From: Hemileia vastatrix
Taxonomy: Eukaryota > Basidiomycota > Pucciniomycetes > Pucciniales > Zaghouaniaceae
Reading direction: 5' to 3'
NCBI GenBank assembly: GCA_030280995.1
Contig: JASXTE010000009.1
Span: 33,705,501-33,769,500, forward strand
Length of the DNA stretch: 64,000 nucleotides
The position numbers were made by a program, and so were the translations under genes. Positions 1-64,000 of this stretch are shown piece after piece (position 1 is the stretch's first letter; each line of letters begins with the position of its first letter). The notes under the pieces are model-generated. The model ran no database searches. It saw only the letters and a program-made list of their open reading frames with translations, and was not told the DNA's origin.

Positions 1-376
1 AGTTTTCTAAATATTTTATTCATGAAATGTTAAGCCAAAAATCTACAAAATATGGGCAAAGGAAGACCAAGGCTCACAGATTTTGGAAGAGAAATATACC
101 AAAAATAAAGAGCAGATAATGAAAGAAGAAAGTCACGACCTATAATAATGATTCCCAGTGGTACTGAAAAACAAGTAAAATGATAAACATAAAAATTTTG
201 AACCAATATAGTTTCTTTTAAAGAAAAGAAATGGCAAGCTATTTCTAGCATGTAAAACTGTAGGGGAGTTGCACAAATTTACCAGGAAGGATTCCCTTGC
301 AGCTTAAGCTCAAGACAAGGGTGGTCATCAGAATTTTATTGGCGGCAGGATCTAAAATAGTGCCCAACACTGACAA
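1..376. other. Unassigned sequence, possible LTR terminus
   Basis: No gene recognised. The only structural hint is that, read on the minus strand, the block starts TGTCAGTGTTGGGCACT, which would suit the 5' end of an LTR (TG start, similar to the TGTCAG start of element A). No second copy or target duplication can be seen, so this is a guess. By position it lies inside the PIF1 transposon. Confidence 0.25.
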
Positions 377-389
377 CATGCTGTTAATG

Positions 390-409
390 AACAATCGCTA
401 GCGATTGTT
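390..409. repeat. Perfect 20 bp palindrome
   Basis: AACAATCGCTAGCGATTGTT is its own reverse complement. A TTGTTAAC stretch and then a G-rich purine tract follow at once. A comparable palindrome next to a G-rich tract occurs at the same relative place in PIF2 (near 40439), so it is probably part of the PIF element design rather than chance. Confidence 0.7.
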
Positions 410-419
410 TGTTAACAAA

Positions 420-712
420 GAGGGGGGGGGTAGAGGCAGATTAAGGGGAGGGGACCTAAAAGGGGGGAAGGGGGGTTTGAGGCGGCTAAAGAGAGGAGAA
501 GGGTGGAGGGGGGAGGAACCTAAAGAGAGGGGAAGGGGGGTCATGAGGCACCTAAAGAGGGGGGGAAATGGGTATTTGGGACAGGTAAAGAGGGTGAAAT
601 AAGGGGGACTTGAGGAAGGTAAAGAGAGGGGAGAAGGAGTGACTTGAGGCAGGTAAAGAGAGAGGAAAAGGGGTGAAATGAGGCAGCTAAAGAGGGTGAA
701 GGAGAGAAAAAA
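420..712. repeat. G-rich purine minisatellite
   Basis: About eight degenerate copies of a 30-45 bp unit built around GAGGCAGCTAAAGAGAG followed by GGGGAAGGGG-type runs. One strand is almost pure purine, with many G runs of three or more (G-quadruplex or triplex potential). Open frames here, and in the A-rich array that follows, are by-products of the repeat and are not called as genes. Confidence 0.75.
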
Positions 713-807
713 AAAAGAGAAAAAAGAGAAAAAAACAAAATTAGTCTAACCTTGAAAATAAATAAAAAAAAAGGACTTACAAAAAAAAAAGAAGAAAAAA
801 AGAAAAA

Positions 808-1392
808 AAAACAAAAAAAACAACAAAAAACAACAAAAAAACAACAAAAAAACAACAAAAAACAACAAAAAAACAACAAAAAACAACAAAAAAACAACAA
901 AAAACAACAAAAAAACAACAAAAAAACAACAAAAAAACAACAAAAAAACAACAAAAAAACAACAAAAAAACAACAAAAAAACAACAAAAAAACAACAAAA
1001 AAACAACAAAAAAACAACAAAAAAACAACAAAAAAACAACAAAAAAACAACAAAAAAACAACAAAAAAACAACAAAAAAACAACAAAAAAACAACAAAAA
1101 AACAACAAAAAAACAACAAAAAAACAACAAAAAAACAACAAAAAAACAACAAAAAAACAACAAAAAAACAACAAAAAAACAACAAAAAAACAACAAAAAA
1201 ACAACAAAAAAACAACAAAAAAACAACAAAAAAACAACAAAAAAACAACAAAAAAACAACAAAAAAACAACAAAAAAACAACAAAAAAACAACAAAAAAA
1301 CAACAAAAAAACAACAAAAAAACAACAAAAAAACAACAAAAAACAACAAAAAAAAACAAAAAAAAACAAAAAAACAACAAAAAAAAACAAAA
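808..1392. repeat. 11 bp A-tract microsatellite array
   Basis: About 45-50 copies of CAACAAAAAAA; the phase moves one base per ten, so the period is 11 bp. Each unit carries an A7 tract, so A-tracts recur close to the DNA helical repeat. All frames stay open through the array only because the unit contains no stop codon. Confidence 0.9.
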
Positions 1393-1729
1393 TAAAGCAA
1401 AATAAAAAAATTCATGATTAGCAAATAAAAAACAATAAAAAAGAAAAAAAAAGACTTACCTGGTGAGATGAGTTGAGAAAATAAAAGTAACCAAAATATT
1501 TGAGTGATGTTTTAGGAGAGGATGAAAAGGATATGAGTGATTTATGAAAAAAAAAATCACTGAAAAAATATGTGATTTCATGTTGAGCTGGTGAAAGAAA
1601 ACCAATGAGCCATCCAAAAAAAAGATATTCACTGTAAATTCAAAAAAAAATCAATATGCAACAAACCAAAATACCAAACCAAGTGAATAAAGTACACAAA
1701 GAGGACATTTGGAGAGTACAAAAAATAAT

Positions 1730-2993
1730 TTAAAAGGGTGGTGAAGAGAAATGTTGGAGAGAAATAGGCATAATGACAGAGTGTATGCCAGTTGAATGAA
1801 TGTTTTGTGATTCAAGGGAGGGGAGAGCCAGTGCTGGTTCAGGATCCTCTTCTTCATAAAGATCATTCCACTCATCCTTTAAATCAGCTAGGATATTATG
1901 GAGTATAATGCAAGTCATGATACAATGATTTTCAGTTTTGATATCCATTTTTTTTTTGAAATTGGATTCTGAGCTCCCAAAGACTAGAAAATCGTCCCTT
2001 TAAAATACCTATAGCATGTTCAATTTGTACTCTTGATTGGGCAAGGTGATAATTAAAGGCAGTTTTGGGGTCACTTTCTAAACTTGCACCACAGAAAGCA
2101 GGTATAATGTACTTTCCACTTGCATATGCTGAGTCTGCAAGGAGGTACTGAGATTTGTCAAAGTATGAGTCAGGGGTTTGAGAAATCCTCATTCTTTGGA
2201 AGACAGAAGAGTCATGAAATGAGCCAGGGCAGCCACTATGAAAAGCAATAAATTTTTTATTGACATCACTTACAAGTTTAACAGTAATAGAGTATCTAGA
2301 AAGAAGATAAAAAGTTAGTTTATGAAGGATGAGAAAATGGAGAAGATTTTGAAGAAACCTTTTTTTGAGATCAAAATAATGGTTGCCATCATGAGCAGGC
2401 TTTTGACTAAAAGGTATAGTTGTTCCATCAACAAATCCTACACAGCCAGGGAAACCTTCAGCTTGCATTACTTGAGAGGATTCAAGTTGCTGTTCTGGAG
2501 TTGGCCAAGAAAGTGTTTGAGACTTGAGGGAAAGGATAGCAATCATAAAGCACTTGGTGTATAATATCACGGTACCATATCCTATGCTAAAGAGATTATC
2601 CAAATGTCTTACAGCAGCACCGTTTCCATTTGAGCCAAAGCAACATAGTGCAACAGCAAGTTGGATGGCAGGATTACACTGTTTGTTATGGGAATTGTTA
2701 TGAAAGATAGGATGATTGAAGATGAGTTGATAAAGTTTGAAGAAAGAATCAGGAGAAGTTCTAAAAGGTTGGGTGAAGTTTAAATGAGGAATGTTGAGAA
2801 TGGAGGGCAGATCATATCGGTGATCATGATAAAGATTTGGCCCCCTGGTGATGATGTAACGCTTTTTGGAAAGAAAACACATATAAGCTAAAGCATCTTT
2901 CAAATCAGAGTCAGATTTATAGTAAAGAACTAAAATAAAAGTAATAGCATTCATTGTTGAGTGAAGTAGCTTCCTAGGAGAGAGGTGTTTCAT
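1730..2993 (-). pseudogene. PIF/Harbinger transposase (DDE_Tnp_4), frameshifted
   Basis: HARBI1/PIF-type nuclease that would cut and join transposon ends in the nucleus. DDE signatures are visible in order: GFVDGTTIPF (first Asp), LLADSAYASGKY (second Asp) and RVQIEHAIGILKGRF (Glu). A 63 bp intron (2296-2358, donor GTTTCT, acceptor TTTCTAG) splits KKR from YSI. Because it is a multiple of three without stops, the frame reads straight through it. The PIF2 copy has an intron at the same codon. After QFQKK the frame breaks in an A9 run (about 1950-1958) and the C-terminal part (TCIILHNILADLKDEW) continues in another frame, so a one-base homopolymer slip has probably inactivated it. It is 5' bounded by the insertion of gypsy element A, 43 bp upstream of its start. 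Confidence 0.85.
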
Positions 2994-3035
2994 TGTTGCT
3001 GGTGGAAGGGTTATGTGATGAGGGAAGTGGGAATT

Positions 3036-3841
3036 TGTCAGCCAGGCTACTAGACTTACCCAGTGAAATAATTAATTATTTACTGGATGAAGCCGCACCT
3101 TATCATTTTAATTATTTAATTATAAATTAGTTACATTAAAATTACTTATAATAAATTAACTAATTACAGAATGATAAAATTAAATGAATAATTAAAATTA
3201 AATATAAAATTGTCCCTTATATTTTTTCTCTAACACCGTGCTCATTTGACAGGTTGGAAGAAATAAAGATTTATATTAAAAAATAGATTTTAAATTAAAA
3301 TAAGATTTTAATATTCAAATAATATTAAATATATACAAAAATTCAAATTTCTTATTTAGAATTGACTTCTACAGTAAATATTAAATAAATTGATGTATTT
3401 CTGACATACTCTGTAAATACATCTTTTTGACACCTTCTTTTTAGAACAACTTTATTATTTGAAAATACTCCTTCTGGAATATTCTTTTTCTCTCTCTCTC
3501 ATACTACCGTTTTCAGAATTTGATTGCCGTGCTTTGTCTCTCCTTTGCCTATATAAGGCCTCTCTTTTGGTTGTTTTTTATTCATTCCTTTACCAACTTA
3601 CATTATTTTATTACAATTACAAACATCAAACTTATTCTTATATCTTATAAAATTAGTATTTACAATAACATAACTCTGATCTATAAACTATATCAATATT
3701 TTAAATCTACCTCTTTTATTTGAGTAATTAAATCATTTTGATAAATTAATACGTACCACTTGTTGAGAATCCATTATAATCCGTAAAATCCTCGTAGAAA
3801 CCCCGTACCCAAATCTTCTAGACCAAAAGTGTACCTTGACA
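3036..3841 (+). repeat. Element A 5' LTR
   Basis: 806 bp, TG...CA ends. It contains a TATA box (TATATAAGG at 3550) in the short GC-richer part, so transcription should start about 30 bp further on. It matches the 3' LTR almost throughout but carries an extra AAATTAAAATAAGATTTT-like stretch near 3290-3310. No TGG-type tRNA primer-binding site follows it directly; the first bases after the LTR are ATTGAGGGCTTTCC. Confidence 0.93.
3550..3558 (+). promoter_or_regulatory. TATA box of element A LTR
   Basis: TATATAAGG within GCCTATATAAGGCCTC; the same sequence is at 11458 in the 3' LTR. Likely core promoter of the retrotransposon RNA. Confidence 0.6.
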
Positions 3842-4126
3842 ATTGAGGGCTTTCCGAATTATAAACGGCGCAACGTTAATTGAGGCGTAATCAAAGGGAC
3901 CATTGGTGTACAAGTACCTGTAAAGGACGAGAGAGGCAAGAAAATGAAGAACTTCATACGTCACGTGACAAAAGTTTTTGCTGCAAACGGGAATCAAACC
4001 GTGCTCCAAAACTTAGGTTCATATACTGACTAAATGTCGTATATATCGTGGTAATTATTTATATTACTATTTGTGGGTTACTCTTCACTCTTCATTTGCT
4101 ACATATTTACTTTTACTCAGCACTCT

Positions 4127-4892
4127 GTAAGTGGCATTAATTTGCTCATTTTACAGGGGGAGGTGTCTGGTAATTTGGAATTTATTTTTATTATTATATT
4201 TTTTTTTATTTTTCCTGGTTGACCATAATAGAGCAATAAGTGTTCTTAGTCCCAGAAGTAATAAAATAATTATATTTTAATATTAATTATTATAATTTTT
4301 CAGTTGACATTTGTCCTGATTAATTTAAATTTTAATTGTTCCAGTTGACAAATTGTCCTGAAAATAATATTTTTTTTAATTAATATATAATAAATATTTA
4401 ATTACTTCAGTTGACTTTAAGTCATGGCAATTCAATAAATATTTTAATTAATAAAACTCACATTTAATTATTTCAGTTGACATTAAGTCCTGGTAATAAA
4501 GTGATCAAGCTTAATAAAATTTTGAAATAAAAATTTATATTTAATTACTTCAGTTGACATTAAGTCCTGGTAGTTAAGTTATCAGTTTAATAAAATTTTG
4601 TTAAATTAATAAAGTTTCATATTTGATTACTTCAGTTGACAATAAGTCCTGATAATAAATTAGTTGATTTAAATCCTGAAAATAAATAATTAAAAATTAT
4701 TAATAAAAATTCTAATTTATTTCTACAGTTGATTATATTATAATCCTGGTTTTAAATTTTTTTTTCTAATAATAAATTAATTTTATTTAAGTTTATTTTT
4801 ATCCTGAAAGAGATTTTTTTTATTTATTTAATTTTTTTTAAAAATCAAAAATAAAGACTAATTAATCTTATTGTCTCTTTTCTTCATTTCAG
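4127..4892 (+). other. Possible leader intron of element A
   Basis: A strong donor (GTAAGT at 4127) lies upstream of the hairpin array, and a pyrimidine-rich acceptor (CTTCATTTCAG ending 4892) lies 12 bp before the gag ATG. If used, splicing would remove the whole hairpin array and leave a short 5' leader. This is sequence-signal inference only; no transcript data are available. Confidence 0.35.
4215..4750 (+). repeat. Array of nine bulged hairpin motifs in leader
   Basis: A motif CAG-TT-GAC-loop-GTC-CTG recurs at about 4215, 4301, 4342, 4408, 4474, 4551, 4633, 4661 and 4726. CAG can pair with CTG and GAC with GTC, leaving a two-base TT bulge. Two copies change both sides together (GAT...ATC at 4661 and 4726), and the first uses CTGG/CCAG outside. 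The spacers are very AT-rich and of uneven length (28-86 bp). The array sits in the untranslated leader, between the 5' LTR and gag. Confidence 0.65.
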
Positions 4893-4904
4893 TAGAATCT
4901 TAAA

Positions 4905-5930
4905 ATGACTGACCAAAGTGGTTCTGCTGCATGTGAAGAAGAACTAGACTTAATTGATTATGATGAGCCTACTTATGTAAGTTCTCCTTTAACAAGAAGA
5001 ATTTCTCAAACTAATAAATCCTTTCCCCAAACAGGATGTAGAGATGGAAGAAGTAGAAATTCTAGTGGACACAACTCAGGATCAGAAGCCTATGATAAAA
5101 CCACCAGAAGAGCTTCCAAAAGGCTTCAGGATAAAAAAGATGCCATTGTCTCAGCAGGTAAAGAATCTGTCTACTCACATAAAGGAGTTAAGGACAGAAA
5201 GCTTGAGACTAAAGGTAAGGGTAGATGCTTTGGAAGAAAAGGTGAGAAGAACAGATACTTTTCTCCAAGAGAAGAAGAAATCTCTTCCTCCCAGGAATCA
5301 AAAACAATTGGCTCCCCAGTCCCAAGAGAAGGTGGAAGTGTCCAAGTGGCAGTGGGACTGGCTAAACACTCAGTGGGACTACCTGGCTCAAAACCAGCAT
5401 CAGTTACCTCAGGCAGGTCCATCAAGGCCCAACCAGGTCAACCCCACTCCTCCCCACCCTTATCAAGGAGGCAAAAGAAAAAGGAAGCCCAATATGGTGA
5501 TACCCAGAAAACCCTGGTACGTCCCTCTATTGATTCTCAAGTGCCTTTTCTTGTGGCTGACTCTGTTCCTTCAGGTAAATCAGGAAGGGAGGATGAAACC
5601 TTGAGACCTATAGAGGCTGGGAGTAGTAGAAAAATCACTCATGTATCAAATCCTTTACTTTTAATTGCTACCTCAATGATTAATCCTGATATGGCTGTGA
5701 TTGATGAAACTCTTGACCCTGAGTTCTATGAGAGTCTGGAAAGTTACTCAGTTTCCTTATTGAGAAACACTCCAGATGTAGCAAGAATTAATGATGAGCA
5801 CTTGAGAGATATTATTGCCAAGCAAAATCATATAATGAACAATATGCAATTGACTCAGAGATATAATAGTTTGTTAACTTATCAGGGTTATCAAGCATTA
5901 AGAAGTGAATCACAGAGAGTCTATGATTAA
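4905..5930 (+). CDS. Element A gag N-terminal region, ends at in-frame TAA
   Basis: 341 codons from the first ATG after the acceptor-like site. No zinc finger; the first part is acidic and the middle is Ser/Lys/Arg-rich low complexity. The C-terminal stretch (from about residue 225: SRKITHVSNPLLL, then helical sequence) looks like structural gag. The stop TAA (5928-5930) is followed in the same frame by the rest of gag and pol without a shift. Either the stop is a mutation or translation passes it by readthrough. A second open frame (5044-5604, 186 codons) overlaps the low-complexity middle part and encodes a clear heptad-repeat coiled coil, which the annotated frame does not. A pair of compensating frameshifts in gag is one explanation. 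Confidence 0.6.
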   Translation: MTDQSGSAACEEELDLIDYDEPTYVSSPLTRRISQTNKSFPQTGCRDGRSRNSSGHNSGSEAYDKTTRRASKRLQDKKDAIVSAGKESVYSHKGVKDRKLETKGKGRCFGRKGEKNRYFSPREEEISSSQESKTIGSPVPREGGSVQVAVGLAKHSVGLPGSKPASVTSGRSIKAQPGQPHSSPPLSRRQKKKEAQYGDTQKTLVRPSIDSQVPFLVADSVPSGKSGREDETLRPIEAGSSRKITHVSNPLLLIATSMINPDMAVIDETLDPEFYESLESYSVSLLRNTPDVARINDEHLRDIIAKQNHIMNNMQLTQRYNSLLTYQGYQALRSESQRVYD

Positions 5931-8900
5931 TTGTCTCATTACAAAGCAACCCATGAAAAGAAAGTTGCTTTATGGCAAAATATAAAAAATGATTTGTCTA
6001 AATTAAAAGATACTGTATCTGCCTGTTGCCAGGAGGTAGAGATAGATAAGATAAATCTGAAAAGATTGAATGACCATTTGTCATCTTTTCAAAATAAAAA
6101 TCAATTATCTTTTGCAACTATAAATGAGAGTTTATCTAGTCTTCCAAGAATGAAAACAAGACTAACAACCATTGAAGAAAAATTGAACTCATTGTTAAAT
6201 GACCAAAAATATTCTGACATTTCTATGAAGGAACATATAGTGCAGGATGCTCAAATAGTACCTGTGGCTAGTTCATCTAAAGTAAAAATAGCTCCTGAAA
6301 TACCTGTTGATAACACTGAGTCTCCATCAAAAACTGATGACGCACCAGGATCTGCAACAGAAGGATTAAACAATGAGATTTCAGCCCAATTAAAGAAATT
6401 ACAGCTGCTTCTTACTCAGAAACAAGCTAGTACTAAGGAGACTCCTTCAAATCAAAAGAATTGGCCAAAACTTGACCAGTACCCAACATTTGATGGTGAT
6501 TCTTCCTCTGATTGGCAACAATTTATTTGCAGAATTGATAACTTAAAAAATTCTTACAAACTCCCAGATGAGGAAATTGTGTCCAAGTTAATTTCTTTGT
6601 TCACTAATGTTGCCCTGATGTGGTATGAATCTGTTCTCCTGGATGGGAATGACTACTCATGGGAGGATTGGAAGAAATTAATTAAAGCACAATTTGGTGG
6701 CTCTAAGTTCAGAATGGCTCAACAAAGGCAGTATGAGGAAACTAGATATAGCTCTTCTACTGATAGACCTATTGAGTTTTTAATGAAACTTGTAAAAATC
6801 TTAAGGGCAATGGACCCAAATATGGAGTTTGATTTATGGAAGGACAGAATCCTCTATAAATTACCAATGTCTCTGAGAGACTTGATAGTGGCTAGGACTG
6901 AGTTCTCCAAAGAACCCTCTTCTTTCATTAATACTTGCAATGAGATACTTCTAAACAGTAAGTATGATGCCAGAAGATTCATTCCTAGGACCCCTTTGGA
7001 GAAACCCTCCACTTACCAACAGAAACCTCTGGAAAAGGTTGGTAAACCTTCTTCCCCTGTTGCACCAAAGAAGTATGCAACAAACACTTGCTTCAAGTGC
7101 AACAAGCCTTGGCAGAAAGGCCATGTTTGTGACAAGAAGATAAATCTTGTAGAACAAACAGAGGAACATGCTGATGACACAGTGGTACTGGATGATACTT
7201 CAAGTGATTGTGCCAGCAATATTTCATATGAATCTCAACAGGAAATCTTGATGCTGGAAGAGGATATCCATTATTTAAATACCATTGACATTGATAATAA
7301 TGATTTATCTACAGTTGAAGATGCTGAGATCATTAAGAACATTGAGGATAGCTCAATTATTATTGCCCCTCTTAAGACACCAGTCTTGATCAATGGAACC
7401 AGCATTGAAGTTGTTCTAGATTCTGGAGCTGGAGGAAGTGTAGTATCTGAAAGAGCACTTGCTTCAGTAGATCAAGACTATAAATCTAAACTGATGCCTA
7501 TCATTTCTGAAAATTGGAGAGGGTATGGCTCTGTTTTGTCCCCCATTGGGAAATACAAAGCCACAGTGTTTTTTAAATATAACCATGGTTTTGTAAGAGC
7601 TATTTGTGATTTTGTTGTCATGAAAAATGATAACTTGAGCAATTGGTTTATTGTAGGGAATGATATTTTAACCAAGTATGGCATAAAACTGGATCCTTCA
7701 AACCAATGTTTCACAATGGGGATGAATGGGAAGAGAAAATTTAAGATTTCCTCCCCTAAAAAATTAGTAAAACCAGAATTGAACACATGTAATTCTGTGG
7801 TTCAATATAAAGGAAGATCTAAAAAGGAAATGCATGCCCTTATGTCTGAAATTGACAATTCTTCTTTTGGAGAACAACTTTCTGGTGAGGATAAAGATTC
7901 CATCATTAACTTGATAAAATCTTTTCCTATGGCCTTTGCTCATGGGTCACATGAACTGGGATTAGTTAAAGAGGAAATGAAACTTTCATTGTCTTGCCCA
8001 TTAACTGATATACCACCTAGTTTAAAGAAGAAGCCTTATCCTGCTTCTCCCACAAAGAGAAAAGATATTGAAGACAATATATCTACCCTTTTAAAAATGA
8101 ATATTATTGAAAAGGTAGTTGAAACACCTAAATATTGTGTTATCTCACCTGTCCTAATTTCTTATGAGAAAGATAAAGCCAGGTTATGTGGTGATTATAG
8201 AGCACTAAACACTTATACTGTTGATGATATCTACCATTTACCTAGAATCAGCTCTATACATGCTACTTTACAGGGTGCTAAATATATCAGCTGTTTGGAT
8301 GGTAATAAAGGATATCACCAGGTACCTGTTGAGAAAAATTCTCAGAACTTTCTGATGATTGCCACTAAAATGGGTATTTATAAGTATATTAGGATGCCAT
8401 TTAACCCTAAAAATGCCCCTTTGGTGTTCCAAAAAGTAATGGATGACACATTCCATCAAGAGATAATTGAAGGATGGCTGATGGTTTATATTGATGATAT
8501 CATTATATTGTCAAAAACATTTGAGGACCATCTTAACCACCTGTGTAAAGTATTCCAGAAAATGGATGAAATAAATATGACACTTGCTTTGAAGAAATGT
8601 AAATTTGGTTTCCATTCCTTAAAAGTTCTTGGTCATGTTGTTTCAGGCTTACAGATATGTGTTGACCAGAACAAAGTGGCAGCGATACAACAGGTGAAGG
8701 CTCCTACAACAGTGAGAGAGCTCCAAAGTTTTTTGGGAATGTGTGGATACTATAGACATTATATTAAAAATTACAAAGTCATAGCTTTACCCCTTACCCA
8801 ATTAACTAGAAAGGATGTTGCTTTTGTCTGGCATAGTGAAAGACAAAGAGCCTTTGACACTATGAAACACTGTTTGATGTCAGCACCAATTCTTGCTTTA

Positions 8901-10928
8901 CCTGACTTTAATCAACCATTTGTTTTGTACACTGATGCCAGTTTCATTGGTCTTGGTGCTGCCCTCCATCAAAAACAAGTGATAAATGATAAAGTTTCAG
9001 AAGTAGTAATTTGTTATGTTTCAAGAACCTTGAGAAATAGTGAATTGAAATATGGTGCTACTCAATCAGAGTGTTTAGCTGTAGTATGGGCTCTAGAAAA
9101 GCTTCATTATTACCTAGATGACCAGAAATTTGAACTTGTCACTGACTGCAGTGCAGTTGAATCCCTTTTAAACTTGAAAACACCTAACAGACATATGTTC
9201 AGATGGCAGCTGGCTGTTCAAGAGTACAGAGGGAGAATGACAATTATTCATAGGGCTGGTATTGTTCACTCAAATGTGGATATGTTATCTAGGTTACCTT
9301 TGCCAAATAATGACTCTAATCCTGCGTATGATCCTGAGGACAAAATTATTCATATACATGGGTTATATGTGGTTGATATGGAGGAAGAGCTATTACAGCT
9401 TATTCTGGAATCATATGATAAGGAAACTGACTTGAAAAAGTTATGCACCATATTAAATGATCCAAAGAATGCTTCAATACAAGCATTAATTAAAACCCTT
9501 CCACCAAAGTACCAAAAAGCTTTGGAAAAAGGTAAATTTTCAATTGATGAAGGATATCTATATTATAGAAGAAAGTTGAGTAATGTTATTGTTATTCCTC
9601 CTTCTATGAAAGAAATCATCTTGAAAATTTGTCATGATGACATATTAGCTGGACATTTTGATCTTGACAAAACAATTATCAGAATTAAGAACACTGCTTC
9701 GTGGGCTAATATGTCTGAAGACACAAAATTATATGTTGAATCTTGTGATTCTTGCCAAAAATCAAAAAGATTAACTGGTAAAAGAGCAGGATTAATGCAA
9801 CATATTGAACCTCCTGATGCTCCATGGCAAATAATAAACATGTATTTTGTAACAGGATTACCTATTGCTGGTAAAGACAGTTATAACTCTTGTTGGGTTA
9901 TTGTGGACAGATTCACAAAAATTTGTAAATTTATCCCTACCCACAAGGATGTTTCCACTAAAGAATTAGATTTCTTATGATGGTCTCATATGTTTAATAC
10001 TGCTTGTTTTCCTAAAGCCATAATCTCTGACAGAGACCCTAAATTTACTTCTGAATTTTGGATGTCTCTGATGGATGTTTGTGGTTGTGATCTGAAACTT
10101 TCTACTGCCCATCACCCTCAGACTGATGGTTTAGCTGAAAGAATGATTCAGACTTTAGAGGACATGATAAGAAGATATTGTGCCTTTGGCCTTGAGTATA
10201 AAGATAATGACAGATTCACTCATGATTGGGTTACCTTACTTCCTGGGTTAGAATTTGCTTATAGTAGCACTGTTCATTCTGTTACTCAAAGAAAGCCTTT
10301 TGAGCTCTGGCTTGGATATGTTCCCAATACTCCTGCCCGAATTCTCAATAACAAAATACCTAAATTGGATATACATCCTGGTGTAAAATCTTTTCTTCAA
10401 ATGCAACAACTATGTAGAAATCATGCTCAAAAATGTATTGAAAAATCATTTGAATATGAGAAGAAAAGATGGGACAAATCCCATAAAGAATACACTTTTA
10501 AAAAGGGTGATGAAGTGTTGATTTCTACAGTCCACTTCAACTTACAAGGTAATAACAAATTGAAAGATCCATTTGTTGGTCCATTTGTTGTCAGAAGAAT
10601 GATTGGAGATAATGCAGTTGAACTTATTCTGTATTCCCCATATGACAGAAAACATCCTGTTTTTCCAATATTTCTTTTGAAACCTTACACATCCAATAGT
10701 GATTTATTTCCAAAAAGGAGGGGTAGACCAAAGAAAACCCCAAATGAAATCACTGAAACAGCAGAAATTGAAAAAATTCTAAATGACAGAATAGTCACTG
10801 CTGAAAAAGGTACAGAATACTTATTGAGATTCAAGAATAAATCATCTGAATATGATTCTTGGATACCTGGGAAGGAGATATCTAATCTTCCTACTCTACT
10901 AAAAAAGTATAAAAAGAAAAAATCATAG
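5931..10928 (+). pseudogene. Element A gag-pol polyprotein, one internal stop
   Basis: One frame of about 1665 codons, broken only by TGA at 9978-9980 inside integrase. Visible in order are a coiled-coil region and then a Retrotrans_gag capsid region (about 6470-6960). Next come a zinc-knuckle variant CFKCNKPWQKGHVC near 7090 and the protease motif VVLDSGAGGSVVS near 7410. RT follows (LDGNKGYHQ, then YIDDIIILS near 8490), then RNase H (YTDASFIGLGAALHQ near 8930). Integrase has an HHCC zinc region (HFDLDKT...CDSCQKSK). A chromodomain-like tail ends the frame (EIEKILNDRIV...YDSWIPGKEI). The first integrase catalytic Asp is Tyr (INMYFVTGLP where M-D-F is usual). The other two are kept (ISDRDPKF; the Glu in the TLEDMIR helix). 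The in-frame start shown is only the codon after the upstream stop. Confidence 0.88.
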
Positions 10929-10961
10929 CATTTTTTTTATTGTTTTTTTAGAGTGAGGGAG

Positions 10962-11749
10962 TGTCAGCCAGGCTACTAGACTTACCCAGTGAAATAATTA
11001 ATTATTTACTGGATGAAGCCACACCTTATCATTTTAATTATTTAATTATAAATTAGTTACATTAAAATTACTTATAATAAATTAACTAATTACAGAATGA
11101 TAAAATTAAATGAATAATTAAAATTAAATATAAAATTGTCCCTTATATTTTTTCTCTAACACCTTGCTCATTTGACAGGTTGGAAGAAATAAAGATTTAT
11201 ATTAAAAAATAGATTTTAATATTCAAATAATATTAAATATATACAAAAATTCAAATTTCTTATTTAGAATTGACTTCTACAGTAAATATTAAATAAATTG
11301 ATGTATTTCTGACATACTCTGTAAATACATCTTTTTGACGCCTTCTTTTTAGAACAACTTTATTATTTGAAAATACTCCTTCTGGAATATTCTTTTTCTC
11401 TCTCTCTCATACTACTGTTTTCAGAATTTGATTGCCATGCTTTGTCCCTCCTTTGCCTATATAAGGCCTCTCTTTTGGTTGTTTTTTATTCATTCCTTTA
11501 CCAACTTACATTATTTTATTACAATTACAAACATCAAACTTATTCTTATACCTTATAACATTAGTATTTACAATAACGTAACTCTGATCTATAAATTATA
11601 TCAATATTTTAAATCTACCTCTTTTATTTGAGTAATTAAATCACTTTGATAAAGAAATACGTACCACTTGTTGAGAATCCATTATAATCCGTAAAATCCT
11701 CGTAGAAACCCCGTACCCAAATCTTCTAGACCAAAAGTGTACCTTGACA
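10962..11749 (+). repeat. Element A 3' LTR
   Basis: 788 bp. It is preceded by the purine-rich AGAGTGAGGGAG (10950-10961), the likely polypurine tract for plus-strand priming. TATA box at 11458. It ends TTGACA and is followed by the GAATT target duplication. Confidence 0.93.
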
Positions 11750-11754
11750 GAATT

Positions 11755-12015
11755 CACCGTCAAATGTGCAGTTGGGGTGTGTAGATAGAGAAAAAACTTA
11801 AGTGTATGCCACCGAAATTAAGTAGCATAGAGTGGGAAAAGACTTAAGAATGGCATCAGCAATTATGAGTCATGTGACTTTCTTGCAAATCCATCATGGA
11901 TGAGATGAGTTTGGGATCAGGAATTAGGAATGGAAATTGGGATATAAGAGGTGGGATAATGCATTATTGTGGATTCCTTACCCTAATTGCGGATCCCTGA
12001 ACATTGATACCCCCT
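11755..12015 (-). other. PIF1 terminal non-coding region
   Basis: The 260 bp between the element A insertion and the PIF1 terminus. No gene. It would be the 5' untranslated and promoter side of the PIF1 transposase before element A inserted. Confidence 0.55.
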
Positions 12016-12440
12016 AATGAAAATGTTGGTGCCTTCCTAGCAGTTGCCGTATTTCATAATCTGAGACTTTCTCATAAATTTCTCTTTCTTTCTGCAACCT
12101 TGCAGCTCCAGAGTACTTAGTTTCCCAGCTACTATCCTTGGGTGCTACTAAGACTGCTGCCACTGGAATACCATCATCACCCATAATCCTGATTCCAATA
12201 GTCTTATTCAAACAATAATCAATGGTTGCAGAATAATCCATTAAAAATGGTGTGCCTAAAACTGGTTTAACTACACCCATTGGAACATAAAAATGTATAT
12301 CCCTTGTTGCTCCCGCAACTCTAGTGCGCACATACTCTGCTACTAGTATAACAGGGATCCTTCTTCCACCAATTCCTGCAACAGTAACTTCACCATCTTT
12401 TACTGAAAGACCTACTTCAACAGCATCATCCACTGAAACC
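12014..12440 (-). pseudogene. Element E gypsy protease fragment, C-terminal part
   Basis: Retropepsin-like gag-protease remnant. Residues such as VAGIGGRRIPVILVAEYVR, DIHFYVPMGVVKPVLGTPF and LMDYSATIDY align well with the protease of element D (KVHFYVARGAVKTVLGGPF, LMDFEARIGY). The N-terminal half with the catalytic DTG lies across the foldback element, at 15784 and beyond. Its 3' end runs into the PIF1 terminus. Two insertions therefore cut one old gene. Confidence 0.7.
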
Positions 12441-12699
12441 ACACACAGCAGGAAAAAAGTATGGACTAGATGTCTAGTACTTTTTTGCTTCCTTAGATGA
12501 TTCCATGAAGGATTCTTTTTGTGATTCCATCTTTGTACTCCCTCCTCTGAAATTCCCTTATCTCTCAGCTCCCCTGACTATTATATCTTTCTCCTCTGCA
12601 CGCATCTCCTCCTGTCTTGTAATCTAATCTCTCCTTATGTCCCTTCTCCTCCCCATTTGTGATATTTACCCTTTCCCTGGTAAACATCCCCTTCTCAGT

Positions 12700-12960
12700 T
12701 TCCTCATTATCCTCCCCCTCCATTTTACCTTGTTACCCTCCACTTCCACTTTACCTTATTACACTCCACTCCCACTTTACCTTGTTATCCTTCCCTTCCA
12801 TTTTATCTTGTTATCCTCCCCTTCCACTTTACCTTGTTATTCTCCCCCTCCATTTTACCTTGTTATCCTCCCCTTCCACTTTACCTTGTTATCCTCCCTC
12901 TAGATTTTACCTTGTTATCCTCCCCTTCCACTTTACCTCCTTATCTTCCCTTTTTATCCT
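12700..12960. repeat. Pyrimidine minisatellite
   Basis: About ten copies of a roughly 24 bp unit, TTACCTTGTTATCCTCCCC plus TTCCA-type ends; a looser version recurs at 13190-13345. It is nearly pure pyrimidine on the plus strand. It lies in the duplicated left end of the foldback element and has no counterpart at the right end. Confidence 0.8.
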
Positions 12961-13389
12961 CACAGCGGGAAAAAAGAATGCACTAGATGTGTAGTGCTTT
13001 TTTTTGCTTCATAAAATGATTGTAATGAGGATTCCAGTAGTGATTCCGTTTGTGTACTCCCTCACCTAACATTTGTTTATCTCCCAACTCCCCTTTCTAT
13101 TCTCTCTCTCTTCTCCTGAGACAACACCTCCTTTTTCCCAATCTAATATTTCCTTATTTCTCCTCTCTTTTCCATTCATTATATCTCCACTTTCCACTGT
13201 TATCCTCCCCTTCCAATTTCTATCTTTATATTTAACTTTCACTTTCCCTTATTATCTTCCCCCTCCACTTTCTATTGTTATACTTCCCTTCCACTTTCTA
13301 TTGTTATATTTTCCTTTCACTATCTATTGTTATATGTTCCCTTCCTGTATTTCCACTCTATTCTTACAACTCTCCTCAATTACTACTAG

Positions 13390-15600
13390 ACTAAGGAGGG
13401 GCAATGCGCATCATCTGAGTTGCTCGCTGAATAGTCTAGAGGTACTGAAAAACAGGTTACTGAAGCAGTGAAGAGTTTCCATGTGCATACCAAAGAAAAG
13501 CAGCAGAAGTAGACAAAAATGAAATGTAAGAGCTAAGTGGTGCAGTAATAAATTCAGTGACAGTCACTCACCATAATGGTGATTTGTACAACTGGAGTTG
13601 AAGCTGGTGTAAAGGAGAATAGGGCTCAAACAATATCAGCTTCACTTAAGACTCTACTGTGTTAGCTTAGTGGTGGAAGCTATACTCAGTATTTTTTTTC
13701 ACTGCTTGTCCAAATTTTTTTCCCCCCAATTCTATACTCAAAAGTGAAAATTTATGAAGGAGAATGAATGATTATGCTTGCCAGTCTTAATTATGCAATA
13801 TGAATATCAATATTGAATATCCTCTTTATTGATCCGGTTGATATAATATTTTCAACAACAAATTATGAATTAAGTAAGTACAACTTTGTCATTGCAATAG
13901 ATAGATAAGTCAATATGGTTGTTGCAAATCCAATGAGCTATTCAGGTTTATAATTGATGTTAAAATGGTTAAGTTGTAGCCATTTCAACCTATCATGTGA
14001 TTTTCACTAAGAAGTGCTATATCTCACTCAAATTTTTAAATAAAATAATAATTTCAAGATATAGAAAGGTCAATATGATAATTCACAATCCAAATGAGCT
14101 ATTCAGATTAGGAATGTAAGTAAAATTGGCAATGTTATACCCATTTCAACTTAACATGTTATTTTCACTAAGAAGTACTATATCTCACTTAAATTTTTAG
14201 CTAAAGTAATAATTTTAAGATACAGAAAGGTTAATATAGTGATTCCGAATCCAATGAGTTATTTAGATTCAGAATCTAAGTAAAATTGGCAAAGTTATGG
14301 CCATTTCAGCCTAACATGTTATTTTCACTACTAAGTGCTATATCTCACTCAAATTTTTAGCTAAAATAATAATTTTAAGATACAGAAAGGTTAATATAGT
14401 GATTCCGAATCCAATGAGTTATTTAGATTCAGAATCTAAGTAAAATTGGCAAAGTTATGGCCATTTCAGCCTAACATGTTATTTTCACTACTAAGTGCTA
14501 TATCTCACTCAAATTTTTAGCTAAAATAATAATTTTAAGAAATAGAAAGATTAATATAGTGATTTCGAATCCAATGAGCTATTCATATTTAGAATACAAG
14601 TAAAATTGGTAAAGTTATAGCCATTTCAACCTAACATGAACCTAGCATGTAATCTTTACTGAGAAGTGACACATCTCATTAATTATTATGACTTGGCTAA
14701 TAAGACATATCTTTTAAATCTGAATAGCTCATTGGCTTGCGATTACTATACTAAACTTTATATATCTTTAAATGATTATGGTTACTTAAAATTTGAGTGA
14801 GATGTGGAAATTCTTAGTGAAAATCACATGTTAGGTTGAAATGGCTATAACTTTGCCAATTTTACTTAGATTCTGAATCTAAATAACTCATTGGATTCGG
14901 AATCACTATATTAACCTTTCTGTATCTTAAAATTATTACTTTAGCTAAAAATTTAAGTGAGATATAGTACTTCTTAGTGAAAATAACATGTTAAGTTGAA
15001 ATGGCTACAACTTAACCATTTTAACATCAATTATAAACCTGAATAGCTCATTGGATTTGCAACAACCATATTGACTTATCTATCTATTGCAATGACAAAG
15101 TTGTACTTACTTAATTCATAATTTGTTGTTGAAAATATTATATCAACCGGATCAATAAAGAGGATATTCAATATTGATATTCATATTGCATAATTAAGAC
15201 TGGCAAGCATAATCATTCATTCTCCTTCATAAATTTTCACTTTTGAGTATAGAATTGGGGGGAAAAAAATTTGGACAAGCAGTGAGAAAAAATACTGAGT
15301 ATAGCTTCCACCACTAAGCTAACACAGTAGAGTCTTAAGTGAAGCTGATATTGTTTGAGCCCTATTCTCCTTTACACCAGCTTCAACTCCAGTTGTACAA
15401 ATCACCATTATGGTGAGTGACTGTCACTGCATTTATTACTGCACCACTTAGCTCTTACATTTCATTTTTGTCTACTTCTGCTGCTTTTCTTTGTAATGCA
15501 CATAAAAACTCTTCACTGCTTCAGTAACCTGTTTTTCAGTGCCTCTAGACTATTCAGCGAGCGACTTGGATGATGCGCATTGCCCCTCCTTAGTCTAGTA
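13390..15600. repeat. Long inverted repeat with internal tandem units
   Basis: The sequence from GGGGCAATGCGCATCATC (about 13396) recurs inverted up to GATGATGCGCATTGCCCC (about 15588). The arms carry a tandem unit of about 160 bp (AATCCAATGAGTTATTTAG, TAAAATTGGCAAAGTTATGG, TATCTCACTCAAATTTTTAG). There are about four to five units in the left arm and two to three in the right. The turn-round is near 14690-14740. Confidence 0.8.
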
Positions 15601-15783
15601 GTAATTGAGGAGAGTTGTAAGAATAGAGTGGAAATACAGGAAGGGGACATAAGGTAGGGGGGTGGGAGCAATGAGATAGAAGGCAGTCATTCAGTGACAT
15701 AGACTGAAGACGTATGCCAAATCACAACAAGAGATAGAAAAAAAGCACTAGATGTCTAGTGCACACTTTTTCCCACTGTGACA

Positions 15784-16487
15784 TTTATTTGCAAACCTGT
15801 GTCAACTAACGCTCTAATCTGCTTACCATTTACAGTAATTGTGAAATACCCTAAAGGACCTGCACAATGTGGTGCCCTCAGCAATCCAATGACTGGCTGA
15901 AATAACTGCTCTCCTACATCAAACTCAGCACAATTAGCAACCCTTTGCTTCCTGCACTTATCCACAATTCCATTCACTACATCTGGAGCTACTACTTTCA
16001 GTACCCCCAATGGAACCAAAACTTTAGTTTTAAACACTGCACAACTAAATCATCAGCTACCTTAGGAAAGTCAGCATGAACTGAGCGCTGCATCCTCCAC
16101 GTATGTTGAGTTGCCTTTGCACCAGCTTTTGCTCTTCCAGGTGGGTTCTTTGGAGTATTATGCCTTGCTCTTGGCGTTCCCTCTGCTGGTACCACTCTTT
16201 TCTGAACTACCTCTGGGTCTTCCATCATTGCAGGTTGCTCTTCTGACTGATGATCCATACCATACCCAATAGATTCCAGACCATCCATTTCAATATCCTC
16301 CATAGGCGCAGGTGTATTCTCCCTTGTAGTATAACCTACTTCCTCCAATATCTTCTGGATTTTCATACTTGGATCCAGCTCTACTTGACCTACTAGTAGT
16401 TGGCAGGGCCATTCTCTTGTGCTTTTCTACAAAAAATTTCCAAGTGCTGTGGTACATGCATTGCAGGTAACTTATCTTTTGGACCAA
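15784..16487 (-). pseudogene. Element E gypsy gag-protease fragment, N-terminal part
   Basis: Read on the minus strand, a proline- and acid-rich gag tail is followed by VVAPDVVNGIVDKCRKQRV and then the protease core FTITVNGKQIRALVDTGLQIN (catalytic D-T-G). It resembles the gag-protease of element D (VTLNGKEVKALVDSGSQIN). There are at least two frame changes (near 16360 and 16040), so it is decayed. It continues at 12440 across the foldback element. The start of the gene is not recognisable beyond about 16490. Confidence 0.65.
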
Positions 16488-16509
16488 TCAGCTTGTGTAT
16501 CCCATGAAG

Positions 16510-18361
16510 AACAAAGGGGAATCATAGCGCAGTAGATAGCACTATTATAAATATGTAATTTTGTGTTTTGAAAGAACAAAGGGAAAGAGAAGCACAGAAG
16601 AGGATTGAGGGTCTGTGCACTTGGATGTTGCAGTGAGATGTGCGGCACAAAGGAATTATCAACTTAGGAGTGCAAGCGCTGAAACATTATGGATTTGGAT
16701 TTTCCAATCATTGTGTGTTATGTGTTAAGGAAGGAATGATGGCTCAAGGAATGCCTCAAGTAGATAGTATACTGCACTGTGGCTAGTGTGGTAACTTACT
16801 TAAACAGGTAATGTAAGTTGCAGAGGCTAAATAGTTTAGTGAATTGTCAGAGATATGGACTTAGTAATGAAGCGAGGAGGATGGGGACTTGATCACAAAA
16901 ACCATTCAAGAGTCAAAGAGACAAGTATCAGTGCTGAAAGGTGTCAACACGGGAAGTAGCACTGAAACAATGCAAAGGTAAAGTCATAAGTGGGCATGTG
17001 GAACATGAGTGAAACAAGTTAATATTAGTTTTAGTAAGCATAGGGTATGTTTAGGTGCTGTAGTTGTTACAAGTGGTGTAATTAGTTTACTAATGGATTG
17101 ATTAGTTAGTGTTTTACTAATGTGGTGCTAGAAACAGCACTGGAGATCCACTAGGGAACTGTGTCTGGAGCGATGAAAAGTATAAGAAGGAAAGGCTATC
17201 TAATAGGAGAGTAGTTGTGAATTGTTGTTAGATAGAGAAAATTATTATTAAAATCAGTCATTAGATTACAAACATTAGAGCCTCATATTTTTTTACTTTT
17301 GAAATATATTGTGATATATAGGGATTTGTCTATTCTTGTGAATACTCTGATAACAGTAAGAGATTGGATTTTTCTGTGATTAAGTATTTAAAAACATATT
17401 AGAGATATTCTGAGTCTTTTAGAGTTTGTGTTTCTGTGTATGTATTTCATATAGTATAGTGAAAAAGCGCAATACAGAGAGAATATATAGATTCAGTAGG
17501 GTAAACTATTATTAGAGTTATTTTATTGCTATAATAAGGCATCTTTAAAGAGAGCGCTTCAAGAGGAAGTAGCTGTGGATACTAGGGCTTATTAAGAATA
17601 TAAATATCCAGATAGTAATATTTGTTTTTTCCTTATCTCTTAAACTTATCTCTCAACTCATGAACTATCTCGTCAGATATTGGTATTACACATTATTGGT
17701 GCTGTCTTTAAAATAAGAGTGGCAGGTGCTTCTTTTTTTGAAATTGAAAAGAAGAACCAACCCATTTTTGCATTGTGTCTACTGCTTAGTACTTTAGAAC
17801 TCTCTCCACAGTGCACTGCAGTAAGTGGTGCTGCAACCGCTCCTTCTTTTACTTTAAAATCCAAAAACTGCACAAGTAACTACAATATGAACTGATTTCA
17901 CATCCTTTCCCTTGCTCAACTTTCCCTCCAATAGACTTTTTATTAATATGATTGATGACCTTTGCTCTCATCCCTCGATAATGATCCATGATAAGTTTTG
18001 TTCCATCCTCTAGAACCAGCCCTGTACCCTCTTCAAAAAAAAAAAAAAAAGAAAGAAAAAGAAAATCTTTATCTTCTTTATCCTTTTGAAGCACATTGTG
18101 GTACCCATCTTGCGGTAACACAGAAATGTGGCAGCTTTCAGAAAGTGCAACCAACAAAAGGGGTTGTCAAGTAGAATGGTTACATGAGCACAACAATAGG
18201 AATATGATAGCACAGAAAAAAAAGTTAGACTCTCTGCACACAGTTTTTTTTTTTTTTTTTTTTTTTTTTGTATTATGGAATGATAAGCTGCTGTGTGAAA
18301 AAGTTTGGTGGTGTAAGGACATAATTTTGGCTAAAGAACAAGAAAATAGGGTATGGACTTT

Positions 18362-18410
<49 letters not shown>

Positions 18411-19400
18411 TGGGGTTTGTGCTAGATGTATGATATGAACTTATGAGGCAGGGATAGAGGTGGCATGAACATTTATGCTTAAGTTAGCAGTGATGCTTTT
18501 TGGGAGAAGCTGTGCCCACCTGTGAAGATAGAAAAAACTTGTTAGAAAAATAAGTAAAAGTGCTAGAAAGACAAAAGGCTTTAAAATTAGTGGTCCAGAG
18601 AGATAGGACTTGTGATAAGAAAGTCATTTGCTGAAGCACAAAGGGGGTTTCACAATGAGTGGATACTTGTGTTGCCAGTGTGGGTCATTGCAATAGGTAT
18701 GAAAGGCAGTGCAGTACCTATTATTTAGTAAGGGATCTTAAGAAGTGTAGGTTTCAGGTGCTATTGAAGCTGAAACCCATTCTAATAAATGTACTTAGAT
18801 CTTTGAGATATTTAGAAACCTTTTGATATACTTGTATTAGTGCTGAACTTGTGTAGGAAAACCTGTAGGGCAAGGGGACATAGGAAAGGGGCACTGAACA
18901 TACAAATGTATATAAGTACTCACTTGTAAATAGTAGAGGTGTGTGTGTGGGGGAGGGGGAGATTAGTAATTAATAGAACAATAGATATATATTTTTTTTG
19001 TATATATTGGGTGTGCATACCAGAAGTAGTGCTGTAGAGTTATTTTATTGCTACAGTAAGGATGGTATTAGATAGAGTACTTCAAGAGTGAGTGACTGAG
19101 AATAGATCTAGCAAACAGTTTGATTGCTTATATTAAAATATATTTACATTTTATTTCTTTTATTAATTGTCATTCCATCTCCACACCCAGAATAAATAAC
19201 CAGACTTACAATATGTGCTTTCACTGTCTTTAAATATTAGAGTAGCAGGTGCTTCTTTTTAGAGTTACATTTAGGAAGGAGAACCAACCCATCAAAGACA
19301 TGTTTCTATAGCTTAGTATTATAGAACTCTTTCTTGTCTACAATTGGTTGTTGCTACTATGTGTAATTATATCATTGTTTCTTACTCAGTTTTCACTGTT
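16510..19400. other. Non-coding, old repeat-derived sequence
   Basis: No convincing gene. Two blocks (about 17508-17890 and 19030-19390) are diverged direct copies. Both contain AGAGTTATTTTATTGCTA, a GGCAGGTGCTTCTTTTT-like stretch, GAAGAACCAACCCAT-like sequence and TTAGTA-TATAGAACTCT-like sequence. They may be the arms of a decayed element. Long A and T runs (T about 28 at 18243, A about 44 at 18363) are frequent. Confidence 0.45.
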
Positions 19401-19597
19401 TTTTTTTGGGGGGGGGCCACCATTGGCTGTGTTTGTTTGACAAGGTTAGATTCTTCATTTAACCACCACATTAACAACTGATTTCTCTGTTTCAAGCTTT
19501 TGAAACTTATCATCACATCAAGTATTATTATTATTATTATTATTTTATTTTTTTTTGTTGCTGTTTTCTTTTTAACACGTGTGAGACTGCTGTTGTT

Positions 19598-19638
<41 letters not shown>

Positions 19639-19873
19639 TAGCATGTGGATTTCTCTCTTCATTTCTGGGGTTTTTTTTTTTTTTTTTTTTTTTTTTGCTG
19701 GTTCTTTTTTTTTTTTGGGAGGGGGGGTTTCTCTTAGTGTGATGGTATAATTGGCTATTGTCTTGACTTGTCAAAGTAATCAAGGGGGGGGGGGGTGTTT
19801 TTTTTTTTTTTTTTGGAAAAGGGGAATCGTAACAATCTTTCATTTGCTTGTAGGACATTAATCTCACCTGGGG

Positions 19874-19926
<53 letters not shown>

Positions 19927-20089
19927 GTTTTTACTTTACCTCCCTCTGGCTGGTCAAGGTTTATAGCTAGTACTATAGGATTATCTAAACTAGACTCCAT
20001 CAGAACCTTCTTAACCTTAACCTTAACCTTAACCTACCACTTAAAAAAAAAAAAAAAAATTCTAGAAAAAATGACAGATAATAATAGAG

Positions 20090-20166
<77 letters not shown>

Positions 20167-20332
20167 GCTGCTGCTCTCCTTTCTTTACAATCCCTTCACA
20201 ATTTTTTTTTTTTTTTTTTTTTTGTAGTTCTTACTCAGCCCCTGCCCCCTCTTTATTCATCTAGTAAAAAAAAAAAAAAACATGATCAAGGTTATAGTAG
20301 AACCTTTAAAAACCCAAAGATAATCAGAAATA

Positions 20333-20369
<37 letters not shown>

Positions 20370-20394
20370 TTTTAAAAAAAATAGTAGTATAAAT
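19400..20394. repeat. Cluster of simple sequence repeats
   Basis: Short arrays packed together: (ATT)n at 19524, T runs at 19600-19637 and 19672-19696, (CT)n at 19877-19924, four TTAACC units at about 20009-20034, (ACT)n at 20089-20167 and (TA)n at 20337-20363. No gene. Open frames here encode only homopolymeric peptides. Confidence 0.85.
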
Positions 20395-21074
20395 GTCAGC
20401 CAGGCTATCTCAGGAGCCCAGTAATTTATATAATAAATTACTGCAATCATATAAAGGAATAACATTATGTAATTGCAATAAATTATCAAAATAAAATTAT
20501 AAATATTTTATGAATAAATAAAATAATTACTATACTTAATTTTATTAAATAAGTTTTATTACATAAACAAATATTATACTCTATTATATCATGGCGCACT
20601 TTGTATGTATTTCTAAATAAATAAATAAATTATTTAAATTTATATTATAAATGTAAATTTGACTTACACTGTAATTACAATTTCAATAATAAAATTTATA
20701 TAAACTGAATATAACTTATCACATAATACTATCCATAAATATTGGGTGCTTCCTTGATCCTTAAGTGTGTCACTAAAATTACTAAATGAATTAAAATATT
20801 TATTTGATATGATAAATTTAATTTCTCATTCTAAATAAGTTATTTTATTAATTTAATTAGTTGTTTCAATTAATTTGATAATTAAATTACTTGAAACAGT
20901 TAAAAGGATTAAATTAAATTTTCTTATACTGAATTAAGATTTATTAAAAGCGTGAAAATAATTCATTTTGTTTAAATTCAACCTTTTTCAGCTATTTGTT
21001 TTACTTGTTTTAGATTTCTTTCTCACAGTTTTCAATTTTCATGCTCACATAGTTATGTGTTAAATTAATTCTAT

Positions 21075-21117
<43 letters not shown>

Positions 21118-21681
21118 AAACTTTATGATGGGAAAAGGTAGTTGCTTATTCACAGGGTTTATTTTGTATGTTTTTAATTAAATTTTTTCAATCCTTTGTT
21201 TCACATTATCTTACTCTTTTGTAAATACTATTGGAACGCTCCAGAAGGTCCTCTTGCCTGTAAAAGGGCTTTGGAAACCTCTCTGGTAGATCATCACTTA
21301 CATTACAATTATTTAAACTACTTCTCATACTATTATTTTTATTTCTATTAGTATGACAAACAATCTAGTATAAATATTAAATAAATAAATTAAGGTTGCT
21401 TTAAGTCTATTAATAATAATTATTGTTAGCTGCACAGAGAAGAATCCACTTACTTAAGTAAAACTATTTTGCCAAATATAGCTCATTGTTGTATCAGTCC
21501 TTAGTATTGGTTGTTGAATTTCTCATCTCTAATTCAATTATTTTTATAAATCTTATTGTTTTCTCTCTATCCTATAACTTTGTAAACTCTGCTGTTATTA
21601 TTTCCTACCCTTCCATTTTTTCCTACCTTCTTCTTCTTCTTCTTCTTCTTCTTCTTCTTCTTCTTCTTCTTCTTTTAGACA
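20395..21681 (+). repeat. LTR-like relic related to element A
   Basis: It starts TGTCAGCCAGGCT, identical to the first 13 bases of the element A LTR. It also has a CTCTTGCCTGTAAAAGGGC block comparable to the TTTGCCTATATAAGGCC promoter block there. The rest is diverged and swollen by T runs. The right border is unclear; an ACA near 21681, after a (TTC)n tract, is one option. No internal coding region is attached, so it is probably a solo LTR of a related family. Confidence 0.45.
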
Positions 21682-21797
21682 ACCTGCTGATAATAAATAT
21701 ATAGTTAAAAATGAAATGAAATGAAAAATTAAAAAAAAAAAATTTTATTTTTTTTTTTTTTTTATTTATTTATTTATTTATTTTTTTTTTGTGTGTC

Positions 21798-21846
<49 letters not shown>

Positions 21847-22095
21847 CTGAGTGTGATACTACACTCCTTTGAATTTTTTATTTATTTTATTTCCATACCA
21901 TACCATACACTTTTTTACTTTTTTTACTTTTTTACTTTTTTACTTACTTACACACCTATACTTACACACCTATACTTATACTTACACATTTCCCTACTGA
22001 CCATTAATTAATCAACTAACTAATTAACTAATTAATTAATTATTTATTTATTTGTTCAATCTTGACATATAAAAATGACCCTTTTTAAACCCCCC

Positions 22096-22127
<32 letters not shown>

Positions 22128-22234
22128 CTCAAATTCTTTTAAATATATTCACTCACTCACTCACCATGATAAAAATAGATCATCTTTTTTTTCTTTTCCA
22201 ACAATCTCAACCATCAACACTCCATAAAATCAAC

Positions 22235-22282
<48 letters not shown>

Positions 22283-22809
22283 TAAAATTTAGTGCCATAC
22301 TAAATAAACTTTAGACTGCCACATTATCATCTCTCAAGTGATGACTTGACTTTAGTTAGATTACATTCATATACTATTCAAACCCTGTTAATGTATTATC
22401 AATTTATTTATGATTAAGAAAATAATCAAAACAGGCCATATATATATATTATGTAGAAGACTAAAAAAAAATTATTATTTTTTTAAAACAAAGGGTATCA
22501 ATGGAACCACCCTATGTATCAGCAGTATCAAAAAAATAAATAAATAAATAAAAAAGACATAACTATCCCTTTACTAGTTAGTCCTATAGGTTCAACATAA
22601 CATAAGTTGAGTCACATGTTCTAAACAATGACATCATCTTTATTATTATTGTTATTGTTATTTTTATCACCACCTTGTCATACTTTTTTCAGATCAAGTC
22701 ATTAACTAACTAACTTAAAAAAAAAAAACACATGTTCATTTTGCATTTGATAGATAAACACACTCATATATATATATATGTGGATGTGTAAGAATGAGTG
22801 AGTGTATGA
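21682..22809. other. Low-complexity intergenic region downstream of ICP55
   Basis: (TTC)n, (TTTA)n, (GT)n at 21790-21845, TTTTTAC repeats, (TA)n at 22101-22126 and a T run of about 44 at 22237-22280. No gene seen. The 3' end of the ICP55 transcript should fall in the right part. Confidence 0.7.
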
Positions 22810-23160
22810 TTAATCTAATAAATTAGATACACAAGCTTCGACATCAGCCACCTCTTTAGGCGTATTACACGACAATACCACATAATCATCTTGACGAATC
22901 TGAACCATATCCTCAATCCGAATTCTAAGTCATCCAAGTATATAATATATCATGAGAGCATAATGGAATAGGTCAGTCAAAAGAAAACTATCCATTTGAT
23001 GATTAAAGAAACTATTCAGAACTGACCCAATACCACGAAAATGTTTTGGATAAGTAGGTTCATCAGGAACATATACACCAGGCTCAATGGTGATGACATT
23101 ATTCACTTGCAATCTATCAAAGAAAATTGAATATATATAAAATGTACATGAAAAGATAGG

Positions 23161-23197
<37 letters not shown>

Positions 23198-24827
23198 TTT
23201 ACTTGGCAGATCGATCCAAAGAAGAAACATCATGTAAATCAACTCCGACATGATGACCAACAAAATGAGGATAAAGGACATCCAAATCATGAGGAGGACC
23301 AAGTTTTGAAGATTGACGATTGAGAAAATCAAAACCAAGTTGCTTTAAATCATCTTTTAACCAAAGACAACTTAACGTATGAAGATCGTTTAAAGAAAGA
23401 GAATGATTAGCAGTACAACGTTCGATTAATCGTTTTTGGACTGATAAAACGACTTGATATAAATCACGTTGAGGAGACGAAAAAGAAGAATGAGCAGGAA
23501 AAGTTCGAGTGATATCGGAGACATAATAAGAGGATTCGACTCCGGCATCCAATAAAATAAGGGATTTTGGAACAACCATGCGGTCATTTGAAGTATAATG
23601 AGTCGTTAATGCCGCTGAGCCAGAAGCACAAACAGGGACATAGGCTATACACATGAGAGGATGATGAGTAGTTGTTAGTCAAGATGAGTGACAAGTCATA
23701 TGTATTCAAATTACATTGTTTTGTTTTTTTTTAGATTATACCTAATCTTACTTGGGGGTCACGAGCGGTGGTGAGACAAGTGGATTCGAATTGATTGACC
23801 AGATCGGATTCGGTTAAAGGATCAACAGAAGGGCGAGGGCGACCAGCTAGTTTCATGGTGCTAAGATAACCTTTTGCAGAAATATCGGCAGCTTTTCTCA
23901 TTAAAGAAATTTCAGCATCACTTTTGACGGAGCGAATTAAATCCAATTTAGGTTTTAACGGTTTGACGAGAGGAGACGTTTGAAGGAAATCGATGCAGGC
24001 TTGAGTGTCAGAAGATTTTTTGGGGTTGAAGATGGAAGAGAAGTTTGAAGAGATAGGGTTGAAGTAATGAAAAAACGAAGAGGAAGAAGAAGAAGAAGAA
24101 GAAGAAGGTAGATCGACATAAACGGGAGTGGATCTGTTTGAAAGCATTGGACGTAAGACGGTAGCAAGTTGATCGATATCGAAGCTCTAGAGCAAGGAGA
24201 GATGAGATGAGAGATAAGTATAAGGAAAAAAGGGGGAAAAAGGGACCAAAAGGGAGAAAGACTTGATCGGCTCCAAAGAGATGGATAGCGGTATCAAGAC
24301 CGTTTCTTGGGCCGTGCCACCTTTCGGCATGCAAGTTTTTAGGTTTAGCAAAGAGGGACATGAGATAACCACGAGGAGAAGCATTCTTTTCTTGCGAGAG
24401 AAGATGAGGAAGAGGGAAGAGTAAATTAGTGGGAAGGGAAGGGAAGGGAAGGGAAGGGAAGGGAAGAACCTAGTAAGAGACAAGAATGGGAGTCTTGCCA
24501 ACCGGAGAGATACCATAGATCGGAAGCTTGCCTAAACTTGTAGCTAAGAAGGGTAAAAGAGTGAGTGAGTGAGTGAGTGAGTGAGGGTGGATGAAGAGAG
24601 TAGAAGAGAAAGGAGACGAACAAGACATGATAAGCCATGAATTTGAGAGAAGCGGAAGGGATGATGACGAGGGAAGCCAAGGGAAGGGAAGCGAAGAGAG
24701 AGAGACGACGAAGATGAAAGTGAGAAGGAGACAAGAGAGGAGTGAGATGGGAGTGATGGATGAGATGAGGATGAGTGTGATGGAGTGGCTGAGCGTAGAG
24801 GGTTTGAGTGTGAAGGGAAGAAGACAT
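22810..24827 (-). CDS. ICP55: Icp55-like intermediate-cleaving Xaa-Pro aminopeptidase
   Basis: M24B metallopeptidase. In the mitochondrion, Icp55 removes one destabilising residue from proteins already cut by MPP. Seven exons join in frame: 24827-24622, 24543-24470, 24390-24263, 24186-23742, 23644-23203, 23113-23027 and 22924-22810. They give 498 aa (yeast about 510). N-domain marks are FYKFRQASDLWYLSGW and HAERWHGPRNG. All five metal ligands are visible: Asp in LILLDAGVE, Asp in YVSDITRTF, His in FVGHHVGVDLHDV, Glu in ITIEPGVYVP and Glu in GIGIRIEDMV (assembled over the last junction). Two introns have unusual donors (GTCTTT, GTTCTT) and one contains about 35 T. An in-frame ATG at 24896 would add 23 residues encoded by a GGAGT repeat. 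The start at 24827 is preferred, but a clear presequence is not obvious. It is divergent from SPT4. Confidence 0.9.
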
Positions 24828-24885
24828 TGAAGAGGAGTGGAGTGGAGTGGAGTGGAGTGGAGTGATGTAGTATGATAGGTTATAG

Positions 24886-24973
24886 CCTAACGCCATCCTA
24901 ACGTCACCCTAACGTCACCCTAACGTCATCCTAACGCCATCCTAACGTCACCCTAACGTCACCCTAACGTCAC
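24886..24973. promoter_or_regulatory. Eight 11 bp repeats in divergent ICP55/SPT4 promoter
   Basis: Eight back-to-back copies of CCTAACGTCAC (two with GCCAT in place of GTCAC). Each full copy holds ACGTCA, the reverse of TGACGT, a half-site for CREB/ATF-type bZIP factors. The array lies 59 bp upstream of the ICP55 start and 37 bp upstream of the SPT4 start, so it is well placed to act on both genes. Confidence 0.5.
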
Positions 24974-25009
24974 CCTACGACTCACTCACTCACTCACTCA
25001 CTCCCAACC

Positions 25010-25555
25010 ATGTCCGCTAAATCCAAACAACGCGCATGCATGCTCTGCTCTTTTGTTCAGTCCGCTCCTCTCTTCAAACGCGATGGTTGTCCCAATTGCG
25101 ATGATTTATTAAATGTTCTTCTCATCTCTCTCTCAAATATCTATCTTCCTCTATCTACTCATCTCTGCTACTCTCTCTCTCTCTCTCTCTCTCCCTCTCT
25201 TCTAGATGAAAAATAACTCGGAAAGAGTCCTCGAATCCACTTCCGGTATCTTTGATGGCATCGTCGCTCTCATGAATCCTCTCAATTCTTGGGTCGTTGA
25301 GTCCTTGTCTCTCTTCTTATATCTTATATCTCATTACTTATCACATCACTTATCACATCACTTATCACATCACTTATCACATCACATCACTCATCACATC
25401 ACATCACTCATCACATCCCTCAGGCTAAATGGCAACGCATCAATCATTATCAACCCGGTCTTTATGCTATCAGAATCACTGGCAACCTTCCTGAACACAT
25501 TCAAGATCGTTTAGAACAACAAGGCGTCCGTGTCAGATCAAGAGATGATGATTAA
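25010..25555 (+). CDS. SPT4: Transcription elongation factor Spt4
   Basis: Small zinc-binding partner of Spt5 in DSIF. It binds RNA polymerase II and supports elongation in the nucleus. Three exons (25010-25114, 25206-25295, 25424-25555) give 108 aa, the usual Spt4 size. The four zinc-ligand cysteines are in ACMLCSF and GCPNCDDLL near the N-terminus. Exon 2 has the ESTSGIFDGIVALMNP core and exon 3 WQRINHYQPGLYAIRITG. Both introns are GT-AG; the second is made largely of TCACATCACT repeats. The gene ends 34 bp from the end of the convergent PIP-box gene and starts 182 bp from ICP55. The identification is firm. Confidence 0.96.
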
Positions 25556-25589
25556 TCCTTTTTTTTTCCCTTCAACCACTAGGTGATGA

Positions 25590-26147
25590 TCATTCAATAC
25601 AATATCGTTCTTTAAATCGTTCATACACAAGATCCGAATATTCTACTAACTCGGGTGTCGATATCATCCGTCGGTCGTCATCTTGCTGCTCTGATTGGGA
25701 AGGTGGTGACTCTTGTATGGGTGGTCGTGATAATGAACGACTTGTCAAATCACGTAAACAATCTTCTTCTTCTTCTTCTTCTTCTTCTTCAAAATCAAGA
25801 ATAATATCATCATCCATCTCTTGTTTCGAAATTGAATCATGATCAACTTGTTGTTTAACTTGTTGCTGTTGCTGTTGCTGTTGCTGTCGAATAGCATCGA
25901 TAAGAGTATGTTGAACGTGTTGAGTGTAGAGTTGAGTGTCAAGTTGACGTTGAGCAAGGCGTTGTTTTTTTAATTTGCCCTGAGAAGTGGTAGAAGTAGA
26001 TTGAGAGCCAGAGGGAGTAAAATAATGAGTGATGGATCGTTGTTGAAGAGGAGATGGAGATGAAGTGTTCGCAGTAGGCCAAGCTGAAGAGATGAGTGAG
26101 TTGAGGTTACGAGATGGGCGTTTGTGAGATGAAGGATTGGTCATCAT
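25590..26147 (-). CDS. Unnamed small acidic protein with PIP-box motif
   Basis: 185 aa, no intron needed; not recognised as a known family. Near the N-terminus (about residues 36-43) is QRSITHYF, an exact match to the PCNA-interaction consensus Q-x-x-[ILM]-x-x-[FY]-[FY], followed by TPS. Before it is a basic, Ser/Asn-rich segment (SSHKRPSRNLNS). After it come a helical Gln/Arg-rich part with a Q9 run, an E9 acidic run, and a conserved-looking C-terminus (STPELVEYSDLVYERFKERY). It may be a small PCNA-bound replication or repair factor; that is inference from one motif. A second Met at codon 2 is equally possible as start. It diverges from GRC3 (137 bp) and converges on SPT4. Confidence 0.7.
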   Translation of the reverse strand: MMTNPSSHKRPSRNLNSLISSAWPTANTSSPSPLQQRSITHYFTPSGSQSTSTTSQGKLKKQRLAQRQLDTQLYTQHVQHTLIDAIRQQQQQQQQQVKQQVDHDSISKQEMDDDIILDFEEEEEEEEEDCLRDLTSRSLSRPPIQESPPSQSEQQDDDRRMISTPELVEYSDLVYERFKERYCIE

Positions 26148-26284
26148 ATCATATCATCACATTTCGATGTGATGATGAAAAGTCCCACTTTATGCATCTC
26201 TATCGGTATCATTATGCAATATCCCAATGTTCTTCTCTTTTTATCCTTTCACTTCTTCTCTCAATATAAACCTTTTGTACTCTC

Positions 26285-26951
26285 ATGACTCCTCCTCCTC
26301 CTCCTCCTCTCTCTGCTGTGGCTGCTCGTCATGCTTTAAAACTTAATCATATCTCTTCTCCTTTATCGTCTTCTTCTTCTTCTTCTTCTTCTTCTTCTTC
26401 TTCTTCTCTTCCTCAATCTCAATCTCCACCACCACAACCACCATCTCCACTTCAATCACAATCACAATCACAATCACAATCACAATCACAACAAATTAAT
26501 TCTTCCCCTTTATCTTTTCATTCTTCTCTTTCTCAAATTCCCCCTTCTCCTTCTCCTCCCCCTCCTCAATCCTCTACACCACTTCAACAACAACCATCTC
26601 ATGCTCAATCTTCTACCCCAATTCAACCACCTTTTTATTTACCATCTTCTAATCCTAATGCAGTCCCTCTAGGTCCTTTAAGATCAGCTTATGCTAAAAA
26701 ATCATCCCTTCTTCAACCTTCAACCCCATTTCAACCATCTCTACCTCATTCTTCCAAGGTTCTCCAACCTTCTTCACAGCCTTCATCTCTTTCAAAATCC
26801 AAATCCCGTTCTCAATTAGCTGTCTCTATTCCCATTTCTTGGCGTCATTGGTGTCCTATCATTCAAGGCCCTTGCAGAAATATTATTTCACTTGACAATC
26901 ATTCTGTCTTGATTGGTCTTCAGATTAACGAGGTACTTGATTCATGAGGAT

Positions 26952-26985
<34 letters not shown>

Positions 26986-28925
26986 CACTTCTTTTTTACT
27001 TTTAGTTCATCGTTCCATCAGGCACTCTCTCCCTTCAAGTTCATTCTGGCCATGTCACTATCCTAGCTGCTAATTTATTTCCTCATTCCCCTCCCCTCAA
27101 CATTTTTGCTCCTCTCAATCACCCACGCCCCTTCATCACTGCTATTCAACCCACCACCTCTTCTTCTTCTTCTTCTTCTTCTTCTTCTTCTTCTTCTTCT
27201 TCTTCTTGTTCCTTCTCTGCTCATCAAACTCATCCTAATTTCAACTCTTCCTTATTTCCTTGCATCATCTCTTTGCATGATCTTCATACAGGAATACAAG
27301 GTATTGACCGTGTCTGGTCAAATAATAATCCAAAAAAACTTTTATGGCCACCAACACTCTCTAATCAATCACATCACTTGATTCAGAGTCATCTTGTTCA
27401 AGGCCTTACTTGGAGCCTCACACCTATCATCGGGCCCAAGTCCCCAACTATCAGTTTGTTACCTGATTGGATGGATGCTCTTCAATCTGTTTCATCCAAT
27501 CTTAAGTCCACTCCTCATCCTCACCCTCTCGTCTTGATGGTTCAAGGCTCAAAAGGTGTTGGCAAAAGTACTTTTGCTACCATGCTACTCAATCTCTTGG
27601 TTTCCACTCATTTCAAACATGTTGCTGTACTCGATCTCGATCCTGGCCAACCTCTCTTTACTCCTCCTTCCCTTGTCTCATTATCCGTGCTCGAAAACCC
27701 TTGCACAGGTCCATCTTTTTGCCACCAACTCATCAAACCATTTAAATCCCATTACTTGGGTTGCGTATCTCCTAAAGAACATCCTCACAGATATATTGAG
27801 GCTGCCCAAGATTTATTTGACACTTATAAAAATCAAATAGAATATCTTAACTATCACCATCACCATCCTGATAATCAAACTCAACGGCATCGTAAACGAT
27901 TCAAGTACTCCTCCCAACCTAGTGAAACCGGTTCAAGTGATCATCAAACTGAAGATTATATCCCGTTGATTGTGAATACGATGGGTTGGAATGTTGGCAT
28001 CGGAGCTGATTTACTGGGTCATCTTCGTCGTTTAATAGGACCTACTCATCTTTTTGCATTTCAAGATCATTCTCCTTTATTTTCTCATCATAACCCCCTT
28101 GGACAAACTTGTCAAATCTTTCGTCTCAAACAAATGGGTGATACCCCTCTCAATTCAAGGTATACTGCTCCAGAATGGAGATCTTGGAATATTTTATCTT
28201 ATCTACACATTCATCAACCTTCTTCGCCTGCTGAAATTCAAGCTCAGTCGGATAATGGGTCTTTGACTTCGAAATTGGCTTTCAAATGGGATTTCACTCT
28301 CCCACTTCTTGCTCGAAAACCTTGGAAAATCTATTGGGATAATCAACACGAACAACATCAAGTCAAAGCTATTTATACGATTGATCAATTTATTCCAAAA
28401 TCTTATATTGGTTTCTTACTTAATGCTTCTATAGTAGCCCTTACGTTTCCTCAAAATGATGGTGATCATTCTTTAATGCCTGAAACTCATTCAAGTGAAC
28501 CAAAGTTACCTTTTGTTCAACATCCTTCCTTCACCTTGACTCCTAAAAATTCTCATTGTTTCGGTCTTGCTCTCGTAAGATCAATTGATCCAATGACTAA
28601 ATCACTTCACCTTCTTTCACCTTTACTTTCTACTTCTTCTTCTTCTTCTTCTTCATTTAAAAATCTCATCATTGCTAAAGGATCAGAACCAGAATTACCT
28701 GTTCATAGTATGTTAGATTGGAGACAAAGTCATTCAAGTTTATTATATTATCCTAAAAAACAATTAACCCCTTCTCATCATCTTTCCACCCAACCATCAT
28801 CATCATTATCTTATGGATCAGATTTCCCTTATCTTGTGAAACCGTTTTTGTTTTCCAATTTAATTGGAGGTGATAAACGGATGGGAAAGAGACATTATGT
28901 GAGGTGGGGCTATAAAGCAAAGTAG
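26285..28925 (+). CDS. GRC3: Grc3/NOL9-type polynucleotide 5'-hydroxyl kinase
   Basis: Kinase of the Clp1/Grc3 family. With Las1 it processes the ITS2 spacer of pre-rRNA and phosphorylates the new 5' end in the nucleolus. Two exons (26285-26932 and 27006-28925) give 855 aa. The 73 bp intron has a T run before TTTTAG and splits LQINE from FIVPSG. Residues 1-200 are Pro/Ser/Gln low complexity, rich in (TCT)n. A beta-rich domain (LIGLQINEF..VPSGTLSLQV) follows. The P-loop GSKGVGKST is at about residues 397-405 (nt 27546), and the Walker B-like VLDLDPGQP, typical of this family, lies about 30 residues on. It is longer than yeast Grc3 (632 aa), mainly through low-complexity insertions. Confidence 0.92.
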
Positions 28926-28978
28926 TAACTTTTATATAAAATCAAGTCAATTCAATCTAACATTCTTAGAGGAGTGAT

Positions 28979-29014
<36 letters not shown>

Positions 29015-29637
29015 AGGAGGGGAGGGTGGTGCTTTTGATTGGGAGTTGATTAAATTGAATGGTATGAATAGATTGTGGATATTTTATTATTATATCTTAC
29101 CAGGAGGGAGGGGGTGGGGATTGATTAACTAGTAAGTCAAGTCTCCCTCTGATGCCTTGTAACCTTGAATGAACCCAACTTGAACATGGCTAGAAAATCA
29201 TTCACTGCACAATATAGGGGGTGGACTTGCTAGCAAGTCTGCAACCTGAACTCAGACAAAACTCAGACAAAACTCAGATGGAACTCATATTGAACTCATA
29301 CTGAACTCATATTGAAGACCCACCTGAAACTGTTCTGCTGAGTGTGGTGTTCATTCCTGATTGTATGGTTCCTTTATCTATTGATATAATCCCTTTTATA
29401 TCTTTTATATATAATATAGAGATTTTGTTCTGTTAGTAAAATCCCACTGCTGCTGTTGTAGTTAATTGTCAATCACTTGTCCCCAGTGATTGAAAGACAA
29501 GAGCAGCACATTTTAATGGTAAATCAATATATGATAGATGAAAGAGAATTAAGAGAAAGAAACGATTTGATCAATATCAGGATCTGAATAGTAAGAATAA
29601 GAGATTGGATGGGGAACACTGAGGATGGTCATCCAAT
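28926..29637. other. Intergenic region with short tandem repeats
   Basis: A T run (28985-29013) follows GRC3. At about 29250-29320 lie seven degenerate 12-13 bp units of ACTCAGACAAA / ACTCATATTGA type. No gene seen. It ends at the AAT target duplication of PIF2. Confidence 0.7.
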
Positions 29638-29656
29638 AGGGGGTGTCAGTTCTGGC

Positions 29657-29794
29657 AAATCTGCACTTACAAATCCGCACTTAAATTTGACCAAATCCGC
29701 ACTTAAATAAGTGCGGATTTCCAAAACACACTAGCCACAATACTGGTGTATTTCAAAATGAAATAAGTCACTTATTTCACTCAAATCCGCACTT
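29657..29794. repeat. Subterminal AAATCCGCACTTA repeats, left end
   Basis: AAATCYGCACTTA at 29657, 29671 and 29693, an inverted copy at 29708-29720 (forming a hairpin with the previous one) and a partial copy at 29783. The right end has the same pair, direct and inverted, at 44537-44565. This arrangement suits binding sites for the transposase or its Myb-like partner. Confidence 0.75.
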
Positions 29795-29945
29795 TCTCAA
29801 CCAAAAGTGCTGATTTCACCATCAAGTCCCATTTCACTGATTTGTCAGCATCATCCCATTCATATGCAGCACTCCGCAGCATAACACTTCATAACTCAAA
29901 ACATTGTGCATCACTTACATCTTCATATCATATCATATAAGAGTC

Positions 29946-31212
29946 ATGCCTTCCTCACTTTCAAATCGTGATAAATTACATAAAGCAATGACTTTCATGG
30001 CTCTTGAACTGCTCTTGGACTCTGATTCCGATTCTGATCTAGAAGAAGATTTTGTCGTTTTATCAAAAATGGCCAGGAAACGTTACCTTCTTCCCAGAAA
30101 GCCTCAAGTCCTTCATACCCCCAAGTACACCATCCAAACACTTCTTAACCTATCTACACCCAGTTTTAGACAGCTGTTCAGGACTTCTCAGGAATGTTTC
30201 CTTAAATTGCTTGAGCTTATTCAGGATCATGCCATATTTCACAATAATTCTCAAAAAGAACAATGACATCCTTCAATTCAATTGGCCATCACACTATGTT
30301 GTTTGGGTTCAAATGGTAATGGAGCTGCTTTGAAATGTTTTGAGAAAATGTCTTTGATTTAGGGTATGGTTCAGTTAACACTTATACCAAACAATGTATC
30401 ACTGCCATCAACTCCTTGGAATCTCAACTTCTCACCTGGCCAACAAAAAAAAGAGCGACTTGAATCATCTCAGGTTATGCAAGCAGAGGGCTTTCCAGGA
30501 TGTATTGGTTTTGTTGATGGTACTACTATTCCTTTGAGCCAGAAACCTGCTCAAGGTGGAAACAATTACTTTGACCGTAAAAAGAGGTAGATTATTTTTA
30601 ACTCCTTTCATCCTCCTTGAAACTAACACAAACAAATATATCTTCTTTATAGATATTCAATTAACGTTCAGCTTATATGTGACGTAAACAAAAAAATTTA
30701 TATCATTCTTCGCTGGCTATCCTGGCTCATGTCATGACTCCTACGTCTTCCAAAGAATGCATATTTCAAATGAACCTGAAAAATTCTTTGATGAAAATCA
30801 GTATCTTCTTGCAGATTCTGCTTATGTGAATGGAAAGTATGTACTTCCTGCTTTTTGGGGAGCAGCTTCAGAAGACAGTCAAAATGCCAAATTCAACAAT
30901 CATTTGGCAAAGTCAAGAGTCCGTATTGAACATTCTATTGGAATCTTGAAGGGCCGTTTTTCTAGTTTAAGGGAATTAAGAAGTCCTCTTAGAAATAAAT
31001 CTGAAATGGAGGCGGTGATCAACTGGATTCTGTGTTGCACTATACTTCATAACCTACTTGCTGACCTCAAAGATCAATGGTTAGAGCTGTATGAAGATGA
31101 ACAAGTTGATTCACCTCTGACTATCTCCAACACTTCTATTTCTCAATCAACTACTAGTATAAGGGCGAAAATTCTTCCAATAACACTCCAACATTTTTCA
31201 ACGCAATTTTAA
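29946..31212 (+). pseudogene. PIF/Harbinger transposase (DDE_Tnp_4), multiply broken
   Basis: Second copy of the family seen at 1730-2993. Shared blocks are FHNNSQKEQ, LCCLGSNGNGAA, SSQVMQAEGFPG, GFVDGTTIPLSQKP (first Asp), LLADSAYVNGKY (second Asp), RVRIEHSIGILKGRF (Glu) and TILHNLLADLKDQW. Lesions are TGA at 30264-30266, a frame change near 30335, and another in an A/T run near 30700. The intron after KKR (donor AG|GTAGAT, acceptor TTTATAG before ATATTC) sits at the same codon as in PIF1. The C-terminal 151 codons are intact. Confidence 0.88.
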
Positions 31213-31552
31213 TTTTTTTTTTTCTTTCTCTTCAAATGATCAATTTGCATGTATTATTCACTGAGCATGGTAAATTTTTTTTGCATATTTTTTTTTGGTT
31301 TTTGAATTTGCTGTTAAAGTCTTATTTTTTTTTTTTTTTCTCTCTCTGTGTTTTCTTTCATCAACTCAACATGAAATTGCATATTTTCAGCAATCGCATA
31401 TTTTTTCAGTCACTGTCTTTTTTTTTTTCTTCACTCATATATCCGTTTTCTCCTCTCTTCCTACATCACTCAATCAATTTCACTTATATTTCTTTTTTTC
31501 TCAACTCATCTCTCCAGGTAAGTCATTTTATTCTTTTTACTTAATTTTTTGC

Positions 31553-32325
31553 TGTCACGCGCCACGTGACACTCGAGGCGAAATTAACTCAATAAATCAA
31601 TAATATCGAGTCCTACATCTATACTCGAAGCGCAGAAAGCAATTCTCCATAGCAACTGCGATTTTTCCTTTGTGTACTTACTATTTAACTGCGCTAGCCT
31701 AAACTCTAAATATAAATTAGTCAATCTCCCAATAGGGTACCTTAGTCCTTTTCAATAAGCGACGCACAGTGCTAGGATCAACGAAATAGTACAGTAGTAG
31801 TTTTTTCATTAAAGTTTTGTTAATTAATTAAAAAGGGGTATATTGAGCATGGACGGATATTTAGTGAAGAGGGTCTAAGTGTATGTTAGTAATGGTCAAT
31901 GGAATGGGCATACTGCAATGGAAGGGAGGTCAATGCGAGGAGGAACAAAGGATATAAAAGGAGTTGGGTATTTGGTTCGATATTCCTTAGAATTAAATTA
32001 TAATATCGTATTTACATTAATAGTGGAAAACCTTAAAAGTTAAAACATTGTTATTGTATCTTTCTTTTACCTTCTCAATATTCATTTCTAAATCCTAAAT
32101 CTTTGACTATTGAGTTTCCAACCCTTCGTGAGATTTTAAGAATTATTATTACCTTGGAACTAGTTTATAATTCTTCTCAAACAAACCTCGAACCTATAGC
32201 TATTACTTCGAGTGACCTTCGAATAATTTCCTCGAATCATTCCTCTGTGCTTCAAAGAAGTTTCTAAATCCCTCATCTCACTTTCAGGAACATCCTCGAC
32301 CTTGTGCGTAGGTTTTCCGGTGACA
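31553..32325 (+). repeat. Element B 5' LTR
   Basis: The near-palindromic start TGTCACGCGCCACGTGACA includes a CACGTG E-box. TATAAAAG is at 31953. The transcript should start about 30-37 bp on, at or just before GAATTAAATTATA (31990-32002), which is complementary to the bases just after the LTR. Confidence 0.94.
31953..31960 (+). promoter_or_regulatory. TATA box of element B LTR
   Basis: TATAAAAG inside AGGATATAAAAGGAGTTGGG, kept in all four LTRs of this family in the window. Confidence 0.6.
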
Positions 32326-32326
32326 G

Positions 32327-32339
32327 TATAATTTAATTC
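32327..32339 (+). promoter_or_regulatory. Self-complementary primer-binding site
   Basis: TATAATTTAATTC starts one base after the LTR and is the exact reverse complement of GAATTAAATTATA at 31990, the predicted RNA 5' end. No TGG-type tRNA site is present. This matches the self-priming layout known from Tf1/sushi elements. In element C the site differs at one base. Confidence 0.7.
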
Positions 32340-32396
32340 TCCGTAGTTCTCATTCTTTGAACTACTACGTCTTTTTAGGTGCTTCTAAAATTTTAA

Positions 32397-33584
32397 ATGG
32401 CACCTGTTCAACGCACTCCTCCTACGGGCGCTACTACTAGAGCTCGCGCTAGAGGCAGGCCAACAGCCACAAGGTCTGTTTCTCGCACTCACTCTTTGGA
32501 ACCACTCGACCTTAGGGAACGGCAACATTCAGTTCAATCTGTAGAAGACATTCCACAAGATTTTGAGGATTCTAGTGATGAAGAAGAAGGAGAGGATACA
32601 ATGCATGAGGCACCATCCGCCCCTGCCAATCACCCTTCTGGCCAATCCTCAGAACCGGGACCATCTAACTCTCTGGAAGATTTCATGAGACTTTTTATGA
32701 AAACCCTTTCAAATCCAACGTCTTCAGAGGGATCTAAGTTCAAAACTCCTTCTATGAAATCTCCTGACAAATTCGACGGAGATCACCCCGACAGATTGCG
32801 ACCCTTCTTGCAAACCTGCAAGCTACTGTTCCATAATGATACTCGAACCTTTAACAGCGACCGATCAAAGGTTGTTTACACTTCTTCATTCCTAGCCGGG
32901 AAAGCAGCAAGATGGTTCGAACCTTATCTACTCATGCTTTCTTCGACAGAAACCCACTTACTTATCAATAATTGGGAAAAGTTCGAAGACCAACTTTTTA
33001 CGTTGTTTGGGGATCCTAATGAAACGGACAACGCAGAAATTGAACTTGATTTTCTTTGCATGAGTGATAATGGTAAAGCCTCTGAATATATCTCGAACTT
33101 CAGAGCACTTCAAACTCAAGTAGGTTGGAATGATGCTGCCCTTAAGTATCATTTCAAGAAAGGACTTCCTTCGAGGATTCTGGATCAATTAAATCTTCAC
33201 GGTCAGAAGATGACTACTTTAACGGATTTAATGGATCGAACCCTCGAACTTGACGGCGTTTATCAAGGACGACTTCAGCATCGTCGATATGCCAACAAAT
33301 CTCAAGGCCTAAATTTTAAATCGGGACCTTCTTCACACCCACGACCAAATCAATCCTCCTCGACTCAATCCAAACCCAATAAGGGAAAGGATAAAACTCG
33401 ACCAAAAGGCTCAACCCCAGGCGATATCAGCAAAGTACTGGATCCTAAAGGGGAACTTAAAGAAGCTGAGAGGAAGAGAAGAGCAGATAATGGGTTATGT
33501 ATGTATTGTGGGGGTAAGCACAAGTTGGAAGACTGTGTAAAGTTGAAGGAAAGAGAAGGTACTAGTTCGAAGTCAAAAAACTAG
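32397..33584 (+). CDS. Element B Gag
   Basis: 395 aa structural protein that packages element RNA in cytoplasmic particles. The first 100 residues are disordered and acidic (SSDEEEGED). A Retrotrans_gag capsid region follows (about residues 120-270: KFDGDHPDRLRPFLQTC, AGKAARWFEPYL). Near the C-terminus is a zinc-knuckle variant CMYCGGKHKLEDC with His one residue closer than usual. The frame is intact. It ends TCA-AAA-AAC-TAG, placing a slippery heptamer against the stop codon, and pol follows in the -1 frame. Confidence 0.92.
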   Translation: MAPVQRTPPTGATTRARARGRPTATRSVSRTHSLEPLDLRERQHSVQSVEDIPQDFEDSSDEEEGEDTMHEAPSAPANHPSGQSSEPGPSNSLEDFMRLFMKTLSNPTSSEGSKFKTPSMKSPDKFDGDHPDRLRPFLQTCKLLFHNDTRTFNSDRSKVVYTSSFLAGKAARWFEPYLLMLSSTETHLLINNWEKFEDQLFTLFGDPNETDNAEIELDFLCMSDNGKASEYISNFRALQTQVGWNDAALKYHFKKGLPSRILDQLNLHGQKMTTLTDLMDRTLELDGVYQGRLQHRRYANKSQGLNFKSGPSSHPRPNQSSSTQSKPNKGKDKTRPKGSTPGDISKVLDPKGELKEAERKRRADNGLCMYCGGKHKLEDCVKLKEREGTSSKSKN

Positions 33585-33618
33585 TAGATAGTTTACTTGT
33601 GTGCAAAGCAAACTATCT
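33575..33618 (+). promoter_or_regulatory. -1 ribosomal frameshift signal, Gag to Pol
   Basis: The slippery heptamer A-AAA-AAC (33575-33581) is in the right register, directly before the gag stop. Four bases later AGATAGTTT (33586-33594) can pair with AAACTATCT (33610-33618), a 9 bp stem with a further short inner stem. A shift here opens the frame LVDSLLVCKANYL, which runs into protease. Element C keeps the same signal (54510-54516 on the minus strand). Confidence 0.8.
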
Positions 33619-36600
33619 TATCTCTCCCAGTGCACAGAACCTCCATGTCTTAAGGACTGGAGTTGCCTTAAACCGCTTGAGATTCATTCTTTTTAAGGAG
33701 GATATCCCCTTCAGTTGTCTTATAGACTCTGGAGCTTCAATTTCTTTTGTTAGTTTATCTTTTGCCGAGAAGCTTCAACTAACATTTACAGATATCGATC
33801 GAACTCCCATCTATTTGGTCAAATCAGAGGAACCCAAATATTGGGTAAGTAAGAAAGTTTTAAGGGTTTTCAACTTTCTGAATTTTCCCCCCTTCGAGTG
33901 GGAATTATCAGTCTTGGACGCCCCAAGGATGGACGATACCATTCTTGGCCATGACTTTTTAACGTATTGGAATCCCAAAATTGATTGGACCCGGGGATTG
34001 ATCACCCCACGCTCTAAGTATATTTCTGATTCTTTAATGCAGGTCAATAGGGAGTTAAACAACCCGCCTGACAACGTCCTGCTAGAGGACAAATCTCTGC
34101 CAGATGACTTGCAAGCATCTGTACCTTCTTTAAATGAGCAATTGGCTAACCCTTCTAGCTCGATGACTTCACTCGAAGAGGATTTAAATTGCCTCGAAGT
34201 AATCGAATTATGCTCTCTCAATACAGGTATCACCTCGACAGATTCTCTCGAAGATGAAGAGGATGACCAAATCAACGTTGAAGCCATTAAATCAACTCTA
34301 CGGGAAATCTACCACAATTTCCTCGATGTTTTCTCAATCCGCAAGGCCGATAAGTTACCACCTCATTGACCCTACGACCATCAAATAGAGTTAATAGGCC
34401 CAGTACCTCCGGCAGGTCCTGTCTATTCTCTATCGAAGGACGAATCTCAAGTTCTTCGAGACTACATTGCAGAGAATGTAGCCAAAGGTTTCATCAGAGC
34501 CAGTAAATCTCCAACCGGCTCCCCAGTCCTCTTTGTAAAAAAGAAGGACGGTAGTCTTAGGTTGTGTGTTGACTATAGAAAGCTCAACACAGTTACAAAG
34601 AAGAATGCATATCCTGTTCCTCCTATGTCATTACTTCTTAACCTTTTCAATGGTGCTAATTTCTTTTCTAAAATTGATCTTAGAGGCGCTTACAATCTTA
34701 TTCGCATTGTGGAAGGTCATGAACCACTGACTGCAATGCGCACTAGATTTGGTAGTTTTGAATATTTAGTTATGCCTTTTGGATTATGTAACGCACCTTC
34801 AACTTTTCAAACTTTTGTTAATGATATCTTTCAAGATGTTGTTGAACAATTTGTAGTCGTCTATTTAGATGATATTTTAATATTCTCGAAAACACTGGAT
34901 GAACATATTCATCATGTTCGACAGGTCCTAAATCGTCTTCGAGATCATGGTCTCTACGCCAAGCATAATAAATGCGAATTCCACCTCAAATCAATTGATT
35001 TTTTGGGGTTTACGTTGTCCACTGACGGTTTAGTCATGGATGACAAAAAAGTCCAGAAAATCCTGGAATGGCCTGAGCCCAAAAACATTAAATCACTCCA
35101 AGGATTTTTGGGTTTTGCAAACTTCTATAGAAGATTTATTAAAGATTACTCTAAAACTATTTCCAATCTTACTTCTCTTCTTAGAAAAGATATTCCTTTT
35201 GTTTTTATTTCTACAGCCCGAAAGGAATTCGAAGCACTAAAAACGGCGTTCACCACAGCCCCAATTCTTCGGCATTTTGATCCTTCGGCCTCGACAATAG
35301 TTGAGACAGATGCGAGCGATTATGCTATTGCAGGGGTCATCTCCCAATTAAATCCTGAAACAAATTTGTTTCATCCTGTTGCTTTTGAGTCACGCAAACT
35401 CATAGCCGCGGAATTAAATTATGAAATTCATGACAAAGAGCTTTTAGCTATTATCCATTGTCTTAAAAAATGGCGTTCTTTTTTTCTCAGCCTAGATAGT
35501 CCTTTTCAAATTTTAACTGATCACAATGCTTTGAAATACTTCATGTCTTCTAAAGTGTTAACCAGGCGTCAAGCCAGGTGGGCTGAATTTTTGTCTGAAT
35601 TTTCTTTCTCTATTTCCTATCGCCCAGGAAAAAACTGCATTGTCCCAGATATCTTGTCACGTCGGGACGACGTTTACCCACAGCGGGGGGACGCATTTGC
35701 TGACAAGAACCCAGCAAATGTGCAATCAATCTTCAACGAATCAATGTTAACAACTCATCAACTTAATTCGATGACAATTCAATCTTTTCGAAATCCACTA
35801 TCCAACATCCTTGAAGCTCAGTCGAAGGACAATTATTGTTTAGGGTTAAAAGACAAAATACTCTCGAAGCAAGGGGCCAAAAGATTTAGTATTGAATCAG
35901 GTCTATTAGTCTTCGAAGGTAGAGTAGTCATACCCGACAACAACGAGATAAAATTATGGATTTTCAATAGTCGACATGATTCTCCGTTAGCTGGTCATTT
36001 TGGGGTTGATAAAACCTACCAGTTAATAGCGAGGGATTTCTTCTGGCCAGGTATGACCAAGGAAATCAAGGCCTATATAAAAGCTTGTTACGAATGTAAT
36101 AGGAATAAGGCTCCCCGTCACCGGAAGCATGGGTTGCTTCAACCACTTCCTATTCCCTCTAAACCTTGGGAATCTTTATCGATGGATTTCATTTCTCAAC
36201 TTCCTATTTCTAATGATTTTGATGCTATATTAGTAATAGTAGATAGATTTTCAAAAATGTCTATTTTTGTTAAAACCACTACTACTGCTACAGCAGAAGA
36301 TTTGTCAAAATTGTTTCTAGAATATGTATTTTCTAAACACGGCTTACCAAATGACATTATTTCAGATAGAGGCTCATTGTTTGTATCCACATTCTGGACC
36401 CAACTGTGTCGACAACTCAATATCACGAGGAATCTCTCCACGGCCTATCACCCTGAAACCGATGGTTAAACAGAAAGAGTTAACCAAATCCTCGAACAAT
36501 ATCTTCGAATGTATGTCAGTTACCAACAAGACGATTGGACCACATGGTTACCATTGGCCGAATTTGCTTATAATAACTCGACTCATTCTTCGACACGACA

Positions 36601-37231
36601 ATCTCCCTTCGAAACCATTTATGGACGACATCCTCGATTCAACTCAATTCATGTAGGAACTAATCATCCTTCAGAACATTATCTTCGAACTATATCACGA
36701 CTCCAAGAAGAACTTAAAACAAATTTGGAATCAGCGATTCGAAGATACAAGTAACAGGCCAACAAACATCGACAATCTGCTCCTTCCTTTAAACCAGGCG
36801 ACAAAGTATGGCTCGATGCACGAAACATCCGAACAACAAGACCATCAAAGAAACTGGCTGAAAAGTGCTTGGGACCATTCGAAATTGACTCTGAAGTCTC
36901 TAAAACTGCATTTCGACTCAAGTTACCTCCTAAATGGCAGGCGATTCACCCTGTTTTCCATGTATCTCTCCTGGAACTGGCTCGAGAAATATACCCGGGC
37001 AAGAACCAACCCCCTCCGGAACCGGTCAAAGTAGAAGATCATCTAGAGTGGGAAGTAAGTCGTATCCTTGATTCAAGAATACGCAAGGGGAAACTTCAAT
37101 ACCTCGTGGAATGGGAAGGCTTCCTTAATGACTCAGACAAAACATCCTGGGAACCAGCCATCAATCTTTCTAACGCTCCTGAACTCCTAAAATCTTTTCA
37201 TTCGAAATATCCTTTAAAACCAAAACCTTAA
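33582..37231 (+). pseudogene. Element B Pol: PR-RT-RH-IN-chromodomain, three stops
   Basis: The frame entered by the -1 shift runs to the TAA at 37229. Domains are protease (CLIDSGASISFVS), RT (FFSKIDLRGAYNLIRI; VVVYLDDILIFSK near 34857), RNase H (IVETDASDYAIAGVISQ), and integrase zinc region (HFGVDKTY...CYECNRNK). Integrase core Asp residues are in SMDFISQLP and IISDRG, with Glu in the helix after TERVNQ. The tail is a clear chromodomain (VSRILDSRIRKGKLQYLVEWEGF). Stops are TGA 34367-34369 (element C has CGA there), TAA 36467-36469 (CAA in C) and TAA 36752-36754 (GAA in C). Each is a single-base change, so the break is recent. Confidence 0.92.
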
Positions 37232-38160
37232 AATTTCTTTATTTAAAATTTTCTTTTATTTTTCTTTCTTTCTTTAAAATCTAAAACACCTCTTAAATTT
37301 CTTAGCCTTGTTTTCTTCTTTCTCTCTTCTTTTCTTTCTATAAAATTTCCTCCAAAACCAACTAAAATTAAAATCAAAATTAAAATTAAATACAATAAAA
37401 TAAAATCAAAATTAAAATTAAATAAAATAAAATAAATAGAATAAAACATAAATAATAAAATAAAAATAAATCTCTCTAAATATTTTCTTTCTTTTCTTTT
37501 CAATTCTTTAAATACATTCTTTTCTTAAATTTAAAATTCTCTTTAAAAATTTCTCTTCCAAAAAATTTATTCTCTCTTTAAAAAAAAAAAAACTTTCTTT
37601 CCTTCGAATCATCAAATCTTGTACAACACGACATTTTCCTCAAACTTAACTTCAACCTCTAAATCTCCCTATAATAATTCTTTGAAACAAATAATTCTTC
37701 TTTTCAAATTCTCTTAAATTCTAAATTCTGTTTTTTTTCTTTTCTTTCTTCTTCCTCTCTTTCAACTAAAATTTCTTTTTTAAAAAAAAAAAAAAAAAGA
37801 AAAAAAATAATAATATATATATATTTTTCTTTCATTAAATCCTCAATTTAACAAACTCATCTCAATCACAAAACCGTTTCTTTTTCTCTCTCTTTTCTTA
37901 CATAAAATTTTCCTTTTAAAAACACTAAAACTTCCTTCAATTAAAACAACCTTTTTTCTTTCTTTAAAATTCTTCTTTCAAATTCTAAAATTTTTTATTT
38001 AAAACTTCTTTTTTCTTTTTTTTCTCTCTCTCTAAAATCTTATAAAATTAACAACATTCACCTACAATAAAAAAAAATAATCATAATAAAATAAAATAAA
38101 AATAAAATAAAACTAAAATACAATTCTACTTTTCTACTTCTTTACATCTCTCTTTTTATT
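37232..38160. other. Pyrimidine-rich spacer of element B
   Basis: About 0.9 kb of T/C- and A/T-rich low complexity between the pol stop and the end of the antisense gene. Element C has the equivalent at 49930-50879, with similar blocks but many length changes. No coding potential seen. It may hold the 3' ends of both converging transcripts. Confidence 0.7.
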
Positions 38161-39112
38161 TCAAATTTTTTCTTTTAATTTTTCTCGAACCAATCTTTTC
38201 ATTTTCTCCAAAACTACCCTTATCTCCTTCCTGCATTTATCAAATACCTCCTCCTCTCCTACCGGAACCACCTCTCCAATCTCCAAGAGCTCCTCCGCCA
38301 CGTCGAAGGAAGCAGCGTCAATAATAGCGTCGACCTCCCCACATAGTTCTTCCGCGAACCTTACTCGTCGACCTTGACAAGGTTTCTTCGACAACACCTG
38401 GTCCAGGGTGTCATCGGGCTCTTCAACCACTTCCGTGGCCGGAGGGTTTGCCTCAGTTGGTATAACCGGCGCAGGTTCCGCAATCGGCTCTTCCAGGTTA
38501 TTCGATGTCTAAAACGCGACTCATCAGTAACTTCATCGTTGAAATAAAACAATTAAAACTTACCTCGAAGATGGGATCAGGCTCCAGAAATAACCTGGGC
38601 ATCACTCCGACTTCTACCTCTCTCTCTTCCTCATCGTCCTCGATGACCACCCGACGTTTCTTGGGTGCACGCCCTGGAACAGGGACTTCATCTTCATCCT
38701 CCTCCACCAATTCATCGACCTCTTCCTCGACACCTCGCTTCCAACTCGTGGCCTGGGTTACCCAGGTTGAGATCTCGTTGTTCATCTCCTTATCATTTTC
38801 CCCCACCAATTGTTCATCTTCGATCGAGACATCCCAAATGTCTTCGACCACCTCTTTAGTCTTTGGAACTACCCAAAATTTTGTTTTTGTGAATCGATTT
38901 TCGATTTCCGCGTTCTTTGTCAACGCATCACACGCCACTCGCCGCCAACGGCAAAACTCGCATTTCTGGCGAGGGCCTTGAGTCGCCGTACTTTCGACAC
39001 AGAAATATTCCATGCTTTCACAAGCCGTGCAAGTCCGTGAAAACTGTCGTGTGATTATTCCCCCATCCGCTTTAGGGTGTGGAGGCGTGGGTGTGGGGGT
39101 AGGGCAGTTCAT
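38161..39112 (-). CDS. Antisense Zn2Cys6-type protein carried by element B
   Basis: Two exons on the strand opposite to pol (39112-38564 and 38508-38161; intron GTAAGT...TTTTAG, 55 bp) give 298 aa. Cys 28, 31, 38, 51, 54 and 61 form C-x2-C-x6-C-x12-C-x2-C-x6-C, the pattern of fungal binuclear zinc cluster DNA-binding domains, with basic residues in the second half (CRWRRVAC). An acidic stretch follows, then PKKRRV (about 150-155), a likely nuclear signal. Exon 2 has RVRF (about 231-234), like a PP1-docking motif, and a charged helical tail. The ATG is 109 bp inside the 3' LTR. The frame is intact; the copy in element C has a premature stop. Not recognised as a standard retrotransposon protein; probably nuclear and possibly regulatory. 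Confidence 0.72.
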
Positions 39113-39220
39113 TATAAAATAAATAATTGAGAGATGCGGGAAAAAAGTATTAGACAAGTGAAATTAGTGTGGGAAGATGGTTCAAGCTCAACGGAGTTCG
39201 CGTTCTTATACCCGGGTATC

Positions 39221-39993
39221 TGTCACGCGCCACGTGACACTCGAGGCGAAATTAACTCAATAAATCAATAATATCGAGTCCTACATCTATACTCGAAGCG
39301 CAGAAAGCAATTATCCATAGCAACTGCGATTTTTCCTTTGTGTACTTACTATTTAACTGCGCTAGACTAAACTCTAAATCTAAATTAGTCAATCTCCCAA
39401 TAGGGTACCTTAGTCCTTTTCAATAAGCGACGCACAGCGCTAGGATCAATGAAATAGTACAGTAGTAGTTTTTTCATTAAAGTTTTGTTAATTAATTAAA
39501 AAGGGGTATATTGAGCATGGATGGATATTTAGTGAAGAGGGTCTAAGTGTATGTTAGTAATGGTCAATGGAATGGGCATACTGTGATGGAAGGGAGGTCA
39601 ATGCGAGGAGGAACAAAGGATATAAAAGGAGTTGGGTATTTGGTTCAATATTCCTTAGAATTAAATTATAATATCGTATTTACATTAATAGTGGAAAACC
39701 TTAAAAGTTAAAACATTGTTATTGTATCTTTCTTTTACCTTCTCAATATTCATTTCTAAATCCTAAATCTTTGACTATTGAGTTTCCAACCCTTCGTGAG
39801 ATTTTAAGAATTATTATTACCTTGGAACTAGTTTATAATTCTTCTCGAACAAACCTCGAACCTATAGCTATTACTTCGAGTGACCTTCGAATAATTTCCT
39901 CGAATCATTCCTCTGTGCTTCGAAGAAGTTTCTAAATCCCTCATCTCACTTTCAGGAACATCCTCGACCTTGTGCATAGGTTGTCCGGTGACA
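39221..39993 (+). repeat. Element B 3' LTR
   Basis: 773 bp, nearly identical to the 5' LTR and followed by the TTTGC duplication. Its left end faces the start of the antisense gene, so it may also supply promoter sites to that gene. Confidence 0.94.
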
Positions 39994-40059
39994 TTTGCTA
40001 ATTTTTTTTTTTTTTTTGTAAGTGGTTGTTTTTAAATTTATAGGTAAAATTAACCTTTT

Positions 40060-40795
40060 TTTTTCTCTCTCTTTCTCTCCCTCTTTTCTCTCTTTATTCC
40101 CCCTTGGCCTGGTCTTTTTCCCACCTTTACCCTCTCCTTGGAATGGATACATCCCCCTTTGGCTGCCTTATTCCCCCCTCCTTGGCTCACTCTAACCTCC
40201 CTTTTCTCCCTCTTTGGTCTCATCTCTCCCTTTCTCCCCCTTCTTGGTCTCCTCATATCTTCCCCTCATTCCACTCCACCCCCCACCAAATCCCCCAAAT
40301 CCTCCCACCAAATCCCCACCAAACCCGCCTCTAACCCCCCCTCCAAACCCCCCCTCCAAACCCCCCTCCTATCCCCCTCAAAACTCCCCCAAATCCTCCC
40401 TCATATCCCTCCTACCCCCCCCCTTAACCTTCACTTAACGATTTGTTAACGAATCGTTAAGTAAGTTGGAGGGGAGGTTAGGGGGTTTTAGAGGGACGTA
40501 TTGGGGGGGGGGTTTCAAGGGGGATTTGGAGGGGGGTTAGAGGGGGTTTGGAGGGGGTGAAAGGAGGTGGATTGAAGGGGGTGTTTGGGGGGGTTGCGGG
40601 GGGTTTGGAGGGTGATTTGCAGGGGGTTTGGAGGGGGATTTGGAGGGGGGTTTGGAGGGGATTTGGAGGTGGTTTTGAAGGGGGGATTTGGGGGATTTGG
40701 TGGGGGGTGGAGGGGGGGGGTTTTCCAAGGGTTTTTGGGAGGTGGGAGAGGGCTTTGGAGAGGGGAATTTAGGGGAATGGGGAAGTGTTAAAAAA
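40060..40795. repeat. C-rich / G-rich foldback around a palindrome
   Basis: The left arm is nearly pure C/T/A, the right arm G/T/A. CTTAACGATT-TGTTAACG-AATCGTTAAG at 40437-40464 forms the centre. Identical inverted blocks occur in the arms (CCACCAAATCCCCCAAATCC near 40285 and its reverse near 40690), so the arms are a true inverted repeat made of GGATTTGGAGGGG-type units. It lies in PIF2 between transposase and cargo. PIF1 has a palindrome plus G-rich tract in the same relative place. Confidence 0.8.
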
Positions 40796-41003
40796 AATTT
40801 AACAGTTTATTGATTTTTTTTTTTTGTTTTTTGATTTTTTTTTTTAATTTTAGAGAAAAATATTCATTAAGTTCAAGTGAAATAAAAAAAATTCTCATTA
40901 GTCTTTTGAGGAATTTTTATTTTTTAATTTAAATTAAGTGAGTTTTTTTTAATGTATAATTTTGGGTGTTTGAAAAGTAACAAATTTTTAAGTAGAAAAA
41001 TAC

Positions 41004-42175
41004 ATGACTTTAACTTCAGATTCCCCACTTACCTCACTCTCATCATCTTTAAATTCAGCTTCTTTTCAATCATCATCTAAAACATTGTCAAAAAATGAAC
41101 AGTATCAAAATAAAAGAAATTATAAAATAAAAATTCACTTGGATCAATTATTTGGCCATATTTCAAAAATCAAGTACTATAAAACTAAAGTTGAAAGAAA
41201 AAAAAATATCCGAAAATGTTACCTGAAAATATACATTATTTAACTGAAACTGGAGGTGATGAAGTTAAAGATGTTATTAATAATACTTTCAAACCTCAAT
41301 TTATTTACGAAAACCATTCTTTTAATGGTTTAAAAGATGAATCATTTAATCAACTCTGCAATCTCATCATAACACTCTATCAAATGGCTTTGGTTTGCTT
41401 ATCTTTAAGGAATAAGAATTTGTTGGGTGGAATCATGATTGGAATTGGATGGAGACCAGGATTTGTTAAAGGTTTTTCTCTTGGTATGTTTAAAGATTTT
41501 TCTGGATTTTTTAATATCATTTTACTGAATTTAATTCAAATAGGCATATATTCTTTACTCAGATCTTTATCTAAAGCTGAATTAGATAATGATTTTCGAA
41601 AATAGAATACTTTACCTTCATTTAATTCATTTATTGCTCTTCGACTTAAAAAACTCTTCAATAAAGCTTTTGAAAAAAATCATGAAGTTGCTACGAGATT
41701 TGGAATACCAAACTGGTGCGACTCTGAATGGGAAGATATTAGCAGTGATTATCTAATGTTTTCAAATGTTATAATCACTCATTCTGGATTTCATAATCAA
41801 ATTCACACCGACTCAAATGATGCCAATTACCTCACTTATGGAATTTTCACATATATTCATCCTATCACTGGACAACCTATTCCATCACCTGCTAAAATTA
41901 AAGGACATGGATTATATTTCCCGGATCATAGATGTATAATCGATTTTGGATTAGGAAATGGAATCATCGAAACAGTTTGGAATTCTTCTTACGATAATCA
42001 CCAAACCACAAAGGCTCCTCCAGGTTTGGAATCTTGTCAAGACTTCACGCATTTTGGTTGCTCTTTCCAGATCAGTCAAAAGTTAATCCAACGAATAAAC
42101 AAGTTAAAAAAAGAAGAAAAAGGTAATAAATTTAAACATTCTTTAGGTAGATCTAAAAAGTATGGGGATTTGTAG
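41004..42175 (+). pseudogene. TET/JBP-like 2OG-Fe(II) dioxygenase, decayed
   Basis: Resembles the fungal Tet-like 2OG-Fe(II) oxygenases, relatives of enzymes that oxidise 5-methylcytosine or thymine in DNA. Recognisable features are the iron-binding HxD as QIHTDSND (about 41804), a Gly-rich GHGLYFPDHRC-IDFGLGNGIIETVW block, the distal His in NHQTTKAP, and the FGCSFQIS strand at the C-terminus. The residue before FGCS, normally the 2OG-binding Arg (R-F-G), is His here. The frame is broken by a shift in the A9 run near 41200 and by TAG at 41603-41605. The N-terminal part (41004-41215) is less certain. It lies inside the PIF2 inverted repeats. The family call is from memory of motifs, not a search. 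Confidence 0.65.
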
Positions 42176-42470
42176 AGTCACCAAATATTTAATATTCTTC
42201 CATAAATTTTTAATAAATAAATATGATATTTCAATTTATGAAATTAAAGTAATGGGCCCACGACCTTGTGTTGTATAAATGGTAATCATGATAACATTAA
42301 TTTGTTTCATGGGGTTCCTCTAGCCTATACCTGTGGAAAGTCCCAAACCTAATTTCTAGACTTGATCTGCATTTTGGCTTAAGGAATTGTCATTACTTTA
42401 AAAGTGGTATACTTGACATATCTTATTTATATATTAATTAATTTATGTAATTATATTAAATTTTGATGAC
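42176..42470. other. Non-coding spacer in PIF2
   Basis: AT-rich, no gene recognised; it contains TGGGCCCA and ends at the 93 bp tandem repeats. Confidence 0.5.
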
Positions 42471-42745
42471 TTTCACCCTTTACTTCAATAAAATGCAGGG
42501 GAGGGTATTGCCAATTTTTTAAATCTGACATGTGAAATTGATGACTTAGAAAAATTTGGTGGTACCCACCCCTTGTTTCAATAAAATGCAGGGGAGGGTA
42601 TTGCCAATTTTTTAAATCTGACATGTGAAATTGATGACTTAGAAAAATTTGGTGGTACCCACCCCTTGTTTCAATAAAATGCAGGGGAGGGCATTGCCAA
42701 TTTTTTAAATCTGACATGTGAAATTGATGACTTAGAAAAATTTAG
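42471..42745. repeat. Three 93 bp tandem repeats
   Basis: The units start CAATAAAATGCAGGGGAGGG at 42486, 42579 and 42672 (period exactly 93), nearly identical. Each contains GGTGGTACCCACC and ATTGCCAATTTTTTAAATC. Because 93 is a multiple of three, a minus-strand frame stays open (31-residue repeat); no other sign of coding. Confidence 0.9.
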
Positions 42746-42912
42746 ATAAGCAAACTTATTGACTAGAAAGTAAAGATAGAAAATTTTTATTATACATTCA
42801 AATTTTTGTCAAAAATAACGTACTATATTCTTTTCCTTTTATAAGTCAGCATATAAGAAAATATTACCAAAAAGAAATCAAACAAAATTAAATTAACTAG
42901 AAAAACAATTTA

Positions 42913-44227
42913 TCAATTGAAAAGGTCAAGTAATTTTTTAATGTCCTCATAAGATTGGCCATTTTTAACACATTCCATAATGAAATCTTTTTTTTTAAAA
43001 CTCTCTTGTTTTTCCAATTCACAAGTAGCCATTTCTCTTTGAAATTGACGGTCATTTACTCTTTCCATCTGCTCTACCTCAAATTTTTTTTCTTCCAAAT
43101 CTAAGGCTTGCTGATCTTTCCTTAGCATATGATCAAACTTCATCTTCTCAAAGTCAAGGGCATTATTTGCAATAGTTGATTTCGCTGAGAAAATTAAATT
43201 GAAATAAATAAATAAATGAGTTAATGATTAAGATATATAGTAAACAAAACTTACTTATATCTTTTTTTTCAAAATAATCCTCAAGGGAGCCAAATGAGCT
43301 TGTTGAAGTATTACCACGTTTTAATAGATGGTTCAAGTTCATTGAAGTTGAGGCTCAACGCTTTAGTTTGGAGTTTGAACAAGAGGCTTCAGGAAGTTCT
43401 TCTAAAGCAGCTTCTAAAGAGGTATTCACATTTCCAGAATTGAGATTATTTAATGGAGATTGAGTTTGAGTAGGAGGAGACTAGAAAGAAAGAGAAATTC
43501 AGAGAAGAATTGAAGAAAAAACAAAAAGTAAACATACATTTAAATTTTGGGCCTCTGAGGATTCAGATCTTCTGCGATATAATTGTTCTGCTTGATAGTT
43601 GGGATCATCTTCAGCTGAACTATGGTTAGAAGGTGGAGGGGATTGATCTTCTTCAAGTAAAGGTGTGTTGGGAGGATTATAGGAAGGTTTGGATCCAGAA
43701 GGTATATGCTTAGTAGTATTGTGTAGAAGCCAAGGGTTTACATCAACTCGGGTGCCAAAAAGATTATCCATTTCCTCATAGAAAGGACACATGACATTGA
43801 GCTTTTCGGAAACAGTAGTAATTCCAATCTCCAAATCATCATCGTCAATACCAAAGCCAGTTTCATTTACAGCATGATGAGTCTTTTTATATTTTGAATG
43901 GTAACTCTTAAATCTCTCCTTCATTTGTTTAGGATTGATATCGATTCTCCCCCTTGTTTTCTTCCTTACTTCATTGGCCATCAACAAGTAGCCATTAACC
44001 TTTGAAGAAGGTGGACGTCCAATACGAGTGGACTTTTCACATCCAAAACATGCTTCAAAATTTGATTTTATTTTAAGGAAGTTGATTATGATGAGATAAT
44101 CATCCTTTTTAAGCTGACCTGAACCTGCCTTTGATTTTTCAGGTGTAGGGCTTGCTTTACGAGGAGACTTTTGTGACGAAGCAGATTTTTGAGTTACCTT
44201 TTGAGATTTGGAATGTCTGGGAGGCAT
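42913..44227 (-). pseudogene. Myb/SANT-like PIF/Harbinger partner protein, one stop
   Basis: DNA-binding partner that PIF/Harbinger transposases need to find the transposon ends. Three exons on the minus strand (44227-43538, 43480-43255, 43184-42913) join in frame to 396 codons. The Myb/SANT-like region is at about residues 30-115 (DDYLIIINFLKIKSNFEACFG, NEVRKKTRGRIDINPKQMKERF, HSKYKKTHH). The tail is a charged coiled coil (LRKDQQALDLEEKKFEVEQ, ending YEDIKKLLDLF). The only lesion is TGA at 43357-43359 in exon 2, which would be CGA before a C-to-T change in CpG. Its promoter side faces the right TIR, 357 bp away. Confidence 0.75.
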
Positions 44228-44703
44228 TATGAAACTGGCACATAACAAGAAAAAAGATTAAAAAGTAGAAGAAATAAGTAAAAAAGAATGTAAACATGCC
44301 TGGTCAAAATATTGAAAATGTCAGGAAGGGGTGTGTGCCGAGGATTGATGGGTAGGTAGCGAGGAAGGTCAGTGTGTCACATGTTACAGGGATGGGGTAA
44401 GAAAGGAAGGGATGTTTTGTGGCCAAAATGTGGTTGTGAAAAAAAACGGGAAAAAAGTGCTGATTTGAGGTCATAACTGACACCCTTTTTTAAAATAAGT
44501 GACTTTTTTGTAAAATTTAAGTGCTGATTTGGTTTGAAATCCGCACTTAATTTAAGTGCGGATTTGCCAGAACTGACACCCCCTAATATATATAACAACT
44601 AATTATTACTAATCACCCTTAACAATTGATCACAATCTATCACATACTCAGTCCGCATTTGTACATATGCTGAAGCATGAGTGGAAGAAACCAGAACATG
44701 CGT

Positions 44704-47440
44704 CTAGCAACCATCACCGTTCTTCAATACCCCCACCCCCCACCCCCCACCCCCCCCTGCTTCAGACATAAGTAGATTTAAACGTTTTTTATCATTTACA
44801 AAATGGATGCAAGGTTGTTGTTTAGTAAACATGTCAGCCAACATATCCAATGTAGGACAATAAACAATTCTAAGTTCATTACGCTTCACTCTTTGTTGCC
44901 GGAGCCAGTGATATTGAACGTCAATATGTTTTGACCTTTCATTGATTTGGGCCTCCTTTGAGAGACATATGGCACCACTGTGATCACAGAAAAGTTAAGG
45001 TGCATTGATACTACTGAGAATCTGAGGAGTTTCCATATTAATATTGAGAGAGAAGAATGATTTCATAAACCAGATCAATGTTTTTTGTGCAGTCACTCAT
45101 AGATATATATACTCTGCTTTGGTTACTGACAGAGTCACAACTTTTTGTCTTCTGCTATGCCAAGAGATGGGACTCTCATTAAGAAGAAGAACGTAACCAG
45201 TTATGGAGCATCTGGTGTTTTTGCAATTCGCATAGTCAGAGCCACTGTAGGATTTAAAGACAACTACATCACTGTTATGTTGATACTTGAGCCCAGTGTG
45301 TTTATTTGTAACCACATACTGCAGAAGTTACAACGCTAGAGACCCGTGATATTGTGAATGATTGGAGTTTTATTTCGAGAGCGCATTGAGGGCTTGACAG
45401 ATATCAGGCCTGGTGGATACCACAAGATAGTTCAATGAACCGATAAACTCTTGATAGGGATCGTTCATGCCCTCTTCTGTTTTCTCTGGAGATGGGTTGC
45501 ACAACACACACCCCACAGGGAGTGGAGTAGATCTCTTTTTGCAGTCAACAACATGAAACCGTTTAGCAAGCTTGTCCACATAAGAATCTTGAATCAATGT
45601 GATGAAGTGGTCTTGGTAAGAAACGTTAAGTCCAAGATGAAAAGTTGGAACATCATTCCACTTTACTTTGAAATGAGCAAGCAAATCTTCATGAAATTTG
45701 TGAAGAGTAACATCAGAATTAGAGAAGACCATAACCATCATTCACATGAAGATGAACAAACATAAAAAAAAATAAAAATAAAAATAAAATAAAAAATCAT
45801 CCTTTTGGTAAAGGAATAATGATTCATCACCCTCAGCTTCCTTGAAATCCAGGGCAGTCATGACCTCTGAAAATTTCTCCTTCCATTAACAAGGTGCCTG
45901 ATGTGTCCCATACAGAGATTTCTTGAGTTACCAGACCTCATGTTTTCCACCCAACTCATAACCTTTCACCTGAGAAACATAAACATTATCTTTCATGACA
46001 CCATTAAGAAACGCAGTTGAAATGTCGAATTGAGAAATAATCCAGAGTTCTATTGAAGCAGCAAGAGACATTAATAACCTGAACCTCTCAGTTCTCCCAA
46101 CTGAAGCATATGTTTCACCATAGTCTATGCCCTCCTTTTGAATATTTCCTAGAGCAACCCATCTTGCCTTATATCTTATTACTCTTCCCAGTTCATCCCC
46201 TTTTTTTTTTTTTTTTTTTTTTTTTTGGAAAGAACCCATGTTCTACCAATGACTTTCATGTCTTTTGTTTTAGTGACCAACTCACCAACTTGATGTTTGC
46301 ATAATGAATCATACTCCTTATCCATAGCCTCTTTCCATAACTCAGCCTCTGGACTATTCAGGGCTTGTTGATAGGTGGGATTATCTGGAGTAAAGGTGGT
46401 AACAAAACCATCATCATCCAGAGGACAACATTGTCTTACAGGTCTACTCTGGACAGGAGTTTCATTGTGAGTGCATTCAACATCAGGGAACTCTTCTTCC
46501 ATTTCAGATTCAGTAAGATTTTCAGCGGGTTCAGGAGTGTGTTGCCTCATAGTCACAATTAACCACTGAGGGTTACTTGGAGGTCTATCTTCTGAATCAA
46601 CATTTGATCATTCCAAGGCTTCACCCAGGGGCAGAGATCTGCTTTCAAAAAATCTGATGTTGACATTGGTAGGAACACATCAAAATTTGTTGTTGAGTCA
46701 GCTTTAACTTTTCAGGACAAGTCAGTGTAATTAGGAACATGAATGGAAGCATTATGTTTATCAAAATAAGTCAATGACTCAAAAAACTTGACATTTCGGG
46801 ACATGATAATTTTGTTTAATTTTTTGATCATAAAGTCGATAACTCTTTGAGTGAGCTTCATACCCCACAAGAGCGCATTCCACACCACAAGGTTGAAGTT
46901 TAAATGTTTGATCTTCTTTTTGCAATGTATCGTATAGCAAGTGAGCCAAACCTTCTGATCAAATCATAGTCAATTGAATGATTTCCCTCTACCTTTATAT
47001 GCTGATGAAGAACTTCCAAAGGTGTTTGCAATCTCAATTTCGAGTGTGGAAGTCGATTCAATAGGTAATTGCAACTCATTACATATTCCCCCCCCCCAGA
47101 GTTTAGTCGGGCAAAAAGGGTCAATCATGACAGTACAGACTTTATCAATCAGTGTTTTATTGAACCACTCTGCAACAGAGTTTTGCTGTGGCGTTCAAGC
47201 TGAAGCCTGTTCCCAAGTAATCCCACACTTGTCTAAGTGAGAAACACATACCCCATCACCATATTCACCTCCCCTGTCACACTTCAAGAACTTTATTTTT
47301 TGTTCAAGTTTATTTTCAACATCTGCTTGATATGTCAAGAAACAGGAGAACACTTCCAATTTATATTTCATAAGAAAAATAGTAGAATAGCATGTACAAT
47401 CATCTATAAAGGTAAGAATGTCATGTATTCTGACCAGAAC
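44704..47440 (-). pseudogene. Decayed Ty1/copia pol
   Basis: Minus-strand fragments in copia order: integrase core (ILTFIDDCTCYS, IKFLKCDRGGEYGDG) near 47300-47430, integrase end (NYLLNRLPHS) near 47050, spacer and RT start (PEAELWKEAMDKEYDSL; WVALGNIQKEGIDYGETYASV; QFDISTAFLNGV). Then come RT end (FHLGLNVSYQDHF; EFIGSLNYLVVSTRPDI) and RNase H (SDYANCKNTRCSITGYV, ISWHSRRQKVVTLS, CPTLDMLADMFTK). The RT YVDD box reads HVND and the frame breaks there; many other stops. The 5' part is missing, cut off where the LINE-like ORF1 starts near 47450. A pyrimidine run, TGGGGG-like when read on the plus strand, and poly-T 46200-46226 mark expansions. Confidence 0.85.
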
Positions 47441-48079
47441 CACCACGATATGGAAATTGACGCGCCCGACGCGACTAACACACCTTCGCCTGTTCCGCCC
47501 GCTCCGCCAGTTCCGCCTGACCCTCCTCCCCCTCTGGTTCAGGAATCCCCTGCCCTCCCCATTCCCTCTCAATCTCCCCCTCTCTCCCCCATTGTCCCCC
47601 TCCCATCTCCTCTAACCCTGACCATACAGCCCGGCATCGACCTTGACCCCTCCCCTCCCCCAAAACACCCCAAAACCCCCAAGTATCCTGCCCTCAGGAA
47701 ACGCAGGTACTCCTCACCCTCCCTGCGCCCGTGCTCCCTTAACACATTGGAAGAGGCAAGAAATTCTCACCCTGAACTATTCATCTCCCAAAGTGAATGC
47801 AATGCCCCCATGTCAGAAGGCAGCACCACTCCCACCCCCTCCCCCAGAATCTGTCCTATTCCTCTACCGCTTAGACCTATCCCCACCCAAATGGATCGCT
47901 CCCTGAACGATTCCATTCACAACCCTGACAATCCGTTTAACAGCTTTGGCCTCACCTCCGCTCCTCAGGTCCCTCTCCCCTCATCAGTAGACCCCAATGC
48001 ACCAGCTGCCCGAATCATACGCCTGGTTGGCTTGGATCAAGCAAATAGCCCCTCAGCTCTTATTATGTGTCTGAACAAC

Positions 48080-48852
48080 TGTCACCGGACGACCTACGCA
48101 CAAGGTCGAGGATGTTCCTGTAAGTGAGATGAGGGATTTTAGAAACTTCTTCGAAGCACAGAGGAATGATTCGAGGAAATGATTCGAAGGTCACTTGAAG
48201 TAATAGCTATAGGTTCGAGGTTCGTTCAAGAAGAATTATAGACTAGTTCCAAGGTAATAATAATTCTTAAAATCTCACGAAGGGTTGGAAACTCAATAAT
48301 CAAAGATTTAGGATTTAGAAATGAATATTGAGGAGTTAAAAGAAAGATACAATAACAATGATTTAACTTTTAAGGAGTTACCACTATTAATGTAAATACG
48401 ATATTATAATTTAATTCTAAGGAATATCAAACCAAATACCCAACTCCTTTTATATCCTTTGTTCCTCCTCGCATTGACCTCCCTTCCATCGCAGCATTCC
48501 CATTCCATTGACCATTACTAACATAAACTTAGACCCTCTCCACTAAATATCCGTCCATGCTCAATTTACCCCTTTTAATTAATTAACAAAACTTTAATAA
48601 AAAAACTACTACTATACTATTTCGTTGATCCTAGCGCTGTGCGTCGCTTATTGAAAAGGACTAAGGTACCCTATTGGGAGATTGACTAATTTAGATTTAG
48701 AGTTTAGGCTGGCGCAGTTAAATAGTAAGTACACAAAGGAAAATCGCAGTTTCTATGGAGAATTGCTTTCTGCGCTTCGAGTATAGATTTAGGACTCGAT
48801 ATTATTGATTCATTGAGTTAATTTCGCCTCGAGTGTCACGTGGCGTGTGACA
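48080..48852 (-). repeat. Element C 3' LTR
   Basis: 773 bp; read on the minus strand it runs TGTCACACGCCACGTGACA to CCGGTGACA. The left border abuts the ACAAC duplication. Confidence 0.92.
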
Positions 48853-48961
48853 GATGCCCGGGTATCAAAAACGCGAACTCCATTGAGCTTGAGCCATCTT
48901 CCCACACTAATTTCCCTTGTCTAATACTTTTTTCCCTCACCTCTTAATTATTTATTTTATA

Positions 48962-49929
48962 ATGAACTGCCCTACTCCCACACCCACGCCTCCACACCCT
49001 AAAGCGGATGGGGGAATAATCACACGACAGTTTTCACGGACTTGCACGGCTTGTGAAAGCATGGAATATTTCTGTGTCGAAATTACGGCGACTCGAGGCC
49101 CTCGCCAGAAATGCAAGTTTTGCCGTTGGCGGAAAGTGGCGTGCAATGCGTTGACGAAGAACGCGGAAATCGAAAAACGATTTACAAAAACTAAATTTTG
49201 GGTAGTTCCGAAGACCAAAGAGGTGGTTGAAGACATTTGGGATGTCTCGATCGAAGATGAACAATCGGTGGGGGAAAATGATAAGGAGTTGAACAACGAG
49301 ATCTCAACCTGGGTAACCCAGGCCACAAGTTCGAAGCGAGGTGTCGAGGAAGAGGTCGATGAATTGGTGGAGGAGGATGAAGATGAAGTCCCTGTTCCAG
49401 GGCGGGCACCCAAGAAACGACGGGTGGTCATTGAGGACGATGAGGAAGAGAGAGAGGTAGAGGTCGAAGTGGCGCCCAGGTTATTTCTAGAGCCTGACCC
49501 CATCTTCGAGGTAAGTTTTATTTGTTTGTTTTAAGGATGAAGTTACTGATGAGATTTTTTTTTTTTTTTTTTTTTTTTTAGACATCAAATAACCTTGAAG
49601 AGCCGATTGCGGAGCCTGCGCCGGTTATACCAACTGAGGCAAACCCTCCAGCCACGGAAGTAGTTGAAGAGCCCGAAGACACCCTGGACCAGGTGTGGTC
49701 GAAGAAACCTCGTCAAGGTCAATGAGTAAGGTTCGCGGAAGAACTATGTGGGGAGGTCGACGCTATTATTGACGCTGCTTCCTTCGACATGGCAGAGGAG
49801 CTATTGGAGATGGGAGAGGTGGTTCCGGTAGGAGAGGAGGAGGTATTTGAGAAATGCAGGAAGGAAATAAGGGTAGTTTTGGAGAAAATGAAAAGATTGG
49901 TTCGAGAGAAGTTAAAAGAAAAGATTTGA
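48962..49929 (+). pseudogene. Antisense Zn2Cys6-type gene of element C, premature stop
   Basis: Counterpart of 38161-39112. Exon 1 (48962-49510) encodes 183 residues, as in B, with all six cysteines kept (CTACESMEYFC, then CKFCRWRKVAC). The intron (49511-49581) is at the identical position but grown by a T run of about 25. In exon 2 (from 49582) two neighbouring CGA codons of B have become CAA and TGA, so translation would stop at 49723-49725, after 230 residues. That removes the RVRF motif and the helical tail. The frame stays otherwise open to the homologous TGA at 49927-49929. The first 183 residues are highly conserved between copies. Confidence 0.75.
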
Positions 49930-50879
49930 AAATAAAAGGAGATGTAAAGAAGTAGAGAAAAAAAATTGTATTTTAATTTTATCTTATTTTTATTTTATTT
50001 TATTATTAGTATTATTTTTTTTCATTGTAGGTGAATGTTGTTAATTTTATAAGATTTGAGAGAGAGAGAAAAAGGAAAGAAGAAAAAAGAAAAAGAAGTT
50101 TTAAATAAAAAATTTTAGAATTTGAAAGAGGAATTTTAAAGAAAGGAAAAAAGGTTGTTTTAATTGAAGGAAGTTTTAGTGTTTTTTTTTTTTTTTTAAA
50201 AAAGAAAAATTTTTATATAAGAAAAGAGAGAGAAAAAAGAAACGGTTTTGTGATTGAGATGAATTTGTTAAATTGAGGATTTTCGAAATTTTTTTTTTTT
50301 TTTTTTTAAGAAATTTTAGTTGAAAAGAGAGGAAGAAGAAAGAAAAGAAAAAAAACAGAATTTAGAATTTAAGAGAGTTTGAAAAGAAGAATTATTTGTT
50401 TCGAAGAGTTATTATAGGGAGATTCAGGGGTTAAAGTTAAGTTCGAGGAAATGGTCATGTCGTACAAGATTTGATGATTCGAAGGAAAGAAAGTTTTTAA
50501 AAGAGAGAATATTTTTTGGAAGAGAAGTTTTTTGAAGAGAATTTTAAATTTAAGAAAAGAATGTATTTAAAGAATTGAAAAAGAAAAGAAGGAAAATATT
50601 TAGAGAGATTTATGAGTTTTTTATTTTATTTTATTATTTATGTTTATTCTATTCTATTTTACTTTATTTTATTTTATTTTATTTTATTTTATTTAATTTT
50701 ATTTAATTTTATTTAATTTTAATTTTGATTTTAATTTTAGTTGGTTTTGGAGGAAATTTTATAGAAGGAGAAGAAAGAAAAAGAAGAGAGAAAAAAGAAA
50801 ACAAGGCTAAGAAATTTAAGAGATGTTTTAGATTTTAAAGAAAGAAAGAAAAGAAAAGAAAATTTTAAATAAAGAAATT

Positions 50880-53800
50880 TTAAGGTTTTGGTTTTAAAGG
50901 ATATTTCAAATGAAAAGATTTTAGGAGTTCAGGAGCGTTGGAAACATTGATGGCTGCTTCCCAGGATGTTTTGTCTGAGTCATTGAGGAAGCCTTCCCAT
51001 TCCACGAGGTATTGAAGTTTCCCCTTGCGTATTATTGAATCAAGGATACAACTTACTTCCCACTCTAGATGATCTTCTACTTCGACTGGTTCCGGAGGGG
51101 GTTGGTTCTTGCCCGGGTATATTTCTTGAGCCAGTTCCAGGAGAGATACATGGAAAACAGGGTGAATTGCCTGCCATTTAGGAGGTAACTTGAGTCAAAA
51201 TGCAGTTTTAGAGACTTCAGAATCGATTTCGAATGGTCCCAAGTGCTTTTCAGCCAGTTTCTTTGATGGTCATGTTGTTCGAATGTTTTGTGCATCGAGC
51301 CATACTTTGTCGCCTGGTTTAAAGGAAGGAGCAGATTGTCGATGTTTGTCGGCCTGTTCCTTGTATCTTCGAATCGCTGATTCCAAATTTGTTTTAAGTT
51401 CTTCTTGGAGTCGTGATATAGTTCGAAGATAATGTTCCGCAGGATGATTAGTTCCTACATGAATTGAGTTGAATCGAGGATGTCGTCCATAAATGGTTTC
51501 GAAGGGAGATTGTCGTGTTGAAGAATGAGTCGAGTTATTATAAGCAAATTCGGCCAATGGTAGCCATGTGGTCCAATCGTCTTGTTGGTAGCTGACATAC
51601 ATTCGAAGATATTGTTCAAGGATTTGGTTAACTCTTTCTGTTTGACCATTGGTTTCAGGGTGATAGGCCGTGGAGAGATTCCTCGTGATATTGAGTTGTC
51701 GACACAGTTGGGTCCAGAATGTGGATACAAACAATGAGCCTCTATCTGAAATAATATCATTTGGTAAGCCGTGTTTAGAAAATACATATTCTAGAAACAA
51801 TTTTGACAAATCTTCTGCTGTAGCAGTAGTAGTGGTTTTAATAAAAATAGACATTTTTGAGAATCTATCTACTATTACTAATATAGCATCAAAATCATTA
51901 GAAATAGGAAGTTGAGAAATTAAATCCATCGATAAAGATTCCCAAGGGTTAGAGGGAATAGGAAGTGGTTGAAGCAACCCATGCTTTCGGTGACGGGGAG
52001 CCTTATTCCTATTACATTTGTAACAAGCTTTTATATAGGCCTTGATTTCCTTGGTCATACCTGGCCAGAAGAAATCCCTTGCTATTAACTGGTAGGTTTT
52101 ATCAACCCCAAAATGACCAGCTAACGGAGAATCATGTCGACTGTTGAAAATCCATAATTTTATCTCATTGTTGTTGGGTATGACTACTCTACCTTCGAAG
52201 ACTAATAGACCTGATTCAATACTAAATCTTTTGGCCCCTTGCTTCGAGAGTATTTTGTCTTTTAACCCTAAACAATAATCGTCCTTCGACTGAGCTTCGA
52301 GGATGTTGGATAGTGGATTTCGAAAAGATTGAATTGTCATCAAATTAAGTTGATGAGTCGTTAACATTGATTCGTTGAAGATTGATTGCACATTTGCTGG
52401 GTTCTTGTCAGCAAATGCGTCCCCCCGCTGTGGGTAAACGTTGTTCCGACGTGACAAGATATCTGGGACAATGCAGTTTTTTCCTGGGCGATAGGAAATA
52501 GAGAAAGGAAATTCAGACAAAAATTCAGCCCACCTGGCTTGACGCCTGGTTAACACTTTAGAAGACATGAAGTATTTCAAAGCATTATGATCTGTTAAAA
52601 TTTGAAAAGGACTATCTAGGCTGAGAAGAAAAGAACGCCATTTTTTAAGACAATGGATAATAGCTAAAAGCTCTTTGTCATGAATTTCATAATTTAATTC
52701 CGCGGCTATGAGTTTGCGTGACTCAAAAGCAACAGGATGAAACAAATTTGTTTCAGGATTTAATTGGGAGATGACCCCTGTAATAGCATAATCGCTCGCA
52801 TCTGTCTCAACTATTGTCGAGGCAGAAGGATCAAAATGCCGAAGAATTGGGGCTGTGGTGAACGCCGTTTTTAGTGCTTTGAATTCCTTTCGTGCTGTAG
52901 AAGTAAAAACAAAAGGAATATCTTTTCTAAGAAGAGAAGTAAGATTGGAAATAGTTTTAGAGTAATCTTTAATAAATCTTCTATAGAAGTTTGCAAAACC
53001 CAAAAATCCTTGGAGTGATTTAATGTTTTTGGGCTCAGGCCATTCCAGGATTTTCTGGATTTTTTTATCATCCATGACTAAACCGTCAGTGGACAACGTA
53101 AAAACCAAAAAATCAATTGATTTGAGGTGGAATTTGCATTTATTATGCTTGGCGTAGAGACCATGATCTCGAAGACGATTTAGGACCTGTTGAACATGAT
53201 GAATATGTTCATCCAGTGTTTTTGAGAATATTAAAATATCATCTAAATAGACGACTACAAATTGTTCAACAACATCCTGAAAGATATCATTAACAAAAGT
53301 TTGAAAAGTTGAAGGTGCGTTACATAATCCAAAAGGCATAACTAAATATTCAAAACTAGCAAATCTAGTGCGCATTGCAGTCAGTGGTTCATGACCTTCC
53401 GCAATGCGAATAAGATTGTAAGCGCCTCTAAGATCAATTTTAGAAAAGAAATTAGCACCATTGAAAAGGGTAAGAAGTAATGACATAGGAGGAACAGGAT
53501 ATGCATTCTTCTTCGTGACTGTGTTGAGCTTTCTATAGTCAACACACAACCTAAGACTACCGTCCTTCTTTTTTACAAAGAGGACAGGAGAGCCGGTTGG
53601 AGATTTACTGGCTCTGATGAAACCTTTGGCTACATTCTCTGCAATGTAGTCTCGAAGAACTTGAGATTCGTCCTTCGATAAAGAATAGACAGGACCTGCC
53701 GGAGGTACTGGGCCTATTAACTCTATTTGATGGTCGTAGGGTCGATGAGGTGGTAACTCATCGGCCTTGCGGATTGAAAAAACATCAAGGAAATCATGAT

Positions 53801-54506
53801 AGATTTCTGGTAGAGTTGATTTGGTCATCCTCTTCATCTTCGAGAGAATCTGTCAAGGGGATACCTGTATTGAGAGAGCATAATTCGATTACTTCGAGGC
53901 AATTTAAATCCTCTTCAAGTGAATTCATCGAGCTAGAAGGGTTAGCCAATTACTCATTTAAAGAAGGTACAGATGCTTGCAAGTCATCTGGCAGAGACTT
54001 GTCCTCTAGCAGGAAGTTGTCAGGCGGGTTGTTTAACTCCCTATTGACCTGCATTGAAGAATCAGAAATATACTAAGAGCGTGGGGTGATCAATCCCCTT
54101 CCCCAATCAATTTTGGGATTCCAATGCGTTAAAAAGTCATGGCCAAGAATGGTATTGTCCATCCTTGGGGCCTCCAAGACTGATAATTCCCACTCGAAGG
54201 GGGGAAAGTTCGGAAAGTTGAAAACCCATAAAACTTTCTTACTTACCCAATATTTGGGTTCCTCTGATTTGACCAAATAGATGGGAGTTCGATCGATATC
54301 TGTAAATGTTAGTTGAAGCTTCTCGGCAAAAGATAAACTATCAAAAGAAATTGAAGCTCCAGAGTCTATAAGACAACTGAAGGGGATATCCTCCTTAAAA
54401 AGAATGAATCTCAAGCGGTTTAAGGCAACTCCAGTCCTTAAGACATGGAGGTTCTGTGCACTGGGAGAGATAAGATAGTTTGCTTTGCACACAAGTAAAC
54501 TATCTA
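50880..54506 (-). pseudogene. Element C Pol, several lesions
   Basis: Same domain order as element B Pol, on the minus strand. The stretch from LPEIYHDFLDVFSIRKADEL to integrase (53837-51270) is open for 855 codons and includes RT VVVYLDDILIFSK, RNase H IVETDASDYAITG and integrase SMDLISQLP. Lesions are TAG at 54073-54075 after the protease, and a 20 bp deletion between AAATCAAC repeats near 53830 that shifts the frame. TGA follows at 51270-51272 and again at 51195-51197 (CGA in B). At the three sites where B has stops, C still has sense codons, so the two copies decayed independently. Confidence 0.9.
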
Positions 54507-55692
54507 CTAGTTTTTTGACTTCGAACTATTACCTTCTCTTTCCTTCAACTTTACACAGTCTTCCAACTTGTGCTTAACCCCACAATACATACATAACCCA
54601 TTATCTGCTCGTCTCTTCCTCTCAGCTTCTTTAAGTTCCCCTTTAGGATCCAGTACTTTGCTGATATCGCCTGGGGTCGAGCCTTTTGGTCGAGGTTTAT
54701 CCTTTCCCTTATTGGGTTTGGATTGAGTCGAGGAGGATTGATTTGGTCGTGGGTGTGAAGAAGGTCCCAATTTTAAATTTAGGCCTTGAGATTTGTTGGC
54801 ATATCAACGATGTTGAAGTCGTCCTTGATAAATGCCATCAATTTCAAGGGTTCGATCCATTAAGTCCGTTAAAGTAGTCATCTTCTGACCGTGAAGATTT
54901 AATTGATCTAGAATCCTCGAAGGAAGTCCTTTCTTGAAATGATACTTAAGGGCAGCATCATTCCAACCTACTCGAGTTTGAAGTGCTCTGAAGTTCGAGA
55001 TATATTCAGAAGCTTTACCATTATCACTCATGCGAAGAAAATCAAGTTCAATTTCCGCGTTGTCCGTTTCATTAGGGTCCCCAAAAAACGTAAAAAGTTG
55101 GTCCTCGAATTTTTCCCAATTATTGATAAGTAAGTGGGTTTCTGTCGAAGAAAGCATGAGTAGATAAGGTTCGAACCATCTTGCTGCTTTTCCGGCTAGG
55201 AATGAAGAAGCGTAAACAACCTTTGATCGGTTGCTGTTAAAGGTTCGAGGGTCATTATGGAACAGTAGCTTGCAGGTTTGCAAGAAGGGTTGCAATCTGT
55301 CGGGGTGATCTCCGTCGAATTTGTCAGGAGATTTCATAGAAGGAGTTTTGAACTTAGATCCCTCTGAAGACGTTGGATTTGAAAGGGTTTTCATAAAAAG
55401 TCTCATGAAATCTTCCAGAGAGTTAGATGGTCCCAGTTCTGAGGATTGGCCAGAAGGGTGATTGGCAGGGGCGGATGGTGCCTCATGCGTTGTATCCTCT
55501 CCTTCTTCTTCATCACTAGAATCCTCAAAATCTTGTGGAATGTCTTCTACAGATTGAACTGAATGTTGCCGTTCCCTAAGGTCGAGTGGTTCCAAAGAGT
55601 GAGCGAGAAACAGACCTTGTGGCTGTTGGCCTGCCTCTAGCTTGAGCTCTAGTAGTAGCGCCCGTAGGAGGAGTGCGTTGAACAGGTGCCAT
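54507..55692 (-). pseudogene. Element C Gag, broken
   Basis: Same as element B Gag but with a 2 bp deletion near 55600 (CGCTCACTC for CGCACTCACTC) that shifts the frame after the start region, and TGA at 54804-54806 (CGA in B) before the zinc knuckle. The C-terminal heptamer AAAAAAC before TAG (54516-54510) is kept. Confidence 0.9.
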
Positions 55693-55763
55693 TTAAAATT
55701 TTAGAAACACCTAAAAGGACGTAGTAGTGCAAAGAATGAGAACTACGGAGATTTAAATTATAC

Positions 55764-56521
55764 TGTCACCGGACGACCTACGCACAAGGTTGAGGATGTT
55801 CCTGTAAGTGAGATGAGGGATTTTAGAAACTTCTTCAAAGCACAGAGGAATGATTCGAAGGTCACTCGAAGTAATAGCTATAGGTTCGAGGTTCGTTCGA
55901 GAAGAATTATAGACTAGTTCCAAGGTAATAATAATTCTTAAAATCTCACGAAGGGTTGGAAACTCAATAATCAAAGATTTAGGATTTAGAAATGAATATT
56001 GAGGAGGTAAAAGAAAGATACAATAACAATGATTTAACTTTTAAGGAGTTACCACTATTAATGTAAATACGATATTATAATTTAATTCTAAGGAATATCA
56101 AACAAATACCCAACTCCTTTTATATCCTTTGTTCCTCCTCGCATTGACCTCCCTTCCATCGCAGCATTCCCATTCCATTGACCATTACTAACATACACTT
56201 AGACCCTCTCCACTAAATATCCGTCCATGCTCAATTTACCCCTTTTAATTAATTAACAAAACTTTAATAAAAAAACTACTACTATACTATTTTGTTGATC
56301 CTAGCGCTGTGCGTCGCTTATTGAAAAGGACTAAGGTACCCTATTGGGAGATTGACTAATTTAGATTTAGAGTTTAGGCTGGTGCAGTTAAATAGTAAGT
56401 ACACAAAGGAAAATCCAGTTGCTATGGAGAATTGCTTTCTGCGCTTCGAGTATAGATTTAGGACTCGATATTATTGATTCATTGAGTTAATTTTGCCTCG
56501 AGTGTCACGTGGCGCGTGAAA
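55764..56521 (-). repeat. Element C 5' LTR
   Basis: 758 bp, about 15 bp shorter than the 3' LTR. The start-of-RNA block GAATTAAATTATA and the TATAAAAG box are present. The adjoining PBS (just below 55764) has one mismatch to it. Confidence 0.9.
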
Positions 56522-57089
56522 ACAACCTCTTGGGTACCATAAGAGAACCCCCGAGAAAAGGGTCACATACCACGGTCCACACAGCAATAATGTCGGACAT
56601 CCAGGCCCTTGCTGCAGCCATTGCCCCTCTAGTTTCCCAACGTACCTTCCATCAAACCCCCCCTCCCCCTCCCAAACCCAAACCCCAGCCTTGCCTAACC
56701 TCCATAGAAGCAAAACTCAACGACATCCTTGCTAAGCTCTCCCCTAAAAGCAATCCCCCTAGTCATCACAAACCCTCCTCAGCCCAAAATTCACACCCCA
56801 CCTTTGCTCAAGCAGTCACCTCTGGTCTCACCCATGAGGCCTCCCCACCCCCTTCCCATCCTCGCCCTGCCTTCCCCTCATTCACTATCAAACAAACTGA
56901 CCCAACCTCACCAGTACTAAAAGATTATCCTAACTCAAAACTTCTCGCCTTCATTAACAACCACATCTCCTCAAAGAAAATCCTAAACCCCACTACCCAA
57001 ACCCAGATACGTGTTAAAGGTGTGATCAGGCACAAGTCCAATGACCTAAAAATCATCTCCTCCTCAGACGATGTGGTAGCCTAAAGTTT

Positions 57090-58258
57090 AGTATGGCACC
57101 TAAGTACGTAAATGGAGTTATTACGGCATCCAAGATTGGCATTATTATTTTTATATAAGGGTTTTATTTAATTTATTGGAGTTTAAAATATGAAGAAATT
57201 GGTCACGAGCGAATGCCTATACAAAAACAATTTATTTTACAGAGAAAGCTTATTTTTACGGTCTGAAAAATTTATAAGTATCAAGTCGAGTCACTCAAGA
57301 ACCTTGGGAAATTTTCCCAGAATTTTTACTATTTTTCTTATATTTTTAAATGAATTTTAAAGTTTTATAGAAATATTTACGTTTTCAGAAATTACTTAAC
57401 TTCGATGAATTTTCACGGGGTAATTAGAGCTGCGCAGACTACGAAAATTAGTTTGGTATGTAAAGGGGAAGTTGCTCTATTATGTGTAATTTTTCTAGAT
57501 TTTTTATTATAGTTTTAAGGTTCTAATTGAGTCCGGAAGTCCGGACGGACTCCGTTTCGACTCCGTACGGACTCTGCTTTGACTCCGTACGGACTCCGCT
57601 TCGACTCCGTACGGACTCCATTTGGACTCCGCTTCGGCTCCGTACGGACTCCGTACGGGCTCCGGATTGACTCTGGAAGAGCTCTGGAGGGGAAAACTTA
57701 GGCACGTGACTAGGAATACTTAAGCGCTTCTCAAACTCGAAATTGAGGGGAGGACACATCATACAGCTTAATCTTTAACCACCACGGTCTCATTTTTTAT
57801 TACTCAACAAATTAAATAAATTGTAATACCCTTATAACTTTATATTTTTTTATATTTAACATTTTAGAAATACTATTCAACAATTTAAAACACACTTCAT
57901 ACAGGGTATCTTTAGAAAGGTCTTCGTCGCTGGGACTTGATTATTGCTGTCTCATAAAAATTCAAATTATTATAAAAACATAAAAGTCAATCTTTTCAGA
58001 TCTTTCACTGGTACACCTTAATTGTTGTTATCAGTATTTCTTTTCTCAACAGCCACTTTTATTTAAATCTCAATAAGTGTTAATTATTTTAGAGTTTCAT
58101 TATTTTATAAATCAGATCCAAGTAGATTGGTTAGCTTAGTGATTTAGAATTCCCATTTTGATATTTTTGTTGGAAGGACGGGGTTTTCAGCTAAATCCAC
58201 ATATCTCCTCTGGATTCTGCTTACAGCAAGGCAACTGTAAGAGTTTACCTTACCATAG
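57090..58258 (+). repeat. Element D 5' LTR (borders approximate)
   Basis: Lies between the point where the LINE-like frame stops and the tRNA-Lys primer site. The probable ends are imperfect inverted repeats (TAGTATGG at the left, CCATAGT at the right). The second LTR is outside the window, so the borders cannot be verified. U3 contains a CpG-rich array (57530-57670). Confidence 0.6.
57530..57670. promoter_or_regulatory. CCGTACGG palindrome array in element D LTR
   Basis: The palindrome CCGTACGG occurs at 57563, 57585, 57607, 57640 and 57651, plus a variant CCGGACGG at 57541. All spacings are multiples of 11 (22, 22, 22, 33, 11), within GACTCCGTACGGACTCCG units. A set of helically phased binding sites in U3 is a fair reading. 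Confidence 0.55.
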
Positions 58259-58259
58259 T

Positions 58260-58276
58260 TGGCGCCCAACGTGGGG
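58260..58276 (+). promoter_or_regulatory. Primer-binding site for tRNA-Lys
   Basis: TGGCGCCCAACGTGGGG directly after the LTR is complementary to the 3' end of eukaryotic tRNA-Lys (…CCCCACGTTGGGCGCCA). Element D is therefore tRNA-primed, unlike B. Confidence 0.85.
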
Positions 58277-58327
58277 TTCAATTTCTCTAGCTTTCTTTAA
58301 AGACTTACTTGGATCAAGAATGTTATT

Positions 58328-58390
58328 AGCCTGCAAGAGGCTTATTTTCTGGAACTCTAATTGGATTTTTGTTATTGGCCTGCAAGAGGC
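58328..58390 (+). repeat. Two leader copies of AGCCT-GCAAG-AGGCT hairpin
   Basis: TATTAGCCTGCAAGAGGCTT and TATTGGCCTGCAAGAGGCTT lie 49 bp apart in the untranslated leader. Each can form a 4-5 bp stem with a GCAAG loop, similar to the hairpin motif repeated inside pol. Confidence 0.6.
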
Positions 58391-58433
58391 TTGTTATTTT
58401 ATCGATTGTTAACGCTTTTCTTTACTTATTGGG

Positions 58434-61043
58434 ATGTCTTCTTCTGCTGTTGCTTCTGGATCTTCTAACCCTCTTACTCCCTCAGTTAGAATTGTTTCTT
58501 GGGATGGCCCAAAGTTTGATGGGGAGGAGGTTAAATGGTTCATTAGCAGGTATGAAGCTGCTGCTGCTGTTGATGGTGCTTCTCATGTGGATATGGTGAA
58601 GCAAGTTAGGTTTTTTATTGCTGATAGGGAAGTGGAAAAAGAGGTTATTGCTATGCAGGCATTTAAGGACAAGGATTGGGTTAAGCTTTCTAAAGCTATG
58701 GTTGATAGATGGGGTGTTAGGTTTACTATGATGGACCTCAATAAAATTGTTGGAGACTGGCAAGCAAAAGGTGGAGTTTCTTCTATGGCTGACTTCAAAA
58801 AGCTCTGTGTTCAGCTTGATGAAGTGGTGGAATATCTCATACTGGTGGACGAGTTAGTGCATGAGAACCAAGCAAAAGATTTGTTTTGGACAGCATGCAG
58901 CAGGGATATTCGAATGGACGTCTTAAAGGATCTTTCAAGAAAAGATTTGATGAAGGAACTGCCTAATGGTGAGCAAAAACTGCCGGCTCTGGAGGTTATC
59001 AAGGACAACATTCAAGCCCATCTAAATTTATTGGCGTTGGACAAATATCAAGAGTCATGCACTCAATATGTTAGCAAGGTTAGCCAAGTTTTGGCCGAAA
59101 ACAACAATATTATGGTCAAAGCCCAGGAGGCCAAGAAGGCTCAAATGGGATTACCTGCTGCTAAAGTTGAGGGTAATGTAGATAATAAGATGGTCGATCA
59201 CCTGGCCGATTTAACGAAACAATTAAAAATATTTGTTCAAGAAACCCAGAAGGCCAATAAGGCCCCAATCGCTTCTTCGTCGACGTCAACTTCTTATCAG
59301 TCTAGAGGGTATGAACGTCGAAATTATAATGGCAATAATAATGGTAACCGCTTCCCAGGCAATGGGAGAAATGGTGGGAATGGTGGTAATGGATATAGAG
59401 GTGGCTATGATGAGCCAAAGGTGTGCTCCTATTGTAATAGGAGGGGGCACAGAGCAACAGTTTGTTTTGCTCTTGATAAGGATATGGATGCTGGGCGAGT
59501 TTTATTCGATGGTAAAGTTTATAAATTTCCTGATGGTTCGTTCATCAAGCCCAGTGATGGACAGTCTCCTTCTGATTTGGTCAGAAGAAGTTTAACGGCT
59601 GAAAGGAGAGCCAGATTTGAAGAGGTGACGGATGAAGATGTTAATGCCAAGAGTGGGAAAAATGGTAATGGTAATGGTGGTAAAGCTGAAAAGGGCAAGG
59701 AGAAAGAGGTCAGTAAAGCCACATTTTCTACTTCTTTTGGTGGTTTAGAGCTGGTGACGGTTGCCCAGGTGGAGGGTAGCTGTATGGCTGGCGAATACGA
59801 TGTTAATGCTGCTAGAAGAGCAGCTGCTACTAAGGCGAAGAGTAGCATTCAGAGCCAATTGAGGGCTAATCCTGGCAAGGCCAATAACAAAGTGAACCCT
59901 TACTCTAAGGACAAGAATTCTAGTGCTCAAACTGCCGTCAACAAATTGAACCCTTACTCTAAGGACGAATTATATAAAATGCAGAAGGGGATTGCTGATA
60001 TGGGGCCCCCTAGTTATGGCAAGTTTGATTTAAATGGTGAGCCTATGCCAGAGGATGATTCGGATTCTGAGGAGGACGTACCGTTGGCGTCTCTACCCAG
60101 ACCAAGTTTTAGCAGTCCCATCCCAATGGAGGGTGTAAGAAGGACTAGCGATGGATCAGGATTAGTGCAAGAAGCTGGTGACGGAGTTAGGGTTATAGAA
60201 AGTGAAGATGTTATTATGGGAGGTGAAGATGGCTTGGTTGGACCTCAAGAGGTACCCAGGGCCAAGGTTGTTAAATCAAAGGTCCAGTATGAGCGGCCGG
60301 TAGTTTCTGGTCAAGCTAATGCGATGGACGCAGTTTTGAATAGGGTGAATCAACTTCAGATTCCCTTATCTTTGGGGGAGTTATTTACGATTAGTCCGGC
60401 GCTTGCTGAAAAGCAAAAGAAGAATTTGACGAGGCGTCGGGTTTCCACTGGAGAGGTGGAATATATTTGTGAAAATGCTGAAAAGTTTGGGGAAGATGTA
60501 GATACACATTTTTCCGCTCCCCTGGGTTACCTGGTGGTAACTCTTAATGGTAAAGAAGTAAAGGCCTTGGTCGATTCAGGGTCTCAAATTAATTTAATTT
60601 CATTGGAGCAAGCAACGAGTATAGGCTTGCCAATTAAAAGTGGAACTGGGGGAAACCTCAGAGGCATTGGAGGGCATGCAACAGAGCTGATGGGTACAGC
60701 TGAGCATGTCAGGTTAGGCATTGGTGGATCTGTTGGTAAGGTTCACTTTTATGTGGCCAGAGGAGCAGTCAAAACTGTTCTTGGTGGTCCTTTTTTGATG
60801 GATTTTGAGGCCAGGATAGGGTATCAAGCTGGCATGGGGATTAGTTTGGAGATCACTGGTGAAGATATGCGGAGGTTACATATGCGGTTAGCGCCTCCTG
60901 GAGATGAAGGTTGGGAAACACAGCCAGGGATTACTACTCTGTGCCAGTGTTGTGTTTGCACCAAGAAGCGGCATATAAAACGGACAGCTTCTGGTGAATT
61001 ATGTTTGTTGGAAAGGGATGAATGCCCTCATTTTTTGGGGTAG
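58434..61043 (+). CDS. Element D Gag-protease
   Basis: 869 codons, intact. The N-terminal capsid-like region (VRIVSWDGPKFDGEEVKWFISRYE; about 200 residues, helical) resembles gag of basidiomycete gypsy elements. A Gly/Asn-rich linker leads to a classical zinc knuckle CSYCNRRGHRATVC (C-x2-C-x4-H-x4-C) at about residues 327-340. After a long Lys/Asp-rich linker comes the aspartic protease (YLVVTLNGKEVKALVDSGSQIN, D-S-G) at about 700-800. It ends TTT-TTG-GGG-TAG with pol overlapping in the -1 frame, so protease is made with Gag and RT/IN only after a shift. Element E is a relative. Confidence 0.9.
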   Translation: MSSSAVASGSSNPLTPSVRIVSWDGPKFDGEEVKWFISRYEAAAAVDGASHVDMVKQVRFFIADREVEKEVIAMQAFKDKDWVKLSKAMVDRWGVRFTMMDLNKIVGDWQAKGGVSSMADFKKLCVQLDEVVEYLILVDELVHENQAKDLFWTACSRDIRMDVLKDLSRKDLMKELPNGEQKLPALEVIKDNIQAHLNLLALDKYQESCTQYVSKVSQVLAENNNIMVKAQEAKKAQMGLPAAKVEGNVDNKMVDHLADLTKQLKIFVQETQKANKAPIASSSTSTSYQSRGYERRNYNGNNNGNRFPGNGRNGGNGGNGYRGGYDEPKVCSYCNRRGHRATVCFALDKDMDAGRVLFDGKVYKFPDGSFIKPSDGQSPSDLVRRSLTAERRARFEEVTDEDVNAKSGKNGNGNGGKAEKGKEKEVSKATFSTSFGGLELVTVAQVEGSCMAGEYDVNAARRAAATKAKSSIQSQLRANPGKANNKVNPYSKDKNSSAQTAVNKLNPYSKDELYKMQKGIADMGPPSYGKFDLNGEPMPEDDSDSEEDVPLASLPRPSFSSPIPMEGVRRTSDGSGLVQEAGDGVRVIESEDVIMGGEDGLVGPQEVPRAKVVKSKVQYERPVVSGQANAMDAVLNRVNQLQIPLSLGELFTISPALAEKQKKNLTRRRVSTGEVEYICENAEKFGEDVDTHFSAPLGYLVVTLNGKEVKALVDSGSQINLISLEQATSIGLPIKSGTGGNLRGIGGHATELMGTAEHVRLGIGGSVGKVHFYVARGAVKTVLGGPFLMDFEARIGYQAGMGISLEITGEDMRRLHMRLAPPGDEGWETQPGITTLCQCCVCTKKRHIKRTASGELCLLERDECPHFLG
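61031..61043 (+). promoter_or_regulatory. -1 frameshift site, Gag-PR to Pol of element D
   Basis: The heptamer T-TTT-TTG (61031-61037) is in the slippery register, three bases before the gag stop. Slipping -1 gives FFGVVGADHSN, which is the pol frame. No strong downstream stem was found by eye; AGTG/CACT could form only a short one. Confidence 0.65.
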
Positions 61044-61298
61044 TGGGGGCTGATCACTCTAATGTTGTAATCTCTCCTCAGGATGAGATCCCGGATTGCA
61101 ATAGGTCAGCTCACTTGGAGATAATTCAAGTGGATTCTCAATTATTTTCTGTTAATATTACTTTGGAGTGCAAATATGTTATGGACTTTTCTATATGTTT
61201 ATTGGATTTACCCGGTTTTTCTATTAAATTTAAAAACGGTGAAAAAGGCAAAATGGGCCAAATTAGGTTGGATAAAAATTGGAAGGGTATGTTTTGTG

Positions 61299-63522
61299 AC
61301 CTCCAGCAAGAGGTTAAACTGCAATTATCTCCTTCTATCACGGACCTCCAGCAAGAGGGTAAACTGCGAAAATCTTATCAAAATCCAATAAAAAATCTCA
61401 GTATAATTAAAACACAAAAAAATAATTTTTGTGAAAATTCAATTCCGGTTCTCCAGCAAGAGGTTAAACTGCCAACTTTCTTTACGGGTGATTTACTGTT
61501 GGATAAGGGAAGCAAAGGTGTTGGAAAATCTGTTTATCAATTAGACGAGGGAAAGGAAAAAAGGGTAAAATTTAAAAATGAAATAAAATATTTCTCCAAT
61601 TTTTCTTATTCCGATTCTGGCGATGAAGAAGATTCATTTGATGAAAGTTTTAATGGCGATACAAAAGAAAATGTTTTACCTCAAGTTAATTTAGATGTGG
61701 AAGCAGCCAAATATAAGAAAGTAGCAAATAAAGTTCGACCTATTAATGAGCCGCTACCTGCTGAATTAAATCCACCTTTGAGAAGACCAAGGTTATCAAG
61801 AAATCCTTATGAAAGTCCCTTGGTAAAGAATCCGCCTGAATTTTCTGAGACGTCAAGAATCACTTTTGAGAGACTGGGTGTTGTTAATTTTGGACCTGAT
61901 GGTTGGTTGTCTGGAGAAGAGAAGAAGTTGTTGTTGGATGTGATGGTCAAGCGAGAGAAGGCCATTGCTTTTGTAGAAGAGGAGAGGGGTGTGTTGAAGC
62001 ATTCCTATGGGGAGCCTTACAAGATTCCTGTGGTATGTCATGAACCGTGGCAGCAGAAACCGATTCCTATTCCGGCTGCATTGAAAGAAGCTTATATCGA
62101 AGTTGTCAGAGAACGGATACGCACTGGACTTTATGAGCAATCAACGTCAAGTTATTCTAGTCCGGTATTTTGTATCAAGAAACCAAATGGCAAGCTTAGA
62201 GTTGTTCATGATCTTAGGGAATTAAATAGGGTTACAATAAAGGATGCTGGAATACCACCTAGTGCTGAGGAGTTTGTTGAAGCATTTTCAGGGAGAGTGT
62301 GTTATGGTTTGGGAGATATTATGGGTGGATATGATGAGAGAGAGTTACATCCGGACTCAAGGCCTCTCACTACATTCGATACGCCACTAGGACGTTTACA
62401 GTTAACAAGATTACCTCAAGGAGCAACAAATTCGGTTGCAGTTTATCAAGCTCAGATGGCTTGGATCCTTCAAGACAAAATTCCACAATATGCTGGAATC
62501 TTTATAGATGATGGAGGAATTAAGGGACCAACAACCGACTATGATAACCAGGTGTTGGAAGAGAATCCCGGGATACGCAAATTCATTTGGGAGTTTGCAA
62601 TTATATTAGAAAGAATCTTGTTTCGAATTGAAGAGGCTGGTTTAACTATTTCAGGTTCAAAATTTTCATGTTGTGTGCCAGCCTTAGAAATATTAGGCCA
62701 TGTGGTATGTAGAGAGGGTAGGATTATGTCCAAGAAGAAAGTTAACAAAATTCAGTCCTGGCCAAGACCCAAGAATACAACCGAAGTTAGAGGGTTTTTA
62801 GGCGTTTGCGTATATGTTAGAATGTTTATTAAGGACTTTTCTTCATTGGCAGCTCCATCGAGACGGTTAACGAGAAAGGATGCAGACTGGCAGTGGGATG
62901 AAGAGTGTGAGAAGGCGTTTGAGAAGTTGAAGGAGGTTGTGGGGAAGGATTTAGTCCTGCACAAGTTGGATTATGGAAAAGATGCTGGTAGAATTTATTT
63001 AGCAGTTGATTCAAGTCAAGTTGCAGCTGGGGCGGGTTTGTCTCAGATGGATAAAGCTGGTTACATCATGCCAGTTAGGTATTAATCTGTAGTATTTACT
63101 GAGGTCGAATCAAGATATTCTCAACCAAAATTGGAATTATGTGGTGTGGCGAAAATACTGAAGAAACTTCAGCATATTTTGTGGGGGCAACATTTTGAGT
63201 TGCAAGTGGATGCGAAATCGTTAATCCAGATGATTAATTCCCCAAGTTTACCGAACGCACCCATGACGAGATGGGTAGCTTTTATTCAACATTTTTTGTT
63301 CGATTTAGTTCATAAGCCTGGCAAAACTTTTACTATGCCAGATGGTTTATCAAGGAGACCACCCACTGAAGAAGATTCAGACTCAGAAGAGTTCGATGAA
63401 GATATACCTATTATCAAAGCCAGCACTAAAGGAGCTGAAGACTTTCCATACCTCCCCCATGAGGTTAAACTGGCAGGACTATTATGTTTAGATTATGGTG
63501 ATGATGACCTCCACCAAGAGGA
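61299..63522 (+). repeat. Five in-pol copies of ACCTC-loop-GAGGTTAAACTG motif
   Basis: Copies at 61299, 61344, 61449, 63450 and 63507. The stem ACCTC/GAGGT (or CCTC/GAGG) is kept, while the loop differs (CAGCAA, CAGCAA, CAGCA, CCCCAT, CACCAA). TAAACTG follows each time. The encoded peptide is L-Q-Q-E-V-K-L or close to it. Three copies lie between protease and RT, two between RNase H and the expected integrase. Confidence 0.7.
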
Positions 63523-64000
63523 TAAACTGGAAAATAGTTTTTATGTTAATAAAGGTGTTGGAAAAGGTGTAGATAAATTCGGCAGAGAGGAGATAGAAGA
63601 ATATGTGGTGTATGTAGAGGAAGATGGATTGGTAGTGTGGGATAGTAGTAAATTAAGGAATGGTGTATATGTTGGAGAATTAGAGAATTTAAATAAAAGG
63701 GTGGATAAAGAGAAAGAGGTATTTTTGAATACGGTTTTCGAAGGATCCAAAGGTTCAGAAGAAAAACATCGACATAGCTCGATTAAAGATTTATTTAGGG
63801 GTCAACAATTATTGGCTCATTCATGTGCAGGTGATATTGGTGATAGAGAAGTCCCTATTGATGTTATATTAATCGATTTTCAAGATGAAGTCTGGGGTCA
63901 GACTGGTTTTTATTTTTTGTTAGTCAAATATTTGTTGACTTTAGAGAGGCCAGAAGATTGTGAAGACGATGAATGGGTGGCTATCAAGAGGAAGTCATCT

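What the first reader, a model, noticed from the sequence alone, without database searches (positions are those of the whole stretch)
38161..39112. Ty3/gypsy family B/C carries an intron-containing antisense gene for a Zn2Cys6-type protein
Both copies (38161-39112 in B, 48962-49929 in C) have, on the strand opposite to pol and next to the 3' LTR, a two-exon gene. Its product has Cys 28/31/38/51/54/61 in C-x2-C-x6-C-x12-C-x2-C-x6-C order, an acidic region, PKKRRV and RVRF. Cysteine spacing, exon 1 length (183 codons) and intron position are identical in the two copies. That fits selection before they separated. An antisense intron is not removed from the genomic RNA, so it survives retrotransposition, which explains how an intron persists in a retroelement. 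The product could regulate the element LTR or host genes, in analogy to antisense regulators of some retroviruses (inference). I know of no described Zn2Cys6 factor encoded antisense in a gypsy element.
Basis: partly seen in the sequence, partly recalled or inferred. Interest (0 to 1): 0.88.

Follow-up and report, generated by a model that had tools for sequence, protein, structure and literature searches.

The report
Antisense zinc-cluster gene in rust retrotransposons
Jumping genes of a rust-like fungus carry, on their opposite strand, a small intron-containing gene for a protein with a zinc-cluster-like cysteine pattern that selection has kept, and similar genes sit in the matching spot of other, only distantly related jumping genes of the same genome.

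Summary
B and C are Ty3/gypsy elements with target-site duplications, each with an antisense two-exon gene beside the 3' LTR and the claimed cysteine spacing.

The host is probably a rust fungus. Its 747.6-Mb genome holds at least 150 full-length exon-1 matches. In the 22 copies read, 22 keep GTAAGT...TTTAG and six cysteines; 12 encode the full 298 aa. Shared variants show codon-level constraint in both exons, comparable to a reverse transcriptase fragment.

Beyond the finding: three other nearby elements (D, E1, E3) have an antisense Cys6 motif between pol and the 3' LTR. D's gene is also two-exon, has at least 150 close copies, and passes Pfam's Zn_clus cut-off; B/C's does not. Where halves match, order looks swapped: possibly a permuted zinc cluster.

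Likely role (inferred): a nuclear DNA-binding accessory protein. [quoted passage not shown] my paper searches listed no zinc-cluster version.

The parts
31553..32325 (+). 5' LTR of element B
   Evidence: 98.3% to 3' LTR, TSD TTTGC
32397..33584 (+). gag ORF of B
   Evidence: Pfam Retrotrans_gag E 4.8e-9
34370..36469 (+). pol ORF of B (RT, RNase H, integrase); the same frame goes on to 37231 incl. a chromodomain-like end, with stops at 36467 and 36752
   Evidence: the chromodomain was read by eye, not searched in B
37234..38160 (.). AT-rich spacer between pol and antisense gene; 23 gap events between B and C
38564..39112 (-). antisense gene of B, exon 1 (183 codons)
38930..39031 (-). codons of the six cysteines C28-C61
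38509..38563 (-). intron of the antisense gene of B (55 nt, GTAAGT...TTTTAG), predicted
38161..38508 (-). antisense gene of B, exon 2 (115 codons and stop)
39205..39219 (-). TATAAG and palindrome ATACCCGGGTAT between the 3' LTR and the antisense ATG; candidate antisense core promoter (inference)
   Evidence: TATAA in 21 of 22 copies (read off the printed leaders), CCCGGG in 18 of 22
39221..39993 (+). 3' LTR of B
48080..48852 (-). 3' LTR of element C (element on minus strand)
48962..49510 (+). antisense gene of C, exon 1 (183 codons, 94% identical to B)
49511..49581 (+). intron of C (71 nt), predicted
49582..49929 (+). antisense gene of C, exon 2, with premature TGA at 49723-49725
51270..53852 (-). 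pol ORF of C
54804..55700 (-). gag ORF of C
55764..56519 (-). 5' LTR of C (part aligned to B's LTR)
57067..58257 (+). 5' LTR of element D (ends approximate); D runs out of the window and has its own antisense Cys6 gene at contig C579:33774319-33773640 (L009 4819-4140)
61022..63085 (+). pol ORF of element D

Best explanation
B and C belong to a high-copy Ty3/gypsy family of a rust-like fungus in which the stretch between pol and the 3' LTR holds a genuine antisense accessory gene. Shown by sequence: its two-exon reading frame is under purifying selection across element copies, and Cys6 genes of similar layout lie antisense between pol and the 3' LTR in other, divergent gypsy elements of the genome. 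Inferred: it is transcribed from a core promoter just inside the 3' LTR (TATA-like box next to CCCGGG), spliced by the host, and makes a small protein with an N-terminal binuclear-zinc-cluster-like domain, acidic stretches, a PKKRRV nuclear signal and a charged tail. The protein enters the nucleus and binds DNA, most likely in the element's own LTR or leader, to tune transcription of the sense genomic RNA or of its own antisense RNA. The intron survives because the retrotransposed molecule is the sense RNA, on which the antisense splice signals are not read. The zinc-cluster halves are possibly in swapped order relative to the fungal Zn2Cys6 domain.
For: B against C: 47 differences in 897 coding nt give 19 changed codons at protein level against 32.2 expected (0 of 20,000 shuffles as low); 30 of 47 are at third positions (P 5e-5). 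No gap event in 897 exon nt against 23 in 882 aligned spacer nt. dN/dS 0.19 against 0.29 for the main pol ORF and 0.34 for gag. 150 of 150 scored candidates match exon 1 full length (6862 first-look candidates). 22 copies: intron signals 22/22, six Cys 22/22, full 298-aa product with ATG 12/22. Shared variants: N/S per site 0.30 (exon 1, P 0.0016 against site shares) and 0.15 (exon 2, P 2e-5), against 0.35 in an RT fragment. RT at the expected place in 19 of 20 sampled copies, one of them only partly. D family: 150 of 150 scored matches at 98% or more; in 20 of 21 copies the intron is 83-93 nt with kept signals, and 18 of 21 give the same 202-aa spliced product. D product over the Zn_clus cut-off.
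Against: No transcript, splice read or protein was available to test. B/C cysteines score below the Zn_clus cut-off, and neither half of B matched on its own. No homologue in 5.8 billion proteins, a search limited to shared short words, and none in solved structures by sequence for exon 1. The AlphaFold model is useless (mean pLDDT 33). The pol-sense frame whose third positions lie opposite gives nearly the same N/S. Stronger constraint than RT is not shown (Fisher P 0.44). The D copies show no constraint in exon 2 (singletons 5 syn, 17 non, 2 stop). Element E4 of the D family lacks the antisense gene, so it is not always needed in cis. 8 of 22 B/C-type copies have a premature stop (four of them lose only the last 8 residues), one has a frame change at the end, one lacks the ATG. 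Copies were drawn from the 150 best matches to exon 1, which favours intact exon 1; exon 2 and intron were not used to pick them. All codon-usage scores were negative, the antisense frame only least so.
Confidence: 0.6

Rival explanations
1. Same gene, other job: the protein is a nuclear accessory factor for the replication cycle (nuclear entry of the preintegration complex, target choice, nucleic-acid chaperone), not a transcription regulator, as proposed for antisense proteins of plant elements.
For: NLS-like PKKRRV, acidic region, place and orientation as in Grande/Retand/Boty; no binding site was tested.
Against: The best-conserved part is the cysteine domain: the five exon-1 frames aligned share only one proline and the six cysteines, and the D-type domain reaches Zn_clus, a DNA-binding family (recalled).
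Confidence: 0.22
2. The antisense RNA, not the protein, matters (dsRNA/siRNA control or plain antisense transcription).
For: Antisense transcripts without coding capacity are known in other retroelements; 8 of 22 copies have a premature stop.
Against: Codon-phase constraint in both exons, in one phase only after intron removal; exon lengths kept in D copies while intron length drifts.
Confidence: 0.07
3. The overlapping ORF on the pol-sense strand (38466-38981 in B) is the real gene and the antisense reading is its shadow.
For: Third positions of the two frames coincide; the sense frame is open in exon 1 in 18 of 22 copies and gives similar N/S.
Against: The sense frame in exon 2 is broken in 22 of 22 copies though exon 2 shows the strongest constraint among shared variants; Ser/Thr-rich shadow composition; codon usage fits the antisense frame least badly in both exons.
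Confidence: 0.03
4. A recently captured host gene riding as a passenger, without a role for the element.
For: An intron and a fungal zinc-cluster-like domain could come from a host gene.
Against: Constraint across many insertions; similar genes in divergent elements; no annotated relative found in the protein collection.
Confidence: 0.05

Closest known systems
brtn of Boty-like Ty3/gypsy elements (Botrytis cinerea; Zhao et al. 2011)
   Same: Fungal element with a chromodomain in gag-pol and an additional antisense gene (title as cited; [quoted passage not shown]
   Different: Domain content of BRTN was not seen by me; a zinc cluster and an intron are not mentioned in the passages read.
Antisense ORFs of plant elements: Grande gene23, RIRE2, Retand TRP28
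   Same: Antisense gene between pol and 3' LTR, kept in most copies; gene23 has its own promoter and a nuclear product; DNA binding is predicted for TRP28.
   Different: TRP28/SMC domains, not a zinc cluster; plants; the words zinc and intron do not occur in the main text of the Retand paper.
Fungal Zn(2)-Cys(6) binuclear cluster, Pfam PF00172 (GAL4 type)
   Same: Six cysteines with allowed spacing; basic residues in one half; D-family product over the curated cut-off.
   Different: Where halves match they do so in swapped order; B/C, E1 and E3 products are below the cut-off; the protein is small and element-borne.
Retroviral antisense proteins (HBZ of HTLV-1)
   Same: Nuclear, regulatory, antisense gene of a retroelement (as described in PMC11963269).
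   Different: No sequence relation was tested; other domain type (recalled).

Membership tests
Ty3/gypsy LTR retrotransposon (elements B, C) | LTR pair, TSD, gag, pol with RT-RNase H-integrase order | tested here: met
Antisense additional ORF between pol and 3' LTR (aORF-3R) | antisense to gag-pol, between pol and 3' LTR, present in many copies | tested here: met
   RT at the expected distance in 19 of 20 sampled copies, one only partly
Antisense additional ORF between pol and 3' LTR (aORF-3R) | conserved as protein-coding across copies | tested here: met
Zn2Cys6 (PF00172), B/C product | cysteine spacing C-x2-C-x6-C-x(5-12)-C-x2-C-x(6-8)-C (range recalled) | tested here: met
Zn2Cys6 (PF00172), B/C product | Pfam gathering score 21 bits | tested here: not met
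   9.8 bits; 15.2 for a fragment
Zn2Cys6 (PF00172), D product | Pfam gathering score 21 bits | tested here: met
   24.1 bits, 53-residue fragment 29.4
Zn2Cys6 (PF00172), E1 and E3 products | Pfam gathering score 21 bits | tested here: not met
   12.8 and 10 bits
Zn2Cys6 (PF00172) | basic half first, canonical order of halves | tested here: not met
   second half on profile 1-15 (D), 1-16 (E3), 3-15 (B); first half of E1 on 19-36. Of nine half-queries three matched. PSSM favours swapped order in 5 of 6, only D, E3 and weakly B beyond shuffles; E1 against
Zn2Cys6 (PF00172) | two zinc ions bound by six cysteines; binding to CGG-type sites | not testable with these tools
   structure model failed

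The most novel reading that the evidence does not exclude
Rust-fungus gypsy elements of several deeply different lineages share an ancient, element-specific family of spliced antisense genes that encode a circularly permuted binuclear zinc cluster, a DNA-binding domain type not described before, used by the elements as their own transcription regulators.
Probability: 0.3. Interest if true: 0.86.

Novelty: new variant of a known kind. Interest (0 to 1): 0.72.

Why it matters
Antisense genes in LTR retrotransposons have been known for years without a known function (review read). Here is a case with a recognisable DNA-binding-type domain, a conserved intron whose phase and length behaviour point to the spliced product as the selected one, and hundreds of copies. 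That makes the question of what an antisense gene does for a retroelement directly testable with RNA-seq and genome data. If the swapped zinc cluster is real it also adds a variant to a major fungal family of DNA-binding domains. And if elements of different lineages share it, it shows exchange or deep inheritance of a regulator among retroelements.

Tried and rejected
Sense-strand shadow ORF as the real gene: rejected, because it has stops in exon 2 in 22 of 22 copies. Selection from the two window copies alone: kept only as a first hint. An early gag comparison was frame-shifted (dS 0.158) and was replaced by one on the DNA alignment (dS 0.057). One-base gaps at the end of exon 2 in five copies turned out on checking to be at the last alignment column in four (three of these give the full 298-aa product, the fourth, L049, has an early stop in exon 1); only L039 has a frame change before the end. 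A first alignment of D copies was wrongly oriented and was redone. The D query came out empty through a coordinate slip, so D was not searched as a query there; the E3 query found it. Structure prediction gave nothing usable. Protein searches with the spliced product and with the exon-1 ORF found nothing; viral contigs gave no relative of pol or of the antisense product; no sequence match of exon 1 in solved structures. CGG/CCG triplets in LTR and leader were listed but not tested against chance. A contiguous 274-kb stretch is the only place where elements were surveyed for presence or absence; a wider unbiased survey was not possible.

Full report
What was claimed.

Anatomy. B has LTRs 31553-32325 and 39221-39993 (98.3% identical, TSD TTTGC on both sides) and C has LTRs 48080-48852 and 55764-56519 (TSD GTTGT). 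Gag, RT, RNase H and integrase are found by Pfam; the end of pol reads like a chromodomain (by eye). The antisense gene of B is exon 1 39112-38564, intron 38563-38509 and exon 2 38508-38161, 298 aa. C has the same arrangement with a 71-nt intron and a premature TGA at 49723-49725. B's pol has two in-frame stops before its end; C has two in pol and one in gag. The loose cysteine pattern occurs in the window only in these two genes, and 0 times in 60 Markov controls.

Host. A Grc3-like gene in the window (27006-28925) has its best named matches in Melampsora, Puccinia and Phakopsora at 30-33% identity, so the host is probably a rust fungus or near one.

Is it a gene? Between B and C, the spliced reading frame has 19 changed amino acids or stops where 32.2 are expected if the same substitutions fell at random on the same base classes (0 of 20,000 shuffles as low), and 30 of 47 differences are at third positions. 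There is no gap event in 897 exon nt, against 23 in 882 aligned spacer nt and 2 in 54 aligned intron nt. dN/dS is 0.19, against 0.29 for the main pol ORF and 0.34 for gag. In a codon-usage score trained on other ORFs of the window the antisense frame is the best of six in both exons, but all six are negative, so this is weak.

Many copies. Searching the genome with the exon-1 protein, 150 of the 150 candidates scored (6862 in the first look) match over residues 1-183 at 94-100%; by my count of the table, 26 of 150 have a stop. The count of copies is a lower bound. I read 20 of these 150 plus B and C, 22 in all. 22 of 22 keep GTAAGT and TTTAG and all six cysteines; the intron is 55 nt in 20, 56 and 71 in the other two; 21 of 22 keep ATG. 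The full 298-aa product with ATG is read in 12 of 22; one more has 298 aa but TTG as first codon, one has 304 aa through a frame change, and 8 have a premature stop, of which four lose only the last 8 residues. Variants present in two or more copies have N/S per site of 0.30 in exon 1 (14 syn, 15 non) and 0.15 in exon 2 (14 syn, 5 non, 2 stops); singletons have 0.34 and 0.46. For the same 20 copies I fetched the place where RT is expected: it is there in 19 of 20, one only partly; 18 of the 20 went into the count with B and C. There shared variants give 0.35 (9 syn, 10 non, 1 stop) and singletons 0.66. The antisense gene is thus about as constrained as RT; the difference is not significant (Fisher P 0.44). 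Caution: copies were picked from the best exon-1 matches, which favours intact exon 1; exon 2 was not used for picking.

Which strand? The sense-strand frame whose third positions lie opposite those of the antisense gene gives nearly the same ratios (0.34 and 0.19 for shared variants), so substitutions alone cannot decide. That frame is open in exon 1 in 18 of 22 copies but broken in exon 2 in 22 of 22, and the two exons keep one codon phase only if the 55-nt intron (55 mod 3 = 1) is removed. Both point to the spliced antisense product.

More elements with the same arrangement. I read the 210 kb around the window and looked for LTR pairs, pol and the loose motif in the joined 274 kb. Six motif matches came up: B, C, D, E1, E3, and one zinc-knuckle-like match (33775905 +) that is outside this arrangement. 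Element D (LTRs about C579:33762567-33763757 and 33774438-33775551, pol on plus) has an antisense gene at 33774319-33773640 with exon 1 of 373 nt, an 85-nt intron and a 202-aa product. E1 (LTRs 33691163-33692392 and 33701617-33702848; pol 67% identical to D's in part) has the motif at 33699924 on minus, antisense to pol and 1.7 kb from the 3' LTR. E3 (LTRs 33621241-33622330 and 33631349-33632439; protease and integrase on minus, RT not found) has it on plus from 33623683, between integrase and its 3' LTR. A decayed relative of the B/C gene lies in L019 (residues 20-78, 32% identity, E 2e-5, one stop). Five elements with A-type pol (window A and four more) show no motif; in four of them an LTR follows pol within about 1 kb, the fifth is interrupted and its ends are unclear. 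E4, a close relative of D, lacks exactly the stretch holding the gene (D 33773671-33774386) with about 20 bp shared at the junction. So 5 of these 11 elements have the gene; LTR pairs without detectable pol are not counted. B pol and D pol are only about 28% identical.

D family. The D exon-1 protein has 150 of 150 scored matches at 98% or more, without stops (8752 first-look candidates). In 21 copies (D and 20 of the 150), the intron is 83-93 nt with GTAAGA...TTCTAG in 20, exon 1 is 373 nt in 21 and exon 2 is 236 nt in 19, and 18 give the 202-aa spliced product. Intron lengths in all three phases with constant exons are what splicing predicts. D exon 1 singletons are 14 syn and 10 non; exon 2 singletons are 5 syn, 17 non and 2 stop, so constraint is seen in exon 1, which was used for picking, and not in exon 2 of these young copies.

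What protein? For B/C, Zn_clus scores 9.8 bits (cut-off 21); a 56-residue fragment gives 15.2. The D product scores 24.1 bits, its first 53 residues 29.4; E1 and E3 score 12.8 and 10. The match is odd. The second half of D (residues 31-45) fits profile positions 1-15 and reaches 23.5 bits alone. The second half of E3 fits 1-16, that of B 3-15 within the longer query, and the first half of E1 fits 19-36. Of nine halves given alone, these of D, E3 and E1 matched and six did not, among them both halves of B. A small scoring test with own-genome zinc clusters and recalled textbook ones favours swapped order in 5 of 6 genes (D and E3 clearly, B weakly, C and the L019 relic not beyond shuffles, E1 against), while 7 of 7 controls favour normal order. 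In the alignment of five exon-1 frames only one proline and the six cysteines are invariant. E1-E3 similarity is E 0.002 and E3-D 0.17 in a 274-kb search, so common origin of the D, E1 and E3 genes is likely and of the B/C gene with them only possible.

Promoter. Between the LTR and the ATG, 21 of 22 copies have TATAA (C does not) and 18 of 22 CCCGGG. I see no polypurine tract right beside the 3' LTR, so this conserved stretch could also serve plus-strand priming.

Known context. Antisense ORFs between pol and the 3' LTR are a known kind: Grande, RIRE2, Retand, PvRetro13 and Boty (PMC7264820, parts 1 and 2 of 3 read; PMC11963269, passages and Discussion read). The Boty paper itself I did not see; its title is cited in PMC8365987 (passages) and PMC4227169 (passages), and BRTN is named in one passage of PMC5987419. 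My searches for a zinc-cluster or intron-containing version (listings only) showed none by title or start of abstract.

Verdict. The gene is real and selected (about 0.93 by my judgement); zinc-cluster nature is likely; DNA-binding regulation of the element is the best guess and untested. It is a new variant of a known kind of accessory gene, with a chance that the domain itself is new.

Noticed in passing
genome C84:14590277-14613979 and C34:28893645-28917385: Four B/C-type antisense genes in a row at about 7.72-7.73 kb spacing in each place: looks like tandem arrays of internal region plus one LTR, as from recombination between LTRs.
   Followed up: no
window 31553-39993 against 48080-56519: Synonymous divergence between B and C is about 0.15 in the antisense gene but 0.047 in main pol, 0.057 in gag and 0.075 in the 3' part of pol, which hints at a mosaic origin by template switching or a different mutation rate.
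   Followed up: partly
C579:33686110-33688345 (E4): D-family copy that lacks exactly the antisense gene, with about 20 bp shared at the junction; likely deletion between short direct repeats.
   Followed up: partly
C579:33622300 onward, plus strand (E3): A second cysteine-rich ORF (MGPCQYCIVNNLICTM...) between the first Cys6 gene and the LTR; no Pfam hit for its first 70 residues.
   Followed up: partly
genome contigs C472, C511, C313, C446, C632, C520, C696, C698, C738, C89, C104: Of 13 ordinary Zn_clus hits listed for the assembly only one lies on a contig known to be large (C34); contig lengths of the others were not looked up, one locus has GC 0.53: possible contaminant contigs.
   Followed up: no
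window 39208-39219: Palindrome ATACCCGGGTAT beside the 3' LTR in B; no polypurine tract seen there.
   Followed up: partly
window 27006-28925 +: Grc3/NOL9-like polynucleotide kinase gene, best named matches in rust fungi at 30-33% identity.
   Followed up: yes
window 1932-3071 - and 43499-44257 -: DDE_Tnp_4 transposase ORF, and a weak Myb/SANT-like match below its cut-off.
   Followed up: no
window 626-1400, 12646-13346, 13333-15651: 11-bp and 26-bp tandem repeats and a 761-bp inverted repeat at 96%.
   Followed up: no
L024 6907-7678: LTR of the B/C family, 94% identical, with no B/C pol or antisense hit in that locus; probably a solo LTR.
   Followed up: no
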